A DNA stretch of 41,762 nucleotides from a virus. Under the pieces are notes generated by a model, which had not been told where the DNA came from, did not search any database, and saw only the letters and a program-made list of their open reading frames with translations. How positions within the stretch are numbered: the first letter of the stretch is position 1; each line of letters starts with the position of its first letter. The translations under genes and the position numbers were made by a program. Positions 1 to 41,762 of the stretch are shown here, in pieces. The stretch lies in IMG/VR virus record IMGVR_UViG_3300020202_000044, positions 1 through 41,762 of that record; one strand, given 5' to 3'.

Positions 1-127
1 CGCCAAGAGAACGGGCGAAAAGGCTAGGGCCGCGTACCAGCGCTACAAGGATCCTCTCATCATCGGCACGGGCGCTGTCGTCGGCGGCATCCTTGGGTCC
101 ATCGTCCCTGGCATCGGTACTGTGGCG
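1..127. repeat. Left copy of 127-bp exact terminal repeat
   Basis: Bases 1-127 are identical to 41636-41762. The repeat lies inside one continuous reading frame, so joining the two copies restores an intact gene. This is what an assembler leaves when it walks round a circular or circularly permuted molecule; 127 is also a common largest k-mer setting, so I favour assembly overlap over a packaged terminal repeat. Confidence 0.95.
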
Positions 128-370
128 GGCGCTACCGCTGGTGCCTCTCTCGCTGGCGGAGCTGTTGGCGCTAACAAAGCACGCAAGCAGGAGCAGGCAA
201 CCAAGCAGGCTGAGAAGGAGTTTGACGCTCAGGCCGCAGGACTTGAGCAGGGCGGCTTGATGTCCGCCCTTCGCCGTCGCCGCCTCCAGCGCGGCGCTGG
301 CGAAGCTGTCGCCTCTTATGAGAGCGACTATTCGCGTCCTGGATTTGATGAGCAGGAGGTCGCGGCATGA
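2..370 (+). CDS. Glycine-zipper membrane-type virion protein, 3' part of a gene split by the contig ends
   Basis: The frame is open from the first base and continues the gene that starts at 41553; across the junction the protein is 150 residues. The N-terminus is very basic and is followed by a long glycine/alanine-rich hydrophobic segment (GAVVGGILGSIVPGIGTVAG, then AGASLAGGAVGA), the spacing of a glycine zipper that packs membrane helices. A charged, glutamine-rich C-terminus with an RRRR cluster follows. It sits between portal and scaffold genes, so a virion or ejection-pore role is plausible, but I do not recognise a named family. The stop codon overlaps the next ATG (ATGA), which implies translational coupling. 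A holin-like activity is an alternative. Confidence 0.85.
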   Translation, partial: AKRTGEKARAAYQRYKDPLIIGTGAVVGGILGSIVPGIGTVAGATAGASLAGGAVGANKARKQEQATKQAEKEFDAQAAGLEQGGLMSALRRRRLQRGAGEAVASYESDYSRPGFDEQEVAA

Positions 371-546
371 GCCTCGGTGACAGAGTTCGATCCAAGAAGG
401 GCATGAATCGCCAGCCGAAGAAGTCAGCGCCCGACTCTCCCCCCGCCCAGATCCAGGCTGCCGGCGACTATCTTCCCACCGTCGAGCAGGTGGCGAAGAA
501 GAAGGCCAAGCGATCCGGCAAGCCGATCTGGATGACGATCTCCTAG
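367..546 (+). CDS. Small basic protein between portal and scaffold genes
   Basis: A 59-residue protein whose ATG overlaps the upstream stop codon (ATGA). It is rich in lysine and arginine (RSKKG, QPKK, AKKKAKRSGK) and proline, with no cysteine and no membrane segment. Position in the head gene block and overlap with the glycine-zipper gene suggest co-translation and a head-assembly or DNA-contact role. No family recognised. Confidence 0.65.
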   Translation: MSLGDRVRSKKGMNRQPKKSAPDSPPAQIQAAGDYLPTVEQVAKKKAKRSGKPIWMTIS

Positions 547-618
547 TTCCATACGGGCGTCCCCTGCCCCCGATTAGAAAGTGCAGGGAAGCGGTCATGA
601 AGCGCGAAAGGAATCCAG

Positions 619-1443
619 ATGCCCGATGAAGTTGAGGGCGTGCAGGCTGAAGCTGAGGCTGTAGAACAGCAGGCTGCTTCGGAGGCCACCCAGACCAACG
701 AGGGCGCGACTCAGGGAGGCCCCACTTCGGCCCAGAACACTCCTTCCTGGAAGGTGGGCGATACCGTCTACACCGACCCGAATGAGATGTACAAGGGCTT
801 CGTGAAGTGGCAGGGCGACTACACCCGGAAGATGCAGGACCGGGCGGCCAAGGACAAGGAAACCACGACTCGCATGGGGCAGTATGAGAAGGTGGTTCAG
901 GCGGTCCTCTCGGACCCTCAGCTTGTCCAGCAGGTCAAGGCCCGCATCCAGGCCGGTCAGTCCCCCCAGCAGGCGGTTCAGCAAACCGTCCAGCAGGCGC
1001 AGCAGATCCCTCCCGAGTTTGCTGAGAAGCTGAGCTATCTGGAGGCCAAAGAGCAGGAGCGAGAGGAAACGGCGTCCCTTGAGTCTTTTGAGAAGTCGCA
1101 CAAGGATCTCACGGATCCCGAATGGGATCTGATGGGTGAATGGATCGACAGCAACGAAGACGCTCTCAAGGGTAAGGGCTGGAGCCCTTCCGACATCCTC
1201 GAGTACGCCTTTCTGAAGACGGTGCATCCGGCGCGTCTACAGAAGTCGGCGATGGCTGATCTGGCGGCCAAGCAGAAGGGTGAGGAAGCTGAGAACGGCA
1301 AGAAGTCCGCTTTTCTCGGCTCTCAGGCACCTACCGCTGGGGCTAAGCCGACCGGCCTTCCTGAAAGAAAGCGTGGAATGACCCCGGCTGAAGAGCGTGC
1401 GTGGGCCAAAAAGGTCTACGACGCTTCCAAGCCGAAGAAGTAA
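619..1443 (+). CDS. Capsid scaffolding protein
   Basis: A 274-residue protein directly upstream of the major capsid gene, the usual place for a podovirus scaffold. The first 45 residues are acidic and glutamine/alanine-rich. Residues about 65-150 are strongly helical and Gln-rich (QAVQQTVQQAQQ), likely coiled coil. The C-terminus is basic and ends KKVYDASKPKK, as expected for a scaffold that contacts the capsid protein through a basic tail. It would direct procapsid assembly in the cytoplasm and then leave the head. The start is the ATG with AAAGGA 6-7 bases upstream. The call rests on composition and gene order. Confidence 0.8.
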   Translation: MPDEVEGVQAEAEAVEQQAASEATQTNEGATQGGPTSAQNTPSWKVGDTVYTDPNEMYKGFVKWQGDYTRKMQDRAAKDKETTTRMGQYEKVVQAVLSDPQLVQQVKARIQAGQSPQQAVQQTVQQAQQIPPEFAEKLSYLEAKEQEREETASLESFEKSHKDLTDPEWDLMGEWIDSNEDALKGKGWSPSDILEYAFLKTVHPARLQKSAMADLAAKQKGEEAENGKKSAFLGSQAPTAGAKPTGLPERKRGMTPAEERAWAKKVYDASKPKK

Positions 1444-1462
1444 GACCTAGAAAGGGTCAAAC

Positions 1463-2410
1463 ATGGCTCTCCCGTTTACTTCTCAGGTTGAGGCTACGAC
1501 CCTCAACATGCTGGAGTCGGGATCGGAAGATAACGTCTACGACTCCGCCTCGCTGTGGTATCACCTCCGCGAGACGGGTCAGATCACGTACTCGGGCGGC
1601 TCCGAAATCCAGTCCTCGATCATGTATCAGAAGATCGCGGCTGCGGGGTCGTTTCAGGGTGCGGACGTTCTCTCGATCTCGCCCACGGACACCGACACGG
1701 CGGTTAAGCTGGCCTGGAAGCTCTACTACGGCAGCGTCGTCCTGACGGAGCATGACATCCTCCGCAACAGCGGCGACGAGGCCCGCGTGGACCTCATCCA
1801 GACCAAGACGAAGAACTGCGACCTGAAGCTGGCGGACCTGCTCTCGACGGACCTGTTCAGCACGAACGCTGACAGCGCGACGGGCATCACCGGCCTTCGG
1901 AACGTGGCTTCGACTTCGACCACGCTTCACAACATTCCGGTGGCGGATTTCGCTGGCTGGGTGGCTGACGTTGACGCCGCCACGTCCGCGATCACGCTGT
2001 CGGCCCTTGAACAGGGTCAGCTCGACGCGACCATCGCTTCGGATGGTCCGGACATGGGCGTGACCAACAAGGCGGTGTACAAGAAGGTGTGGGCGCTGCT
2101 CCAGGCGAACCAGCGCTTCGGCGGCGAGCAGACGGCTCGCGGCGGCTTCAAGTACATCATGCTCAACGACATCCCGATCTTCCACGACTCGCACTCTCCG
2201 GGCTCGGGTGCGGGGTCCGCGACCAACTGGCTGTGGTGGCTCAACTCGCGCCACATGAATCTGATCGTCCACAAGGACGTCAACTTCAAGGTGGAGCGGG
2301 TTCCGCGCCCCGCGACTCAGTGGATCCGGATCTGGCAGAAGTTCTTCGCCGGCAACGTGATCTTCCGGAACCGCCGTACGGTTTCGGCTTACTCGGTCCT
2401 GAAGCCCTAA
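1463..2410 (+). CDS. Major capsid protein
   Basis: A 315-residue protein between scaffold and decoration genes. It starts MALPFTSQVEATTLN and has the composition of HK97-fold capsid proteins: an early helix-rich part, then beta-rich segments (YIMLNDIPIFHDSHSPG near residues 235-250) and a C-terminal strand region ending NRRTVSAYSVLKP. Length fits the 300-350 residue capsid proteins of podoviruses. AGAAAGGG lies just upstream of the ATG and the following gene has a near-perfect Shine-Dalgarno site, consistent with high expression. I assign it by position, size and composition; no single signature residue proves it. Confidence 0.85.
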   Translation: MALPFTSQVEATTLNMLESGSEDNVYDSASLWYHLRETGQITYSGGSEIQSSIMYQKIAAAGSFQGADVLSISPTDTDTAVKLAWKLYYGSVVLTEHDILRNSGDEARVDLIQTKTKNCDLKLADLLSTDLFSTNADSATGITGLRNVASTSTTLHNIPVADFAGWVADVDAATSAITLSALEQGQLDATIASDGPDMGVTNKAVYKKVWALLQANQRFGGEQTARGGFKYIMLNDIPIFHDSHSPGSGAGSATNWLWWLNSRHMNLIVHKDVNFKVERVPRPATQWIRIWQKFFAGNVIFRNRRTVSAYSVLKP

Positions 2411-2428
2411 GAAAGGAGGAGAACGAAG

Positions 2429-3001
2429 ATGGCTAGTCCCGGACGTTCCGGCGTTCCCCTCATGTTCACCGATCTGGTGACTTCGACGGGCAACGCGACG
2501 GCGCTGTATCCGCTGGGTGCTGTGCGTATCGAGGAAAACGCTACCGCTGCCCTCGGCTGCGCCACCTTCCGCTACGTGAAGTTCGACAACGGCTCTGGCA
2601 ACGTCGCCGCCGCGGCTGGCGCGATGAGCTACGTGCGGTCTACGACCGCCACCTACAACTGGGACGTGACTTCCGACGTTTCGACGTCGGATTCCGGCTT
2701 GGCGAAGGGTGCGTTCTGCTCGATCCTCACGGATGCGTACTACGGCTGGATCCAGACCAAGGGGTATCGGTCGGATCTGAAGAAGACCACTGGCTCCGGT
2801 CACGCGTGGGTCAAGGGTGACTACCTGCACGCTTACGGCGCGGCGACCGATGACGGTCGCATCAGCCGCATCAAGCTGGCGGCCACCACGAAGGCCACGG
2901 GCGCGGAGCTGCGGGCGCTCCTTGAGCGTCATTGCGGCTACGCCGCCGCTGCCGTCTCCAGCACGACCGCCACGGGTGGCGGCTACCTGGAAATGGAGTG
3001 A
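2429..3001 (+). CDS. Head decoration / capsid-associated protein
   Basis: A 190-residue protein rich in Ala, Thr, Ser and Gly, 18 bases after the capsid gene with a strong ribosome site (AAAGGAGGAG). The start LYPLGAVRIEEN and the later FRYVKFDNGSGNVAAAAG resemble small proteins that follow the capsid gene in many phages and are thought to decorate the shell. The sequence looks beta-rich, with no cysteine cluster or membrane segment. Being exposed and Ser/Thr-rich, it is an obvious acceptor candidate for the two glycosyltransferase-like proteins encoded immediately downstream; that link is inference. Confidence 0.65.
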   Translation: MASPGRSGVPLMFTDLVTSTGNATALYPLGAVRIEENATAALGCATFRYVKFDNGSGNVAAAAGAMSYVRSTTATYNWDVTSDVSTSDSGLAKGAFCSILTDAYYGWIQTKGYRSDLKKTTGSGHAWVKGDYLHAYGAATDDGRISRIKLAATTKATGAELRALLERHCGYAAAAVSSTTATGGGYLEME

Positions 3002-3014
3002 TCTAGTGCATTTC

Positions 3015-3042
3015 GAGCCCTCCTCTGAAAAGGGGAGGGCTC
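3015..3042 (+). promoter_or_regulatory. Strong hairpin hiding the ribosome site of the first transferase gene
   Basis: GAGCCCTCCTC (3015-3025) pairs with GGGGAGGGCTC (3032-3042) around the loop TGAAAA: 11 pairs, one of them G-U. The right arm contains GGGGAGGG, the only Shine-Dalgarno-like sequence for the ATG at 3047. No U tract follows, so it is a poor intrinsic terminator. It may throttle translation of the transferase, and may also stabilise the capsid mRNA end or cause partial attenuation. Confidence 0.75.
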
Positions 3043-3046
3043 TGTA

Positions 3047-3814
3047 ATGCTCTACATCGTCAAGCCCTCTCTTCTCAAGGACCCTCGCATTCTGGCGCTG
3101 GTCAAGAAGAATGGGGACAACCCAGAGACGAATCTGGTGTCCACGGAGACGAGAGTGGATAGCTGGTACGCCGTCAGGAAGCGTCATCCAAATGAGCCCT
3201 GGAAGCACTCCAGGGAGCTTTACGGGAAGCATGACGGCGCTACCTTCCTGATTACCGGCTCAGGCCCTTCGGTAAAGACGCTCGGGAAGATCCCCAAAGA
3301 CTGGGTGGTGATGAGTATCAACCGCTCCGTCGTCGTCCCGGAGAGGGTCGATTACTGGTGCGCTTGCGATGTCGATGCCGTCTCCCAGGTGCGGCCCGCG
3401 CAAACCGTTACGCGCGTCTTTGGGATCCAGACATACGACCAGATGAAGGGCAAGCCCTTCTACGCGGTGGAGTTTAACGGCACCCCGCTTCGCTGGAAGC
3501 TCCCGGAAACGCGGCCTCTCTACTGGAATGAGACGACCCTTGGGTGGGTCATCCACCTCGCTATCCGTATGGGGGCCTCCAGAATCATCACTATCGGAAC
3601 GGAGTTGTCCGCCGCCGGTCAGTTTGACGGCTTTGTTCAGCCTGGGAAGTCAAGGGATTGGCAGTGTGCCCAGCATCTTGGAGTCCGAGACCGGATGCTC
3701 TCGATGTTCAGCCCCGTCGAAAAGCTCCAGTGGTATGAGCGCCCTTGCGAGATCCTAGATGCTTCTAACGGAGCCCTCCCCGTGGCGAAAGTGAGGCTTG
3801 CGGATGTCGTCTAA
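3047..3814 (+). CDS. DUF115/GT42-like glycosyltransferase, copy 1
   Basis: A 255-residue protein. After about 60 residues comes ATFLITGSGPSVKTL (residues 65-79), which has the GxGPSLK nucleotide-binding motif seen at the start of Campylobacter CstII-type sialyltransferases (GT42) and in DUF115/Maf proteins. It is followed by VVMSINRS (87-94; conserved Asn) and VDYWCACDVDA (101-111), then a helix-strand block TTLGWVIHLAIRMGASRIITIGTE, the counterpart of the GxxALGYKEIYLSGID segment of CstII. Families of this type move CMP-activated nonulosonic acids onto proteins or glycans. Its neighbours are the decoration protein upstream and a second transferase overlapping downstream. The start codon lies behind a hairpin. 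Substrate and acceptor are inferred, not shown. Confidence 0.65.
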   Translation: MLYIVKPSLLKDPRILALVKKNGDNPETNLVSTETRVDSWYAVRKRHPNEPWKHSRELYGKHDGATFLITGSGPSVKTLGKIPKDWVVMSINRSVVVPERVDYWCACDVDAVSQVRPAQTVTRVFGIQTYDQMKGKPFYAVEFNGTPLRWKLPETRPLYWNETTLGWVIHLAIRMGASRIITIGTELSAAGQFDGFVQPGKSRDWQCAQHLGVRDRMLSMFSPVEKLQWYERPCEILDASNGALPVAKVRLADVV

Positions 3815-4574
3815 TGCCTCCGCCAAGGGCCTCTACGGCACCCAGAAGGGCTCGCTTTGCTTCATCATTGGCCGCGGCCCGTCCCTCAAGAATGCGGTGC
3901 GGCATTTCGGCTCCGGGCAGAAATACCCCCACGTCTTCACCATCGCCATCAACAAGGCGATTGAGGAGGTCCCCGCCGATTACTGGTTCTGGATGGATCT
4001 GGACGCCTACCAGGGGTCGAAGGACCATCCCAACGCCAAGAACGCCATCAAGTGCGGCGTAGATCGCTGGGCCTCAGAGTACGAGCCTGATGTCTACACC
4101 TGGGAACGCGCCGGCGCTCCCGGAGTCATCGGGCACAAGGGGCGTAGCCAGTTCGCCAAGGACGTATTCGAGGATGGGAAGCTCGCCTGGAATGGCGTCT
4201 CCGCCATCGGTTCCGCTTCCCTCGCCTGGCATCTGGGCTGCTTCCGCATGGTCTTCGTAGGCTGCGAGAACAAGGACACCAACGGCTACATCGATAAGAG
4301 AGAGAAGGAAGACCCCTCTAGGAACTGGAGGGAAATCTACGGATTCACTTTCGCTCGCGTAGCGGAGGCGCTCAAGAACCGCGCCTACTGGATGCACCCC
4401 AAGATCATGATGGCGGACGCCTCCCATACGGGGGTCGAGTACGGCGATCTCGCGCTTCCGAAGACGACCATCCCGAAAGAGCTGGAGATGGTGGAGGGCT
4501 TCTACAAGGCCCTGGGGAGAGGGGAAATCAACCCGGATCAGAAGATCCTTAATCGTGGAAGGATCCTGACGTGA
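3804..4574 (+). CDS. DUF115/GT42-like glycosyltransferase, copy 2
   Basis: A 256-residue protein starting at ATG 3804, inside the end of copy 1 in another frame. LCFIIGRGPSLKN (18-30) is a closer match to the GNGPSLK motif of CstII than copy 1. TIAINKAIEEVPADYWFWMDLDAY (47-69) repeats the Asn and Asp-x-Asp positions of copy 1, and a GVSAIGSASLAWHLG helix runs into the strand FRMVFVGCENKD. The two copies share architecture but little sequence, so they are old paralogues or separate acquisitions, perhaps with different linkages or acceptors. A motility accessory factor-like transferase is the nearest known analogy. Alternative: a non-sugar transferase on the same Rossmann-like fold. Confidence 0.65.
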   Translation: MSSNASAKGLYGTQKGSLCFIIGRGPSLKNAVRHFGSGQKYPHVFTIAINKAIEEVPADYWFWMDLDAYQGSKDHPNAKNAIKCGVDRWASEYEPDVYTWERAGAPGVIGHKGRSQFAKDVFEDGKLAWNGVSAIGSASLAWHLGCFRMVFVGCENKDTNGYIDKREKEDPSRNWREIYGFTFARVAEALKNRAYWMHPKIMMADASHTGVEYGDLALPKTTIPKELEMVEGFYKALGRGEINPDQKILNRGRILT

Positions 4575-4587
4575 GGGAGGGCTTCTA

Positions 4588-5442
4588 ATGGCGACCCTAT
4601 CCGCCCTGCGTCTTGACCTTCAGAGGCGGTTCCAGGACAAGAACGGCGGGGCTCTCTCCACCGTCCCGGCGAACCTCTACATCAACATGGCGTGCGAGGA
4701 CTTCGTTAACGACGTCCAGCCGATGAGCCGGGAGTACGGCTTCTACATCACGGCCTACCAGTTCCGCTACGACCTCCCCACCGACTACATCCATTCCAGG
4801 GCGATGATGTGGTATCAGCAGGGGACGGCCGGGGAACTGCCCTACCTGTCTCCTCAGGAGTTCAAGGCTCACGGCTTCCTCGATAAGCGCATCGTTCAGG
4901 CGACCCCGGAAGCCTACACGATCATCGACAATGATCTGTACCTTGGCCCCGCTCCGTCTACGACCAGCAACACGTCAACCACTTCCGCCTCGATGACGGC
5001 CCTTACGTCGTCCGTCACCGTCACGGACTCTACGAAGTTCCACTCCCCCGCCGGGGTTATCTTGATCGAAAGCGAGCAGATCGCCCATCAGTCGAATACG
5101 TCTTCCACCAACACGCTGGGCCTTCTTCTCCGCGGGCAGGGCGGTACGACCGCCGCTTCCCACGCTAACCCGTCTACAGCCAAGCGCCTCGATCTCATTA
5201 TGACCTACGCCTACGCCCATACTTACATGACGTCCGATACCCAATCCCCAGAGTTCTCTGGCCGCTACCATCGCCTGATCGTCCTCCTGGCGCTCCACTA
5301 CGCCCTCAAGCAGTTCGGCATGGAGGATGAAGCCGCGAACGCTTGGGAGCAGTACAACTCCCAAAAGATCAACGCGAAGAGGGAGTTCCGGAGGCAGGTG
5401 CGCGACATCTCCAACCGGAGAGTCCGCGCCTCGTATAGCTGA
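4588..5442 (+). CDS. Head-tail adaptor (tail tubular protein A-like)
   Basis: A 284-residue protein beginning LSALRLDLQRRFQDKNGGAL, followed by YINMACEDFVNDVQPMSREYG, a helix pattern common to connector proteins that dock under the portal. The middle (about 125-205) is Thr/Ser-rich and beta-like and looks like an inserted domain. The last 70 residues return to helix (HRLIVLLALHYALKQFGMEDEAANAWEQY). It sits where T7-like phages have tail tubular protein A. GAGGGAGG precedes the ATG, and the stop overlaps the next start (TGATG). The role is inferred from order and fold pattern. Confidence 0.7.
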   Translation: MATLSALRLDLQRRFQDKNGGALSTVPANLYINMACEDFVNDVQPMSREYGFYITAYQFRYDLPTDYIHSRAMMWYQQGTAGELPYLSPQEFKAHGFLDKRIVQATPEAYTIIDNDLYLGPAPSTTSNTSTTSASMTALTSSVTVTDSTKFHSPAGVILIESEQIAHQSNTSSTNTLGLLLRGQGGTTAASHANPSTAKRLDLIMTYAYAHTYMTSDTQSPEFSGRYHRLIVLLALHYALKQFGMEDEAANAWEQYNSQKINAKREFRRQVRDISNRRVRASYS

Positions 5443-6902
5443 TGCCTCCGCCCAACCTAAAGAAGCAGTTCTCGGAGTACATCATCAAGTCGCCTGATGG
5501 CGGCCTCTTCACGAAGAAGCCCGCGCACGCCATCGACGACAGCCAGAGCCCGGACGCGCAGAACTTCGACCCTTCGGAAGTCGGCAGGATCAAGAAGAGG
5601 CTGGGCCATATCAAGTTCACCGGCGCGGCTAAGGTGTCCCCAACTGGGACCTTCGTAAGCGGCCTCTTCGCTGGCGCTACGTCAGGGGGCACCTCTTACG
5701 TCCTGGCCGCGGAGGGGACGACCGTACAGGACATAACGAACGGCTCCTGGAATACCCCGATCACCGGCCTAACCATCACCGTTGACACCCCCGTTGATAT
5801 CGGGATGTTCAACGACAAGATGATTATCTGCAATCAGGGGGGAGGCCCTCGCTATACGACGGACGGCTCTACTTCTACCGCCCTTGCCGGCTCCCCTCCC
5901 GCCAACTCCAGGTACATGATGGTTCACCGGAACCGGGTCTTCCTGGCTCCGGGGACCTCGAGCGTTGTGACCCATTCCGCCCTCCTGGATGAATCCGATT
6001 ACACGACCGTAGACAACGCGGGATCTCTCACCTTCAGCAAGGGTGACGGGATGGTGGTCAACGGGATGTGTTCCGGCCAGGACTTTGCCATCATCAGCAA
6101 AGTGTCTCCCGCCAGCGGAGGCAAGGACGGAAAGCTGTACATCCTCTACGGCTCCTCCCCTTTCGACTGGACGGTTAGGAAGATCGCGGACGTGGGCGCG
6201 ATCTCCCATAAGGCGATGATCGCCTACGACAACTTCGTGGCTATCGCTACCCATCGAGGCATCGTAGCGGTCCAGGGGAAGTACCCATTCAAGCTGTCCG
6301 AAAGCATTGACCCGGATTGGACGGCCATCCCCAACAAGGGGACCGTCACCGCCGGGCGCTACATGACGAAGCTCTATTTCTCGTACCCGGCGAGCGGCAG
6401 CGCCAACAACCGGGAATTCGTCCTCGACGTCGAGCATGGGAAGTGGGCCAGAAACACGGGAAAGACGCCTCGCTACTACGCCAACCATCCTGACGGAAGG
6501 CTCCTCTTCGGAACCAGCGGGACCTCCATCCTCGTCTGGGAAGCCGAGAGTGGCGCGAACGATGACGGATCCGCCATCGACTTCCACTATGACACCCCGG
6601 ACATGTTCTTTGATACCCAGTGGAGCCCGTCCCAGGTGGTCGCGGCCTACATCCAGGCCAAGACTACCCCTTCAGCCACTATTACAGTCACTCATTACGT
6701 GGACGGGACAGCGGACGCCTTCTCTGATACAATGGCGGTAGCGACGGAAGGCCCTGTCAAGAAGTTGAAGGGTTTCCTGGAGACGAGAGGGACCATGCAT
6801 CGGCTGCGTCTTCGTGACAACTCCACCAACGGTCAGACTGAAATCTACTCTATCAAGGTGGAGGCTCGCCCGTTTGCCGATGGCACCCAGATTTCGAGGT
6901 AG
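5442..6902 (+). CDS. Tail nozzle / tail tubular protein B-like
   Basis: A 486-residue protein. The N-terminus has SPDAQNFDPSEVGRIKKR, a pattern typical of podovirus tail proteins that describe a sparse list of fixed points before a repetitive beta structure. The rest is beta-rich with repeated short strands (MIICNQGGGPRYTTDG, HRNRVFLAPGTSS, GRLLFGTSGTSILVWEAESG), consistent with a propeller-like nozzle that closes the tail. Shorter than T7 gp12 (about 790). Starts one base into the previous stop codon, so it is probably made in fixed ratio with the adaptor. Confidence 0.65.
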   Translation: MPPPNLKKQFSEYIIKSPDGGLFTKKPAHAIDDSQSPDAQNFDPSEVGRIKKRLGHIKFTGAAKVSPTGTFVSGLFAGATSGGTSYVLAAEGTTVQDITNGSWNTPITGLTITVDTPVDIGMFNDKMIICNQGGGPRYTTDGSTSTALAGSPPANSRYMMVHRNRVFLAPGTSSVVTHSALLDESDYTTVDNAGSLTFSKGDGMVVNGMCSGQDFAIISKVSPASGGKDGKLYILYGSSPFDWTVRKIADVGAISHKAMIAYDNFVAIATHRGIVAVQGKYPFKLSESIDPDWTAIPNKGTVTAGRYMTKLYFSYPASGSANNREFVLDVEHGKWARNTGKTPRYYANHPDGRLLFGTSGTSILVWEAESGANDDGSAIDFHYDTPDMFFDTQWSPSQVVAAYIQAKTTPSATITVTHYVDGTADAFSDTMAVATEGPVKKLKGFLETRGTMHRLRLRDNSTNGQTEIYSIKVEARPFADGTQISR

Positions 6903-6904
6903 AC

Positions 6905-7402
6905 ATGGTTAACATCCTAGGCGGTCTTGGCGGACTTCTTGGGGGATACTTCCAGAACAAGGCTAATCGACGCGCTGGAAGTTTCGAGAAGAAGAAAGCT
7001 CACTTCGGACTGTCTCAGGCCATCCGCAATCGCAGGATGACTGAGTACAACGCCCGCCTGGGGGAGCGCATGGCGGAGGAGCGGGCCGCCGATGCTGGCA
7101 CTTACGACCCCTCGGAGCCGATGAACGTGGGCGTCCAGGCCGTTAACCGCGTGAAGACTCAGAACCAGGCGGCTATTGAAGGGGCGAGAGAGAATGAGGC
7201 CCTAGCCCATTCCGCTCTCTCCAATCTGCGCCGGCAGATCCGAGATCAGCGACACAACTACTACGCGAATCAGGCCGTCAACCTGCTCGGAATGGGCCTG
7301 GGGGCTTACCAGATGATGCCGTCTACTCCCAATCTGGGGGCGCAGGTTGGAACGATGCCGGCAGCTACTAACTGGTCGGGCCTTGGAGCCCTCGGACTCT
7401 AA
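6905..7402 (+). CDS. Internal virion / ejection protein, small
   Basis: A 165-residue protein that starts with a short glycine-rich hydrophobic segment (ILGGLGGLLGGYFQNK). A long charged helix follows (residues 18-120, many Arg, Glu, Gln), then a small Gly/Ala/Met-rich tail. An amphipathic start plus a long helical body next to two larger Gln-rich proteins is the usual make-up of the internal core proteins that podoviruses eject into the cell envelope. No catalytic motif. It begins two bases after the nozzle stop codon. Confidence 0.6.
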   Translation: MVNILGGLGGLLGGYFQNKANRRAGSFEKKKAHFGLSQAIRNRRMTEYNARLGERMAEERAADAGTYDPSEPMNVGVQAVNRVKTQNQAAIEGARENEALAHSALSNLRRQIRDQRHNYYANQAVNLLGMGLGAYQMMPSTPNLGAQVGTMPAATNWSGLGALGL

Positions 7403-7416
7403 CTAGAAGGTGCAAG

Positions 7417-8688
7417 ATGGCGATTAATATCCAGCAGCTTCTAGCCCTGCTACAGCAGGGGGCTCCGCAGCAGGGAGCGGTCAAGCCGCCCGGCGGAGAT
7501 CCGCCGATCCCGCAGCTCCCGGACGCTCTGGTGCCTCCCGAGATGAAGGCCAACACCGTTCGCCCTCCTGGGTATGTAGACCCTGGGGTAAGCCTTCCGG
7601 GCCTCACCCCCAAGGGGAAGCCCAACCCTATTGACGCTCTCCTTGGCTCCGAAAGTAAGCAGCCCCCGACCACGGATCCTCGAACCATCATGAGCGCGAG
7701 GATGCCCACCACGCAGTCCATTGGCCCCAAGCCAATGAATATGGGTGGAAGTCCACATTCTGGGATGGAGGGCCTCCTTGGATTCCATCGTGTCGGCGAT
7801 GAAGATTCCCTTCTCGGGAAACTCGGTTCTCTGTTCCCAGAGAATAAGCCGCTAGTCGAAAAACATACGCAGACTCGGCTTCTCTCGAGCGGAACACCTG
7901 GCCCTGGAGCTACCCCGCCCACGCCGCCGCGGGACTCTGGAGAACTCGTGGGGCCGCCTACTCCAAAAGAGCAAGAGCCAGCTCAGTTCGCCTATCCCGG
8001 GCAAGAACACGACATGATTCAGCAGGCGGCGGCGGAGTTTCATGAACAGTCGGGCGCTAATTCTCCGGACCAAGCTGATGAGGCCCTTCGTCACGAATTC
8101 CAGGATGACCCGGAGATCGAGTCCGCTATCGCCCATGCGCGTATGCGCTACGAGGGCGCTAAGGAGCGCTCCGCTACGCCTCCTGGGGTCATGGAGTATG
8201 TCGGCTACGTCCTCGCCACGCTCGCGGGGGCCGACCCCATGCAGGCGGCGGAAGCTATCTCCCGTCGAGGAGAGAAGCGTCAGGACGAGCATATGGCCCT
8301 TCAGGATCTCCTCGGCGCTCAGGGCATGAAGATCAAGGACCGCCAGATGCAGCGCCAGATGGGGGCGCAGCAGAACATGGGGGCCGCCAAACTACTTCAG
8401 GACCAACTCCAGGACAAGCAGCGCCAGGCGGAGCGTGTGGATGACAGGAAGTTCGACCGCTTTAAGGCTGGTCGAGGCGCGGCCCTTCAGGAGCTTAACC
8501 AGCTTCGCCAGCAGATGCAGTACAGCAACAACCCTGATGAGAAGAAAGCCCTGCAAGAGAAGATCCGCACACTCGAGATGCGAAAGGGCTTCTTCAATCG
8601 GCAGCTAGGGGAGCCTGAGAAGGACGAGGACGGAAACCCCATCGGGATGATCTCTCCGGACGCGATGCGACTCATGGGGCTCGGGTAA
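7417..8688 (+). CDS. Internal virion / ejection protein, medium
   Basis: A 423-residue protein. The first half is proline-rich and disordered-looking (GAPQQGAVKPPGGDPPIPQL and PGATPPTPPRDSG). The second half is helical and Gln-rich (LQDQLQDKQRQAERVDDRKFDRF, residues about 310-335), a likely coiled coil. SRRGEKRQDEHMALQDLLG near residue 285 resembles the conserved core of proteins found next to large ejection proteins. An AGAAGGTG site precedes the ATG. No enzyme motif is visible. Confidence 0.6.
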   Translation: MAINIQQLLALLQQGAPQQGAVKPPGGDPPIPQLPDALVPPEMKANTVRPPGYVDPGVSLPGLTPKGKPNPIDALLGSESKQPPTTDPRTIMSARMPTTQSIGPKPMNMGGSPHSGMEGLLGFHRVGDEDSLLGKLGSLFPENKPLVEKHTQTRLLSSGTPGPGATPPTPPRDSGELVGPPTPKEQEPAQFAYPGQEHDMIQQAAAEFHEQSGANSPDQADEALRHEFQDDPEIESAIAHARMRYEGAKERSATPPGVMEYVGYVLATLAGADPMQAAEAISRRGEKRQDEHMALQDLLGAQGMKIKDRQMQRQMGAQQNMGAAKLLQDQLQDKQRQAERVDDRKFDRFKAGRGAALQELNQLRQQMQYSNNPDEKKALQEKIRTLEMRKGFFNRQLGEPEKDEDGNPIGMISPDAMRLMGLG

Positions 8689-8691
8689 TGC

Positions 8692-11600
8692 ATGGCGCTA
8701 GACAAAGGGCTCGGCCCCCTGCCTCCCGGACGCCCTATTCAGCCCATTCGGGGCATTGAAAGCGGCGCTCCGGGCAAGAACAACCGCACGGGCATGAAGC
8801 CCATGAGCCCTATGGGGGCTATGGGTGGACTTCAGACTATGCGCCCGATGGCTCCCATGCAGCAGTCTCCTTACGACCAGGAGGAGATGGCGCTGGACGC
8901 TATCCGCAACGCTCCGATTGAGTCCGTAGACACTCCTTCGGCGGTCTTTGATCGGCCCCCTATCGACACCCCCAAGACGTTTCAGGGCTGGGTCAAGAAC
9001 CTCTCGGACGACGTCGGCAGCTTCATCGAAGGCATCCCCGCCATGGTGAAGCAGGCGTGGACGTCCGGGAAGTACATCTCCAAGAATCTCGACGGCGTGA
9101 AGATGCTGTACGAGAACCCCGAGTTTCTGACGAAGGAGCTAGACCAGCTTAAAACCGACGTCATCAAGGGGATCACCGACACCTACAAGGACGGCTTCGG
9201 GGAAGCCCTCTACAAGCATCCCTTCACGGTCCTCATGGACGCTACGACCATCTTCGACGTCCTGGGGGGCGGGCTCAAGATGGCCGGCAAAGCCGCGATG
9301 ACCGCCGCCGAGAAGCAGGCGATCAAGGCTGGCGTGAAGCTCGCCGACTCCACGGCTACTCGTCTCCTGAAGCTGGGAGACAACATCCAGAGGACGCCGG
9401 GGCGTATCTTCGCCGCTCCGATCCAGGCCGTGGGAAGAGGGGCGCTCAAGATCCCGGCCGTCCAGAAGTTCGCGGAGGCTCACGCCCTCACTCCTTACGG
9501 GCAGAGCCGCGTCCAGAGGATGACTTCGATCCTCCTGGAGAACCGCGTTGCTTCCTCTCAGCCCTACGTTGACGCCTTCAAGAAGTCGATCTCGAAGGCG
9601 GACTGGGCTGAATTCCGCCAGCTCGTCACGGGCTACAAGCCGCTCGAGGATGCCAGCAAGCCCATGCTCGCGGAGTACGCGCAGGAGTGGCGCAAGATCA
9701 ACTCCGTCAACGAAGAGTGGATGAAGAACTGGGGGATCAAGAATCAGGGGGAGCTTGACGCCGCGGCCCTGAAGCCGCTGGCGGAACAGCTCTATGAGGA
9801 GGGCCTGATCCCTCAGCCCTGGCGTGTTGAAGGCGGGAAGGTCGTCTACAACCAGGAGGGGCTCGACGCGGCGAAGGCGTGGACCCAGGGGGCTAACCCC
9901 TTCGGGAAGCCCACGGAGGCGACCTACTGGAAGTACATCGAGGACCGCAAGGGTGGCGTCCTGGACTTCCTTGAAGACCTGAAGGGGGAAGCGAACAACC
10001 TCAACCGGGTCAAGCGCTTCGAGAAGAAGGGCCTCGCGGAAGGGACGATCAAGGACCCGGCCGTGGTCATGGCCCGCTCTCAGCTCCAGATGGCGGAGCT
10101 GCGGGGCATGGTCGATTACGTCGCCGACACCATCCAGAACAACGGGAAGCTCATCAAGGGTGGCGCGGACGCCCCCAAGGGCTACGTGTTCATGGATCCC
10201 GTCCTCATGCGGTACATCGAGAATGGCCTGATCCCTGGACATGAGCTGATGGTGAGCCGCTACGCCGACGAGATCGCCAAGGGGCTCAAGCCCTACGACG
10301 CCCTACGGAACGCGGCTAAGGCGGTAGACGCCGAGGCTGGCCCCGCCATGATCGCCGCGGCTAAGGAAGCGGTCGATAACCCGAAGAACTGGGGGATCGC
10401 CATCCCCGTCGAGGATGCCTACCTCATCGAAAGCCAGCTTCGCGGCGTAAGCGGGCCGCTTCGCTTCTACGACAAGCTGATGAACACCTGGCGAAGCGTG
10501 GTCCTTCGCCTCATGCCCCGCTACTACATGAACAACCTGCTCGGGAACAGCATTCTGCTCCTCTCGGGCGGTCATCTGCCTTGGAGCAAGACCGTCACGG
10601 AAGCGAAGGTCCATCCGGCGGAAGCCATCTCCGCCTCCGGGCTGCTCTCCGAGGCTGGGTATCACGCGGACTTCCTCTCCCACGTCCCGGGAATGAAGCA
10701 GATTGAGAAGATCACGGACAAGCTCGCCTCCGCGACTGACGCCCGCCCTCGCGGGCTCCTCGCGGAGACGAAGCTGAGGGAGATCCTGAAGGAAGAGGCG
10801 GAAGTCGGCAACATCCTCGCCGCTCAGATCGTGGCGGATGGCGTCACCAAGGAAGCCCTGGACGCCCTCATGATGGCCCGGAAAGAGGAGCAGGCGCTTG
10901 CCGGCCGTCAGGCCCTCGGCGCTAAGAAGCTGACGCTAAGCATCGAGCAGCAGAACGAGCTTGGCAGGATTGACGCCCAGATGGCGGAGGTCCAGAAGAG
11001 GATCGACACCGAAAGGGCTTTGTCCAATGCCGCGCCGCCGCCCCTTCCTTCGCAGGACATCGCGGGCCTGGAAGCCGCTATCCAAGCCAAGATCGCTGAA
11101 AACGCTCCTGTTGTCGAGATCCGCCAGCTTCAGAGCCGTCTACAGGCTGCTCAGAATAGTAAGCAGGCTGCGGTAGCGAGCCCCACGAAGCTACAGGAGC
11201 TTCAGGAACAGCTTAGAAAGCTCGGGAGCGTGCGCCAGCAGAAGGTGGGCTCCTACCCCTTCCAGGGAGGCGCTAACGCTGGCAGGGACGTTGATGAACT
11301 GATCCAGCTTGCCGCCCGCAGGGAAGCCCTTAAACCCGCCTCCATGCTGGTCGAGAAGGCCGTCACCGAAATGGAGCGGTTCCTGGGCAACTACGGCCGG
11401 CAGCATCCGATCACCCGCGAGTGGATCCGGAGGGCTATCCCCTTCTGGACGTTCGCCGCGACCCTCAACAAGCTCCTCTTCACGATGCCTTTCGTGGCTC
11501 CGAAGAAGGCGTTCCTCTGGAACCACTACGCCAAGATGATGATCGACGGGGCCAACGACGACAGGCTCCCTCCCCGCTTCCGCAACCATATCCCCATTGG

Positions 11601-12219
11601 GGGCACCAAGGATGGCCAGATCATCTTCATGAAGGTGGGCGGCTTCAACCCGTTCGAGGCCGCCTCCATGACGGAGATGGGAGGGAACCAGATCCCTAAG
11701 CTGATCGACCCCGCCAGCAACCCCTTCATCAAGGCCCTGATCGAAACGAGGGGCGGCTACGACACGTTCACGGAGAAGCCTTTCGTTGAGCCGACTGACT
11801 TCGTGAGCCTGGACGGGACGGTTTGGCGCTACGACCCGAAGACCAACGTGCTTGAGCCCGTCATCCCGCAGAAGCCGCTTGTGGCCTCCCTGCTTAATCA
11901 GATCCCTCACGTCAAGGTCATCCAGGAGATGCTAGACGGTTTCGAGGGGACTAGAGGGATCGCCAACAACACGCGGCGCGACCCCGAGGGGAACTACTTC
12001 TACGACCGATCCCCGATGTGGTCCGCCTCCCGAGCCCTTGGATTCCCCATTACCGTCTCCGACCCGGAGCGAGTCAAGGCGCAGCACGCCATGATCGTGC
12101 GCGGGATCCAGAAGCGCTTCGGCTCGGCCATGCGCCGCGTTGACCCGGATACGCAGGGGAAGCTACAGCACATCCTTGAGAGCATGGGACGCGGGGATTA
12201 CGACCTGCGGGAGTGGTAG
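8692..12219 (+). CDS. Large internal virion (DNA ejection) protein
   Basis: The biggest gene in the window, 1,175 residues. The order is: a Met/Pro-rich tail, helical segments (60-180), then a long helical body with MPRYYMNNLLGN (about 608-619), a motif I associate with very large phage core proteins. A Gln-rich coiled coil lies at about 740-860, then WIRRAIPFWTFAATLNKLLF (hydrophobic, possibly membrane-seeking) and a C-terminal part rich in Pro and Arg. In T7-like phages the third internal protein crosses the envelope and can carry lytic transglycosylase activity; I cannot point to a catalytic Glu here. It is tightly coupled to the fibre gene (TAG then ATG). Confidence 0.65.
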   Translation: MALDKGLGPLPPGRPIQPIRGIESGAPGKNNRTGMKPMSPMGAMGGLQTMRPMAPMQQSPYDQEEMALDAIRNAPIESVDTPSAVFDRPPIDTPKTFQGWVKNLSDDVGSFIEGIPAMVKQAWTSGKYISKNLDGVKMLYENPEFLTKELDQLKTDVIKGITDTYKDGFGEALYKHPFTVLMDATTIFDVLGGGLKMAGKAAMTAAEKQAIKAGVKLADSTATRLLKLGDNIQRTPGRIFAAPIQAVGRGALKIPAVQKFAEAHALTPYGQSRVQRMTSILLENRVASSQPYVDAFKKSISKADWAEFRQLVTGYKPLEDASKPMLAEYAQEWRKINSVNEEWMKNWGIKNQGELDAAALKPLAEQLYEEGLIPQPWRVEGGKVVYNQEGLDAAKAWTQGANPFGKPTEATYWKYIEDRKGGVLDFLEDLKGEANNLNRVKRFEKKGLAEGTIKDPAVVMARSQLQMAELRGMVDYVADTIQNNGKLIKGGADAPKGYVFMDPVLMRYIENGLIPGHELMVSRYADEIAKGLKPYDALRNAAKAVDAEAGPAMIAAAKEAVDNPKNWGIAIPVEDAYLIESQLRGVSGPLRFYDKLMNTWRSVVLRLMPRYYMNNLLGNSILLLSGGHLPWSKTVTEAKVHPAEAISASGLLSEAGYHADFLSHVPGMKQIEKITDKLASATDARPRGLLAETKLREILKEEAEVGNILAAQIVADGVTKEALDALMMARKEEQALAGRQALGAKKLTLSIEQQNELGRIDAQMAEVQKRIDTERALSNAAPPPLPSQDIAGLEAAIQAKIAENAPVVEIRQLQSRLQAAQNSKQAAVASPTKLQELQEQLRKLGSVRQQKVGSYPFQGGANAGRDVDELIQLAARREALKPASMLVEKAVTEMERFLGNYGRQHPITREWIRRAIPFWTFAATLNKLLFTMPFVAPKKAFLWNHYAKMMIDGANDDRLPPRFRNHIPIGGTKDGQIIFMKVGGFNPFEAASMTEMGGNQIPKLIDPASNPFIKALIETRGGYDTFTEKPFVEPTDFVSLDGTVWRYDPKTNVLEPVIPQKPLVASLLNQIPHVKVIQEMLDGFEGTRGIANNTRRDPEGNYFYDRSPMWSASRALGFPITVSDPERVKAQHAMIVRGIQKRFGSAMRRVDPDTQGKLQHILESMGRGDYDLREW

Positions 12220-14550
12220 ATGGCTACAGATGCGAAGAAGAAGGAGTCCTTTAAGCCTTACCTCGCCTTCGATCATGAGAAGGCTATCGGGAATCCGGAG
12301 TCGATCTACAAGGGTGTTGATTTCAACGATCTGTCGAAAGGCGCTACCGAGAACGACGACATCATCTTCCTGGGGGTTGGCACCTCGGGGGCGATGTCAA
12401 ACCCCATCACGAACTACACCATCCACCTCCCCAACGGTACTGCCGCTCTCCCTAGTTTGGCGTTCCAGTCCCATACGGACACGGGCTTCTACCTCTCTGG
12501 GCTCTCCACGCCTGGCTTCACAGCCGTTGTGGACGGCGACGAAAAAACTACATGGTCAACGGATGGCTTCCTCGTCCTTGACCTGACCCCCACAAGAGTC
12601 GTTCTTGCCGGCGGCGGCGGCCTTGTTACCGACAACGCCGGGCTCACGTACAACCTAACTGGCGGTTTCACCCTGGATGTAGGACTTCAAGTCCTGATCG
12701 GCGCTACCGACCAGATCAAGCTGCACTCCACGGCCGACTCCTACTACAACGGATCGGGGAAATTCGGCTTCGGCACCGCGGCTCCCGCGGGGGCCAGAGT
12801 CCACATCCAAGAGACGGTCAACAAGGCTCTGCGTCTTGGAACCAGCGCCACCGACTATGCGGACCTAGACTTCGATGGCACCAGCATCGTCTTTGAGATC
12901 GCCGCGGGAGTCGGAGACGACTTCATCTTCCAGGGCTCCACTGCCGGGTCCACCTACGCTTTCCACGTCAGGAACACGGACAACACCAACGCGACCTCCA
13001 GCGCCTCTGTTCAGATGCAGGTGGGCGGTACTTCCGCTGGAGATCCTTACGCTACCTTCGACATCGTAGGCGGGACCTCTTGGCTGATCGGTGCGGACAA
13101 CGACGACAGCGATAAATTCAAGATCGCCAGTACCCTCGGATTCGGGTCCGCGACCGCCTTCGCCATCGACACGGACAGGTACGCCACCTTCACCCCGGCG
13201 GTACGCGCCAGCGGCACGGCCCACGCCGTCCAGATCACGGGAGCCATCAACACGGGAGGCACGAATGGCCTCTTCCGTGTCCTAGGAGCCGCTTCCACGG
13301 GGCAGACCGCCAGCACGGAGATCAAGTTTCTCGACATCGACCTTGGGGCTACCGTTACCTGGGCCACGGGAGCCCTCGCTGACCAGAGGTGCGTTTTCAT
13401 CGAGGCTCCTACTCTCGCCTTCGCTGGAGCCTCCACCGTCACCAATGCGGCTACGGTCTACATTGACAGGGCTCCCCAAGCTGGCAGCAACGCGACCATC
13501 ACCAACGCCTACGCCCTATGGGTGGATGATGGGATCTCCCGCTTTGACGGGAACGTTGGTATCGGGATCACGCTCCCGTCCGTATCTCTCCAGGTCCTAA
13601 GCGGGTCTGCGGTAGGGTCCACCTACAACGCTGACGATCTACTTACCATCGAGAAGTCCACCAACTGCAATATCAACCTCGTTACTGACGTATCTGGCGT
13701 AAACACGATCCTGTTCTCCGACACGACCAGAGCCCGCGGGAGAATCCGATACACGCACTCCACGGACGAGCTTGCGTTATTTACAGCCGCCACTCAGGTG
13801 GTCACGATCACGAGTGGGCAGTTCGTCGGGATCAACACCTCTGGGCCTGATCGAAGGCTTGATATTCTAGATGCCTCGGCCGCACAGCTCCGCCTTACCC
13901 AGGCGGACGGCTCCGTATACATGGAGTTCCGCCTTGACTCCTCCGGCAATACGACCGTGACTCCTACGGGGACCATCTTCGACTTCAGCAGGGCGGCAGC
14001 CGGGAGCATCATCCAGTATCGAGTCCTGAACGGCGACAACACCTCGGCCTCTTCTCAGGCGTGGTTCCGGGCGATCACTGGAGGGTCATCTTCTGGGGAT
14101 CCCGTATACATCCTCAGCGTTTCCGGGGTGACGGACTGGAGCTTTGGAATCGACAACAACGATAGCGATAAGCTGAAGATCTCCCAGGGCCAGGGCGTTG
14201 GATCCGCAGACGTGCTTTCGATCACGACGGCCGGAAGCGTGTCCCACACCATTGTTAGCGGAGCTAACGAGTACGCGATCAATGACGGCCAAGGGGATTG
14301 CGACTTCAGGGTTGAGGGAGACTCCATCAGCCATCTCCTGTTCACGGATGCGACCGCGACAACCGAGAACATCGCCCTCCTCGCCGCTGCCGCCCCCAAC
14401 TGGCAGGCCATGGACCGTGGCATTTTTATCGGGGAAGCCTCGGTAGTCCCGACCGGAAATCCCGCGTCGGGCGGCTTCCTCTACGTTGAGGGTGGGGCGC
14501 TAAAGTACAGGGGCACCTCTGGAACGATCACAACTTTGGGTGCCGCATGA
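12220..14550 (+). CDS. Tail fibre / receptor-binding protein with internal repeats
   Basis: A 776-residue, beta-rich, Gly/Thr/Ser/Asp-rich protein. The pattern LPSLAFQSHTDTGFYLSG (about residues 73-90) is typical of fibre shafts. Two copies of an approximately 80-residue module (about 237-315 and 586-670) share the order AAGS/TAGS, N-x-DNT, GGTS/GGSS-x-GDP, W..G.DN.DSDK.KI. The end VEGGALKYRGTSGTITTLGAA is also common in fibres and needs no intramolecular chaperone. Placed after the ejection proteins, it probably binds the cell surface. Stop and next start overlap (ATGA). Confidence 0.75.
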   Translation: MATDAKKKESFKPYLAFDHEKAIGNPESIYKGVDFNDLSKGATENDDIIFLGVGTSGAMSNPITNYTIHLPNGTAALPSLAFQSHTDTGFYLSGLSTPGFTAVVDGDEKTTWSTDGFLVLDLTPTRVVLAGGGGLVTDNAGLTYNLTGGFTLDVGLQVLIGATDQIKLHSTADSYYNGSGKFGFGTAAPAGARVHIQETVNKALRLGTSATDYADLDFDGTSIVFEIAAGVGDDFIFQGSTAGSTYAFHVRNTDNTNATSSASVQMQVGGTSAGDPYATFDIVGGTSWLIGADNDDSDKFKIASTLGFGSATAFAIDTDRYATFTPAVRASGTAHAVQITGAINTGGTNGLFRVLGAASTGQTASTEIKFLDIDLGATVTWATGALADQRCVFIEAPTLAFAGASTVTNAATVYIDRAPQAGSNATITNAYALWVDDGISRFDGNVGIGITLPSVSLQVLSGSAVGSTYNADDLLTIEKSTNCNINLVTDVSGVNTILFSDTTRARGRIRYTHSTDELALFTAATQVVTITSGQFVGINTSGPDRRLDILDASAAQLRLTQADGSVYMEFRLDSSGNTTVTPTGTIFDFSRAAAGSIIQYRVLNGDNTSASSQAWFRAITGGSSSGDPVYILSVSGVTDWSFGIDNNDSDKLKISQGQGVGSADVLSITTAGSVSHTIVSGANEYAINDGQGDCDFRVEGDSISHLLFTDATATTENIALLAAAAPNWQAMDRGIFIGEASVVPTGNPASGGFLYVEGGALKYRGTSGTITTLGAA

Positions 14551-15038
14551 AGATAGTCAAAGACGGCGTAACCACATTTGAGGTGGACCCGGCTACCGGG
14601 AACATTACAACGGGGGGACAAAACCTTGCCCAGCCCGGAGGCTCCAGCACCCCTCAGTTCCAGGCAATAGTCATCGCCAATCCCATCACCTACACCAACG
14701 CCGCATCGGGCGGCCTAGAGCCCGCTGGACAGCAGAGCAGGATCCAGCTTGACCTACGGAACGCGGTCAACGTGGTAGGTCAATGCCTGTTCTCCGTCGC
14801 CCCTAATGCTGCCGTTGGGAAACTGGTCTTCCAGTACAGCACGGACGGGACCATTTGGCTTACTCTCTTGGACATGGGGACTGGGGGCTACACCGCCAAC
14901 GTCCTCAAGATAAGTTCCGCTACCGCTGTCCCGGATGGGGCTAAAGTGGTAAATTGTCTCATAAGAGTGATAGTGGTGGGCGATGGAGTCGTGGATCCCG
15001 TGTGTCAGAAAGCTCAATTAATGTTCCAGGGGGCATAA
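14547..15038 (+). CDS. Fibre-associated small structural protein
   Basis: A 163-residue protein coupled to the fibre gene by ATGA overlap. It starts MKIVKDGVTTFEVDPATGNI and is beta-rich with LVFQYSTDGTIWLTLLDMG, a jelly-roll-like composition seen in fibre tips or in proteins that follow fibre genes. No enzyme motif and only two cysteines. It could be a tip module or a fibre-assembly partner. Confidence 0.5.
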   Translation: MKIVKDGVTTFEVDPATGNITTGGQNLAQPGGSSTPQFQAIVIANPITYTNAASGGLEPAGQQSRIQLDLRNAVNVVGQCLFSVAPNAAVGKLVFQYSTDGTIWLTLLDMGTGGYTANVLKISSATAVPDGAKVVNCLIRVIVVGDGVVDPVCQKAQLMFQGA

Positions 15039-15256
15039 TGCCAGACATCACGATCAGCTTAACACTCAATCAGGCGCAGCGGGTATCCGCCTCCTTCGGG
15101 CCTAAGCCCGCTGAACTCACTCATGAAGAGTGGATCGCCAAGAACACCAAAGCCTTCTACAAAGAGCGCGTCAGACAGGCGGAGGCAAGCGGGGCGGCGA
15201 ACGCTGCCCATGACGCGGCATACGCTCAAATCAACACGGACTTTTCAGGCTTCTAG
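15038..15256 (+). CDS. Small helical protein after fibre genes
   Basis: A 72-residue protein whose ATG starts on the last base of the previous stop (TAATG). A beta start (ITISLTLNQAQRVSASFG) precedes a charged helix with Ala/Gln-rich end (AEASGAANAAHDAAYAQINTD). Proteins of this size and pattern often follow tail genes in phages; function unknown. Confidence 0.6.
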   Translation: MPDITISLTLNQAQRVSASFGPKPAELTHEEWIAKNTKAFYKERVRQAEASGAANAAHDAAYAQINTDFSGF

Positions 15257-15271
15257 GAAAGGGTGCGATAG

Positions 15272-15445
15272 ATGCTCAACGAGCAAGACAAGGGGACTCT
15301 CAAGGCCACGGTCGAGTTGATCTGGCGCAAGGGGACGCACAATCCCCAGGAAGCCGCCACCGCATTCAACTTCACGCAACTCGCGGAACGGCTGGTCAAG
15401 GAAGAGCAGGCTCAGGACAAGAAGCCGGAAGAGAAGAAGGTTTAG
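15272..15445 (+). CDS. Small charged helical protein
   Basis: A 57-residue protein (MLNEQDKGTLKATVELIWRKG at the start) that turns Lys/Glu/Gln-rich at its end (EEQAQDKKPEEKKV). The ATG has GAAAGGG upstream. Size and place between tail and lysis-type genes are the only clues; no family recognised. Confidence 0.6.
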   Translation: MLNEQDKGTLKATVELIWRKGTHNPQEAATAFNFTQLAERLVKEEQAQDKKPEEKKV

Positions 15446-15494
15446 AGGAACGACCGGGGGATAGTCGAAGGAAGGTCGGAGGGGTTTGTCGAAG

Positions 15495-15776
15495 ATGCTT
15501 AGCGGGGATGACAGGGAGTGGTTGGAAGGGAAGTTCAACCGCGTTCATGAGCGCATGGATGGGCTGCAAGAGCAGATCGCCAGGAAGGGCTCCGACATCC
15601 ACGCCGTCAATACGGAGTTGATAAAGCTCGCCGCGGCTCCCTGCAAGGATGTGCAGGCCCATGAGGAGCGGTATCACAACCCGGCGAAGACCTGGGGGAT
15701 CATGGCGGCGATGGTCGGGGTAGTGGCGGGGGTTATCGAGGTTGTGAAGTGGGTTTTTAAGAGAGGTGGGTCATGA
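15495..15776 (+). CDS. Single-span membrane protein, XhlA/holin-like
   Basis: A 93-residue protein with a long amphipathic helix (LEGKFNRVHERMDGLQEQIARKGSD), then WGIMAAMVGVVAGVIEVVKWVF as one C-terminal membrane segment and a basic end (KRGGS). This is the layout of XhlA-type haemolysin/holin accessory proteins. GGAGGGG lies 10 bases before the ATG. Overlap with the next gene (ATGA) makes a two-gene unit with a lipoprotein, as in lysis cassettes. No endolysin gene is adjacent, which weakens the lysis call. Confidence 0.6.
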   Translation: MLSGDDREWLEGKFNRVHERMDGLQEQIARKGSDIHAVNTELIKLAAAPCKDVQAHEERYHNPAKTWGIMAAMVGVVAGVIEVVKWVFKRGGS

Positions 15777-16090
15777 AGGCTTTGCTGTGTGTCGGGTTGC
15801 TGGCGGTTGTTGGCTGTGTCCCGGCCCGTCAGTTTGGGGCAGGCTTCCGGGACCGTGGCCTAGAGATGGCCGGCGACATCGCCGCGGATGAGCTTGCGGA
15901 AGTCGTAGACAAGCGCCTGGGGGAAGACTTCAAGGAAGTGAAGGACATCCTCAATCAGCTTCCTAGCCAGCTTCCGAAGAAGGGGCCTGTCGAAGAGGGC
16001 TTGATGTACTCCCTCGGCGGGCTTCTGGCCTATGTCGTTGGGAGCATTGGGAAGGGCTACATCAGGAAGTCAAAGGATAAGCACGCCTAG
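15773..16090 (+). CDS. Small lipoprotein with C-terminal membrane segment, spanin-like candidate
   Basis: A 105-residue protein whose N-terminus is a lipoprotein signal: hydrophobic stretch then the lipobox AVVGC (Cys15). A charged helix follows (VDKRLGEDFKEVKDILNQ), then a Gly-rich hydrophobic segment (YSLGGLLAYVVGSIGKGYI) and a basic tail. An outer-membrane-anchored helix that ends in a membrane segment could bridge the envelope like a unimolecular spanin, but this is inference. It is the last gene of the late strand; its stop shares CTAG with the opposing gene. Confidence 0.6.
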   Translation: MKALLCVGLLAVVGCVPARQFGAGFRDRGLEMAGDIAADELAEVVDKRLGEDFKEVKDILNQLPSQLPKKGPVEEGLMYSLGGLLAYVVGSIGKGYIRKSKDKHA

Positions 16091-16509
16091 CCCAGCGCCT
16101 TCTTAAATGCGCAGTCTGGGCACCTTGCCATAGCCGGCTGATCCTCCCCCCACCTAGTCTTGATCGTGGAAGGGATGAGTCCGTTATCCAGACAGCGCTT
16201 GCAGGAGATCGGACGCTTGGAGTCCGGGATGTGCCGGCCGACGAACTTCACCCCTCTCTCTTGCTGGCGGCGATGCCAGTCTGAATGAGCCCTGGATAGC
16301 CAGTTATTCAGGAACCGTATCCGCAGAGTCTTCCTCTCGGCTGGATTACAGACCTCCCATGTGTGGGCTTTCCGGATCTCCATCATTAGGTCGATCCCCT
16401 TGTACGTCTGCGCCCAGAGCGGATAGGCTTCCGCCCACCCCGCGCATAGCTTTTCGTCCAGAACGTACAGGCTTAGTCCTTGCAGTTCTACGGGTACTTG
16501 ATGTGACAC
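16087..16509 (-). CDS. Replication-associated protein with C-terminal zinc ribbon
   Basis: A 140-residue protein from a GTG with GAGAGGGGG upstream. WAEAYPLWAQTYKGIDLMMEIRKAHTW and the later RIRFLNNWLSRAHSDWHRRQ resemble the helical C-terminal region of phage replication-organiser/DnaT-like proteins. The end has CKRC and CPDC pairs (zinc ribbon). It is the last gene of the minus strand. Its first 164 bases overlap the resolvase gene in another frame, longer than any other overlap here; a start at the later Met-Met pair would reduce the overlap. Confidence 0.6.
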   Translation of the reverse strand: MSHQVPVELQGLSLYVLDEKLCAGWAEAYPLWAQTYKGIDLMMEIRKAHTWEVCNPAERKTLRIRFLNNWLSRAHSDWHRRQQERGVKFVGRHIPDSKRPISCKRCLDNGLIPSTIKTRWGEDQPAMARCPDCAFKKALG

Positions 16510-16861
16510 GCGGCCCCCTCTCGACTAACTCCACCTCTACCCGGTCAACCCCTGTGTACTCCTCCGCCTTGACGTAGATTTCCGACACCCCGTTGTCCTG
16601 CTCAAAGAGAGAATCCAGAGCCCCCTTCCCCGCGTTATCGCAGTCCCATCGGCGATACCCAGAAACGAAGAGGCGAAGGACGAATGAATAGCACTTGGAA
16701 GGGTCTAGCTCTGACGGGAAACCCTGGGTGTTGGCGCTAAGGCGGAACGCGTCCTTCCATGCCTGGTAGCGCTTGTACCGCTTATCCACCCACTTCTGGC
16801 GCTGCGTGGTCCTAACGTAAGGGACGACAGCGCCATACCAGACCATCTTGTACGCCCCCAT
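16346..16861 (-). CDS. rusA: RusA-family Holliday junction resolvase
   Basis: A 171-residue protein. VVPYVRTTQRQKWVDKRYKRYQAWK is the usual N-terminal basic region. RRWDCDNAGKGALDSLF (about residues 70-86) holds the DxDN and downstream Asp of the RusA active site, and the following EQDNGVSEIYVKAEEY fits the D-D/E-x-V strand. RusA cuts four-way junctions and, with an ERF annealing protein nearby, would resolve recombination intermediates or trim packaging substrates. The catalytic domain ends near residue 120; the Arg/Ser/Gly-rich tail overlaps the next gene and may not be functional. Its ATG overlaps the upstream TAA (TAATG). Confidence 0.85.
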   Translation of the reverse strand: MGAYKMVWYGAVVPYVRTTQRQKWVDKRYKRYQAWKDAFRLSANTQGFPSELDPSKCYSFVLRLFVSGYRRWDCDNAGKGALDSLFEQDNGVSEIYVKAEEYTGVDRVEVELVERGPRVTSSTRRTARTKPVRSGRKAMRGVGGSLSALGADVQGDRPNDGDPESPHMGGL

Positions 16862-17148
16862 TACCCCACGTCCTCGATGAGGCGGATGGCGTCGTCAAAG
16901 CCCCAGGTCTCTCGGTCATTCTCTACGTAGGAATCAACGATGGAGAGGACCGGGGGCGACGTGACGAATACACCTAGCTTCTCGCTGGCGCAGTCAAAGC
17001 AGATGCCTCGCTCTTTGACGCAGACGGAGTGATCGCAACTCTGGCTTGAGCAGACCACTCTACGGGTGTCGTCTCCGCAGAACTTACATGCGGCGACTTC
17101 GTAGAAGAAGTCCTGTGTGGATAGACAATCGCCTGATCGTGAGCCCAA
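16861..17148 (-). CDS. Cysteine-rich zinc-binding protein
   Basis: A 95-residue protein with two four-cysteine groups: CKFC with C-x-x-x-x-C, then CDHSVC and CFDC, in the order of a treble-clef or double zinc finger. The only start I see is TTG 17148 with GGGG nine bases upstream, so the exact start is uncertain. It lies between the XRE regulator and the resolvase. DNA binding or a processing role in recombination is possible; no named family. Confidence 0.55.
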   Translation of the reverse strand: MGSRSGDCLSTQDFFYEVAACKFCGDDTRRVVCSSQSCDHSVCVKERGICFDCASEKLGVFVTSPPVLSIVDSYVENDRETWGFDDAIRLIEDVG

Positions 17149-17180
17149 CTCTGTTTCCCCCTACCCTGATCGCGCTGTGT

Positions 17181-17438
17181 TTACAGCAGCTTACTCTTGA
17201 CGAATTCTCTGATCTCCTTCGGAGCCTTCTCCGCGTATGCCATGATCGCCAGGATTGTCGGGTCCGTGTTGAGTGCCGCCGCCAGCTTCGGAATGATCTT
17301 GCTGGATGGCGGGTTGACCGCCCCCGTCTCCCAGCCCGAACAGTAACCCTTGTGGCTTCCGATCTTCTTGGCCACCTGCTCCAGCGTCAGCTCCAACATC
17401 TGCCGGCGTGCCCTGACAAACTCTCCGAACGTCGCCAT
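17181..17438 (-). CDS. XRE-family (Cro/CI-like) helix-turn-helix regulator
   Basis: An 85-residue protein with a canonical HTH: FVRARRQMLELTLEQVAKKIG, then SHKGYCSGWETGAVNPPSSK as the recognition helix region, then KLAAALNTDP. It is little more than the DNA-binding domain, so it probably acts as a dimer in the manner of Cro or a small repressor. The strong ribosome site GAGAGGGG precedes ATG. A 6-bp inverted repeat 35 bases upstream may be its own operator. It sits inside the recombination block rather than in the divergent control region, which is unusual for a master repressor. Confidence 0.85.
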   Translation of the reverse strand: MATFGEFVRARRQMLELTLEQVAKKIGSHKGYCSGWETGAVNPPSSKIIPKLAAALNTDPTILAIMAYAEKAPKEIREFVKSKLL

Positions 17439-17472
17439 GTTTCCCCTCTCTTCCGAAGAAACCCACTATCTC

Positions 17473-17492
17473 CCTGGCGGTTATCTGCCAGG
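17473..17492. promoter_or_regulatory. Inverted repeat upstream of the XRE gene, operator candidate
   Basis: CCTGGC (17473-17478) and GCCAGG (17487-17492) flank eight bases. It lies in the short gap between the ERF stop and the XRE start, a natural place for autoregulation. No promoter boxes are clear here, so it could instead be an RNA hairpin in the operon message. Confidence 0.35.
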
Positions 17493-17513
17493 CTTCCCAG
17501 AGCTTGTAGACCT

Positions 17514-18341
17514 TCACGACGCCTTTTCAATGTGGAAGAAGTTGAGGTACTGACCCTTGCGCTTGTAGGTGAGATGCGCATTCTGCCCCTTGAGTAGCTT
17601 CCCAGTTTCCCAGGCTTCCTTGTGGAAGGTAGATGTCCACTCCTCTTCCCCGCCGCCGTCCAGATCAAGAATCTTCAGCGAGTAGGACATGCTCCCTTTG
17701 TTCCCGACAGGTCGAGGGTTGGGGTTGACGCCCACGACCTGAACCAGCATCACGGAAGCGTCCTGGGGGATGTCAGGGTTAAACGGGGCGGAGGCGGCGA
17801 CGATCTTCTGGGCGTCACTCAGGAAGCTATCCGCCTTCTCCTTGTCCTCAGGGGTTGACGGATCGACCGCCACCAAGGGCTCAGGAGCGGGCGGAGGGGG
17901 CGGCGCTTTAGGGGGCGCGGGAGGGCGCTTAGGAGCCTCCTGGCGGGGCGTAGCTAGATTCCTGCCGACCGCCGCTTCCCCGTCGTCTTCGTCGTCAGCG
18001 GCAAGGGCCAGCAGGGCGCAGAGGGCGACCCGCTTCCCGTAGGTAACGGCAGCGGCCATCTTCTGAGCATCCAGGCCGGGCGGAAGATCGTAGGTGGAGG
18101 AGAACTCCTCGCCGCTGACGTGAAGGAGCTGGGTCTTGATGTACGCCCCGCCGTTGTCGGGCCAATGGCCCGTCCCCTGGAGCAGGATGAATCCATGCTC
18201 TTGCAGGGGGCCTTTGACGACATCGTAGACCTGCGGAAGGTCCGCGTACTTGCTCTTGAAGAAGGGGTTGTTCTTGTCCTTCACCAGGGGCCTGAACTGC
18301 TTCATGGCAGCCATAAGCTGCTTGATGACGTCGGGGCTCAT
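17514..18341 (-). CDS. erf: ERF-family single-strand annealing protein with C-terminal OB-like domain
   Basis: A 275-residue protein. Residues 1-125 match the ERF recombinase pattern closely: NPFFKSKYADLPQVYDVV, LQEHGFILLQGTGHW, IKTQLLHVSGEEFSSTYDLP, DAQKMAAAVTYGKRVALCAL, LAADDEDDGEAA. ERF proteins coat and anneal single strands during phage recombination and genome circularisation. A proline-rich linker (about 137-165) leads to a second domain (about 195-275) with strands such as VMLVQVVGVNPNPRP and SYSLKILDLDGG that look like an OB fold, so annealing and single-strand binding may be fused. The start overlaps the upstream stop (ATGA). Confidence 0.85.
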   Translation of the reverse strand: MSPDVIKQLMAAMKQFRPLVKDKNNPFFKSKYADLPQVYDVVKGPLQEHGFILLQGTGHWPDNGGAYIKTQLLHVSGEEFSSTYDLPPGLDAQKMAAAVTYGKRVALCALLALAADDEDDGEAAVGRNLATPRQEAPKRPPAPPKAPPPPPAPEPLVAVDPSTPEDKEKADSFLSDAQKIVAASAPFNPDIPQDASVMLVQVVGVNPNPRPVGNKGSMSYSLKILDLDGGGEEEWTSTFHKEAWETGKLLKGQNAHLTYKRKGQYLNFFHIEKAS

Positions 18342-18676
18342 GCTCTCTCTCCAAAAAGGTCTTTCTGAAAGTAGGCTTCCGTAGATGGGCCGTGGAAGTA
18401 GACGCGGGCTGACTTGCCAGCTCTGGTCTTCCGCCTTTCCGTGCCGTAATGGATCTGCTTCGCGGCCATCAGCTCGGTGAAGCGGGGGCTTACGGCTTGG
18501 TGGGAGAGGCCTGTTCTAGCTTCGGCTTCGTCGCAGGTAAGGCCGAAGCCCGACGACGCTTCCACCAGCGCAAGAATCTGATTTCGCAAAACCTGACGGC
18601 ATACCTCCGGAGTCGTGGCATGGGCCTCTACGGACGTATCCGCCCCCTTGTGGAAGTTCTGGCAGATGTCCTTCAA
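18338..18676 (-). CDS. Winged-helix DNA-binding protein (TTG start)
   Basis: A 112-residue protein. I place the start at TTG 18676 because it has GGAAGG upstream and overlaps the previous stop (TTGA); the frame stays open far upstream but the extra residues read like shadow coding. ILALVEASSGFGLTCDEAEARTGLSHQAVSPRFTELMAAKQI is a classic winged helix, followed by a basic wing (GTERRKTRAGKSARVY). Its first residues carry a CQNF/HKGAD segment. It is coupled by ATGA to the ERF gene and could regulate the recombination block or help replication initiation. Confidence 0.7.
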   Translation of the reverse strand: MKDICQNFHKGADTSVEAHATTPEVCRQVLRNQILALVEASSGFGLTCDEAEARTGLSHQAVSPRFTELMAAKQIHYGTERRKTRAGKSARVYFHGPSTEAYFQKDLFGERA

Positions 18677-19020
18677 GGGGCACCTTCCGATTCCCGCGCT
18701 TCCTTGGCGCGATCCCAGGCCGCTTCCCAATAGGCGTCGTTCTGGAACTCCTCGGGCTCCGCGATCTCGCCGGCACCCTCGCAGACGTCGCATTCGATGT
18801 AGGCGCAAGCCCGGCAAGGACAGGGGCATTTCTTGAGGAAGTTGCAGGTGGAGGAGGCGCAATGCTTCTGAGGGTAGAAGCCCCTCGCCTCGCAGAAGTA
18901 GCAGTCGATCATGGGATCCGCAGGAGGATCCAGGCGCTTCTCCTCGCAGTTGCGGATAGCCTGATGGCTGGCCTGGATGATCTTGTCCATCCCGAAGTCG
19001 AAGGCGTCCAGAGGGGTCAA
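18673..19020 (-). CDS. Cysteine-rich zinc finger protein
   Basis: A 115-residue protein with a helical start (MDKIIQASHQAIRNCEEKR) and a cysteine-dense middle: CYFCEARGF, then C-x-x-x-x-C, CPCPC, C-x-x-C, CDVCEGAG. That order resembles the CxxCxGxG repeats of DnaJ-type zinc domains. The end is acidic. Stop and start overlap both neighbours (ATGA upstream; TTG inside the stop downstream), so it is made with the winged-helix and ERF proteins. Confidence 0.7.
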   Translation of the reverse strand: MTPLDAFDFGMDKIIQASHQAIRNCEEKRLDPPADPMIDCYFCEARGFYPQKHCASSTCNFLKKCPCPCRACAYIECDVCEGAGEIAEPEEFQNDAYWEAAWDRAKEARESEGAP

Positions 19021-19136
19021 GCAACACCCCCTTTCAGCACATAGGTCAGCTTGCAGAGGGCGACCGCCAACTCGGCGCGGTCCTCGATGTGGAGCTTCAG
19101 GATGACCGCCTCGATAGCGGCCTTCGCCTCGCGCAT
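19017..19136 (-). CDS. Small helical protein at the head of the recombination block
   Basis: A 39-residue protein from ATG 19136: MREAKAAIEAVILKLHIED then RAELAVALCKLTYVLKGGVA, amphipathic helix throughout. GGGG four to seven bases upstream is a modest ribosome site. The frame is open upstream to 19634, but those residues are Ser/Gly/Thr-rich without clear coding character and are interrupted by perfect hairpins, so I prefer the short form. ATGA overlap with the zinc finger gene supports the frame. Confidence 0.45.
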   Translation of the reverse strand: MREAKAAIEAVILKLHIEDRAELAVALCKLTYVLKGGVA

Positions 19137-19525
19137 GACCCCGCGCTGGTTGGCGATCTCCGCGATCAGGAGGGAGCTAGAGAGGGTAGCCCGCGACTCA
19201 AGGCTACCCTTCTCTGTTTCCCCGACTCCCTGGACATCCCCAGCCGTCGATCCCCCGGTACTGATCGCGCCGCACGGATGCAGGGCCAAGCTCAGATTTG
19301 AGCTAGGCGCTGACGAAGTATCAGCGCCTAGCTGTTGGGAGGATTGAGGGACGCCATGGACTTCAGTTTTTCGCCGGGTCGCTGCTTCGGTCCCGTCCCC
19401 ACTAGACGCTAGACCACGACCCGGCGTACTCCCAATCTTGTTTTCCGCGCCCACGGCATCCTCCCTTGCGGAGGACGACCACGCATAAGCGCCTTTACCA
19501 TTGGGTATCGCCCCAATGATACAGC
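19137..19525. other. Hairpin-rich leader region without a confident gene
   Basis: About 390 bases between the small helical gene and a 41-residue frame. A minus-strand frame is open through all of it, but no start codon has a convincing ribosome site. The region holds four inverted repeats: GGGTAGCC/GGCTACCC (19184-19209), GCTCA/TGAGC (19290-19303), a perfect 13-bp stem at 19301-19333, and CATTGGG/CCCAATG (19499-19518). It is best read as a structured leader or control region for the recombination block. Confidence 0.45.
19301..19333. promoter_or_regulatory. Perfect 13-bp inverted repeat
   Basis: AGCTAGGCGCTGA (19301-19313) and TCAGCGCCTAGCT (19321-19333) are exact complements around CGAAGTA. 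No U run follows on either strand, so it is not a standard terminator. It may be an operator, a stabilising RNA hairpin for the downstream recombination genes, or a DNA structure for a nicking or recombination protein. Confidence 0.6.
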
Positions 19526-19651
19526 TTAGGCGAGAGTCGTCCGTCCGAAAAACGCGCTGATTCCCTGAGGCCCCGAGCAGAGCAAGTGTAGCCGCACCAT
19601 GACCAGCTCGGGATTCCTCAGGGGGTCGGCGCATTCGTCAACGTTCTTCAT
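19526..19651 (-). CDS. Possible 41-residue leader peptide
   Basis: The frame from ATG 19651 reads MKNVDECADPLRNPELVMVR then LHLLCSGPQGISAFFG to TAA. It lies eight or so bases downstream of the start point expected from a promoter-like sequence at 19666-19694 and has no ribosome site, so it would be nearly leaderless. Composition is plausible but the evidence is thin. It could equally be untranslated leader. Confidence 0.3.
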   Translation of the reverse strand: MKNVDECADPLRNPELVMVRLHLLCSGPQGISAFFGRTTLA

Positions 19652-19665
19652 AGTGCGGCTAAGTG

Positions 19666-19694
19666 AATCTACTATGCCGTAGTCAGGGATTCAA
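19666..19694 (-). promoter_or_regulatory. Promoter candidate for the recombination block
   Basis: On the minus strand TTGAAT (19694-19689), a 17-base spacer, then TAGATT (19671-19666). The spacer carries TGACTACGG, which also occurs in the spacer of the main early promoter near 30.07 kb, so one regulator may act on both. It would restart minus-strand transcription after the plus-strand integrase gene. Confidence 0.45.
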
Positions 19695-19815
19695 GGAAAA
19701 TAATTCAGAAAGTCAAAATAGCATCGGACCATCGGGAGAAACCTGACGCTAGTATAGGGGTCGCTTTCAGGTTGCGCCCGGGGGATCGAGGGGGATACCA
19801 TTTTTTTTGCTTCGG

Positions 19816-19851
19816 TCCCTCCCCCTCTCTGGAGAGATGAGGGGGCAGGGA
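19816..19851 (+). promoter_or_regulatory. Long hairpin in the integrase leader
   Basis: TCCCTCCCCCTC (19816-19827) pairs with GAGGGGGCAGGGA (19839-19851), with one bulged C. The right arm holds the purine run GGGGGCAGGGAGGG that would serve as ribosome site for any start at the integrase N-terminus. An eight-T run lies just before the hairpin. It may hold integrase translation low. Confidence 0.5.
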
Positions 19852-19897
19852 GGGAATAGGTACGCGGGCACTCTCCGGGCTCGGAGAGGCGGGGAAA

Positions 19898-20803
19898 CTG
19901 GCGTCCGGATATCTCGGTGAGCTTGCGGTCTGCGGCAAAAGCCCCGAGACAATCCGTAGCTACACTCATTCTCTTGGACTCTACCTTGACCATCTGACGG
20001 TCCAGGCCGTCGACTTTAAGGAGGCTGGGTACAAAGACTTGATAACCTTTCTTCAAGGTTTCCGCCTTCAGGGTAAGTCTGAGGCTACGCTACAGTCTCG
20101 TCTCTCCGCCGTATCGAGCTGGTACAAATGGCTAAAAAGGGTCCGCGTGGTCAAGGAAAACCCCTGCGATCTCGTCGGCTCCATCCACGTTCCCGAGTCG
20201 CTTCCCGAATTCTTCACCGAGGAAGAGTTTGGGAAGCTGCTCGAGGGGGCCAAGACCTACCCCCGGAATACGGAGCGGAATGCCGCGCTCCTGGAATTCA
20301 TCTACGCCAGCGGTTGCCGGCGCGAGGAAGTGTCGAATATGGACGCGGACCTCATCTCCTACGGGAAGGATCCCTTCGCCACAGTGAAGCAGGGAAAGGG
20401 AAAGCGAGACCGCCTGGTGCTGCTTGGCGACAGATTCTCTAGGGCCTGGGAGGCGTACCTAAAGGTAAGGTCTAGAGCCCTCTCCAAGTGGGAGCGACCT
20501 CTGGAGAAAGCGGCCTTTGTGACCCATGACGGCAGGAGAATGAGCCCAGCGGCGATCTACGACGTCATCCGCCAGCTCTGCCGCCATGCTGGGGTGAAGG
20601 TGCTGTACCCGCACGCGATAAGACATTCCGCGGCAACGCACATGCTCAACAACGGGGATAACCTGGAGAACATCCGGGAGCAGCTAGGGCACAGGAGCCT
20701 ATCTACGACCCAGGTTTATCTCCATGTGGCTCTGGAGCGCCGGCGGGAGCAGTACCGGAAGAGTCATCCGGCCGCTTCTTCTTCGCCTCCCGCCACTTCT
20801 TAG
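19898..20803 (+). CDS. Tyrosine recombinase (XerC/D-like integrase), start codon unclear
   Basis: The catalytic set is complete. Counting from CTG 19898 it has Arg141 (SGCRREE), His239-x-x-Arg242 (PHAIRHSAATH), His265 (QLGHRS) and Tyr274 (TTQVYLH). The SAM-like core-binding domain (SPETIRSYTHSLGLYLDHL and TLQSRLSAVSSWYKWLKR) is encoded upstream of the first usual start, TTG 20039, so that start would cut the domain in half. The frame is open back to 19841 with only CTG 19898 and ATA 19856 as initiators; with CTG the length is 301, the normal size for XerC. An ATG at 19837 lies in another frame and would need a +1 shift. It runs against all its neighbours and probably inserts the phage into the host chromosome. 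Confidence 0.8.
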   Translation: MASGYLGELAVCGKSPETIRSYTHSLGLYLDHLTVQAVDFKEAGYKDLITFLQGFRLQGKSEATLQSRLSAVSSWYKWLKRVRVVKENPCDLVGSIHVPESLPEFFTEEEFGKLLEGAKTYPRNTERNAALLEFIYASGCRREEVSNMDADLISYGKDPFATVKQGKGKRDRLVLLGDRFSRAWEAYLKVRSRALSKWERPLEKAAFVTHDGRRMSPAAIYDVIRQLCRHAGVKVLYPHAIRHSAATHMLNNGDNLENIREQLGHRSLSTTQVYLHVALERRREQYRKSHPAASSSPPATS

Positions 20804-20936
20804 TACGGACGTACTGGGAGCAGGCGGGGGTGCAGTACCTCTGCGGAGGCCACTTCTCCGTATCGAGGATGAATTCCTTGGCGCAGCGAGGGCATTTGAT
20901 CGGGATCTTCACGGTGTCACGCTCTTCTATCGTCAT
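20703..20936 (-). CDS. Small zinc-ribbon protein
   Basis: A 77-residue protein with CPRC near residue 16 and CTPAC near residue 37 inside a typical ribbon (KCPRCAKEFILDTEKWPPQRYCTPAC), followed by a basic segment and a Pro/Gly/Ser-rich tail. Its last 100 bases overlap the integrase 3' end on the opposite strand. TF2B-like small ribbon proteins often bind nucleic acid or partner enzymes; function unknown. Confidence 0.65.
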   Translation of the reverse strand: MTIEERDTVKIPIKCPRCAKEFILDTEKWPPQRYCTPACSQYVRTKKWREAKKKRPDDSSGTAPAGAPEPHGDKPGS

Positions 20937-20972
20937 TATCTCCCCTAATCCCCACCCTCCTCAACCTTTTGC

Positions 20973-21167
20973 CTATTCTGCGTAAGGCTCCGTAAACACC
21001 TGTAGGTTAGCGGCGTTGGTGTCCTTCTTGATCCTGGCGGCGAGCGCCTCCGCTTCGGCGTCTGGCATCGGACGGCTGCGCCTCTCCGCCATGAACGGGT
21101 AGAAGTCTCCGCCCTCGATCTGATGCGCCAGCCTCAGAACCACGCACCGCATACGCGATATCCTCAA
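20973..21167 (-). CDS. Small protein of unknown function
   Basis: A 64-residue protein: LAHQIEGGDFYPFMAERRSR in the middle, then a helical end (DAEAEALAARIKKDTNAANL). Start overlaps the upstream stop (ATGA), which supports the frame. No family recognised. Confidence 0.6.
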   Translation of the reverse strand: MRISRMRCVVLRLAHQIEGGDFYPFMAERRSRPMPDAEAEALAARIKKDTNAANLQVFTEPYAE

Positions 21168-21352
21168 ACGGTGAAATCTTCGTAGCCAGCACGGACGTAC
21201 CCGCGCTCTTCCAGGAACTCCCAGAAACGCTTGTTCAGTTTCTCTAGGCGCTCCTGTACGTGGCGCTCGTTCTCTCCGTACACGCCGGGGTCCATCTCGA
21301 CCCAGAGCGGATGGCCCATGAACATCACGGTTAGCTTGTAGTGCTTAGGCAT
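21164..21352 (-). CDS. Small protein of unknown function
   Basis: A 62-residue protein starting MPKHYKLTVMFMGHPLWVEM (beta), then a charged helix (RHVQERLEKLNKRFWEFLEE) and a short end. The ATG follows the upstream TAG without a gap and the stop overlaps the next start. Looks like a compact alpha/beta protein; no family recognised. Confidence 0.65.
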   Translation of the reverse strand: MPKHYKLTVMFMGHPLWVEMDPGVYGENERHVQERLEKLNKRFWEFLEERGYVRAGYEDFTV

Positions 21353-21625
21353 CTAACACCTCTCCTGAGCCTTCAAGATAGCGCACCTACGGCACGGCGG
21401 AATAAGAACAATGCTACAGATGCAGTCGATCTCCTCAATCGCCTTTCGCAAGGCTTCGACCTGAAGTTTGAGGCTTTCGATCTCCTTGGCGAACTCGCAG
21501 TTTGTGGTCGGGTAGCCGCAAGGGTCGGCCTCGTGGCAGACGCACTCGCACCACTCCCCGGAATACTCCGTCTTGTCGGAGCAATTCTCGTGGTTGGACC
21601 CGTAACAAGCGTTGGACAGCTTCAT
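21353..21625 (-). CDS. Cysteine-rich protein with central coiled coil
   Basis: A 90-residue protein. Eight cysteines lie in the first 45 residues (NACYGSNHENCSD, CECVCHEADPCGY, NCEFA), then a helix (EIESLKLQVEALRKAIEEID), then CIC and CRRC pairs. Two zinc sites joined by a coiled coil would fit a dimeric adaptor. ATG with GGAGC upstream. No family recognised. Confidence 0.65.
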   Translation of the reverse strand: MKLSNACYGSNHENCSDKTEYSGEWCECVCHEADPCGYPTTNCEFAKEIESLKLQVEALRKAIEEIDCICSIVLIPPCRRCAILKAQERC

Positions 21626-21644
21626 AAAGCTCCTAAGATCAGAT

Positions 21645-21704
21645 TCAGGCTTTGCAGATAGGGCAGTAGGAGCCCGATCCGCAGCGCCGCTTTCGTTTCT
21701 TCAT
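21645..21704 (-). CDS. Possible 19-residue cysteine microprotein
   Basis: From ATG 21704 the frame reads MKKRKRRCGSGSYCPICKA and stops. A basic head and three closely spaced cysteines would allow one zinc or nucleic-acid contact. There is no clear ribosome site and it is very short, so it may be chance. Confidence 0.25.
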   Translation of the reverse strand: MKKRKRRCGSGSYCPICKA

Positions 21705-21708
21705 ACAG

Positions 21709-21870
21709 TTATTCAATGACGTCTGCTTCGACAACCTTGCCGCCGGAACTCCCCCTCCCGGCTTCATCTAACCTTTTTGCGTGCGCCTCCGCCTTCTCCT
21801 TGGAGGCGTAGACGGCCTCAAAGTCGCTCCCATCGTACTGGCTGTCCCACAGAACGACGTAGACCTTCAC
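21709..21870 (-). CDS. Small alpha/beta protein of unknown function
   Basis: A 53-residue protein from GTG 21870: KVYVVLWDSQYDGSDFEAVY then ASKEKAEAHAKRLDEAG. AAAGGAG stands seven bases before the GTG, and the GTG overlaps the upstream stop (GTGA); both choose this start over an ATG 33 bases earlier. The strand-then-helix form is common among small phage proteins of unknown role. Confidence 0.7.
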   Translation of the reverse strand: MKVYVVLWDSQYDGSDFEAVYASKEKAEAHAKRLDEAGRGSSGGKVVEADVIE

Positions 21871-22028
21871 TTTGGGCTCCTTTCGTTTGATTGGTCTAAC
21901 CACGGGGCGGCCTCAAGCCGCGCCTTGATGCGATCCTCTACCCCCTGAGCCCTGTTCAGGGTGATGATGTTGATGATGCACGTCGCGGCACACACCGCGT
22001 AGAGCGCCACGTTTCCCCAGTCGATCAT
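21867..22028 (-). CDS. Small membrane protein
   Basis: A 53-residue protein: MIDWGNVALYAVCAATCIIN then IITLNRAQGVEDRIKARLEA. One membrane helix fills residues 5-24 and the rest is a basic amphipathic tail. ATGA overlap upstream and GTGA overlap downstream fix both ends. Could sit in the inner membrane during early infection; exclusion or host-control roles are guesses. Confidence 0.7.
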   Translation of the reverse strand: MIDWGNVALYAVCAATCIINIITLNRAQGVEDRIKARLEAAPWLDQSNERSPK

Positions 22029-22492
22029 TTCCCCTCCGAAGTCTTTTCGCTGGAATCGCGTACTTCAGGACCGTAGACCTGGGTGCCGTCCTCGAGCTTG
22101 ATGGCGATGACCCTGTACCTCTCCCCATTGCACGAAACCTTGTCGTCCATGGGCCGCACCCCAGTCTTAGCCTCCTGGAACTCCAGATGCCGGTTGCAAT
22201 CGCAGGAGTAGTTACCCTCGCTCCACCAGAAGTCGGAGCCGTCGCCCCAGTCGATCTCCCTCATGGAGAAGGTGACTTCCTCCCATGTCTCGTCGTCCCT
22301 CATCGTGACGAAGTATGGCTTCAGCTTCTTCTCGCAGATGCAGGGGCCGGGAGGGTTGAATTGGGTCAGGCAGAAGTCCTTATGCATGTTTCCCTCTGGG
22401 GCGCAGCCCTCTAGCCACGGCTTCAACGGCGCACGGTTCTTCCGAGCCTCTTCGGACAGCTTACTTTGGACGGGCAACGTCGGCTTCCTCAT
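22025..22492 (-). CDS. Cysteine-containing protein of unknown function
   Basis: A 155-residue protein. I start it at ATG 22492, which overlaps the upstream stop. The first 30 residues are basic. The middle holds C-x-x-x-x-x-x-x-x-x-C...CICEKK. Beta-like segments follow (WEEVTFSMREIDWGDGSDFW), then YSCDCNRH and a C-terminal strand pair (VSCNGERYRVIAIKLEDGT). Possibly a zinc-stabilised beta protein. No family recognised. Confidence 0.65.
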   Translation of the reverse strand: MRKPTLPVQSKLSEEARKNRAPLKPWLEGCAPEGNMHKDFCLTQFNPPGPCICEKKLKPYFVTMRDDETWEEVTFSMREIDWGDGSDFWWSEGNYSCDCNRHLEFQEAKTGVRPMDDKVSCNGERYRVIAIKLEDGTQVYGPEVRDSSEKTSEGK

Positions 22493-22719
22493 AGGCGCTT
22501 TTCCTTCGATTTGACCCTCACGAACGTTGGGCTCTCCCGGCGTGGACGGATCCACTCCATCCGGTATGCTGCACCGCGCAGACACTCGATAGGCTCGTCG
22601 GATGAAGGGTCCACCCAGTTGCTACTCGGCGCGGATTGATGCTTTGGACCGTGGCCGGACCTCCGGACGCAGGGAATCGCCACGCCATCCGGGTCGAATT
22701 TCGAGCGGCACCGCTTCAC
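22489..22719 (-). CDS. Small cysteine/histidine protein
   Basis: A 76-residue basic protein beginning MKRCRSKFDPDGVAIPCVRR with SGHGPKHQSA next (C...C...H...H, a possible single zinc site), then IECLRGAAYRMEWIRPRRES. Coupled to both neighbours by ATGA overlaps. It resembles the other small metal-binding proteins of this region. Function unknown. Confidence 0.6.
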   Translation of the reverse strand: MKRCRSKFDPDGVAIPCVRRSGHGPKHQSAPSSNWVDPSSDEPIECLRGAAYRMEWIRPRRESPTFVRVKSKEKRL

Positions 22720-22949
22720 TTGGGGCTCCTTTCTTGGGATTTGCGTAGCCTTGCCCCGACAATGGTCGATCCGCCCGCCGCAGCGTGTTTTGGGCAGTAG
22801 TACAGGCTACCTCCGTCGCCGTCATGCTTCACGTAAGCCAAACCCTTTAGCTTCCCGCTCTTCTTGTAGTCCCGCGATACGCACTCGAAGCAGCCAACGC
22901 GACCGACCGTGACTACCGACCAAGATTCAAGCGACTTCACGGATGTCAT
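22716..22949 (-). CDS. Small protein with C-x-x-C and CPKH motifs
   Basis: A 77-residue protein from ATG 22949: WSVVTVGRVGCFECVSRDYK then LYYCPKHAAAGG. CFEC and C-x-x-H form a probable zinc site. ATGA overlaps both sides. The frame stays open for 90 residues upstream but that part is shadow of the neighbouring gene. Function unknown. Confidence 0.65.
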   Translation of the reverse strand: MTSVKSLESWSVVTVGRVGCFECVSRDYKKSGKLKGLAYVKHDGDGGSLYYCPKHAAAGGSTIVGARLRKSQERSPK

Positions 22950-23251
22950 GAAATGTGCCCCGGCTTCGGGCAGACGCAGACGCATTTGTGCCCCGGGACG
23001 TGGGCGCAGCACTGGCCCGCCGTCTTGATCGGGTTCGCCGGGTCCGCCAGGGCCGCGTCGATGTAGGGGTTCCCGGTCGCCTCCGGGGGCAGCGAACGGG
23101 AGGACAGAGCGAAACCCATGAACCCCGCTACGCCCTGCATTTTCTTGTGGTGCCGGTCGCAGGCCACCGTCTCCTGACCGGGCCAGAACACCGTAACGGT
23201 TGCCTCTTCCGTGCAAGGGACATTGCCCGAGTCGTTGGACTTACAGCGCAT
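22946..23251 (-). CDS. Cysteine/histidine-rich protein
   Basis: A 101-residue protein. MRCKSNDSGNVPCTEEATVT and ETVACDRHHKKMQ form one C..C..C..H group; a later PGHKCVCVCPKPGH forms another. The middle is small and Pro/Ala-rich. ATG has GAAAGGAGAG upstream, a strong site that may start a new translation unit. Function unknown. Confidence 0.65.
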   Translation of the reverse strand: MRCKSNDSGNVPCTEEATVTVFWPGQETVACDRHHKKMQGVAGFMGFALSSRSLPPEATGNPYIDAALADPANPIKTAGQCCAHVPGHKCVCVCPKPGHIS

Positions 23252-23272
23252 GGCTCTCTCCTTTCACAATTC

Positions 23273-23509
23273 TCATCTATCGCGCCTCCGATACTCCGCA
23301 AGCTGGATCTCCGCCGCCTCAGCGCGTTCCCGCCAAGATAGACCGGGAACCGCCAGCCACCAGTACAGGTCCCGAGCCCAGCGGAAGAGCCAGTTGAGAG
23401 GCACGGGATAGCACACCTTGGCACCTCGCACGTAATCCCTCCAGGCAAGCCCGTAGAGGGTCGGCATCCACTCGTTTTCGTGGACGTAGCGGCGAAGCGT
23501 GATTCTCAT
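23273..23509 (-). CDS. Tryptophan-rich small protein
   Basis: A 78-residue protein from ATG 23509 beginning MRITLRRYVHENEWMPTLYG. The middle is Trp-rich and partly hydrophobic (PLNWLFRWARDLYWWLAVPG), the end is a charged helix (LSWRERAEAAEIQLAEYRR). It could lie flat on the inner membrane. Four bases separate it from the upstream gene. No family recognised. Confidence 0.6.
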   Translation of the reverse strand: MRITLRRYVHENEWMPTLYGLAWRDYVRGAKVCYPVPLNWLFRWARDLYWWLAVPGLSWRERAEAAEIQLAEYRRRDR

Positions 23510-23513
23510 GTGG

Positions 23514-23684
23514 TTAGCGCAACGCCTCCACCCGCGACTCGATCTCCCAGAACCACATGCTGAAGAAGTTCTCCGCCGCCCAATCACGACGACGGTGGGC
23601 GTCCCAGCGAGCTTTCGACAGCGCCCGCTCCCAAAGGATCAGGTCGAGCATTTCCTCGTCGGCCGCTTCCAGCACAGTTTTCAC
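23514..23684 (-). CDS. Small acidic helical protein
   Basis: A 56-residue protein from GTG 23684: KTVLEAADEEMLDLILWERA, then RRRDWAAENFFSMWFWEIES. GGGAGG lies before the GTG, and the GTG shares its G with the upstream TAG; an ATG 12 bases earlier is less likely. Acidic start, aromatic end. Function unknown. Confidence 0.65.
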   Translation of the reverse strand: MKTVLEAADEEMLDLILWERALSKARWDAHRRRDWAAENFFSMWFWEIESRVEALR

Positions 23685-23977
23685 TAAGCCTCCCATGTCA
23701 CAAGCAAGGATCCGGACGCTGTTTCGTGCCTATGCCATCCCTCATGCCCCCTCTCTAGGTGACACGGGTAGCACCACTCCTCCCCGAAGGGGCCTCGCGT
23801 GGCAACCTCGGAGCATCGCCCACGCTCGTAGATCGCCAGCGCCAGCTTGAGGGTCTTCAGGCGCTCGTCGCCGTGCCCATCCGAGAGGCACGAATGGCAC
23901 TCGGATACCTCCCGCGCCGCGTCGATCAGGCGCTCGGTGTCGACCTTGCGATTCAGGGCCTCTTGCTCAGAATTCAC
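23684..23977 (-). CDS. Small protein with CHSC and CYPCH motifs
   Basis: A 97-residue protein. The first 25 residues are helix, then ECHSCLSDGHGDERLKTLKL and later GRCSEVATRGPFGEEWCYPC-HLERGH. The Cys/His spacing suggests one or two zinc sites. ATGA overlap with the upstream gene. Function unknown. Confidence 0.65.
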   Translation of the reverse strand: MNSEQEALNRKVDTERLIDAAREVSECHSCLSDGHGDERLKTLKLALAIYERGRCSEVATRGPFGEEWCYPCHLERGHEGWHRHETASGSLLVTWEA

Positions 23978-24360
23978 GATCTACGAAAACCGAAGGACAG
24001 GCACCCGAACCGGATGTCGTCGTCGGTCTTGCCCTTCTCGAACGGTTCGTCGTTCCCGTTGATGTCCGTCACCATGTACCCCTCGGGGATGTGGGGGTAC
24101 CACTCGCCGGGGAACAGCCAGACCTTCGATTCCTCGTCCCACGGCACCATGCAGCAGTCCGCAAGGATCTCCGTGGGCGCGGTCTTGAGGGCATCGAGGA
24201 AGGCCGGACCGGTGGGGAACACCGTCACCTGCCTCCCGTTCGTCCGCGTAAACTGCGGCGTGACGATTTGGACCTGCTCGAACGGCCCCGCGCCGATGGC
24301 CTCCCGGATCTTCGCCGCCAGCGGATTCGTGTCTCCGAACGCCAGTTCACCCTCAGGCAT
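23974..24360 (-). CDS. Protein of unknown function
   Basis: A 128-residue protein starting MPEGELAFGDTNPLAAKIRE, with beta-like stretches (VQIVTPQFTRTNGRQVTVFP) and an acidic middle (EILADCCMVPWDEESKVWLF), ending in DDDIRFGCLSFGFRRS. GAAAGGAGATAG precedes the ATG. Stop overlaps the next start. A compact alpha/beta fold is likely; no family recognised. Confidence 0.65.
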   Translation of the reverse strand: MPEGELAFGDTNPLAAKIREAIGAGPFEQVQIVTPQFTRTNGRQVTVFPTGPAFLDALKTAPTEILADCCMVPWDEESKVWLFPGEWYPHIPEGYMVTDINGNDEPFEKGKTDDDIRFGCLSFGFRRS

Positions 24361-24391
24361 CGCTATCTCCTTTCAAAAGGCGCGTAATGGC

Positions 24392-24475
24392 TCATCGAAT
24401 CAGGGGTACGCTCAGGAAGAACACGGAGTCCATCCGCACGTCCTTCCACCGATACCAGCGCCACAAAGTTTCCAT
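24392..24475 (-). CDS. Possible 27-residue peptide
   Basis: From ATG 24475: METLWRWYRWKDVRMDSVFF then LSVPLIR. It is Trp/Arg-rich at the start and hydrophobic at the end. ATG lies seven bases after the upstream stop; no good ribosome site. Its stop overlaps a further ATGA that opens a ten-codon frame. Real or chance cannot be settled from sequence. Confidence 0.3.
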   Translation of the reverse strand: METLWRWYRWKDVRMDSVFFLSVPLIR

Positions 24476-24481
24476 AGCGTC

Positions 24482-25072
24482 CTAATAGCCCTTCAGTTCA
24501 TGGCAGCGGCACGATCCGATAACTGCTCCGCAGCTCTGGCATTGATCTCGGTCTGGCCCAGGCTGGCAGTCGTCGCCAGCCCTGCGGTAGTCCGCCCAGT
24601 CCGCGGGCGTTTCGCCCAATCGCTTTTCCATGCTTCCGGCGGTGATGCCCATGGGGTACTCCGACTCGATCTGAGCCATCCTCTGGAGCCGTTCCTGATC
24701 CAGGAACACGGTCAAGTCTTTGCAGAGCGGCGTGTGCGGCCTACCCTCTACCGTCTTCCAGACGATAGGGCACCCCATACTGCAATAGGTTTCGCGGATG
24801 CGCCTCAGGAGAGCTACCGCGTCACCAACCTGGAGATTCGCGGCTTTTAGTTCCCTCTCGGCGGCGACCCGGCCATCGCATTCGAGGTTCATCTGAAGCT
24901 CGGTCAGGGCCAAAGCCTTCTGCGCCGAATCAAGCTCTTGAGCCTTTCGCCCGACCTCGGCGCGGAAGGTCCTCCGCTCGAACAGCAGCAGGTCAGCCAG
25001 CTCCGCCGCCAGGAAGTTCGATGGCTTCTGCTCGACCACCAATTCCAGGTATCCATCGTCGTAGTGTTGCAT
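24482..25072 (-). CDS. Coiled-coil protein with cysteine-rich tail
   Basis: A 196-residue protein. After a short beta start comes a long charged helix (FRAEVGRKAQELDSAQKALA and on to about residue 90), a small Cys-containing middle (CSMGCPIVWK), and a tail with CQSCG then CRCHELKGY. The helix probably oligomerises and the tail binds zinc. It lies just downstream of the second recombinase gene. No family recognised. Confidence 0.65.
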   Translation of the reverse strand: MQHYDDGYLELVVEQKPSNFLAAELADLLLFERRTFRAEVGRKAQELDSAQKALALTELQMNLECDGRVAAERELKAANLQVGDAVALLRRIRETYCSMGCPIVWKTVEGRPHTPLCKDLTVFLDQERLQRMAQIESEYPMGITAGSMEKRLGETPADWADYRRAGDDCQPGPDRDQCQSCGAVIGSCRCHELKGY

Positions 25073-25090
25073 CGTGTTAATCCTTCCAGG

Positions 25091-25756
25091 TCAGATCAAA
25101 GGCTTCATCGCGTTCAGGGATTCCTGCATGTCCGTGATGTGGGCGTATGTCTCGGTGATCTTGCTCGAGGAGTGGCCGGCGAACACTTGGGCCTTCCGGA
25201 GATCGCGAGTCATCTTGTAGATCGCGGTGATAGCCGTATGACGGAGGCTATGGATGCCGCGACCGTACTTGTAGAGGCCCATTTCCGTGATGAGCAAGCG
25301 CCAACGGCGCTGGATGCTTCGGAGGCTGGCGTGCCCGCCGATGCAGACGTCCTCCGTCCAGGTCTTCCGCTCCTTCGTCACCTTGTCCGTCTTGGAGCGG
25401 TGGATGATGCACGGCTGGCAGCGGCCCGGGAAGATATAGCCATCCTCGACCGCGTTCGCGCGGCGGTGAAGGATCTCCATGACCGCGGGCATTACCTCGA
25501 TGGGCGCGGGGTGAAGGTGGCGCTTCTTCCGCCTGGTCATCATCAGGCGCGTGGGGAGAACGTCGGACTTCTCGATGTGCGCGACCTCGGAGAGCCGTAA
25601 CCCGGTGTTGACGGCAATCAGCATACACTCATAGTCACGCTGGAACATCGGATCCAGCTCGCCGGCCTCCTTAGCCCGCTTGAGGATGTCCTGAACCTCC
25701 TCGGGGGTGATGATCTTCGCATCGTGCAGGGACCAATCGCCAATGACGCTACCCAT
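25091..25756 (-). CDS. Second tyrosine recombinase, catalytic domain only
   Basis: A 221-residue protein with Arg54 (NTGLRLSEV), His169-x-x-Arg172 (IHSLRHTAIT), His195 (FAGHSSS) and Tyr204 (ITETYAHI), so the active site is complete. There is no room for the usual N-terminal core-binding domain: only about 20 residues precede the catalytic fold. Between the Arg and the His box lies an insert with CQPC and a basic KTDKVTKERK. GAGAGGGG precedes the ATG. It is on the opposite strand from the other recombinase. It may be a resolvase or invertase, a directionality partner, or a relic of a second integration module. Confidence 0.8.
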   Translation of the reverse strand: MGSVIGDWSLHDAKIITPEEVQDILKRAKEAGELDPMFQRDYECMLIAVNTGLRLSEVAHIEKSDVLPTRLMMTRRKKRHLHPAPIEVMPAVMEILHRRANAVEDGYIFPGRCQPCIIHRSKTDKVTKERKTWTEDVCIGGHASLRSIQRRWRLLITEMGLYKYGRGIHSLRHTAITAIYKMTRDLRKAQVFAGHSSSKITETYAHITDMQESLNAMKPLI

Positions 25757-25771
25757 ACAGATACCCCTCTC

Positions 25772-25927
25772 TTACCTAGAGCCCACCCAGGCCCAAAACC
25801 CAAAACACACTTTGTAAAGCGCCCAGCCGACGGGCCACGCTATCAAAGGCACCACGTACCACCAAAGACTAAGTTTAGGTGTAACCCGGCGGCGTGCCCC
25901 TCCCGCGTGGGGGCAATCATGGGGCAT
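25772..25927 (-). CDS. Small membrane protein
   Basis: A 51-residue frame from ATG 25927: a Cys/Arg-containing head, MPHDCPHAGGARRRVTPKLS, then LWWYVVPLIAWPVGWALYKV and CFGFWAWVGSR. A Trp-rich membrane helix after a basic head is a convincing pattern. It overlaps another small frame by 85 bases; both cannot be strongly translated. No family recognised. Confidence 0.45.
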   Translation of the reverse strand: MPHDCPHAGGARRRVTPKLSLWWYVVPLIAWPVGWALYKVCFGFWAWVGSR

Positions 25928-25971
25928 CTCTCGGACCCATCACATTCAATGCACCAAGTTTCCATGCTCAT
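25843..25971 (-). CDS. Small cysteine protein coupled to the HNH gene
   Basis: A 42-residue frame whose ATG overlaps the HNH stop codon (ATGA): MSMETWCIECDGSERCPMIA, then a Gly/His/Leu-rich end. CIEC plus a third Cys fits the zinc-knuckle style of the region. The second half overlaps the small membrane protein in another frame, so the true end or reality of one of the two is doubtful. Confidence 0.45.
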   Translation of the reverse strand: MSMETWCIECDGSERCPMIAPTREGHAAGLHLNLVFGGTWCL

Positions 25972-26456
25972 ACGTGCTTCCAAATCTTTCTACGGATGAC
26001 CCTTCCGATTACGGACCTGTCCACCCCATAGGTATCAGCCAAGTCGTAGTGAGTGCATCCGCCGGCGGCATACGCGGCCCGTAACTTCAAAACAGCCTCC
26101 TCGGTGAGCTTGCTGTTCACATGGTCCGAGCCGCACGCGTTCTTGTATCTCCCCTTAGCAAGCCTGTCAGCCATATTGTCGGTATGTGTCCCAATGAATA
26201 GGTGGGAGGGGCGAACGCAGGCTCGATTATCGCACCTGTGAAGAACCGAAAGCCCCTTAGGTATAGGGCCGTTAGAGATCTCCCACGATACACGGTGCGC
26301 CCTCTCTGGCCTCCCCTTGGTGGAGAAAACGCCGTACCCACTTGGGAACCTGGCCCCAGTCCAAACCCAGCATTCCCCGATGGCCGGCGCGTGGGGCTGA
26401 GTGGGGCCACTCTTCGACACCTTTAGCCAAAACTTCTCAATGATGGCCGTTTCCAT
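25968..26456 (-). CDS. HNH homing-type endonuclease with C-terminal helix-turn-helix
   Basis: A 162-residue protein. WVWTGARFPSGYGVFSTKGR, AHRVSWEISNGPIPKGLSVL, HRCDNRACVRPSHLFIGTHT and NMADRLAKGRYKN are the linked HNH_3-type blocks: the first His of the His-Asn-His set is in LSVLHRCDN and the last in PSHLFIGTH. LRAAYAAGGCTHYDLADTYG then VDRSVIGRVIRRKIW is a C-terminal HTH that would choose the DNA site. Such genes are mobile invaders of phage genomes. GGGGGAG precedes the ATG, and a vestigial 11-codon frame ends at the ATG (TAATG), perhaps a remnant of the interrupted operon. Confidence 0.85.
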   Translation of the reverse strand: METAIIEKFWLKVSKSGPTQPHAPAIGECWVWTGARFPSGYGVFSTKGRPERAHRVSWEISNGPIPKGLSVLHRCDNRACVRPSHLFIGTHTDNMADRLAKGRYKNACGSDHVNSKLTEEAVLKLRAAYAAGGCTHYDLADTYGVDRSVIGRVIRRKIWKHV

Positions 26457-26503
26457 TACTCCCCCTTCCGGTCGCACGCGCAGTCATCCATTAGCAATTC
26501 CGT

Positions 26504-26626
26504 CTATCCCTGGTTATGGAACTCTTCCAAGTGTTCCGAGAGGCAGATGGCGCAGAAGCCTTCACCGCAGAGGTAGCAATGGCGCTCCACCATCTCTTCG
26601 CACTCCTGACTTGGGCACGTTTCCAT
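26504..26626 (-). CDS. 40-residue double zinc-site protein
   Basis: METCPSQECEEMVERHCYLC followed by GEGFCAICLSEHLEEFHNQG: the Cys/His order C-x(4)-C, H-C-x-x-C, C-x-x-C, H, H resembles a miniature B-box/zinc-finger. AAAGGGATAG precedes the ATG. Too short for most gene finders but a convincing metal-binding protein. Confidence 0.65.
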   Translation of the reverse strand: METCPSQECEEMVERHCYLCGEGFCAICLSEHLEEFHNQG

Positions 26627-26646
26627 CGCTATCCCTTTCGGTAGAT

Positions 26647-26874
26647 TCACGCCTTCTTAGGCTTACTGGGTTTCCGAGTCCTCTTCTCGTTTCTCGCGAG
26701 GGCGAGCGCCTCGAAAGCCGCCTTCCACCCGCTGTCGAAAACCTCGTCCACGAAGGACACGTTGTAACACCGCTTGATCGCCGACTCGTGCCAGATCTTC
26801 GCAACCATCATCTTGTAGATCTCGAGGCGCTCATGCTCACTCTTGGTAAGGCGCATAAGTTCTCGTCTAGTCAT
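26647..26874 (-). CDS. Small helical protein
   Basis: A 75-residue protein from ATG 26874, which lies in the last codons of the upstream gene: MTRRELMRLTKSEHERLEIY, then MMVAKIWHESAIKRCYNVSF and a Lys-rich tail (RTRKPSKPKKA). Mostly helix, basic. Could bind nucleic acid. No family recognised. Confidence 0.6.
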   Translation of the reverse strand: MTRRELMRLTKSEHERLEIYKMMVAKIWHESAIKRCYNVSFVDEVFDSGWKAAFEALALARNEKRTRKPSKPKKA

Positions 26875-27082
26875 CCTGGCCGCGCCAGAAGACCTCCATC
26901 TTAAACTCGTCGTCGCTCTTGTCGTGAATGCATGAAAGAAGGCCGCGGTGACGTCCCCTGTGTCCGGTGGGGCGCGTACACCAGATCCAGGTCTGGACGC
27001 TGGCCGAGAGCCCGATTGACTTACCCTCGGCCCTATGGCGGACCTTGGCCGAGCAATCGTCAACGAAGAAGGGTTTCTTCAT
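26867..27082 (-). CDS. Small protein of unknown function
   Basis: A 71-residue protein from ATG 27082: MKKPFFVDDCSAKVRHRAEG, then IGLSASVQTWIWCTRPTGHR and CIHDKSDDEFKMEVFW. Cys and His residues could make one metal site. It begins seven bases after the upstream stop. Function unknown. Confidence 0.6.
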   Translation of the reverse strand: MKKPFFVDDCSAKVRHRAEGKSIGLSASVQTWIWCTRPTGHRGRHRGLLSCIHDKSDDEFKMEVFWRGQDD

Positions 27083-27089
27083 ACAGTTC

Positions 27090-27254
27090 TTAAGTGCCTT
27101 TCTTCGGGTGGGACGGGCAATCAACGTCCCAGTTCCTATCGCTCGACATCGGGCAAACGCAAGCATTCGGCGGGTAGATCTTCACCAAGCACTCTTTGCA
27201 GATGTTCGCCAGCGGGTTCTTCAGCTCCTTCCCGCAGTCCGTGCACTTACCCAT
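27090..27254 (-). CDS. 54-residue zinc-ribbon protein
   Basis: MGKCTDCGKELKNPLANICK then ECLVKIYPPNACVCPMSSDR: CTDCG and CKEC make a clean four-cysteine ribbon, followed by a second CVC...C group. The ATG lies inside the end of the upstream gene (eight-base overlap). It resembles small ribbons that bind partner enzymes or RNA. Function unknown. Confidence 0.65.
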   Translation of the reverse strand: MGKCTDCGKELKNPLANICKECLVKIYPPNACVCPMSSDRNWDVDCPSHPKKGT

Positions 27255-27438
27255 TGAGCCCTCCAGAAAAGGGACAGAGCGGCCTGCGGGACTCGCACCC
27301 GTACCTCCGCTCGGAACGTCCGGCGGCGCACTCGCGTACCGCGAGGATACCTCCTACAGTGGGGCTGCCATCCGTCACCCCTAGCCACATGGTCACGGCT
27401 GTCCCATCCGCGCCAGGGCTTATGCTAAGGCCGCTCAT
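27247..27438 (-). CDS. Small protein of unknown function
   Basis: A 63-residue protein starting MSGLSISPGADGTAVTMWLG, then beta-like with GVTDGSPTVGGILAVRECAA and a Cys-containing basic end (RRYGCESRRPLCPFSGG). GAGGAAAAGGG precedes the ATG. No family recognised. Confidence 0.55.
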   Translation of the reverse strand: MSGLSISPGADGTAVTMWLGVTDGSPTVGGILAVRECAAGRSERRYGCESRRPLCPFSGGLNG

Positions 27439-27465
27439 GCCCTTTTCCTCGTTTACCTGAACGAA

Positions 27466-27708
27466 TCATTTCCCCGTGTACGTCTTCTTGAGTTGCTTGG
27501 CGAGCTGAAGGGCCTTCTTGAGCGCCAGCATGAAGTGGGTAGCCTCATCAAGATGGATCGGGCCGGTAGCCGTGGCGTTAATGAACGGCTCGAGCATCTT
27601 GAAATCGGAGAGGCTCCTTCGGACGCCCACGTCAATCCAACCCGCCTTCCCCGCTTCAACCTTGTAGCTGCGGACGTCCTCGTCCCACCTGTTCTTTGTG
27701 ACCTTCAC
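27466..27708 (-). CDS. Small protein of unknown function
   Basis: An 80-residue protein: MKVTKNRWDEDVRSYKVEAG, then WIDVGVRRSLSDFKMLEPFI and a C-terminal helix (DEATHFMLALKKALQLAKQL). Beta start and long basic helix. CAAAGGGAGC precedes the ATG. Separated from neighbours by about 20-30 bases. No family recognised. Confidence 0.65.
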   Translation of the reverse strand: MKVTKNRWDEDVRSYKVEAGKAGWIDVGVRRSLSDFKMLEPFINATATGPIHLDEATHFMLALKKALQLAKQLKKTYTGK

Positions 27709-27728
27709 GATTTGCTCCCTTTGCTTGT

Positions 27729-27926
27729 TCAGCGTAAGACCGTCAGCTTAACGACGTGCATGTTCTGCCCGTACAGGACCGGAACCCCGGCCTTCTCGCT
27801 CGAGATTGCACATAACGCCTTGGCGTTCTTGACGGCGGCGCGGTAGGTGGTGTGGATGCCGCTCCCCCTGTGGAGAACGCCATCCGACCACTCGACCATG
27901 TACCGGACCCTGGCGAGTTTCTTCAT
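27729..27926 (-). CDS. Small alpha/beta protein
   Basis: A 65-residue protein: KKLARVRYMVEWSDGVLHRG, then TYRAAVKNAKALCAISSEKA, then VPVLYGQNMHVVKLTVLR. The strand-helix-strand layout is that of a small ferredoxin-like or ribbon fold. ATGA overlap with the upstream zinc protein. No family recognised. Confidence 0.65.
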   Translation of the reverse strand: MKKLARVRYMVEWSDGVLHRGSGIHTTYRAAVKNAKALCAISSEKAGVPVLYGQNMHVVKLTVLR

Positions 27927-28096
27927 ATGTCCCCGTACTTGACCCAGAAGTGCGGCCCGCTGTCAATGCACGGATCACCGCCGTAGCATCCGAGGCAGTC
28001 CCCGCACCTGTCGCAGAAGTGGACGCCGCACACGGGCTCCGCCTCTTCCTGGCGGATGAGCGTTTCCCCGCGCTCGTCGTACACGTTCTTCGTCAT
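27923..28096 (-). CDS. 57-residue cysteine-rich zinc protein
   Basis: MTKNVYDERGETLIRQEEAE leads into VCGVHFCDRCGDCLGCYGGD, five closely spaced cysteines plus a His, then DPCIDSGPHFW. This is a strong zinc-knuckle signature. It is the first gene after the structured RNA region and its message carries that RNA as its leader. ATGA overlap with the next gene. Confidence 0.7.
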   Translation of the reverse strand: MTKNVYDERGETLIRQEEAEPVCGVHFCDRCGDCLGCYGGDPCIDSGPHFWVKYGDI

Positions 28097-28120
28097 ATGT
28101 CAGTTCCGACCTTTTAGTGT

Positions 28121-28167
28121 GCCGCTAGGCGTTCTTCCTTACCCCGGCCAATCCGGGACCTAGCGGC
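28121..28167 (-). ncRNA. Small nested-hairpin RNA element
   Basis: GCCGCTAGG (28121-28129) and CCTAGCGGC (28159-28167) are exact complements, and inside lies CCCGG-CCAAT-CCGGG (28143-28157). On the minus strand the outer stem begins GCCGCTA and ends TAGCGGC-A, like a seven-pair acceptor stem with a discriminator base, though the element is far too short to be a tRNA. It forms part of the leader of the zinc protein gene. Confidence 0.5.
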
Positions 28168-28203
28168 TTACTAAAATGCCGACTGGTACTTAGGTGCCTT
28201 TAT

Positions 28204-28326
28204 GCACCGTGGCGGGAATCGAACCCGCACCTCCGCTCCTAGATGCGCCGTCGCGCATCCTGTAGAGCGACGAGGCGTCCACCATACCCGCCCGGGCGGG
28301 CTGGGCGCTCACCTCCGCACGGCACC
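28204..28326 (-). ncRNA. tRNA-like four-arm RNA candidate, 123 nt
   Basis: On the minus strand GTGCCGTG (28326-28319) can pair with CACGGTGC (28211-28204): eight pairs, two of them G-U. Directly inside the 3' strand is a canonical T-arm, GCGGG-TTCGATT-CCCGC (28228-28212). The rest folds into two arms: a GAGGTG/CGCCTC helix enclosing the perfect palindrome CCCGCCCGGGCGGG (28287-28300), and a long hairpin GATGCGC-GACG-GCGCATC (28242-28259) extended by GCTC/GAGC. No normal anticodon loop or U8 is present and the length exceeds a tRNA, so I do not call it a tRNA. It could be a tRNA mimic, a decayed tRNA, or an attachment core copied from a host tRNA 3' end. Confidence 0.45.
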
Positions 28327-28329
28327 CGT

Positions 28330-28509
28330 TCATAGGTTTTTCAGTTTTTCCAGCTTCTGGTTAGTTAGGCGCTCTAATTCAGCCTTAACGTCGTCCGACC
28401 TCATCAGGCTACCGTCCGGGCGGATCAGCACCCACCCAGATGGGATCCGTCCACGCACCCCGTAGCCGTACTCGCGCACCAGGATCTCGATAATCTGCGG
28501 GCCGTTCAT
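28330..28509 (-). CDS. Small protein of unknown function
   Basis: A 59-residue protein from ATG 28509: MNGPQIIEILVREYGYGVRG, then IPSGWVLIRPDGSLMRSDDV and a charged helix (KAELERLTNQKLEKLKNL). A TTG two codons upstream is an alternative start. It is the last gene before the structured RNA. No family recognised. Confidence 0.6.
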   Translation of the reverse strand: MNGPQIIEILVREYGYGVRGRIPSGWVLIRPDGSLMRSDDVKAELERLTNQKLEKLKNL

Positions 28510-28515
28510 TGTCAA

Positions 28516-28773
28516 TTAGCGCAACAGGCCAGTCTCGGGGTCAATGTGCGGGTTGTACTTTTCCACTCGCTCCATGATCCGGCCCTTGGCCTCTTCGATG
28601 GCGATGATGATGGCGTGTTTAGCGGCTGTCTCGGGGTGCATCCCATCTCGTAGGTAGACCTTGAACATGGCAACCCCATGCTCTACCGGGTCCACCTTCA
28701 GGCGGGGCAGATCCGCCAGCGGGCGGAAGGCTTCCGCGCAAGCCCGAGCCTTCTCGTCATCGGTCATATCCAT
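28516..28773 (-). CDS. Small helical protein
   Basis: An 85-residue protein: MTDDEKARACAEAFRPLADL, then VAMFKVYLRDGMHPETAAKH and AIIIAIEEAKGRIMERVEKY. Nearly all helix, with the feel of a small regulator. AGGAGAAAT precedes the ATG. No family recognised. Confidence 0.65.
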   Translation of the reverse strand: MDMTDDEKARACAEAFRPLADLPRLKVDPVEHGVAMFKVYLRDGMHPETAAKHAIIIAIEEAKGRIMERVEKYNPHIDPETGLLR

Positions 28774-28778
28774 TTCTC

Positions 28779-28958
28779 CTATCGCGCCTTGTAGCCACTC
28801 GCCAGAAGGCCCCTAACGAACGCGGCCTTTTTGCGCTTGTTCTGGAACGTGGCGACGTCGAAGAACGGGCTACCGTCAGCGTGGCTCTTCACGCCGTCAT
28901 GGTGGTTCACGACGTACTTGACCTTGCCCACGTTGCACATTTCGCTGAACTGTTTCAC
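28779..28958 (-). CDS. Small basic protein (GTG start)
   Basis: A 59-residue protein from GTG 28958, chosen because AAAGGAGG stands just upstream. The KVKYVVNHHDGVKSHADGSP segment followed by DVATFQNKRKKAAFVRGLLA is beta then basic helix. Its start region is almost identical to that of the next gene (see the repeat entries). No family recognised. Confidence 0.65.
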   Translation of the reverse strand: MKQFSEMCNVGKVKYVVNHHDGVKSHADGSPFFDVATFQNKRKKAAFVRGLLASGYKAR

Positions 28959-28984
28959 GATATCCTCCTTTAGACCTTTTTCGC
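28954..28984. repeat. Gene-junction repeat, copy A
   Basis: These 31 bases match 29130-29160 at 26 positions. Each copy spans the last codons (ending Lys-Val) and stop of one small gene, the Shine-Dalgarno site, and the GTG start of the next. The repeat thus marks the boundary of a gene cassette rather than lying within a gene. Confidence 0.75.
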
Positions 28985-29134
28985 TTCCTTGGACTTGAGG
29001 TCCACGATGCGCCGAATCAGCTTCTCCCGGCGCTCGATGGTTCTCCGGTTCGACTGGAAGCGGCGGGACTCGCCCCAGCGCCATTCGACGCTCAGGCCCT
29101 CCAGTTCCGCCTCAAGCTGCTGTAGGGTCTTCAC
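28970..29134 (-). CDS. Small coiled-coil protein (GTG start)
   Basis: A 54-residue protein from GTG 29134 with AAGGGAG upstream: KTLQQLEAELEGLSVEWRWG then SNRRTIERREKLIRRIVDLK and KEAKKV. Two charged helices, likely a hairpin or dimer. Bounded on both sides by the same 31-base junction repeat. No family recognised. Confidence 0.65.
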   Translation of the reverse strand: MKTLQQLEAELEGLSVEWRWGESRRFQSNRRTIERREKLIRRIVDLKSKEAKKV

Positions 29135-29160
29135 GATATCTCCCTTCAGACCTTCTTGGC
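29130..29160. repeat. Gene-junction repeat, copy B
   Basis: Second copy of the 31-base junction repeat (26 of 31 identical with 28954-28984). It holds the end of the gene at 29146-29343, a Shine-Dalgarno site, and the GTG of the gene at 28970-29134. Confidence 0.75.
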
Positions 29161-29343
29161 CGTCAAATTGTGCTTGGCGGCAGCGGCGTAGGCTTCCGCG
29201 CAATCGGCGTACACCCGGACCAGCTTCGCGTGGCCGGGGCCGTCCGTCTCTTCGATGCAGAACTTATCCGCGCCGTAGTAGTTCACAGACCATTTGCCGA
29301 TGAAGTCCACGGCCTCGTCCACTTCCCGATACTGGCTTTTCAC
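29146..29343 (-). CDS. Small protein of unknown function (GTG start)
   Basis: A 65-residue protein from GTG 29343, with GGAGG five to nine bases upstream: KSQYREVDEAVDFIGKWSVN, then CIEETDGPGHAKLVRVYADC and AEAYAAAAKHNLTAKKV. It looks like a small alpha/beta protein. The ATG 21 bases earlier has no ribosome site. Ends Lys-Lys-Val like its downstream neighbour. Confidence 0.65.
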   Translation of the reverse strand: MKSQYREVDEAVDFIGKWSVNYYGADKFCIEETDGPGHAKLVRVYADCAEAYAAAAKHNLTAKKV

Positions 29344-29367
29344 AAAACCTCCATTCCGTCTCATCTA

Positions 29368-29426
29368 TCCACCCTACTTAGGGCCGGCTCCCCGTAGGTG
29401 AGGAGCCGGTTACTGAGGAGGGTGGA
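29368..29426 (-). promoter_or_regulatory. Nested double hairpin between first and second early genes
   Basis: Outer arms TCCACCCT (29368-29375) and AGGGTGGA (29419-29426) enclose inner arms CCGGCTCC (29384-29391) and GGAGCCGG (29402-29409), all perfect. No U run follows, so it is not a simple terminator. It probably separates expression of the first early gene from the train of small genes, by RNA processing, attenuation or protein binding. Confidence 0.6.
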
Positions 29427-29430
29427 AGAC

Positions 29431-30042
29431 TTAGGCGTACCAGCTCCGATAGGTAGCTTCCCACTCCTGAACCAGCTTCATGCAGCCGAATTCGGCGGAA
29501 AGGTAGCCCTTCTCGGATCCAGGGCGAACCGTCTTGAACTGCTCCGGGCCGGTGAAGTTGCCCTTATCCGGGACAACGCTATCGGCCATGCCGTGAGAGA
29601 GGCCTGAGTTAACTACGCTCTTGCATCCGATGGGGCGCACGTAGACGCCGCGCGGGGTGACGCGGACCACTTCGTAATAGTCCACGTTGGTCTGTTCGTA
29701 GCCCCAGGAGTTTTCAAAGATCATGCCGACCTTGAACGGGTTCGGGACCGCCTTCCGCTCCGCGGCCTTCACCGCGCGACGTTCGGCCTTGACCAGCTCG
29801 CGGGCCATGTCTTCATCGGTCTTCATGGCCGCGTAGATCCGGGCCTCTTCTTCACTGGCGAATCCACGCGCGGACGCGTAGCCCTTGCGGGATTTCTTGG
29901 GGTTCTTCTCCATGACGTACCAGGGGGAGCTGTACTTGGTCTCTTCACCCTCGCGCGGCTTGACTTCCCAGGTTCGATACAGCTTCGGCTGTCCCTCGGC
30001 TGCAACAGCTTTCAGGTACGCGGGTCTTTCCTTGTGGCTCAT
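29431..30042 (-). CDS. First early gene: conserved phage protein with 'WGYEQTNV' motif
   Basis: A 203-residue protein. I use ATG 30042, because GGAGG precedes it and an ATG 15 bases earlier would lie almost at the expected transcription start. The N-terminal half is basic helix (DEDMARELVKAERRAVKAAE). The C-terminal half has FENSWGYEQTNVDYYEVVRV and GVYVRPIGCKSV, a small beta domain I recognise from many phage and plasmid proteins of unknown function. Being first behind the early promoter, it probably acts at once after entry, perhaps on host machinery or defence. Confidence 0.75.
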   Translation of the reverse strand: MSHKERPAYLKAVAAEGQPKLYRTWEVKPREGEETKYSSPWYVMEKNPKKSRKGYASARGFASEEEARIYAAMKTDEDMARELVKAERRAVKAAERKAVPNPFKVGMIFENSWGYEQTNVDYYEVVRVTPRGVYVRPIGCKSVVNSGLSHGMADSVVPDKGNFTGPEQFKTVRPGSEKGYLSAEFGCMKLVQEWEATYRSWYA

Positions 30043-30061
30043 CTTTCCATCCTCCATGCCT

Positions 30062-30091
30062 ATGATACGCTACCGTAGTCAATAGTTTCAA
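30062..30091 (-). promoter_or_regulatory. Main early promoter candidate
   Basis: On the minus strand TTGAAA (30091-30086), an 18-base spacer, then TATCAT (30067-30062), placing the start point near 30055, about 13 bases ahead of the chosen start codon at 30042. The spacer and -10 box are overlapped by an operator-like motif, so the promoter is probably repressible. Confidence 0.6.
30063..30083. promoter_or_regulatory. Operator candidate, copy 1
   Basis: On the minus strand it reads TTGACTACGGTAGCGTATCA with one more A at its 5' end. It matches the opposite-facing copy at 30133-30153 at 17-18 of 21 positions. Its core TACGGTAGCGTA is a near palindrome. It covers the -10 box and part of the spacer of the early promoter. 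Confidence 0.55.
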
Positions 30092-30132
30092 ATACCGACA
30101 CGAATTTGATGTAAATCGCTGTAAGTGCTTGG

Positions 30133-30153
30133 ATTGACTACGCTTGCGTATGA
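30133..30153. promoter_or_regulatory. Operator candidate, copy 2
   Basis: Plus-strand copy with the perfect palindromic core TACGC-TT-GCGTA flanked by ATTGAC and TGA. It faces copy 1 at a distance of 50 bases from start to start of the two cores' region, suiting cooperative binding by a dimeric repressor such as the XRE protein. A degenerate half, TACGCTACC, recurs at 30755. Confidence 0.55.
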
Positions 30154-30411
30154 CGGAAAATTCTTCCTACCTACCCGCCGGCCTGGTCTCTACTCAGCCG
30201 GCCCTACTACTCTCCCTCTAGGATGGGCCTGGACTGCGTAGGAGTCGATCTGCCGCGTCGTAGACGGAAAGAGGTAGTTAGGTAGCCCCTAGGCTACGCT
30301 GACGCGTTAAAACGGCTCTATGGCTATTAAGGCTAGGATGAGCTAACTATGGTCTCTCTATCCTCTAAGCCTAGTTTTCGTATCTCCTTCTCCCTCAAGG
30401 CTATGCGCCAG

Positions 30412-30431
30412 CTTTCCACAAATTCTCCACA
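30412..30431 (+). promoter_or_regulatory. Pair of DnaA-box-like nonamers
   Basis: CTTTCCACA (30412-30420) and TTCTCCACA (30423-30431) each differ from the TTWTNCACA consensus at one position, face the same way and are one helical turn apart. They lie next to AT-richer sequence in the large intergenic region, which supports an origin that uses host DnaA. Confidence 0.45.
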
Positions 30432-30980
30432 GGTTTTCAACATACTTAACGCTCTGCTGTCTAATTCCTACACAATCTCCACCATATTTATGTATTCTGA
30501 CTATGCTAGGGTTGCTGCTGGCGTACTGTTGGGGGAACCTACGGAGGGGGACGCGAACAGCGAGCGCAGCGTCTGCTGTGAGCGGAATTACGAGCTAATC
30601 AAGCGAGGGAGCAACGCGACCGTCCGCTTGATGCGAGTAATCCAAGTGATTGAGCCAAGCGCAGCGCAGGCGAATTGATCCAGAACGTAGTGCAACGGAG
30701 TGAGGGGTTTAGGGCATGGTCTTAGATGTCGCGTCTTCCTGTACTAGATCACCAGTACGCTACCCCGCTCTTGATCTCCGCTTGCGAGCGTAGCGACAGC
30801 AAGCGGCACACGTCTGCTGCGCAGCAGCGAGTCGGATCGTAGGATACACGTCCCCCCAATGTCCCCCGCGCACCCCCCGGGGTCCTTACGATTCCTTCTA
30901 ATCCCGACACAACGATTTGCGATTTAAGCAATTTATCACTAGTCCACCTCGTATTAATGAGAGAAGCGAGAGAGGGGATT

Positions 30981-31460
30981 ATGACTAAGGCTGAGAGACA
31001 GAAGCTAGCCAAGGAGAAGTTCTACGCGAAGTACGGATCACAAGCGGAGTACAACCGCCAGTGGAGGGCAAAGAACCCTGAACGTGTAAGCACCTATTCG
31101 CGGACCTCCTACCTCAAGCATAAACAAACACTTACCGCAAAGCAGAAGCGGTATCGGCGCTCTGTCTGGCTATCCATCGTAGAGCATTACGGCCAGCGCT
31201 GCGCTTGCTGCGGGGTGACGCAGATTGAATTCCTCACCATCGACCACAAAAACAACGATGGAAACCTCCACCGTCAAGCTGTAGGCTTGGGCCACGCTTA
31301 CTGGCGGCATATCGTTAACTCTGGCTACCCGGATTACATCCAAATCCTTTGCTGGAACTGCAACCGAGCTAAGGGCTGCTTCCTTAGACGCCGGCCAAAC
31401 GACGTCTGGATTTGCCCTCACAAGCTTGGTACCATGTCGGCTAGAGAGGACGGAGACTAG
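30981..31460 (+). CDS. HNH/endonuclease VII-type nuclease
   Basis: A 159-residue protein from ATG 30981 (GAGAGGGG upstream). The first 75 residues are a basic helix (KAERQKLAKEKFYAKYGSQA and on). CACCGVTQIEFLTIDHKNND then GYPDYIQILCWNCNRAKGCF hold the CxxC...DHKNNDG...CxxC layout of zinc-stabilised His-Me finger (HNH/Endo VII) nucleases common in phages. As the first plus-strand gene it may debranch DNA for packaging, or be a free-standing homing nuclease. Its position beside the origin region suits either. Confidence 0.8.
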   Translation: MTKAERQKLAKEKFYAKYGSQAEYNRQWRAKNPERVSTYSRTSYLKHKQTLTAKQKRYRRSVWLSIVEHYGQRCACCGVTQIEFLTIDHKNNDGNLHRQAVGLGHAYWRHIVNSGYPDYIQILCWNCNRAKGCFLRRRPNDVWICPHKLGTMSAREDGD

Positions 31461-31463
31461 CTG

Positions 31464-31682
31464 ATGGATAAAGCCGACTGGATGACAAAGGTAGACTCCC
31501 ACGCGGTAGGACTGACCCTAGAAGACATGATGAAGCTGAGGGGTGAGATCACGGCCTCTCATGCGTCTCCCTGCAAGGCCAATCGCTGTCTAAGCCCCGC
31601 TCACTACATGGTCCCTGGACGTGGTTGTTTTTGCTCTCAGCATCTACCTCCGGACGTGATCATCCTCCCGTTTACCAAATAG
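31464..31682 (+). CDS. Small protein with cysteine-rich end
   Basis: A 72-residue protein starting MDKADWMTKVDSHAVGLTLE, helical, then PCKANRCLSPAHYMVPGRGC-FCSQH with a Cys/His set that could hold zinc. It follows the nuclease gene by three bases and probably shares its message. Similar small proteins follow HNH genes in phages. No family recognised. Confidence 0.6.
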   Translation: MDKADWMTKVDSHAVGLTLEDMMKLRGEITASHASPCKANRCLSPAHYMVPGRGCFCSQHLPPDVIILPFTK

Positions 31683-31706
31683 TTCAACAATCTCTTTTTT
31701 CTTCTC

Positions 31707-31734
31707 TTGACAGCCTCGTAACGTCGGATATTAT
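31707..31734 (+). promoter_or_regulatory. Strong sigma70-type promoter of the barrel-protein moron
   Basis: TTGACA (31707-31712), 16-base spacer, TATTAT (31729-31734): five to six matches in each box. It lies between the small cysteine protein and the barrel gene and would be active from the prophage. A CCCCCGGGCTTCTCTGGGGG hairpin lies in the leader at about 31742-31762. Confidence 0.8.
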
Positions 31735-31783
31735 CCACGCACCCCCGGGCTTCTCTGGGGGATTTAATTCCTAGGAGGCTGCC

Positions 31784-32437
31784 GTGGGGATTTCTCTCTT
31801 CCTGGCCGCTGTACTCCTTCAGGATCCGGCTCTTCCCGAGCCGATCAAGGGTCTCACCGTAGGTCTTCGTTTTACGGACCTCGGTGGGGACCTTGATGAC
31901 GACTCGTCTTGGGGTGATTACTTCGATGCTGGCATCGGCCTGGAGGTCGGATACCAGTACCTCCACCCCGTCTCCAGAAAGATCCATATCGGCGGCTATG
32001 CCCGCACGGCTCTAGACCGCTTCGCCGGCGATGAGAATGACATTTCTGACGAATTCGGGCCTCTTTTCATCGAGGCGGATGACATGAGCCTGTTTCGGCT
32101 CACCCTCGGAGGTCGCATCCGGGAGACCTTCGGTAAATTCTTCATGGATCAGTCCATCGGCTTCGGCTTCGTCACCTACTCCGACGTCGATGCGGAGGTT
32201 TCAGATGACCTGGGCTCCCTCGGCAGCTTCAGCTTCATCGAGGGTGGCACCGAGTTTACCTTTGAATTAGCCGCCCGCTTCGGCCTCGTCCTCTCCCCCC
32301 TCGCTTCCATCTGGATTTCCTTCGGCTATGAGAATAACGGAGCCCCGGAGGTCGCCTCCGACGTCGATGACGGCACGTTTGACTACGAGAAACAGAAGAA
32401 TTTCGTCTTCTCTCTCGGAGCTAATTTTAATTTCTAG
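31784..32437 (+). CDS. Outer-membrane beta-barrel protein (moron)
   Basis: A 217-residue protein from GTG 31784 with TAGGAGG upstream. A short hydrophobic N-terminus (GISLFLAAVLLQDPA) may be a signal peptide, though it lacks the usual basic start. The rest alternates polar and hydrophobic residues in strands such as KGLTVGLRFTDLG, AGIGLEVGYQYLH, IHIGGYARTALDRF, LFRLTLGGRIRETF, SIGFGFVTYSDVD, FTFELAARFGLVL, IWISFGYENNG and FVFSLGANFNF, ending in Phe as barrel proteins do: eight strands, as in OmpA/OmpW-size barrels. Its own promoter and terminator show that it is a moron, likely expressed in the lysogen to change the host surface or block superinfection. Confidence 0.75.
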   Translation: MGISLFLAAVLLQDPALPEPIKGLTVGLRFTDLGGDLDDDSSWGDYFDAGIGLEVGYQYLHPVSRKIHIGGYARTALDRFAGDENDISDEFGPLFIEADDMSLFRLTLGGRIRETFGKFFMDQSIGFGFVTYSDVDAEVSDDLGSLGSFSFIEGGTEFTFELAARFGLVLSPLASIWISFGYENNGAPEVASDVDDGTFDYEKQKNFVFSLGANFNF

Positions 32438-32460
32438 CTCCTCCTTTCCCACACAGTATT

Positions 32461-32490
32461 AAAGCCCCTCGAAATTGAGGGGCTTTTTTA
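32461..32490 (+). terminator. Intrinsic terminator after the barrel gene
   Basis: AAAGCCCCTC (32461-32470), loop GAAATT, GAGGGGCTTT (32477-32486) then more T: a perfect 10-pair stem with a T run, and A-rich on the opposite side so it can also stop converging transcription. It closes the moron unit. Confidence 0.9.
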
Positions 32491-32518
32491 TTGACATAAT
32501 CCTTCGGATTCGTAGACT
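32491..32518 (+). promoter_or_regulatory. Late-operon promoter candidate
   Basis: TTGACA (32491-32496), 16-base spacer, TAGACT (32513-32518), starting directly at the end of the terminator T run. It would begin the message for the sugar cassette and, through closely packed genes, the terminase, portal and head genes. Confidence 0.65.
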
Positions 32519-32556
32519 AGCCAGAAGAGAGGGTGGATGGTGTTAGGGGGAAGCAG

Positions 32557-33228
32557 TTGCGAGTCCTCGGCATCATCCCTGCACGGGCAGGTAGTAAGCG
32601 ACTACCCCACAAGAACACCTCCACTCTAGAGCTAGGCTCCCTACAGCTCTGGGAAATTGCCGCCCATCAAGCCCATCGGGCCGGCTGCGATAAAGTCATC
32701 GTCACCACCGATGACAAGATGATCCTCAGGCATAGACCTAAGCACCCCTGGCTTAAACTCGCTAGAAGGCCCTCCAGGCTCGCCAAAGACACGTCCCCCG
32801 TCGAAGATGCCATCTCCCACGTTTTGACGCGGGAGAAAGGCTACGAAGCCCTCTGCGTGCTTAATCCGACTCATCCCCTCCGCCGCATTGATGACATCCG
32901 CGAATGCATCAAGGACGTCACCTGGCGGGATTACCCCAGCTCCACCCTAGGCTGGAAGGATTACTGGTACACGCTTCAGGAGGGTGCGGCTCTACGCACC
33001 ATGAACGCCCAGGACCGCCTTCCCCGCCTGGTCGTCAGCGGCGAATGCTATGTCGTCCGCACCCTCGCCTTCATCGAATTCCGCAATCTCATGATCTGCG
33101 GTCGGGTCAATAAGGGCTACCTCCGCCTGTCTTCCGGACCCCATATCGACATCGACACCTACGAGGATCTTGTCTGCGCCCGCGCCCTCTGGGCCGAGCG
33201 CCGTAGTGAAGAGGAGGCTATCGCTTGA
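32557..33228 (+). CDS. Acylneuraminate (nonulosonate) cytidylyltransferase-like enzyme
   Basis: A 223-residue protein from TTG 32557, chosen because AGGGGG stands six bases before it and because the protein then begins, like NeuA/PseF, right at RVLGIIPARAGSKRLPHKN (residues 2-20), the CTP-binding signature. VIVTTDDKMI, RRPSRLAKDTSPVEDAISHV and LCVLNPTHPLRRIDDI follow in family order. Such enzymes join a nonulosonic acid to CMP in the cytoplasm. A GTG at 32533 is an alternative start. It opens the cassette with the NeuB-like gene. KdsB is less likely, because its IPARYxSTRLPGKP motif is absent. The actual sugar is unknown. Confidence 0.8.
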   Translation: MRVLGIIPARAGSKRLPHKNTSTLELGSLQLWEIAAHQAHRAGCDKVIVTTDDKMILRHRPKHPWLKLARRPSRLAKDTSPVEDAISHVLTREKGYEALCVLNPTHPLRRIDDIRECIKDVTWRDYPSSTLGWKDYWYTLQEGAALRTMNAQDRLPRLVVSGECYVVRTLAFIEFRNLMICGRVNKGYLRLSSGPHIDIDTYEDLVCARALWAERRSEEEAIA

Positions 33229-33539
33229 TCGACCTTTCTAAGGTCCAAAGTCTTATTAAGTATTTTGGCGACCTTTCAGACGACGAGATACTTTGCGCCG
33301 TCCAGGCAGAGCTTATTAGAGCAAAGAATAAATCCAGGGCACTAAAGCCCCCTTCCACGATCCACTACAGAACCGACAACCAAGAGGAAGTTTATTGCCG
33401 CATTGTCAAGAGTCAGCGCGACGGGGACACCTGGGACTATAGGGAAGTAACCTGCAAGAACTGCCTACGCCTAATGTACAGCTTCGCTTTCGACATGTAT
33501 TACTTCCTTGAGGGGAAACGCCCTGGAGGGGGATTCTAG
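33225..33539 (+). CDS. Small protein inside the sugar cassette
   Basis: A 104-residue protein from TTG 33225, which overlaps the upstream stop (TTGA) and has GAGGAGG upstream. It starts with a helix (LSKVQSLIKYFGDLSDDEIL) and ends with strands and a CKNC pair (VTCKNCLRLMYSFAFDMYYF). No family recognised; translational coupling suggests it works with the cassette enzymes. Confidence 0.6.
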   Translation: MIDLSKVQSLIKYFGDLSDDEILCAVQAELIRAKNKSRALKPPSTIHYRTDNQEEVYCRIVKSQRDGDTWDYREVTCKNCLRLMYSFAFDMYYFLEGKRPGGGF

Positions 33540-33540
33540 C

Positions 33541-34149
33541 GTGACCAATAACGGCAGGAAAGAGCATCCCGTCCTGTTTGCCGATGAAAAGTCAGGCTGG
33601 CTCCCCGACAAGCCTAACGAGATCGCCTTCACCCTGACCCGCTACACGTTCGCTCTCACTGTCGCATCCGATATGCTCGAAGAGAACCGCAACACCTACC
33701 TAGATTTCGGCTGCGGCACGGGCCTTGGAACCGAGCTGATCGCCTCTTCCTTCAAGAAGTCCTACGGGGTCGAGAAGCGCCCCGAATGCATCGAGTACGC
33801 CGTCCGCGTCCATAACCGCGCTCCCATTTCCTACCTCCACAACCTCCCCGATGGAGCCACCTTCGATTACGTCACCATGCTTGAGGCCATCGAGCATCTT
33901 GACCAAGCGGAGGCCGTCACCATCCTCCGCGCTATCTCGTCGGCCATGCCTGCCCATGGCGTTCTCTACATCACCACGCCGGTCTCCGGGACCCACGACG
34001 GGAGCAATCCCGATAACACCTACCACAAGCATGAGTACCATCCCGGCGAACTGAAGACCCTCCTCGAACGGTTCTTCTACTCCGTCGAAATCAGAAACTT
34101 CCTTGGCGTTGACTTCCTTCAGGCCATCTGTCAGGAGCCGAAGAAGTGA
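33541..34149 (+). CDS. Class I SAM-dependent methyltransferase
   Basis: A 202-residue protein from GTG 33541 with GGAGGGGGA upstream. NTYLDFGCGTGLGTELIASS is motif I (SAM-binding loop), YGVEKRPECIEYAVRVHN gives the acidic residue at the end of the second strand, and FDYVTMLEAIEHLDQAEAVT is the motif with the EAIEH signature of UbiG/sugar-type methyltransferases. It lies between two nonulosonate enzymes and overlaps the second, so an O- or N-methylation of the sugar or glycan is likely. A DNA methyltransferase is unlikely: no catalytic DPPY/NPPY or PC motif. Confidence 0.8.
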   Translation: MTNNGRKEHPVLFADEKSGWLPDKPNEIAFTLTRYTFALTVASDMLEENRNTYLDFGCGTGLGTELIASSFKKSYGVEKRPECIEYAVRVHNRAPISYLHNLPDGATFDYVTMLEAIEHLDQAEAVTILRAISSAMPAHGVLYITTPVSGTHDGSNPDNTYHKHEYHPGELKTLLERFFYSVEIRNFLGVDFLQAICQEPKK

Positions 34150-34982
34150 TTCTTCCTGAGGACATCGGCACCAGGGTTTCAGCGGAAGCGGGTTGTAATC
34201 ACCAGGGGGACATCCGCACCGCCAAGAAGATGATCCGAGCGGCGGCCGACGCCGGCTGCTCCGTCGTCAAGTTTCAGAAGCGCACCCCTTTCCTCATGTC
34301 CCAGGCCCATAAAGACAAGCCCTACGACAACCCCCATTCCTTCGGCAAGACCTACGGAGAGCATCGCCAGGCCCTTGAATTCAACAGCCAGCAGCACGCC
34401 GAGCTGTGGAATCAATGCCGCATGGAAGGGATTGAGTACGCCGTCAGCGTTTGGGACGAGCAAGCCTTCCTTGACGTGAAGCACCTCTCCGCCCCGTTCA
34501 TCAAGATCCCCTCCGCCCGCAACGAGGACATGGATCTCCTCCGCGTCGTCGCGGACGGCTGGAAGGGCGAAGTCCATGTCTCTAACGGCATGGCGGATCC
34601 CGGCATTGAAAAGGAGTGGAAGACCCTCTTTGGAGATCGCCTCGTTGTCTACGTCGCCACCTCCTCCTATCCCTGCCGCTTCTCCGACGTCTGCCTCAAA
34701 GACATCATCCGCCTGAAGGAAGCGGGCTACCGCGTCGGTCTTTCCGGCCATCATCAGGGGATCGCTATTGACGTCGCCGCCGCCGCCCTGGGCGTCGAGT
34801 GGGTCGAACGTCACTTCACTCTCGACCGCTGCATGAGAGGGACCGACCACGCCGCGAGCCTGGAGAAAGACGGTATCACTAAACTGGTGAGAGACATCGA
34901 CGCCTTAAAATCCGCTTGGAATGTGAGACATGGAGTGTTACCTTGCGAAGTAGAGACAAGAGCTAAACTGAAAGTGAGATGA
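34146..34982 (+). CDS. NeuB/PseI-like nonulosonic acid synthase lacking the SAF domain
   Basis: A 278-residue protein from GTG 34146 (overlaps the methyltransferase stop). Family features in order: Glu14 and Asn18-His19 (SAEAGCNHQGD), Lys42 (VVKFQKR), KIPSARNEDMDLL (120-132), VSNGMAD (145-151), GLSGHHQG (198-205), VERHFTLDRCMRGTDHAASL (220-239). These form the TIM-barrel active site that joins phosphoenolpyruvate to an N-acetyl-hexosamine-type sugar. NeuB proteins are usually near 340-350 residues and end in an antifreeze-like (SAF) domain; here the protein stops about 40 residues after the barrel, so that domain is absent. It may use a partner or be a shortened viral form. Confidence 0.8.
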   Translation: MILPEDIGTRVSAEAGCNHQGDIRTAKKMIRAAADAGCSVVKFQKRTPFLMSQAHKDKPYDNPHSFGKTYGEHRQALEFNSQQHAELWNQCRMEGIEYAVSVWDEQAFLDVKHLSAPFIKIPSARNEDMDLLRVVADGWKGEVHVSNGMADPGIEKEWKTLFGDRLVVYVATSSYPCRFSDVCLKDIIRLKEAGYRVGLSGHHQGIAIDVAAAALGVEWVERHFTLDRCMRGTDHAASLEKDGITKLVRDIDALKSAWNVRHGVLPCEVETRAKLKVR

Positions 34983-35353
34983 GAGAAATGGGGAAACTGG
35001 ATGCCGTGCCTGGAAATCCTGGCCTCTACGCCTTCCTCTGTGACTGCGGCTATGACAGGCGTAAAGTCGTAGAGACGGAGCGCTTCTTCGCCTGCGAGCG
35101 CCCCGTCGAAGCGAAGGTCCCCGCCTGCAAGCTGACGCATGAGTTCGCGCCCCTCCATGCCGCCATGCAGAAGCGCCACGCGGAAGCGGAGGCCAAGAAG
35201 TTCCTAGCGGAGAACGAGTCGAAGGTCGCCGCCGCGAAGGCCGTCCTTGGGGGGAAGAAGGATGTTTCTGTTCCCGTTCTTTCCATTCAGTCTGACGTCG
35301 AAACCAAAGTCATCAAGCGTGGTCCTGGTCGCCCGAAGAAGGAGAGCAAGTAA
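34979..35353 (+). CDS. Cysteine protein with C-terminal AT-hook-like motif
   Basis: A 124-residue protein coupled by ATGA. It starts with AFLCDCGYDRRKVVETERFF-AC and a later ACKLTHEF, possibly one zinc site. A long Ala/Lys/Glu helix follows, then KRGPGRPKKESK, the core of an AT-hook, which binds the minor groove of A/T-rich DNA. Function unknown; its place ahead of the terminase genes could suit DNA recognition. Confidence 0.6.
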   Translation: MREMGKLDAVPGNPGLYAFLCDCGYDRRKVVETERFFACERPVEAKVPACKLTHEFAPLHAAMQKRHAEAEAKKFLAENESKVAAAKAVLGGKKDVSVPVLSIQSDVETKVIKRGPGRPKKESK

Positions 35354-35964
35354 TGGAAACCGGAAAGCGCTACAAGCCCAAGTCGGTTCGGATCCGCGGC
35401 GCGATCAAGGAGTTGGTCCCCGAGGGCCAGATGTCCGCCGCCGGTAAGGTTGATTTCGAGCGCTCTGAAGGCGAGGCTACGGCGGGCGTCTATACCCGTC
35501 GCTTGGTCGCCGATCCCCCCGGTGGCTTCCTCTTCCAATGCGTCTGCGGCTTCACCCGTCGCGTCACGGGCGATGAGATGAATTTCTTCTGCGAGGCTTC
35601 CGGGTGGAACGACGGGAAGACTACCTGCGCTGACGGCAAGAGTCAGATCGAATGGCGTCGGAAGCGCCAGCCCGTCGAAGGTGAAGTAGACGAGTTTGGC
35701 AACCAGCTCTACGAGGACGTCACCGAGCAGGAGACGATGGAGTTCCCCGATCCCTACACGGGCAAGATGCGAAAGACCAAGGTGGACGTCCCCACGTTCG
35801 AGGGTCGTCCTCTTGGCGAGGTCCGCAAGGAAGAGTTTGCCCGCCGCAAGGCCGCCGGTGAGGAACAGTCCGCCCAGCCCACCAACACCGTCAACATGCT
35901 CCAGCGCGGTATGCAGTCTGAAGGTCAGACCGCCGCGGATCGCGTCAAGCAGGAGAAGAAATAG
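35353..35964 (+). CDS. Protein of unknown function with zinc-site cysteines
   Basis: A 203-residue protein. A basic start (KRYKPKSVRIRGAIKELVPE) is followed by FLFQCVCGFTRRVTGDEMNF and FCEASGWNDGKTTCADG (C-x-C and C..C), then an acidic section and a Gln/Arg-rich tail (RGMQSEGQTAADRVKQEKK). Abundant Lys/Glu and its place before the terminase suggest a DNA or packaging role. No family recognised. Confidence 0.55.
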   Translation: METGKRYKPKSVRIRGAIKELVPEGQMSAAGKVDFERSEGEATAGVYTRRLVADPPGGFLFQCVCGFTRRVTGDEMNFFCEASGWNDGKTTCADGKSQIEWRRKRQPVEGEVDEFGNQLYEDVTEQETMEFPDPYTGKMRKTKVDVPTFEGRPLGEVRKEEFARRKAAGEEQSAQPTNTVNMLQRGMQSEGQTAADRVKQEKK

Positions 35965-35966
35965 CC

Positions 35967-36248
35967 ATGATGGCCTGCGTTTGCGGATCCGACTACTTCG
36001 GAATGTCCTTCATCTTGCAGACAAATCAGGATGGCAGGGCGAACCTTATGGCCGATAGCCACGCTTCCGCCCCTTGGGTGATGCACCTGACTTGCGCCAA
36101 GTGCGGATCGCGGCACATCGCCGACCCCGGCAGCAAGGCACTCCACGCGGTAGGGACCACGGAGGCGAACGCCCTCCTCGACAAGTACCGCATCGACTTC
36201 CAGAGGAGCTTTGATCCGAGGCAGAACGAAAATGCCGTGGTGGGGTAG
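35967..36248 (+). CDS. Small zinc-ribbon protein
   Basis: A 93-residue protein starting MMACVCGSDYFGMSFILQTN with TCAKCGSRHIAD near residue 43: two CxC/CxxC pairs, a small ribbon. The end is helix. Two bases after the upstream stop. Such ribbons commonly accompany phage packaging genes; function unknown. Confidence 0.6.
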   Translation: MMACVCGSDYFGMSFILQTNQDGRANLMADSHASAPWVMHLTCAKCGSRHIADPGSKALHAVGTTEANALLDKYRIDFQRSFDPRQNENAVVG

Positions 36249-36531
36249 CCTCCTTCTGGTCCTGACCCATATCGCCGTGTTCATCCTCGGAGCCGTGGCG
36301 TATCACGGAATCCGCATTCTGTCCGTGCGCCCCATCGGCCCCTTCCCCACCAAGCCCCAGGTCTCGGAGGCGAAGCTGGCGGAGATCGCCATGAAGGTCG
36401 CCAAGGCGTCTACGGCGGCGGATCGCTTCGGGACGCAGTTTGATCCCATGCCCGACATGGTAGTGCGTCGGCAGATCATCCCTGACGGCGATGGGAGGTC
36501 GAAGGAAGAAACCTTCGCCCCGGTGAAATGA
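36232..36531 (+). CDS. Small N-terminal membrane protein
   Basis: A 99-residue protein from ATG 36232: MPWWGSLLLVLTHIAVFILG-AVAYHG is one membrane span with a periplasm-type end, then a basic linker and a soluble part (SEAKLAEIAMKVAKASTAAD). It overlaps the upstream gene by 17 bases in another frame. No family recognised. Confidence 0.6.
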   Translation: MPWWGSLLLVLTHIAVFILGAVAYHGIRILSVRPIGPFPTKPQVSEAKLAEIAMKVAKASTAADRFGTQFDPMPDMVVRRQIIPDGDGRSKEETFAPVK

Positions 36532-36827
36532 CCGAGGAAGCCCTTAACCCTGAAGACGCCGTACCGAAGTCCTTCATCCGCAAGAAGCTCCTCGAGCTGG
36601 TGGACCTTTCCGAGTCGTCGGACGAGAAGGTGAAGGTTCTGGAAGCCCTCTCCAAGCTCGAGGGCTACGTCGGCCCTGGGTCCCAGGGCTCCCATCGCAA
36701 AGACATGAAGGCGGCTGTGCAGATCGTACAGACCTCCAAGTACACCATGGAAAGGCCGAAGGTGCCGTCTGGACTCGCCCGAAGGAAAGTCGGCGATCCC
36801 CCTCCCGCCGGTGACGCCGGGACCTAA
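36528..36827 (+). CDS. Terminase small subunit candidate
   Basis: A 99-residue protein directly ahead of TerL, overlapping it by 17 bases and the membrane gene by ATGA. It is helical and charged: SFIRKKLLELVDLSESSDEK then VKVLEALSKLEGYVGPGS, with a basic tail (RKDMKAAVQIV, ARRKVGD). Small terminase subunits are of this size and place and bind the packaging start site. No clear HTH is visible, so the call rests on location. Confidence 0.5.
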   Translation: MTEEALNPEDAVPKSFIRKKLLELVDLSESSDEKVKVLEALSKLEGYVGPGSQGSHRKDMKAAVQIVQTSKYTMERPKVPSGLARRKVGDPPPAGDAGT

Positions 36828-38784
36828 GGGGACGCCGGCCGTCTGCCCATACTGCGGGAGCAGCTTCGCCAAGAAAAGCAAAGACTCCCGCTTCTGCAAG
36901 AACACCTGCTATATCGCCTGGTGGAATCGCGGGAAGGCGGTCAAGAAGAAGGCTGAGAAGATCGCTGGCGCTGGTCATCAGGTCGTCATCACCCAGAATC
37001 AGCTAAAGGACGAAACTACTTCCGTTGCCCGCGGGGCCGCGCCTACACGCGTCCTCAACGCGAAGCGTAGAGCCCCCAAGCACGTAGGGCTTGATCTCAT
37101 CGTCCCGGACTTCCCCGTTCTTCAGAAGGACAAGGACGGCGGGAAGTACATTACCCTTAACTTCAACTTCCACCCCAAGCAGCAGATCGCCTCCATGGCG
37201 GTCGAGTCAGGCGCTCGCATCGTCTTCATGCTTTCCGGCATCCGAGGCGGAAAGTCCGTCTGGATGGTCCGCGAGATCCTGAAGCAGCCCTACGTCTACG
37301 ACTCGACGCCCAACATCATGTACCTCGTCAGCCCCACCAACGGCATGATGGCGAACGTCCGCAGCCTCTTCGCCAACGCCGCTGAAGAGGCCATGATCGA
37401 CCAGAAGGTGACGTCTTCCTCCGGTCCCGCCCATTTCATCCTGAAGCCTTCCCCGTCCATCCCGGACAAATACTTCATCGTTGAGATGCACTCGGGCGAC
37501 AACCCCAACCGCATGAGAGGCCGCACCATCGCGGCGGCCGGGCTGGACGAAGTGCAGGAGATGAAGCCCGAAGTATTCGAGGTCATCAAGGGCCGCGTCA
37601 TGGAAGTGGACGGCCTGATCCTCATGTGCGGCACGGCCACCTTCCCGGGCCATTGGACGAAGACGGAAGTGATCGACCGCGCCTACCGCTGCGGGCGCTG
37701 CAACGTCTGCGTCTATGACCACTACGACTTGGCGCTCGACGCCGCGGGGAAACCTGAAGTTGACGTCTACGGGAAGGAAACCCGCAGATACGTCCCGAAG
37801 GACCACGATCCCGTCGATTGCTATGGCGACCCTCGCATCGCGGTCATCGTCTGCTCCAGCTTCGACAACACCTTCCTGGACGCCAAGCACATTGAGCAGC
37901 TCAGGAAGGACTACGCCGCCAAGGATCCCATCATCGCCCGCCGCGAGCTGTTCGCCGAGTACCTTGGCTTTGAGGGCCTCTGTTACAGCCGCTTCGACCG
38001 CATGAGGCATCAAAGCCCCTACACCGTCCATACCGTTCCACCGGACGCCTACATCTGCGCTGGACTGGACTTTGGCGCGAACGACCCTACCGCCGCCGTC
38101 TTCTGCGCCCGCGTCGGCGAGACCTGGCATGTGATCGGCGAGTATTGCGATTCAGACCGAGGCAAGGCGATCTCCGACCACGTACGGGAGATCAAGAAAG
38201 CGGCGGGGCCGATCTTCAACAGAATCAAGAAGTGGTGGTACGACCCTTCCGGGCGCATCGTCGCCATGGAGATGGGTCGCCAGGGAATCAAGCCGCTGGT
38301 CCCCGCCCGCAAGCGCAAGAGCCACGGAGAGAACTGGAAGAAGTGGCGCATCGGCATCATCAACGCCCTCATCCTCTCCAACGACGATAAGAGCCGCCCG
38401 CTCTTCCAGGTTCACCCTAGCTGCCGCTGGACGATCCAAAACCTCGAAAACAAGAAGTGGAAGCGCTACGTCTCCAAAGGTGACGACGGCCGAGAGCGCG
38501 TCATCGACATGCACGGGAAGGAAGTAGACAGAAACGCCGGGGATGACGTGGCCCCCGGCAACGACCATTGCAGCGACCCTATCGAGTACAGCATCACCTC
38601 GGAGCATGTCCACGGCTTCTTCAAGAAAGGCGAGAAAACCAAGGTTGTTGAGGGTGAAGTAGAGAGGACGCTAGAGCAGAATCACTCAATCGAAAGCCAG
38701 CACGCGTCCCGAGCAGTTGCGTCAGGAGTCCAGAATGTAGTAAATTCAATGCGGAAGCCAAGGCGTATGAGAACCGGGTGGTAG
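36811..38784 (+). CDS. terL: Terminase large subunit with N-terminal zinc finger
   Basis: A 657-residue protein from GTG 36811. ATPase part: Walker A GIRGGKS (residues 143-149), Walker B TIAAAGLDE (Asp246-Glu247) and coupling motif LMCGTATF (271-278). Nuclease part: Asp420 (AGLDFGAND), Asp478 (YDPSGR) and Asp585/Asp589 (GNDHCSDP), the three-Asp RNase H-type site that cuts packaged DNA. Unusually, residues 12-33 are a four-Cys finger (CPYC...RFCKNTC), and CGRCNVC (294-300) adds another cysteine cluster. It packages DNA into the head through the portal. It is large for its family because of the N-terminal finger. Confidence 0.9.
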   Translation: MTPGPKGTPAVCPYCGSSFAKKSKDSRFCKNTCYIAWWNRGKAVKKKAEKIAGAGHQVVITQNQLKDETTSVARGAAPTRVLNAKRRAPKHVGLDLIVPDFPVLQKDKDGGKYITLNFNFHPKQQIASMAVESGARIVFMLSGIRGGKSVWMVREILKQPYVYDSTPNIMYLVSPTNGMMANVRSLFANAAEEAMIDQKVTSSSGPAHFILKPSPSIPDKYFIVEMHSGDNPNRMRGRTIAAAGLDEVQEMKPEVFEVIKGRVMEVDGLILMCGTATFPGHWTKTEVIDRAYRCGRCNVCVYDHYDLALDAAGKPEVDVYGKETRRYVPKDHDPVDCYGDPRIAVIVCSSFDNTFLDAKHIEQLRKDYAAKDPIIARRELFAEYLGFEGLCYSRFDRMRHQSPYTVHTVPPDAYICAGLDFGANDPTAAVFCARVGETWHVIGEYCDSDRGKAISDHVREIKKAAGPIFNRIKKWWYDPSGRIVAMEMGRQGIKPLVPARKRKSHGENWKKWRIGIINALILSNDDKSRPLFQVHPSCRWTIQNLENKKWKRYVSKGDDGRERVIDMHGKEVDRNAGDDVAPGNDHCSDPIEYSITSEHVHGFFKKGEKTKVVEGEVERTLEQNHSIESQHASRAVASGVQNVVNSMRKPRRMRTGW

Positions 38785-38787
38785 CCT

Positions 38788-38979
38788 ATGACTGAAGACC
38801 AGATGGCCGAGGCGATGAACGGGAAGCTGAAAGTCCGCTTCGGTGGGCGCGTCGGCTACATCATTGATAGCTACCGCACCAGCAACGGCGACATCATCGC
38901 CATCGTTGCCAACAAGGCGGCCGGCACGGCTTCAGGCAACAACGTTCCGCTCCATACACTTGAGCTTGTGAAGGAGTAG
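38788..38979 (+). CDS. Small SH3-like protein
   Basis: A 63-residue protein between TerL and the zinc-ribbon gene: KLKVRFGGRVGYIIDSYRTS then GDIIAIVANKAAGTASGNNV and a short end. All-beta pattern with Gly turns. Possibly an accessory of the packaging motor. No family recognised. Confidence 0.55.
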   Translation: MTEDQMAEAMNGKLKVRFGGRVGYIIDSYRTSNGDIIAIVANKAAGTASGNNVPLHTLELVKE

Positions 38980-38984
38980 AGCAG

Positions 38985-39416
38985 GTGCCTTGCTATGCTT
39001 TCTACTGCCCCTCCAAGAAGCATATGACGGAGCGCTTCGCTCCGATGTCCCGCATCCCCAAGTGGATCAAGTGCGAGGAATGCGGGGATAGGGCGAAGCT
39101 GGGGATCGCCCCAACCATCGGCTTCATCAAGAACGCCGTGCTGTCCCGAAAAACCAAGGAAGGTCTTCGTTTTGCCTTCGGGAAGAAGAAGGCCGCGAAG
39201 ATGCAGACGACCAAGGACGTAGACGCGGCCCTGTACGACTTTCAAGGTCGCTACAAGCACCTCATGCCTAACTACAAGAGGGGCCGCACCTACGACCTTA
39301 ACAGCGAGCATGACAGGAAGGAGCTAGGCACTCCTAGCTTCAAGCTCTCGGACCCCTTCCCGGAAGCTCGCATTTCTGATGACGGGCGCAATCACGCGGA
39401 AAGATCGGAGCGCTGA
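38985..39416 (+). CDS. FmdB-like zinc-ribbon protein
   Basis: A 143-residue protein from GTG 38985. It opens MPCYAFYCPSKKHMTERFAP and IKCEECGDRAKLGIAPTI, the FmdB-type ribbon (aromatic start, C..C, then CEECG) found in many phage head operons. The rest is basic (KKKAAKMQTTKD, HLMPNYKRGRTYDL). It overlaps the portal start (TGATG). The role of such ribbons in phages is not established; it could link packaging and capsid assembly. Confidence 0.65.
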   Translation: MPCYAFYCPSKKHMTERFAPMSRIPKWIKCEECGDRAKLGIAPTIGFIKNAVLSRKTKEGLRFAFGKKKAAKMQTTKDVDAALYDFQGRYKHLMPNYKRGRTYDLNSEHDRKELGTPSFKLSDPFPEARISDDGRNHAERSER

Positions 39417-41302
39417 TGGCCGAGGTAGTCACGCAGCCTACTCTCTTTGGGACAAAGGGGGCTCCGCCGGCCAACAACCAGCCCGACAAGGAACCGGACG
39501 CCGACATCTGCGAAGGCGTCTGGAAGGACTTCAACAAGGACAAGGCATACAAGTACGCCATCATCAACCCATCTGACCAGAAGCGCTACGCGGAGATTTA
39601 CTACTGCCAGCATTGGAATGGGAATCAGAAGGACTGGCAGAGTACCCCGGTCATCCCACTCTCTACGGCGGCGGTCAACTCCATCCTCCCCGTCATCACC
39701 GACAACAAGCCCCAGATCGCCATCATCCCGCGCGAACCTAACGACGACAAGATCGCCGACGTCCTTCGCTCCATCATCGAATGGATCTGGGAGGAGCAGA
39801 ATTGCGACGTCAAGCTCCCGGCCACGATGCTCAACGCGCTCATCTTCGGGAACGGCTTCTGGAAGATCCTCTGGAACCCCTCGCTCCGCAAGGGCGATGG
39901 CGACATCCAGATCGTGGACGTTGATCCGACCTGCATGTTCTTCAACCCCGAGGCGAAGGACATTGACGAGGCCGAGCGCATTACCCACGTCGAGCAGATG
40001 TCGCTCCACCGGATCAAGACTCTCTGGCCCGAGAAGGGCGCTGAGGTCGAAGCCTCCGTCAAAGACAGCGAGATCGTCATCTTCCGTCCCCAGACGAACC
40101 AGAAGAACGGGCCTGGCGGGCTCATGGGGACGAAGACGGTTCCCACCACGACCGGGACTGACTCCTGGACCTACCCCTCTAACTCCATGGAGCGGCAGGG
40201 TCCAGCGTCGAAGGATTCGGCTACGGTCGCCGAGCGCTGGAGGCTGGATCGTGAGTCGATGCGCTGGGAGCGCACGGTCGTTGCGAACGATGTCGTCCTT
40301 GAGGAGCCCACCCTTACCGACTTCGAGATGGCCCCCTTCGTCCACTTCGCCGACTACAAGACCAACTGGAGCCTGTGGGCGACGGGCGAAATCCAGCTCA
40401 TCGAAAACCTCCAGTACGAGATCAACAAGCGCCGAGGGATGATCCTCGACATCCTGCGCTACTGCGCTTCCCCGATCCTGGTCTATGACCCCGGCGCTGG
40501 CGCGGACCTCGAGAACCTTGAAATTGAGCCCGGGATCTCCATCCCCGCTGAAGGTGGCCCCCAGGCGGCGGCCTGGATGGTCCCCCAGATGGACCTCTCG
40601 GGCCTTTTCGCCGTCAACGACCGCGATAAGCAGGACATCAACGACATCCTTGGCAACGTCGATCTTGTCCAGGGTAAGCGCCCCGTAGGCGTCGAGGCGG
40701 GCGTAGCCCTCGAGCAGCTCGCCGAGGCCGCGAACACGCGCCTTCGTCTCAAGGTCAGGCTCATGGAAGCGGCTCTTCGCCGCGCCGGCAAGATCCTGGT
40801 CTCCTTCATCCAGAAGCACTACACCTCGCAGCGCATCTTCCGGGTGGTCGGAAACGAGTTTGGCGCTGACGGCCAGCCACAGCCCGCGGGCATGGCGACC
40901 CAGAGCAGCTTCCAGATCAATAGGCCCGTAGGCATGGAGCAGATGCAGGACCCGGGGGGCTTCCCCATCATCGGCGACGACGGGATGCCGCAGCAGCAAC
41001 CTGTCTACGACGAAACGAGCAACCTGATTCCTCCAGATGCCGAGTTTGACGTGCGGATCGGCGCTGGGTCCACTCTCCCGGTGTCTCGCTCCAGCAAATT
41101 CCAGCAGGCGATCACTCTCTTTGATCGTGGCGCTCTGCCTCTGCGTGAATTGCTTAGAGCTTCCGGCTGGGAGAAGTGGCAGGCCATCTCTCAGGAGATG
41201 GAAATGAAAATGATGCAGGCTCAGATGGCGCAGCAGGGGATGACTGCTCCTGGGATGGATCAGATGCAGATGATCCCGGAAGGGATCAACGAAAACGCCT
41301 GA
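39416..41302 (+). CDS. Portal protein
   Basis: A 628-residue protein next to TerL and before scaffold and capsid genes. It has WKDFNKDKAYKYAIINPSDQ at the start, an Asp/Arg-rich core, SLWATGEIQLIENLQYEINK-RRGMILDI and NDILGNVDLVQGKRPVGVEA-GVALEQLAEAANTRLRLKV (about residues 410-445), the long helix region that lines the portal channel in podoviruses. The end is Met/Gln-rich. The dodecameric ring is the packaging gate and scaffold nucleator. Length fits phages with a P22-like long portal. Confidence 0.85.
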   Translation: MAEVVTQPTLFGTKGAPPANNQPDKEPDADICEGVWKDFNKDKAYKYAIINPSDQKRYAEIYYCQHWNGNQKDWQSTPVIPLSTAAVNSILPVITDNKPQIAIIPREPNDDKIADVLRSIIEWIWEEQNCDVKLPATMLNALIFGNGFWKILWNPSLRKGDGDIQIVDVDPTCMFFNPEAKDIDEAERITHVEQMSLHRIKTLWPEKGAEVEASVKDSEIVIFRPQTNQKNGPGGLMGTKTVPTTTGTDSWTYPSNSMERQGPASKDSATVAERWRLDRESMRWERTVVANDVVLEEPTLTDFEMAPFVHFADYKTNWSLWATGEIQLIENLQYEINKRRGMILDILRYCASPILVYDPGAGADLENLEIEPGISIPAEGGPQAAAWMVPQMDLSGLFAVNDRDKQDINDILGNVDLVQGKRPVGVEAGVALEQLAEAANTRLRLKVRLMEAALRRAGKILVSFIQKHYTSQRIFRVVGNEFGADGQPQPAGMATQSSFQINRPVGMEQMQDPGGFPIIGDDGMPQQQPVYDETSNLIPPDAEFDVRIGAGSTLPVSRSSKFQQAITLFDRGALPLRELLRASGWEKWQAISQEMEMKMMQAQMAQQGMTAPGMDQMQMIPEGINENA

Positions 41303-41364
41303 GCAGTTTGCGTGAGAAACCAGTTAGTGATAGGCTGTCATAGTAGAGAGAAGAGGAGACAGAG

Positions 41365-41541
41365 ATGAAGAAGCGTGGAATCGTGGTCCCCAGCGAGAAG
41401 GGACAGCGCGGCATTCCTCCCGGCCTTGGGTCTTCGTTCCCTAAGGGGAAGAAGAAGGGGATCAACGTCCCGAGCGAATTCGGCAACGCCGGGAAGCCTG
41501 TCTCTAACCCTCCCGGCAGCCGCAGCGCCGTCTTGGACTAA
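41365..41541 (+). CDS. Small basic head-block protein with internal repeat
   Basis: A 58-residue protein: MKKRGIVVPSEKGQRGIPPG then SSFPKGKKKGINVPSEFGNA and a Pro/Ser tail. VPSE-x-G occurs twice, 23-24 residues apart, within a Lys/Gly/Pro-rich chain. GAGGAGACAG precedes ATG. It might coat DNA or the portal interior. No family recognised. Confidence 0.6.
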   Translation: MKKRGIVVPSEKGQRGIPPGLGSSFPKGKKKGINVPSEFGNAGKPVSNPPGSRSAVLD

Positions 41542-41552
41542 CCTCTAGAGCC

Positions 41553-41762
41553 ATGGCCCTCAAAAATCGGCTCAGGCGGCGGACCCGCAGGGTTATAGAC
41601 AAAGTTAGCGATACGGGAAACCGTATCGGTGATGCCGCCAAGAGAACGGGCGAAAAGGCTAGGGCCGCGTACCAGCGCTACAAGGATCCTCTCATCATCG
41701 GCACGGGCGCTGTCGTCGGCGGCATCCTTGGGTCCATCGTCCCTGGCATCGGTACTGTGGCG
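41553..41762 (+). CDS. Glycine-zipper virion protein, 5' part (continues at base 2)
   Basis: From ATG 41553 the first 70 residues: a very basic helix (MALKNRLRRRTRRVIDKVSD), then TGNRIGDAAKRTGEKARAAY-QRYK and the start of the hydrophobic glycine-rich segment. The contig ends in mid-gene. With the 123-codon continuation at 2-370 it makes 150 residues (the last 42 codons here are the same bases as the left copy of the repeat). Confidence 0.85.
   Translation, partial: MALKNRLRRRTRRVIDKVSDTGNRIGDAAKRTGEKARAAYQRYKDPLIIGTGAVVGGILGSIVPGIGTVA
41636..41762. repeat. Right copy of 127-bp exact terminal repeat
   Basis: Identical to bases 1-127. Overlapping the two copies closes the molecule and completes the glycine-zipper gene. 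Confidence 0.95.

Follow-up and report, generated by a model that had tools for sequence, protein, structure and literature searches.

Candidate genes for nonulosonate synthesis and transfer linked to the head module of an unclassified bacterial virus

The window (the whole stretch of 41,762 nucleotides that was analysed) carries a NeuA-like gene, a 104-aa ORF, a class I methyltransferase gene, and a NeuB-family synthase gene between positions 32557 and 34982, and a pair of putative transferase genes, GT-A and GT-B, beginning one gene after the capsid gene at 1463-2410. These genes are read here as a virus-encoded glycosylation pathway that is expressed together with the head genes, and a probability of roughly 0.55 was assigned to this reading. 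Synthesis of a CMP-nonulosonate by the phage enzymes is well supported; the most likely course is late production followed by O-linkage to proteins of the head, the virion being the target that we infer.

Genome and cassette layout

The genome (approximately 41.6 kb) is that of a previously unclassified bacterial virus and is complete and circular, because a 127-bp repeat is present at its ends; the cassette therefore lies upstream of the terminase, portal, and capsid genes. Cellular contamination was rejected because the genome is circular, complete, and equipped with the TerL, portal, and capsid genes of a phage; chance ORFs were excluded by the E-values of the cassette genes and their conservation in a second phage. 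The features are listed in Table 1. The three genes named in the preliminary description (NeuA-like, methyltransferase, and NeuB-like) gave Pfam matches above the gathering scores, and the stop/start overlaps it had reported were located at 33225/33228, 34146/34149, and 34979/34982. Its placing of the cassette at the head of the late operon agrees with the terminator and promoter-like site ahead and with the small ORFs, TerL, and portal genes that follow in the same direction. Matches to the promoter consensus were near chance in number (2 found versus 1.2 expected), and the argument for this site is its position. The 104-aa ORF, which goes unmentioned in that description, had no Pfam or PHROG match and no relative in the viral loci compared. 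An integrase catalytic domain is encoded at 25091-25756.

Table 1. Coordinates of the cassette, head module, and neighbouring features in the window
Feature	Coordinates	Strand	Evidence
Intrinsic terminator closing the upstream gene	32461..32486	+	11-bp stem, T tail
Sigma-70-type promoter-like site (TTGACA-16-TAGACT) just 5' of the cassette	32491..32518	+	10/12 matches
NeuA/PseF-like CMP-nonulosonate cytidylyltransferase (putative), 223 aa, TTG start	32557..33228	+	PF02348, 1.3e-12
104-aa ORF	33225..33539	+	Stop/start overlap with neighbour; no Pfam/PHROG match
Class I SAM-dependent methyltransferase, 202 aa, GTG start	33541..34149	+	PF13489, 9e-12
SAF-less NeuB-family synthase, 278 aa, GTG start	34146..34982	+	PF03102, 2.8e-55
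Terminase large subunit (TerL), 3' of the cassette	36811..38784	+	phrog_10250, 4e-9
P22-like portal protein	39416..41302	+	PF16510, 8e-39
Major capsid protein, possible acceptor	1463..2410	+	phrog_9953, 2e-34; 70-86% identical in relatives
Small S/T-rich protein between the capsid gene and the GT pair	2429..3001	+	Position conserved in L087, L089, and L090
GT-A, GT42/Maf(PF01973)-like putative nonulosonate transferase	3047..3814	+	AlphaFold, Foldseek, profile matches of relatives
GT-B, paralogue of GT-A	3798..4574	+	phrog_4603, 0.006; AlphaFold, Foldseek

Enzymes of synthesis and activation

The profile search that had been proposed for the synthase returned PF03102 with 187.9 bits (gathering score 22.1). 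All the catalytic residues of Neisseria meningitidis NeuB (E25, K53, K129, S132, Y186, S213, H215, H236, and D247, whose roles we take to be those of structure 1XUZ) are kept in the alignment, as E14, K42, K120, S123, Y175, S200, H202, H223, and D234. The N184 position is occupied by Ser, as in PseI, and the E134 position, which is Glu in canonical NeuB, by Arg. In the canonical synthase the C-terminal SAF domain gives an Arg to the active site of the partner subunit. This domain is absent from the phage protein, whose alignment to solved NeuB stops near residue 268, and the SAF-less length is common to nearly all viral relatives (268-303 aa) and most bacterial relatives. Scores were below the NCBIfam equivalog cut-offs (TIGR03569, 169.8 versus 399.65 bits; TIGR03586, 120.4 versus 340.25 bits), and the best solved relatives were PseI, NeuB, and SpsE. 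The synthase is accordingly assigned, on these alignments, to a widespread SAF-less family and not to the canonical N-acetylneuraminate or pseudaminate synthases, so that the earlier label "sialic-like" is not supported in the strict sense, for want of the SAF domain, of equivalog-level scores, and of Glu at the E134 site.

The NeuA-like gene was started at TTG 32557, which is preceded by the Shine-Dalgarno sequence AGGGGG; the longest ORF begins at GTG 32533. Its product matched PF02348 with 48.4 bits (cut-off 22.6) and solved NeuA 9ftb at 1e-10, with the IPARAGSKRLPHKN motif. The ARxGSKxxxxKN motif is present as PARAGSKRLPHKN, and DIDTYED aligns with DIDTELD of N. meningitidis NeuA at the C-terminal DxD metal site. 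PseF, one of the families named for comparison in the preliminary description, was the best equivalog model (TIGR03584, 3e-15, 56.5 bits) yet stayed below its cut-off of 205.7, and the KdsB models matched weakly. The methyltransferase scored 45.4 bits against PF13489 (gathering score 27). A homologue with 34% identity occupies the same place in the second phage, L090, and the order NeuA-methyltransferase-NeuB, which recurs in other viral loci, suggests methylation of the sugar.

The layout resembles the bacterial NeuB/NeuA route (NeuB, PseI, SpsE, NeuA, and PseF) in that a PF03102 TIM barrel with its catalytic residues stands beside a PF02348 CMP-transferase in overlapping genes. It differs in the missing SAF (antifreeze-like) domain, the scores below all equivalog cut-offs, the lack of epimerase and dehydratase genes, and the position in a late operon. 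Also similar are the SAF-less NeuB proteins with NeuA-HAD fusions of Planctomycetota, Flavobacteriales, Nitrosomonas, Sphingomonas, and others, and Leptospira 6NCS. These synthases are of approximately 290 aa, are 43-51% identical to the window NeuB, and adjoin NeuA, but most of their NeuA proteins have about 380-400 aa, and the one examined ends in a HAD phosphatase, whereas the phage NeuA has 223 aa and no HAD domain.

Because the SAF-less bacterial synthases adjoin NeuA-HAD-phosphatase fusions, a hexose 6-phosphate precursor (Kdn type) appears at least as likely as the hexosamine proposed earlier, and the Kdn-9-P pathway of Bacteroides and Prymnesium may serve as a biochemical model. The further statement, that such sugars are probably made by the host, is not a necessary consequence, because the precursor may be a common metabolite that would need no host pathway. 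The genome has no recognised gene for a phosphatase or for the precursor. A search for the HAD phosphatase motif found none in the window and only 2 in 86 viral loci, and there is therefore no general viral phosphatase. The NanE epimerase lies beside NeuB in 12 viral loci, which suggests that the phages concerned use precursors of the mannosamine type.

The transferase-like pair and its linkage to the cassette

GT-A and GT-B scored 16.3 and 13.7 bits against PF01973 and their relatives up to 31.2, all below the cut-off of 34.6. Relatives of GT-A reached 2e-7 for PF01973 and 1e-4 for phrog_4603 (alpha-2,3-sialyltransferase), and relatives of GT-B reached 1.6e-5 for the latter. Searches of solved sialyltransferases and structures with GT-A or GT-B alone, as a single sequence or as its own profile, returned nothing significant; the CST-I model PF06002 gave no match over four records, and its controls were likewise silent. 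By profile-profile comparison the GT proteins matched phage GT42-like proteins (98.8% probability, E 5.5e-17), which themselves match phrog_4603 at up to 2e-18. An 18-sequence GT profile matched Cst-I at 4.6e-7, with false matches to DARPins at 6e-6. Foldseek placed the AlphaFold model of GT-A (pLDDT 83) closest to the P. multocida sialyltransferase 9c08 (probability 0.99), with further matches to CstII, Cst-I, and ST6GALNAC2, and that of GT-B (pLDDT 89) closest to the HPPK/MptE fold, with human ST8SiaIII also matched; TM-scores were only 0.37-0.42. GT-B also matches phage MptE-like/DUF115 proteins. A GxGPS Rossmann core, an invariant Asn, and an S/T...A..LG...I...G motif are present, and inspection by eye found a His near the Cst-I/II catalytic base, within a QHxG motif, in 3 of 4 GT-A sequences and no GT-B. 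From these profiles and models the two proteins are predicted to be homologous and to share the fold of GT42/Maf-core transferases. The GT42/DUF115-like character attributed to them earlier, weak by single-sequence search, is thus clear from relatives, profile comparison, and fold.

L090, an independent contig, has the order NeuA-methyltransferase-NeuB...TerL-portal-capsid-GT-A-GT-B, as in the window, with identities of 59% for NeuB and 50% for NeuA, and both halves at about 50%. Two further contigs, L087 and L089, retain the pair as far as they reach. The order capsid, 2429-3001 protein, GT-A, GT-B, SU10 adaptor is shared by the window, L087, and L090, and in L089 an extra GT-like protein sits between GT-A and GT-B. 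Comparison with L090 gave dN of 0.39-0.50 for NeuB, NeuA, GT-A, and GT-B, against 0.47 for TerL and 0.43 for the adaptor, with dS above 1 or saturated; the cassette and the pair are under purifying selection. The 2429-3001 protein (S+T about 20%) retains an S/T-containing C-terminus and is a candidate decoration protein and acceptor.

PF01973-like proteins were found in 24 of 50 NeuB-bearing viral records and 0 of 50 random viral records (p = 1.5e-9), an association that is no proof of a virion target, since entire glycan islands are common in phages with NeuB. This comparison, with its random-record control, superseded a GT42 count of 41 loci that was inflated because one seed, from L003, carries a fused GT4 domain and had pulled GT4 proteins into the tally. 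The same gene set is carried by unrelated phages: L015 and L011 have two GT42-like paralogues with NeuA, NeuB, and an HAD phosphatase adjoining, and L003 has GT42-like, NeuA, NeuB, NanE, HAD, and methyltransferase genes directly after a minor head gene. The phage-borne CMP-nonulosonate supply and glycosylation pathway of the preliminary description thus stand as a synthesis and activation cassette linked to the pair by conservation and co-occurrence, without the strict "sialic-like" label.

Proposed pathway and competing readings

In the proposed pathway, the SAF-less NeuB would build a 3-deoxy-2-ulosonic acid (nonulosonate) by condensing phosphoenolpyruvate and a hexose supplied by the host, which is probably either a 6-phosphate or an N-acyl-mannosamine, and a 9-phosphate product, if formed, would be dephosphorylated by a host phosphatase. 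The NeuA-like enzyme would join the acid to CMP, and the methyltransferase may O-methylate the sugar, free or bound. The Maf-core/GT42-like pair would then move it onto Ser/Thr of a head protein (the capsid protein or the 2429-3001 protein) in the cytoplasm during assembly, with no lipid carrier, and the charged coat might protect the virion or change its adsorption. The model for this step is Maf, which is described as placing nonulosonates O-linked on flagellin Ser/Thr and as having PF01973 for its central domain (PMC11339370). The phage proteins share core motifs, fold match, and the tie to CMP-nonulosonate synthesis with Maf (PF01973/DUF115 core, Cst-II-like fold) and GT42 Cst-I/II, but they are stand-alone cores of about 255 aa without the N- and C-terminal domains of Maf, score below the Pfam cut-off, and are paired paralogues adjoining a capsid gene. 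A fuller version, in which a tailed phage lineage has a near self-sufficient sialylation-like pathway for a new, possibly O-methylated nonulosonate, which stand-alone Maf-core transferases of the head module attach directly, by O-linkage, to proteins of the head, the gene set having been assembled repeatedly in unrelated phages, is tentative and somewhat short of an even chance.

The CMP-nonulosonate might instead serve the host surface, with the pair acting on host glycans to alter LPS or capsule for superinfection exclusion or lysogenic conversion. The integrase domain suggests a possible temperate life, bacterial SAF-less NeuB and NeuA occur in capsule/EPS-like neighbourhoods, and Cst-type GT42 enzymes use lipooligosaccharide as acceptor; the cassette, however, is on the late strand with the TerL, portal, and capsid genes, each of the three relatives that show the pair has it within the head module, conversion genes usually lie outside the late operon, and none of the scanned proteins was recognised as a flippase, an O-antigen polymerase, or the product of another surface-glycan gene. 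We consider this unlikely. Rather improbable, in turn, is a real nonulosonate cassette whose CMP-sugar is used by a host transferase, GT-A and GT-B being, for example, MptE-like pterin/nucleotide diphosphokinases. HPPK/MptE is the best fold match of GT-B, PF01973 takes its name from MptE, and both proteins fall under its cut-off, but pterin chemistry would leave the association with NeuB unexplained, the best match of GT-A is a sialyltransferase, its relatives match phrog_4603, and the nonulosonate-transferring Maf domain belongs to the same Pfam family.

There is also a slim chance that NeuB and NeuA make another CMP-ulosonate (an octulosonate, for example Kdo, or else a novel acid) or modify phage DNA and not protein. 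The departures of NeuB from the canonical enzyme and the weak KdsB-model match of NeuA are compatible with another acid, and Clostridium Maf is described as also using Kdo (PMC11339370). The synthase nevertheless belongs to PF03102 and not KdsA, its solved relatives are nonulosonate synthases of the PseI, NeuB, and SpsE types, and NanE accompanies NeuB in the loci noted above; the window proteins that were scanned included no visible base-hypermodification enzyme.

Animal viruses borrow the sialic acids of their hosts, and glycosylated mycobacteriophages, as far as is known, take host nucleotide sugars. The present phage would also make and activate the sugar, a nonulosonate; a virus that makes, activates, and attaches its own nonulosonate to its particle would, if the proposed pathway is true, represent a new strategy. 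Mycobacteriophage virions are shielded by glycans that decorate the capsid and tail tube subunits, and the glycosyltransferases are phage-encoded (Freeman et al. 2023, doi 10.1016/j.chom.2023.05.028, as reported in PMC12619734 and PMC12691614). Transferase genes within the structural module, a mark of phage virion glycosylation systems, are seen in the window and its relatives. The testable question is raised of whether environmental virions are sialylated and whether the charge coat benefits them in the face of host receptors, proteases, mineral surfaces, and predators, and stand-alone Maf-like transferases may serve as minimal O-nonulosonate transferases.

In a FastTree phylogeny of NeuB, the window and L090 paired with support, apart from the bacterial clade that was sampled. 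This pairing is no proof of age, as different patterns were used to sample the viral and the bacterial sequences and the tree brings long branches together. A virome survey lists neuB (K01654) and neuA (K00983) among its genes (Roux et al. 2013, PMC3877843) as counts, without cassette, transferases, or tie to virion genes. No PHROG family matched the window NeuB, and only three of 50,697 records of a phage collection did, one of them a Moritella contig. Single-protein scans gave few viral relatives, and an alignment scan was required, by which at least 575 candidate stretches of IMG/VR were found to encode one; the proposed pathway, if true, would account for this large unannotated set.

Genome and layout of the cassette

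The window, an IMG/VR virus record, carries an exact 127-bp direct terminal repeat, across which an ORF split at the window ends closes; the genome is therefore complete and circular at about 41.6 kb (about 41,635 bp). It encodes a P22-like portal (PF16510), a capsid protein (phrog_9953), a terminase and an SU10-like adaptor. Comparison of the portal with 50,697 phage records gave distant partial matches only, so the lineage has no representative among those records. The phage may be temperate, judging from the tyrosine integrase domain with genes for an Erf annealing protein and a RusA-like resolvase nearby.

All four cassette genes overlap or touch their neighbour and are followed on the same strand by small ORFs, the terminase large subunit (TerL) gene and the portal gene. 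A 217-aa protein is encoded directly upstream, from a gene served by a separate promoter-like site (31707) and terminator. It is hydrophobic near the N-terminus and ends in Phe, appears outer-membrane beta-barrel-like by eye and had no match in Pfam or PHROG. Its features hint that the host is diderm and that the protein may act at the surface.

Coordinates of the features discussed in the window
Feature	Position	Strand	Remark
Terminal repeat	1-127, 41636-41762		direct
Small protein gene	2429-3001		between capsid gene and GT pair
GT-A	3047-3814		putative transferase
GT-B	3798-4574		putative transferase
Tyrosine integrase catalytic domain	25091-25756		PF00589, 9e-21
217-aa protein	31784-32437		directly 5' of cassette
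Terminator	32461-32486		5' of cassette
Promoter-like site	32491-32518		after terminator, 5' of cassette
NeuA-like	32557-33228	+	PF02348 and solved NeuA match
ORF	33225-33539	+	between NeuA-like and methyltransferase genes
Methyltransferase	33541-34149	+	
NeuB	34146-34982	+	PF03102 match

Synthase, activating enzyme and precursor

The window NeuB matched PF03102 at 2.8e-55 in a profile search, as well as the solved structures of PseI, NeuB and SpsE. Alignment with N. meningitidis NeuB showed that equivalents of its catalytic residues E25, K53, K129, S132, Y186, S213, H215, H236 and D247 are kept; N184 is replaced by Ser, as in PseI, E134 by Arg, and the C-terminal antifreeze-like (SAF) domain is absent. 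The nucleotide motif and DID metal site are present in the NeuA-like protein.

A NeuB alignment scan found relatives encoded in at least 575 viral stretches; nearly all products in the 80 loci kept among these were 268-303 aa, and a NeuA-like gene was present in 79 of 87 NeuB-bearing loci. Glu was rare at the E134-equivalent position across the SAF-less family (motif search). SAF-less relatives with 42-51% identity to the window protein were found by a bacterial scan in Planctomycetota, Bacteroidota, Pseudomonadota and others, with a NeuA match in 75/80 loci; most of these NeuA proteins were about 380-400 aa, and the one examined (bacterial locus L105) carried a C-terminal HAD phosphatase. Joined to the activating enzyme in this way, the phosphatase points to a phosphorylated sugar as the synthase product; the Kdn-9-P pathway, in which Man-6-P and PEP are the synthase substrates, is such a case (PMC6200933). 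A NanE epimerase (PF04131) adjoins NeuB in 12 loci of other phages, so substrates may differ between NeuB-bearing phages. The precursor used in the window may therefore be a hexosamine, a hexose or the 6-phosphate of either. The viral loci L039, L043, L044, L055, L064, L069, L080 and L083 each encode two NeuB forms, one SAF-less at about 278 aa and the other longer at about 324-341 aa, which suggests that a single phage makes two different ulosonates.

Putative transferase pair and its link to the cassette

GT-A and GT-B are paralogues, both with a GxGPS Rossmann motif. Searched singly, they matched PF01973 weakly (0.009 and 0.05), as did GT-B alone phrog_4603 (alpha-2,3-sialyltransferase; 0.006); their relatives in the related phage contigs L087, L089 and L090 reached 2.3e-7 and 1.6e-5, respectively, and profile-profile comparison with phage GT42-like proteins gave 98.8% probability. 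The AlphaFold models were confident (pLDDT 83 for GT-A, 89 for GT-B) and matched, with modest TM-scores, Pasteurella sialyltransferase, CstII, Cst-I and ST6GALNAC2 for GT-A, and HPPK/MptE and ST8SiaIII for GT-B. Maf, in which PF01973 forms the core domain, resembles Cst-II and O-links nonulosonates to flagellin Ser/Thr (PMC11339370). In L089, a further protein (10753-11388), absent from the window, is encoded between GT-A and GT-B; it has a VDADAE (DxD-like) motif, gave nothing above chance against Pfam and is possibly a GT-A-fold glycosyltransferase.

The 20.6-kb contig L090 has the gene order of the window (NeuA, methyltransferase, NeuB, small ORFs, TerL, portal, scaffold, capsid, the 2429-3001 gene, GT-A, GT-B, adaptor) at 30-70% identity. 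The pair occupies the same spot in L087 and L089, contigs that start 3' of the cassette position. For NeuA, NeuB, GT-A and GT-B, dN was 0.39-0.50, similar to TerL, with dS >1 or saturated; these genes are therefore maintained. Among 50 viral records with NeuB (2.56 Mb), 24 encode PF01973-like proteins; none of 50 random viral records (1.93 Mb), which also lack NeuB, does so (Fisher p 1.5e-9). Since the records are not all mutually independent and glycan islands tend to occur in NeuB-bearing phages, this count shows association with NeuB and does not imply a target.

Proposed pathway and recurrence in other viruses

Genes, families, residues, conservation, selection and association were shown; the pathway built on them is inferred. 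PEP and a host hexose derivative would yield a nonulosonate, which would be CMP-activated, with a methylation step, and O-transferred in the cytoplasm to a head protein. The 2429-3001 protein, S/T-rich and with S/T at its C-terminus in 4/4 phages, would be a candidate acceptor. Alternatively, the host surface could be modified, the GT pair could have a different role, or the product could be an octulosonate. Earlier virome work already listed neuA and neuB (PMC3877843), and mycobacteriophages are known to have glycosylated virions (as cited in PMC12619734); in the open-access literature, no paper was found joining nonulosonate synthesis, nonulosonate transferases and phage heads.

Two GT42-like genes, NeuA, NeuB and a HAD phosphatase are grouped together in the viral loci L015 and L011. 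L003 is from an unrelated phage that encodes terminase, portal and minor head proteins; here the minor head gene is directly followed by a GT42-GT4 fusion, NeuA, a SAF-less NeuB, NanE epimerase, HAD phosphatase and methyltransferase. The NeuA/NeuB/GT42-like set therefore appears to have come together repeatedly, an argument for its working as a unit. For a sialic-acid-type pathway, the gene set of the L003 record (L002/L003, IMGVR_UViG_3300032342_000021) is more complete than that of the window. FPLJ01000048.1 (L006), from the phage collection, is not a phage; it is a chromosomal contig of Moritella viscosa that includes a capsule/sialic acid locus. In the 484-kb huge phage LR756508.1 (L004, 9247-14068), a SAF-less NeuB (9914-10813) lies in a large viral glycan island with several GT29 sialyltransferase-like proteins (by eye) and GDP-fucose-type genes. 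Marine virus AG-345-L05 (L005, Kyanoviridae), with a cyanophage-type genome, has a glycan island in which genes for a NeuA-like protein, a DegT aminotransferase and NeuB lie at 8131-10831.
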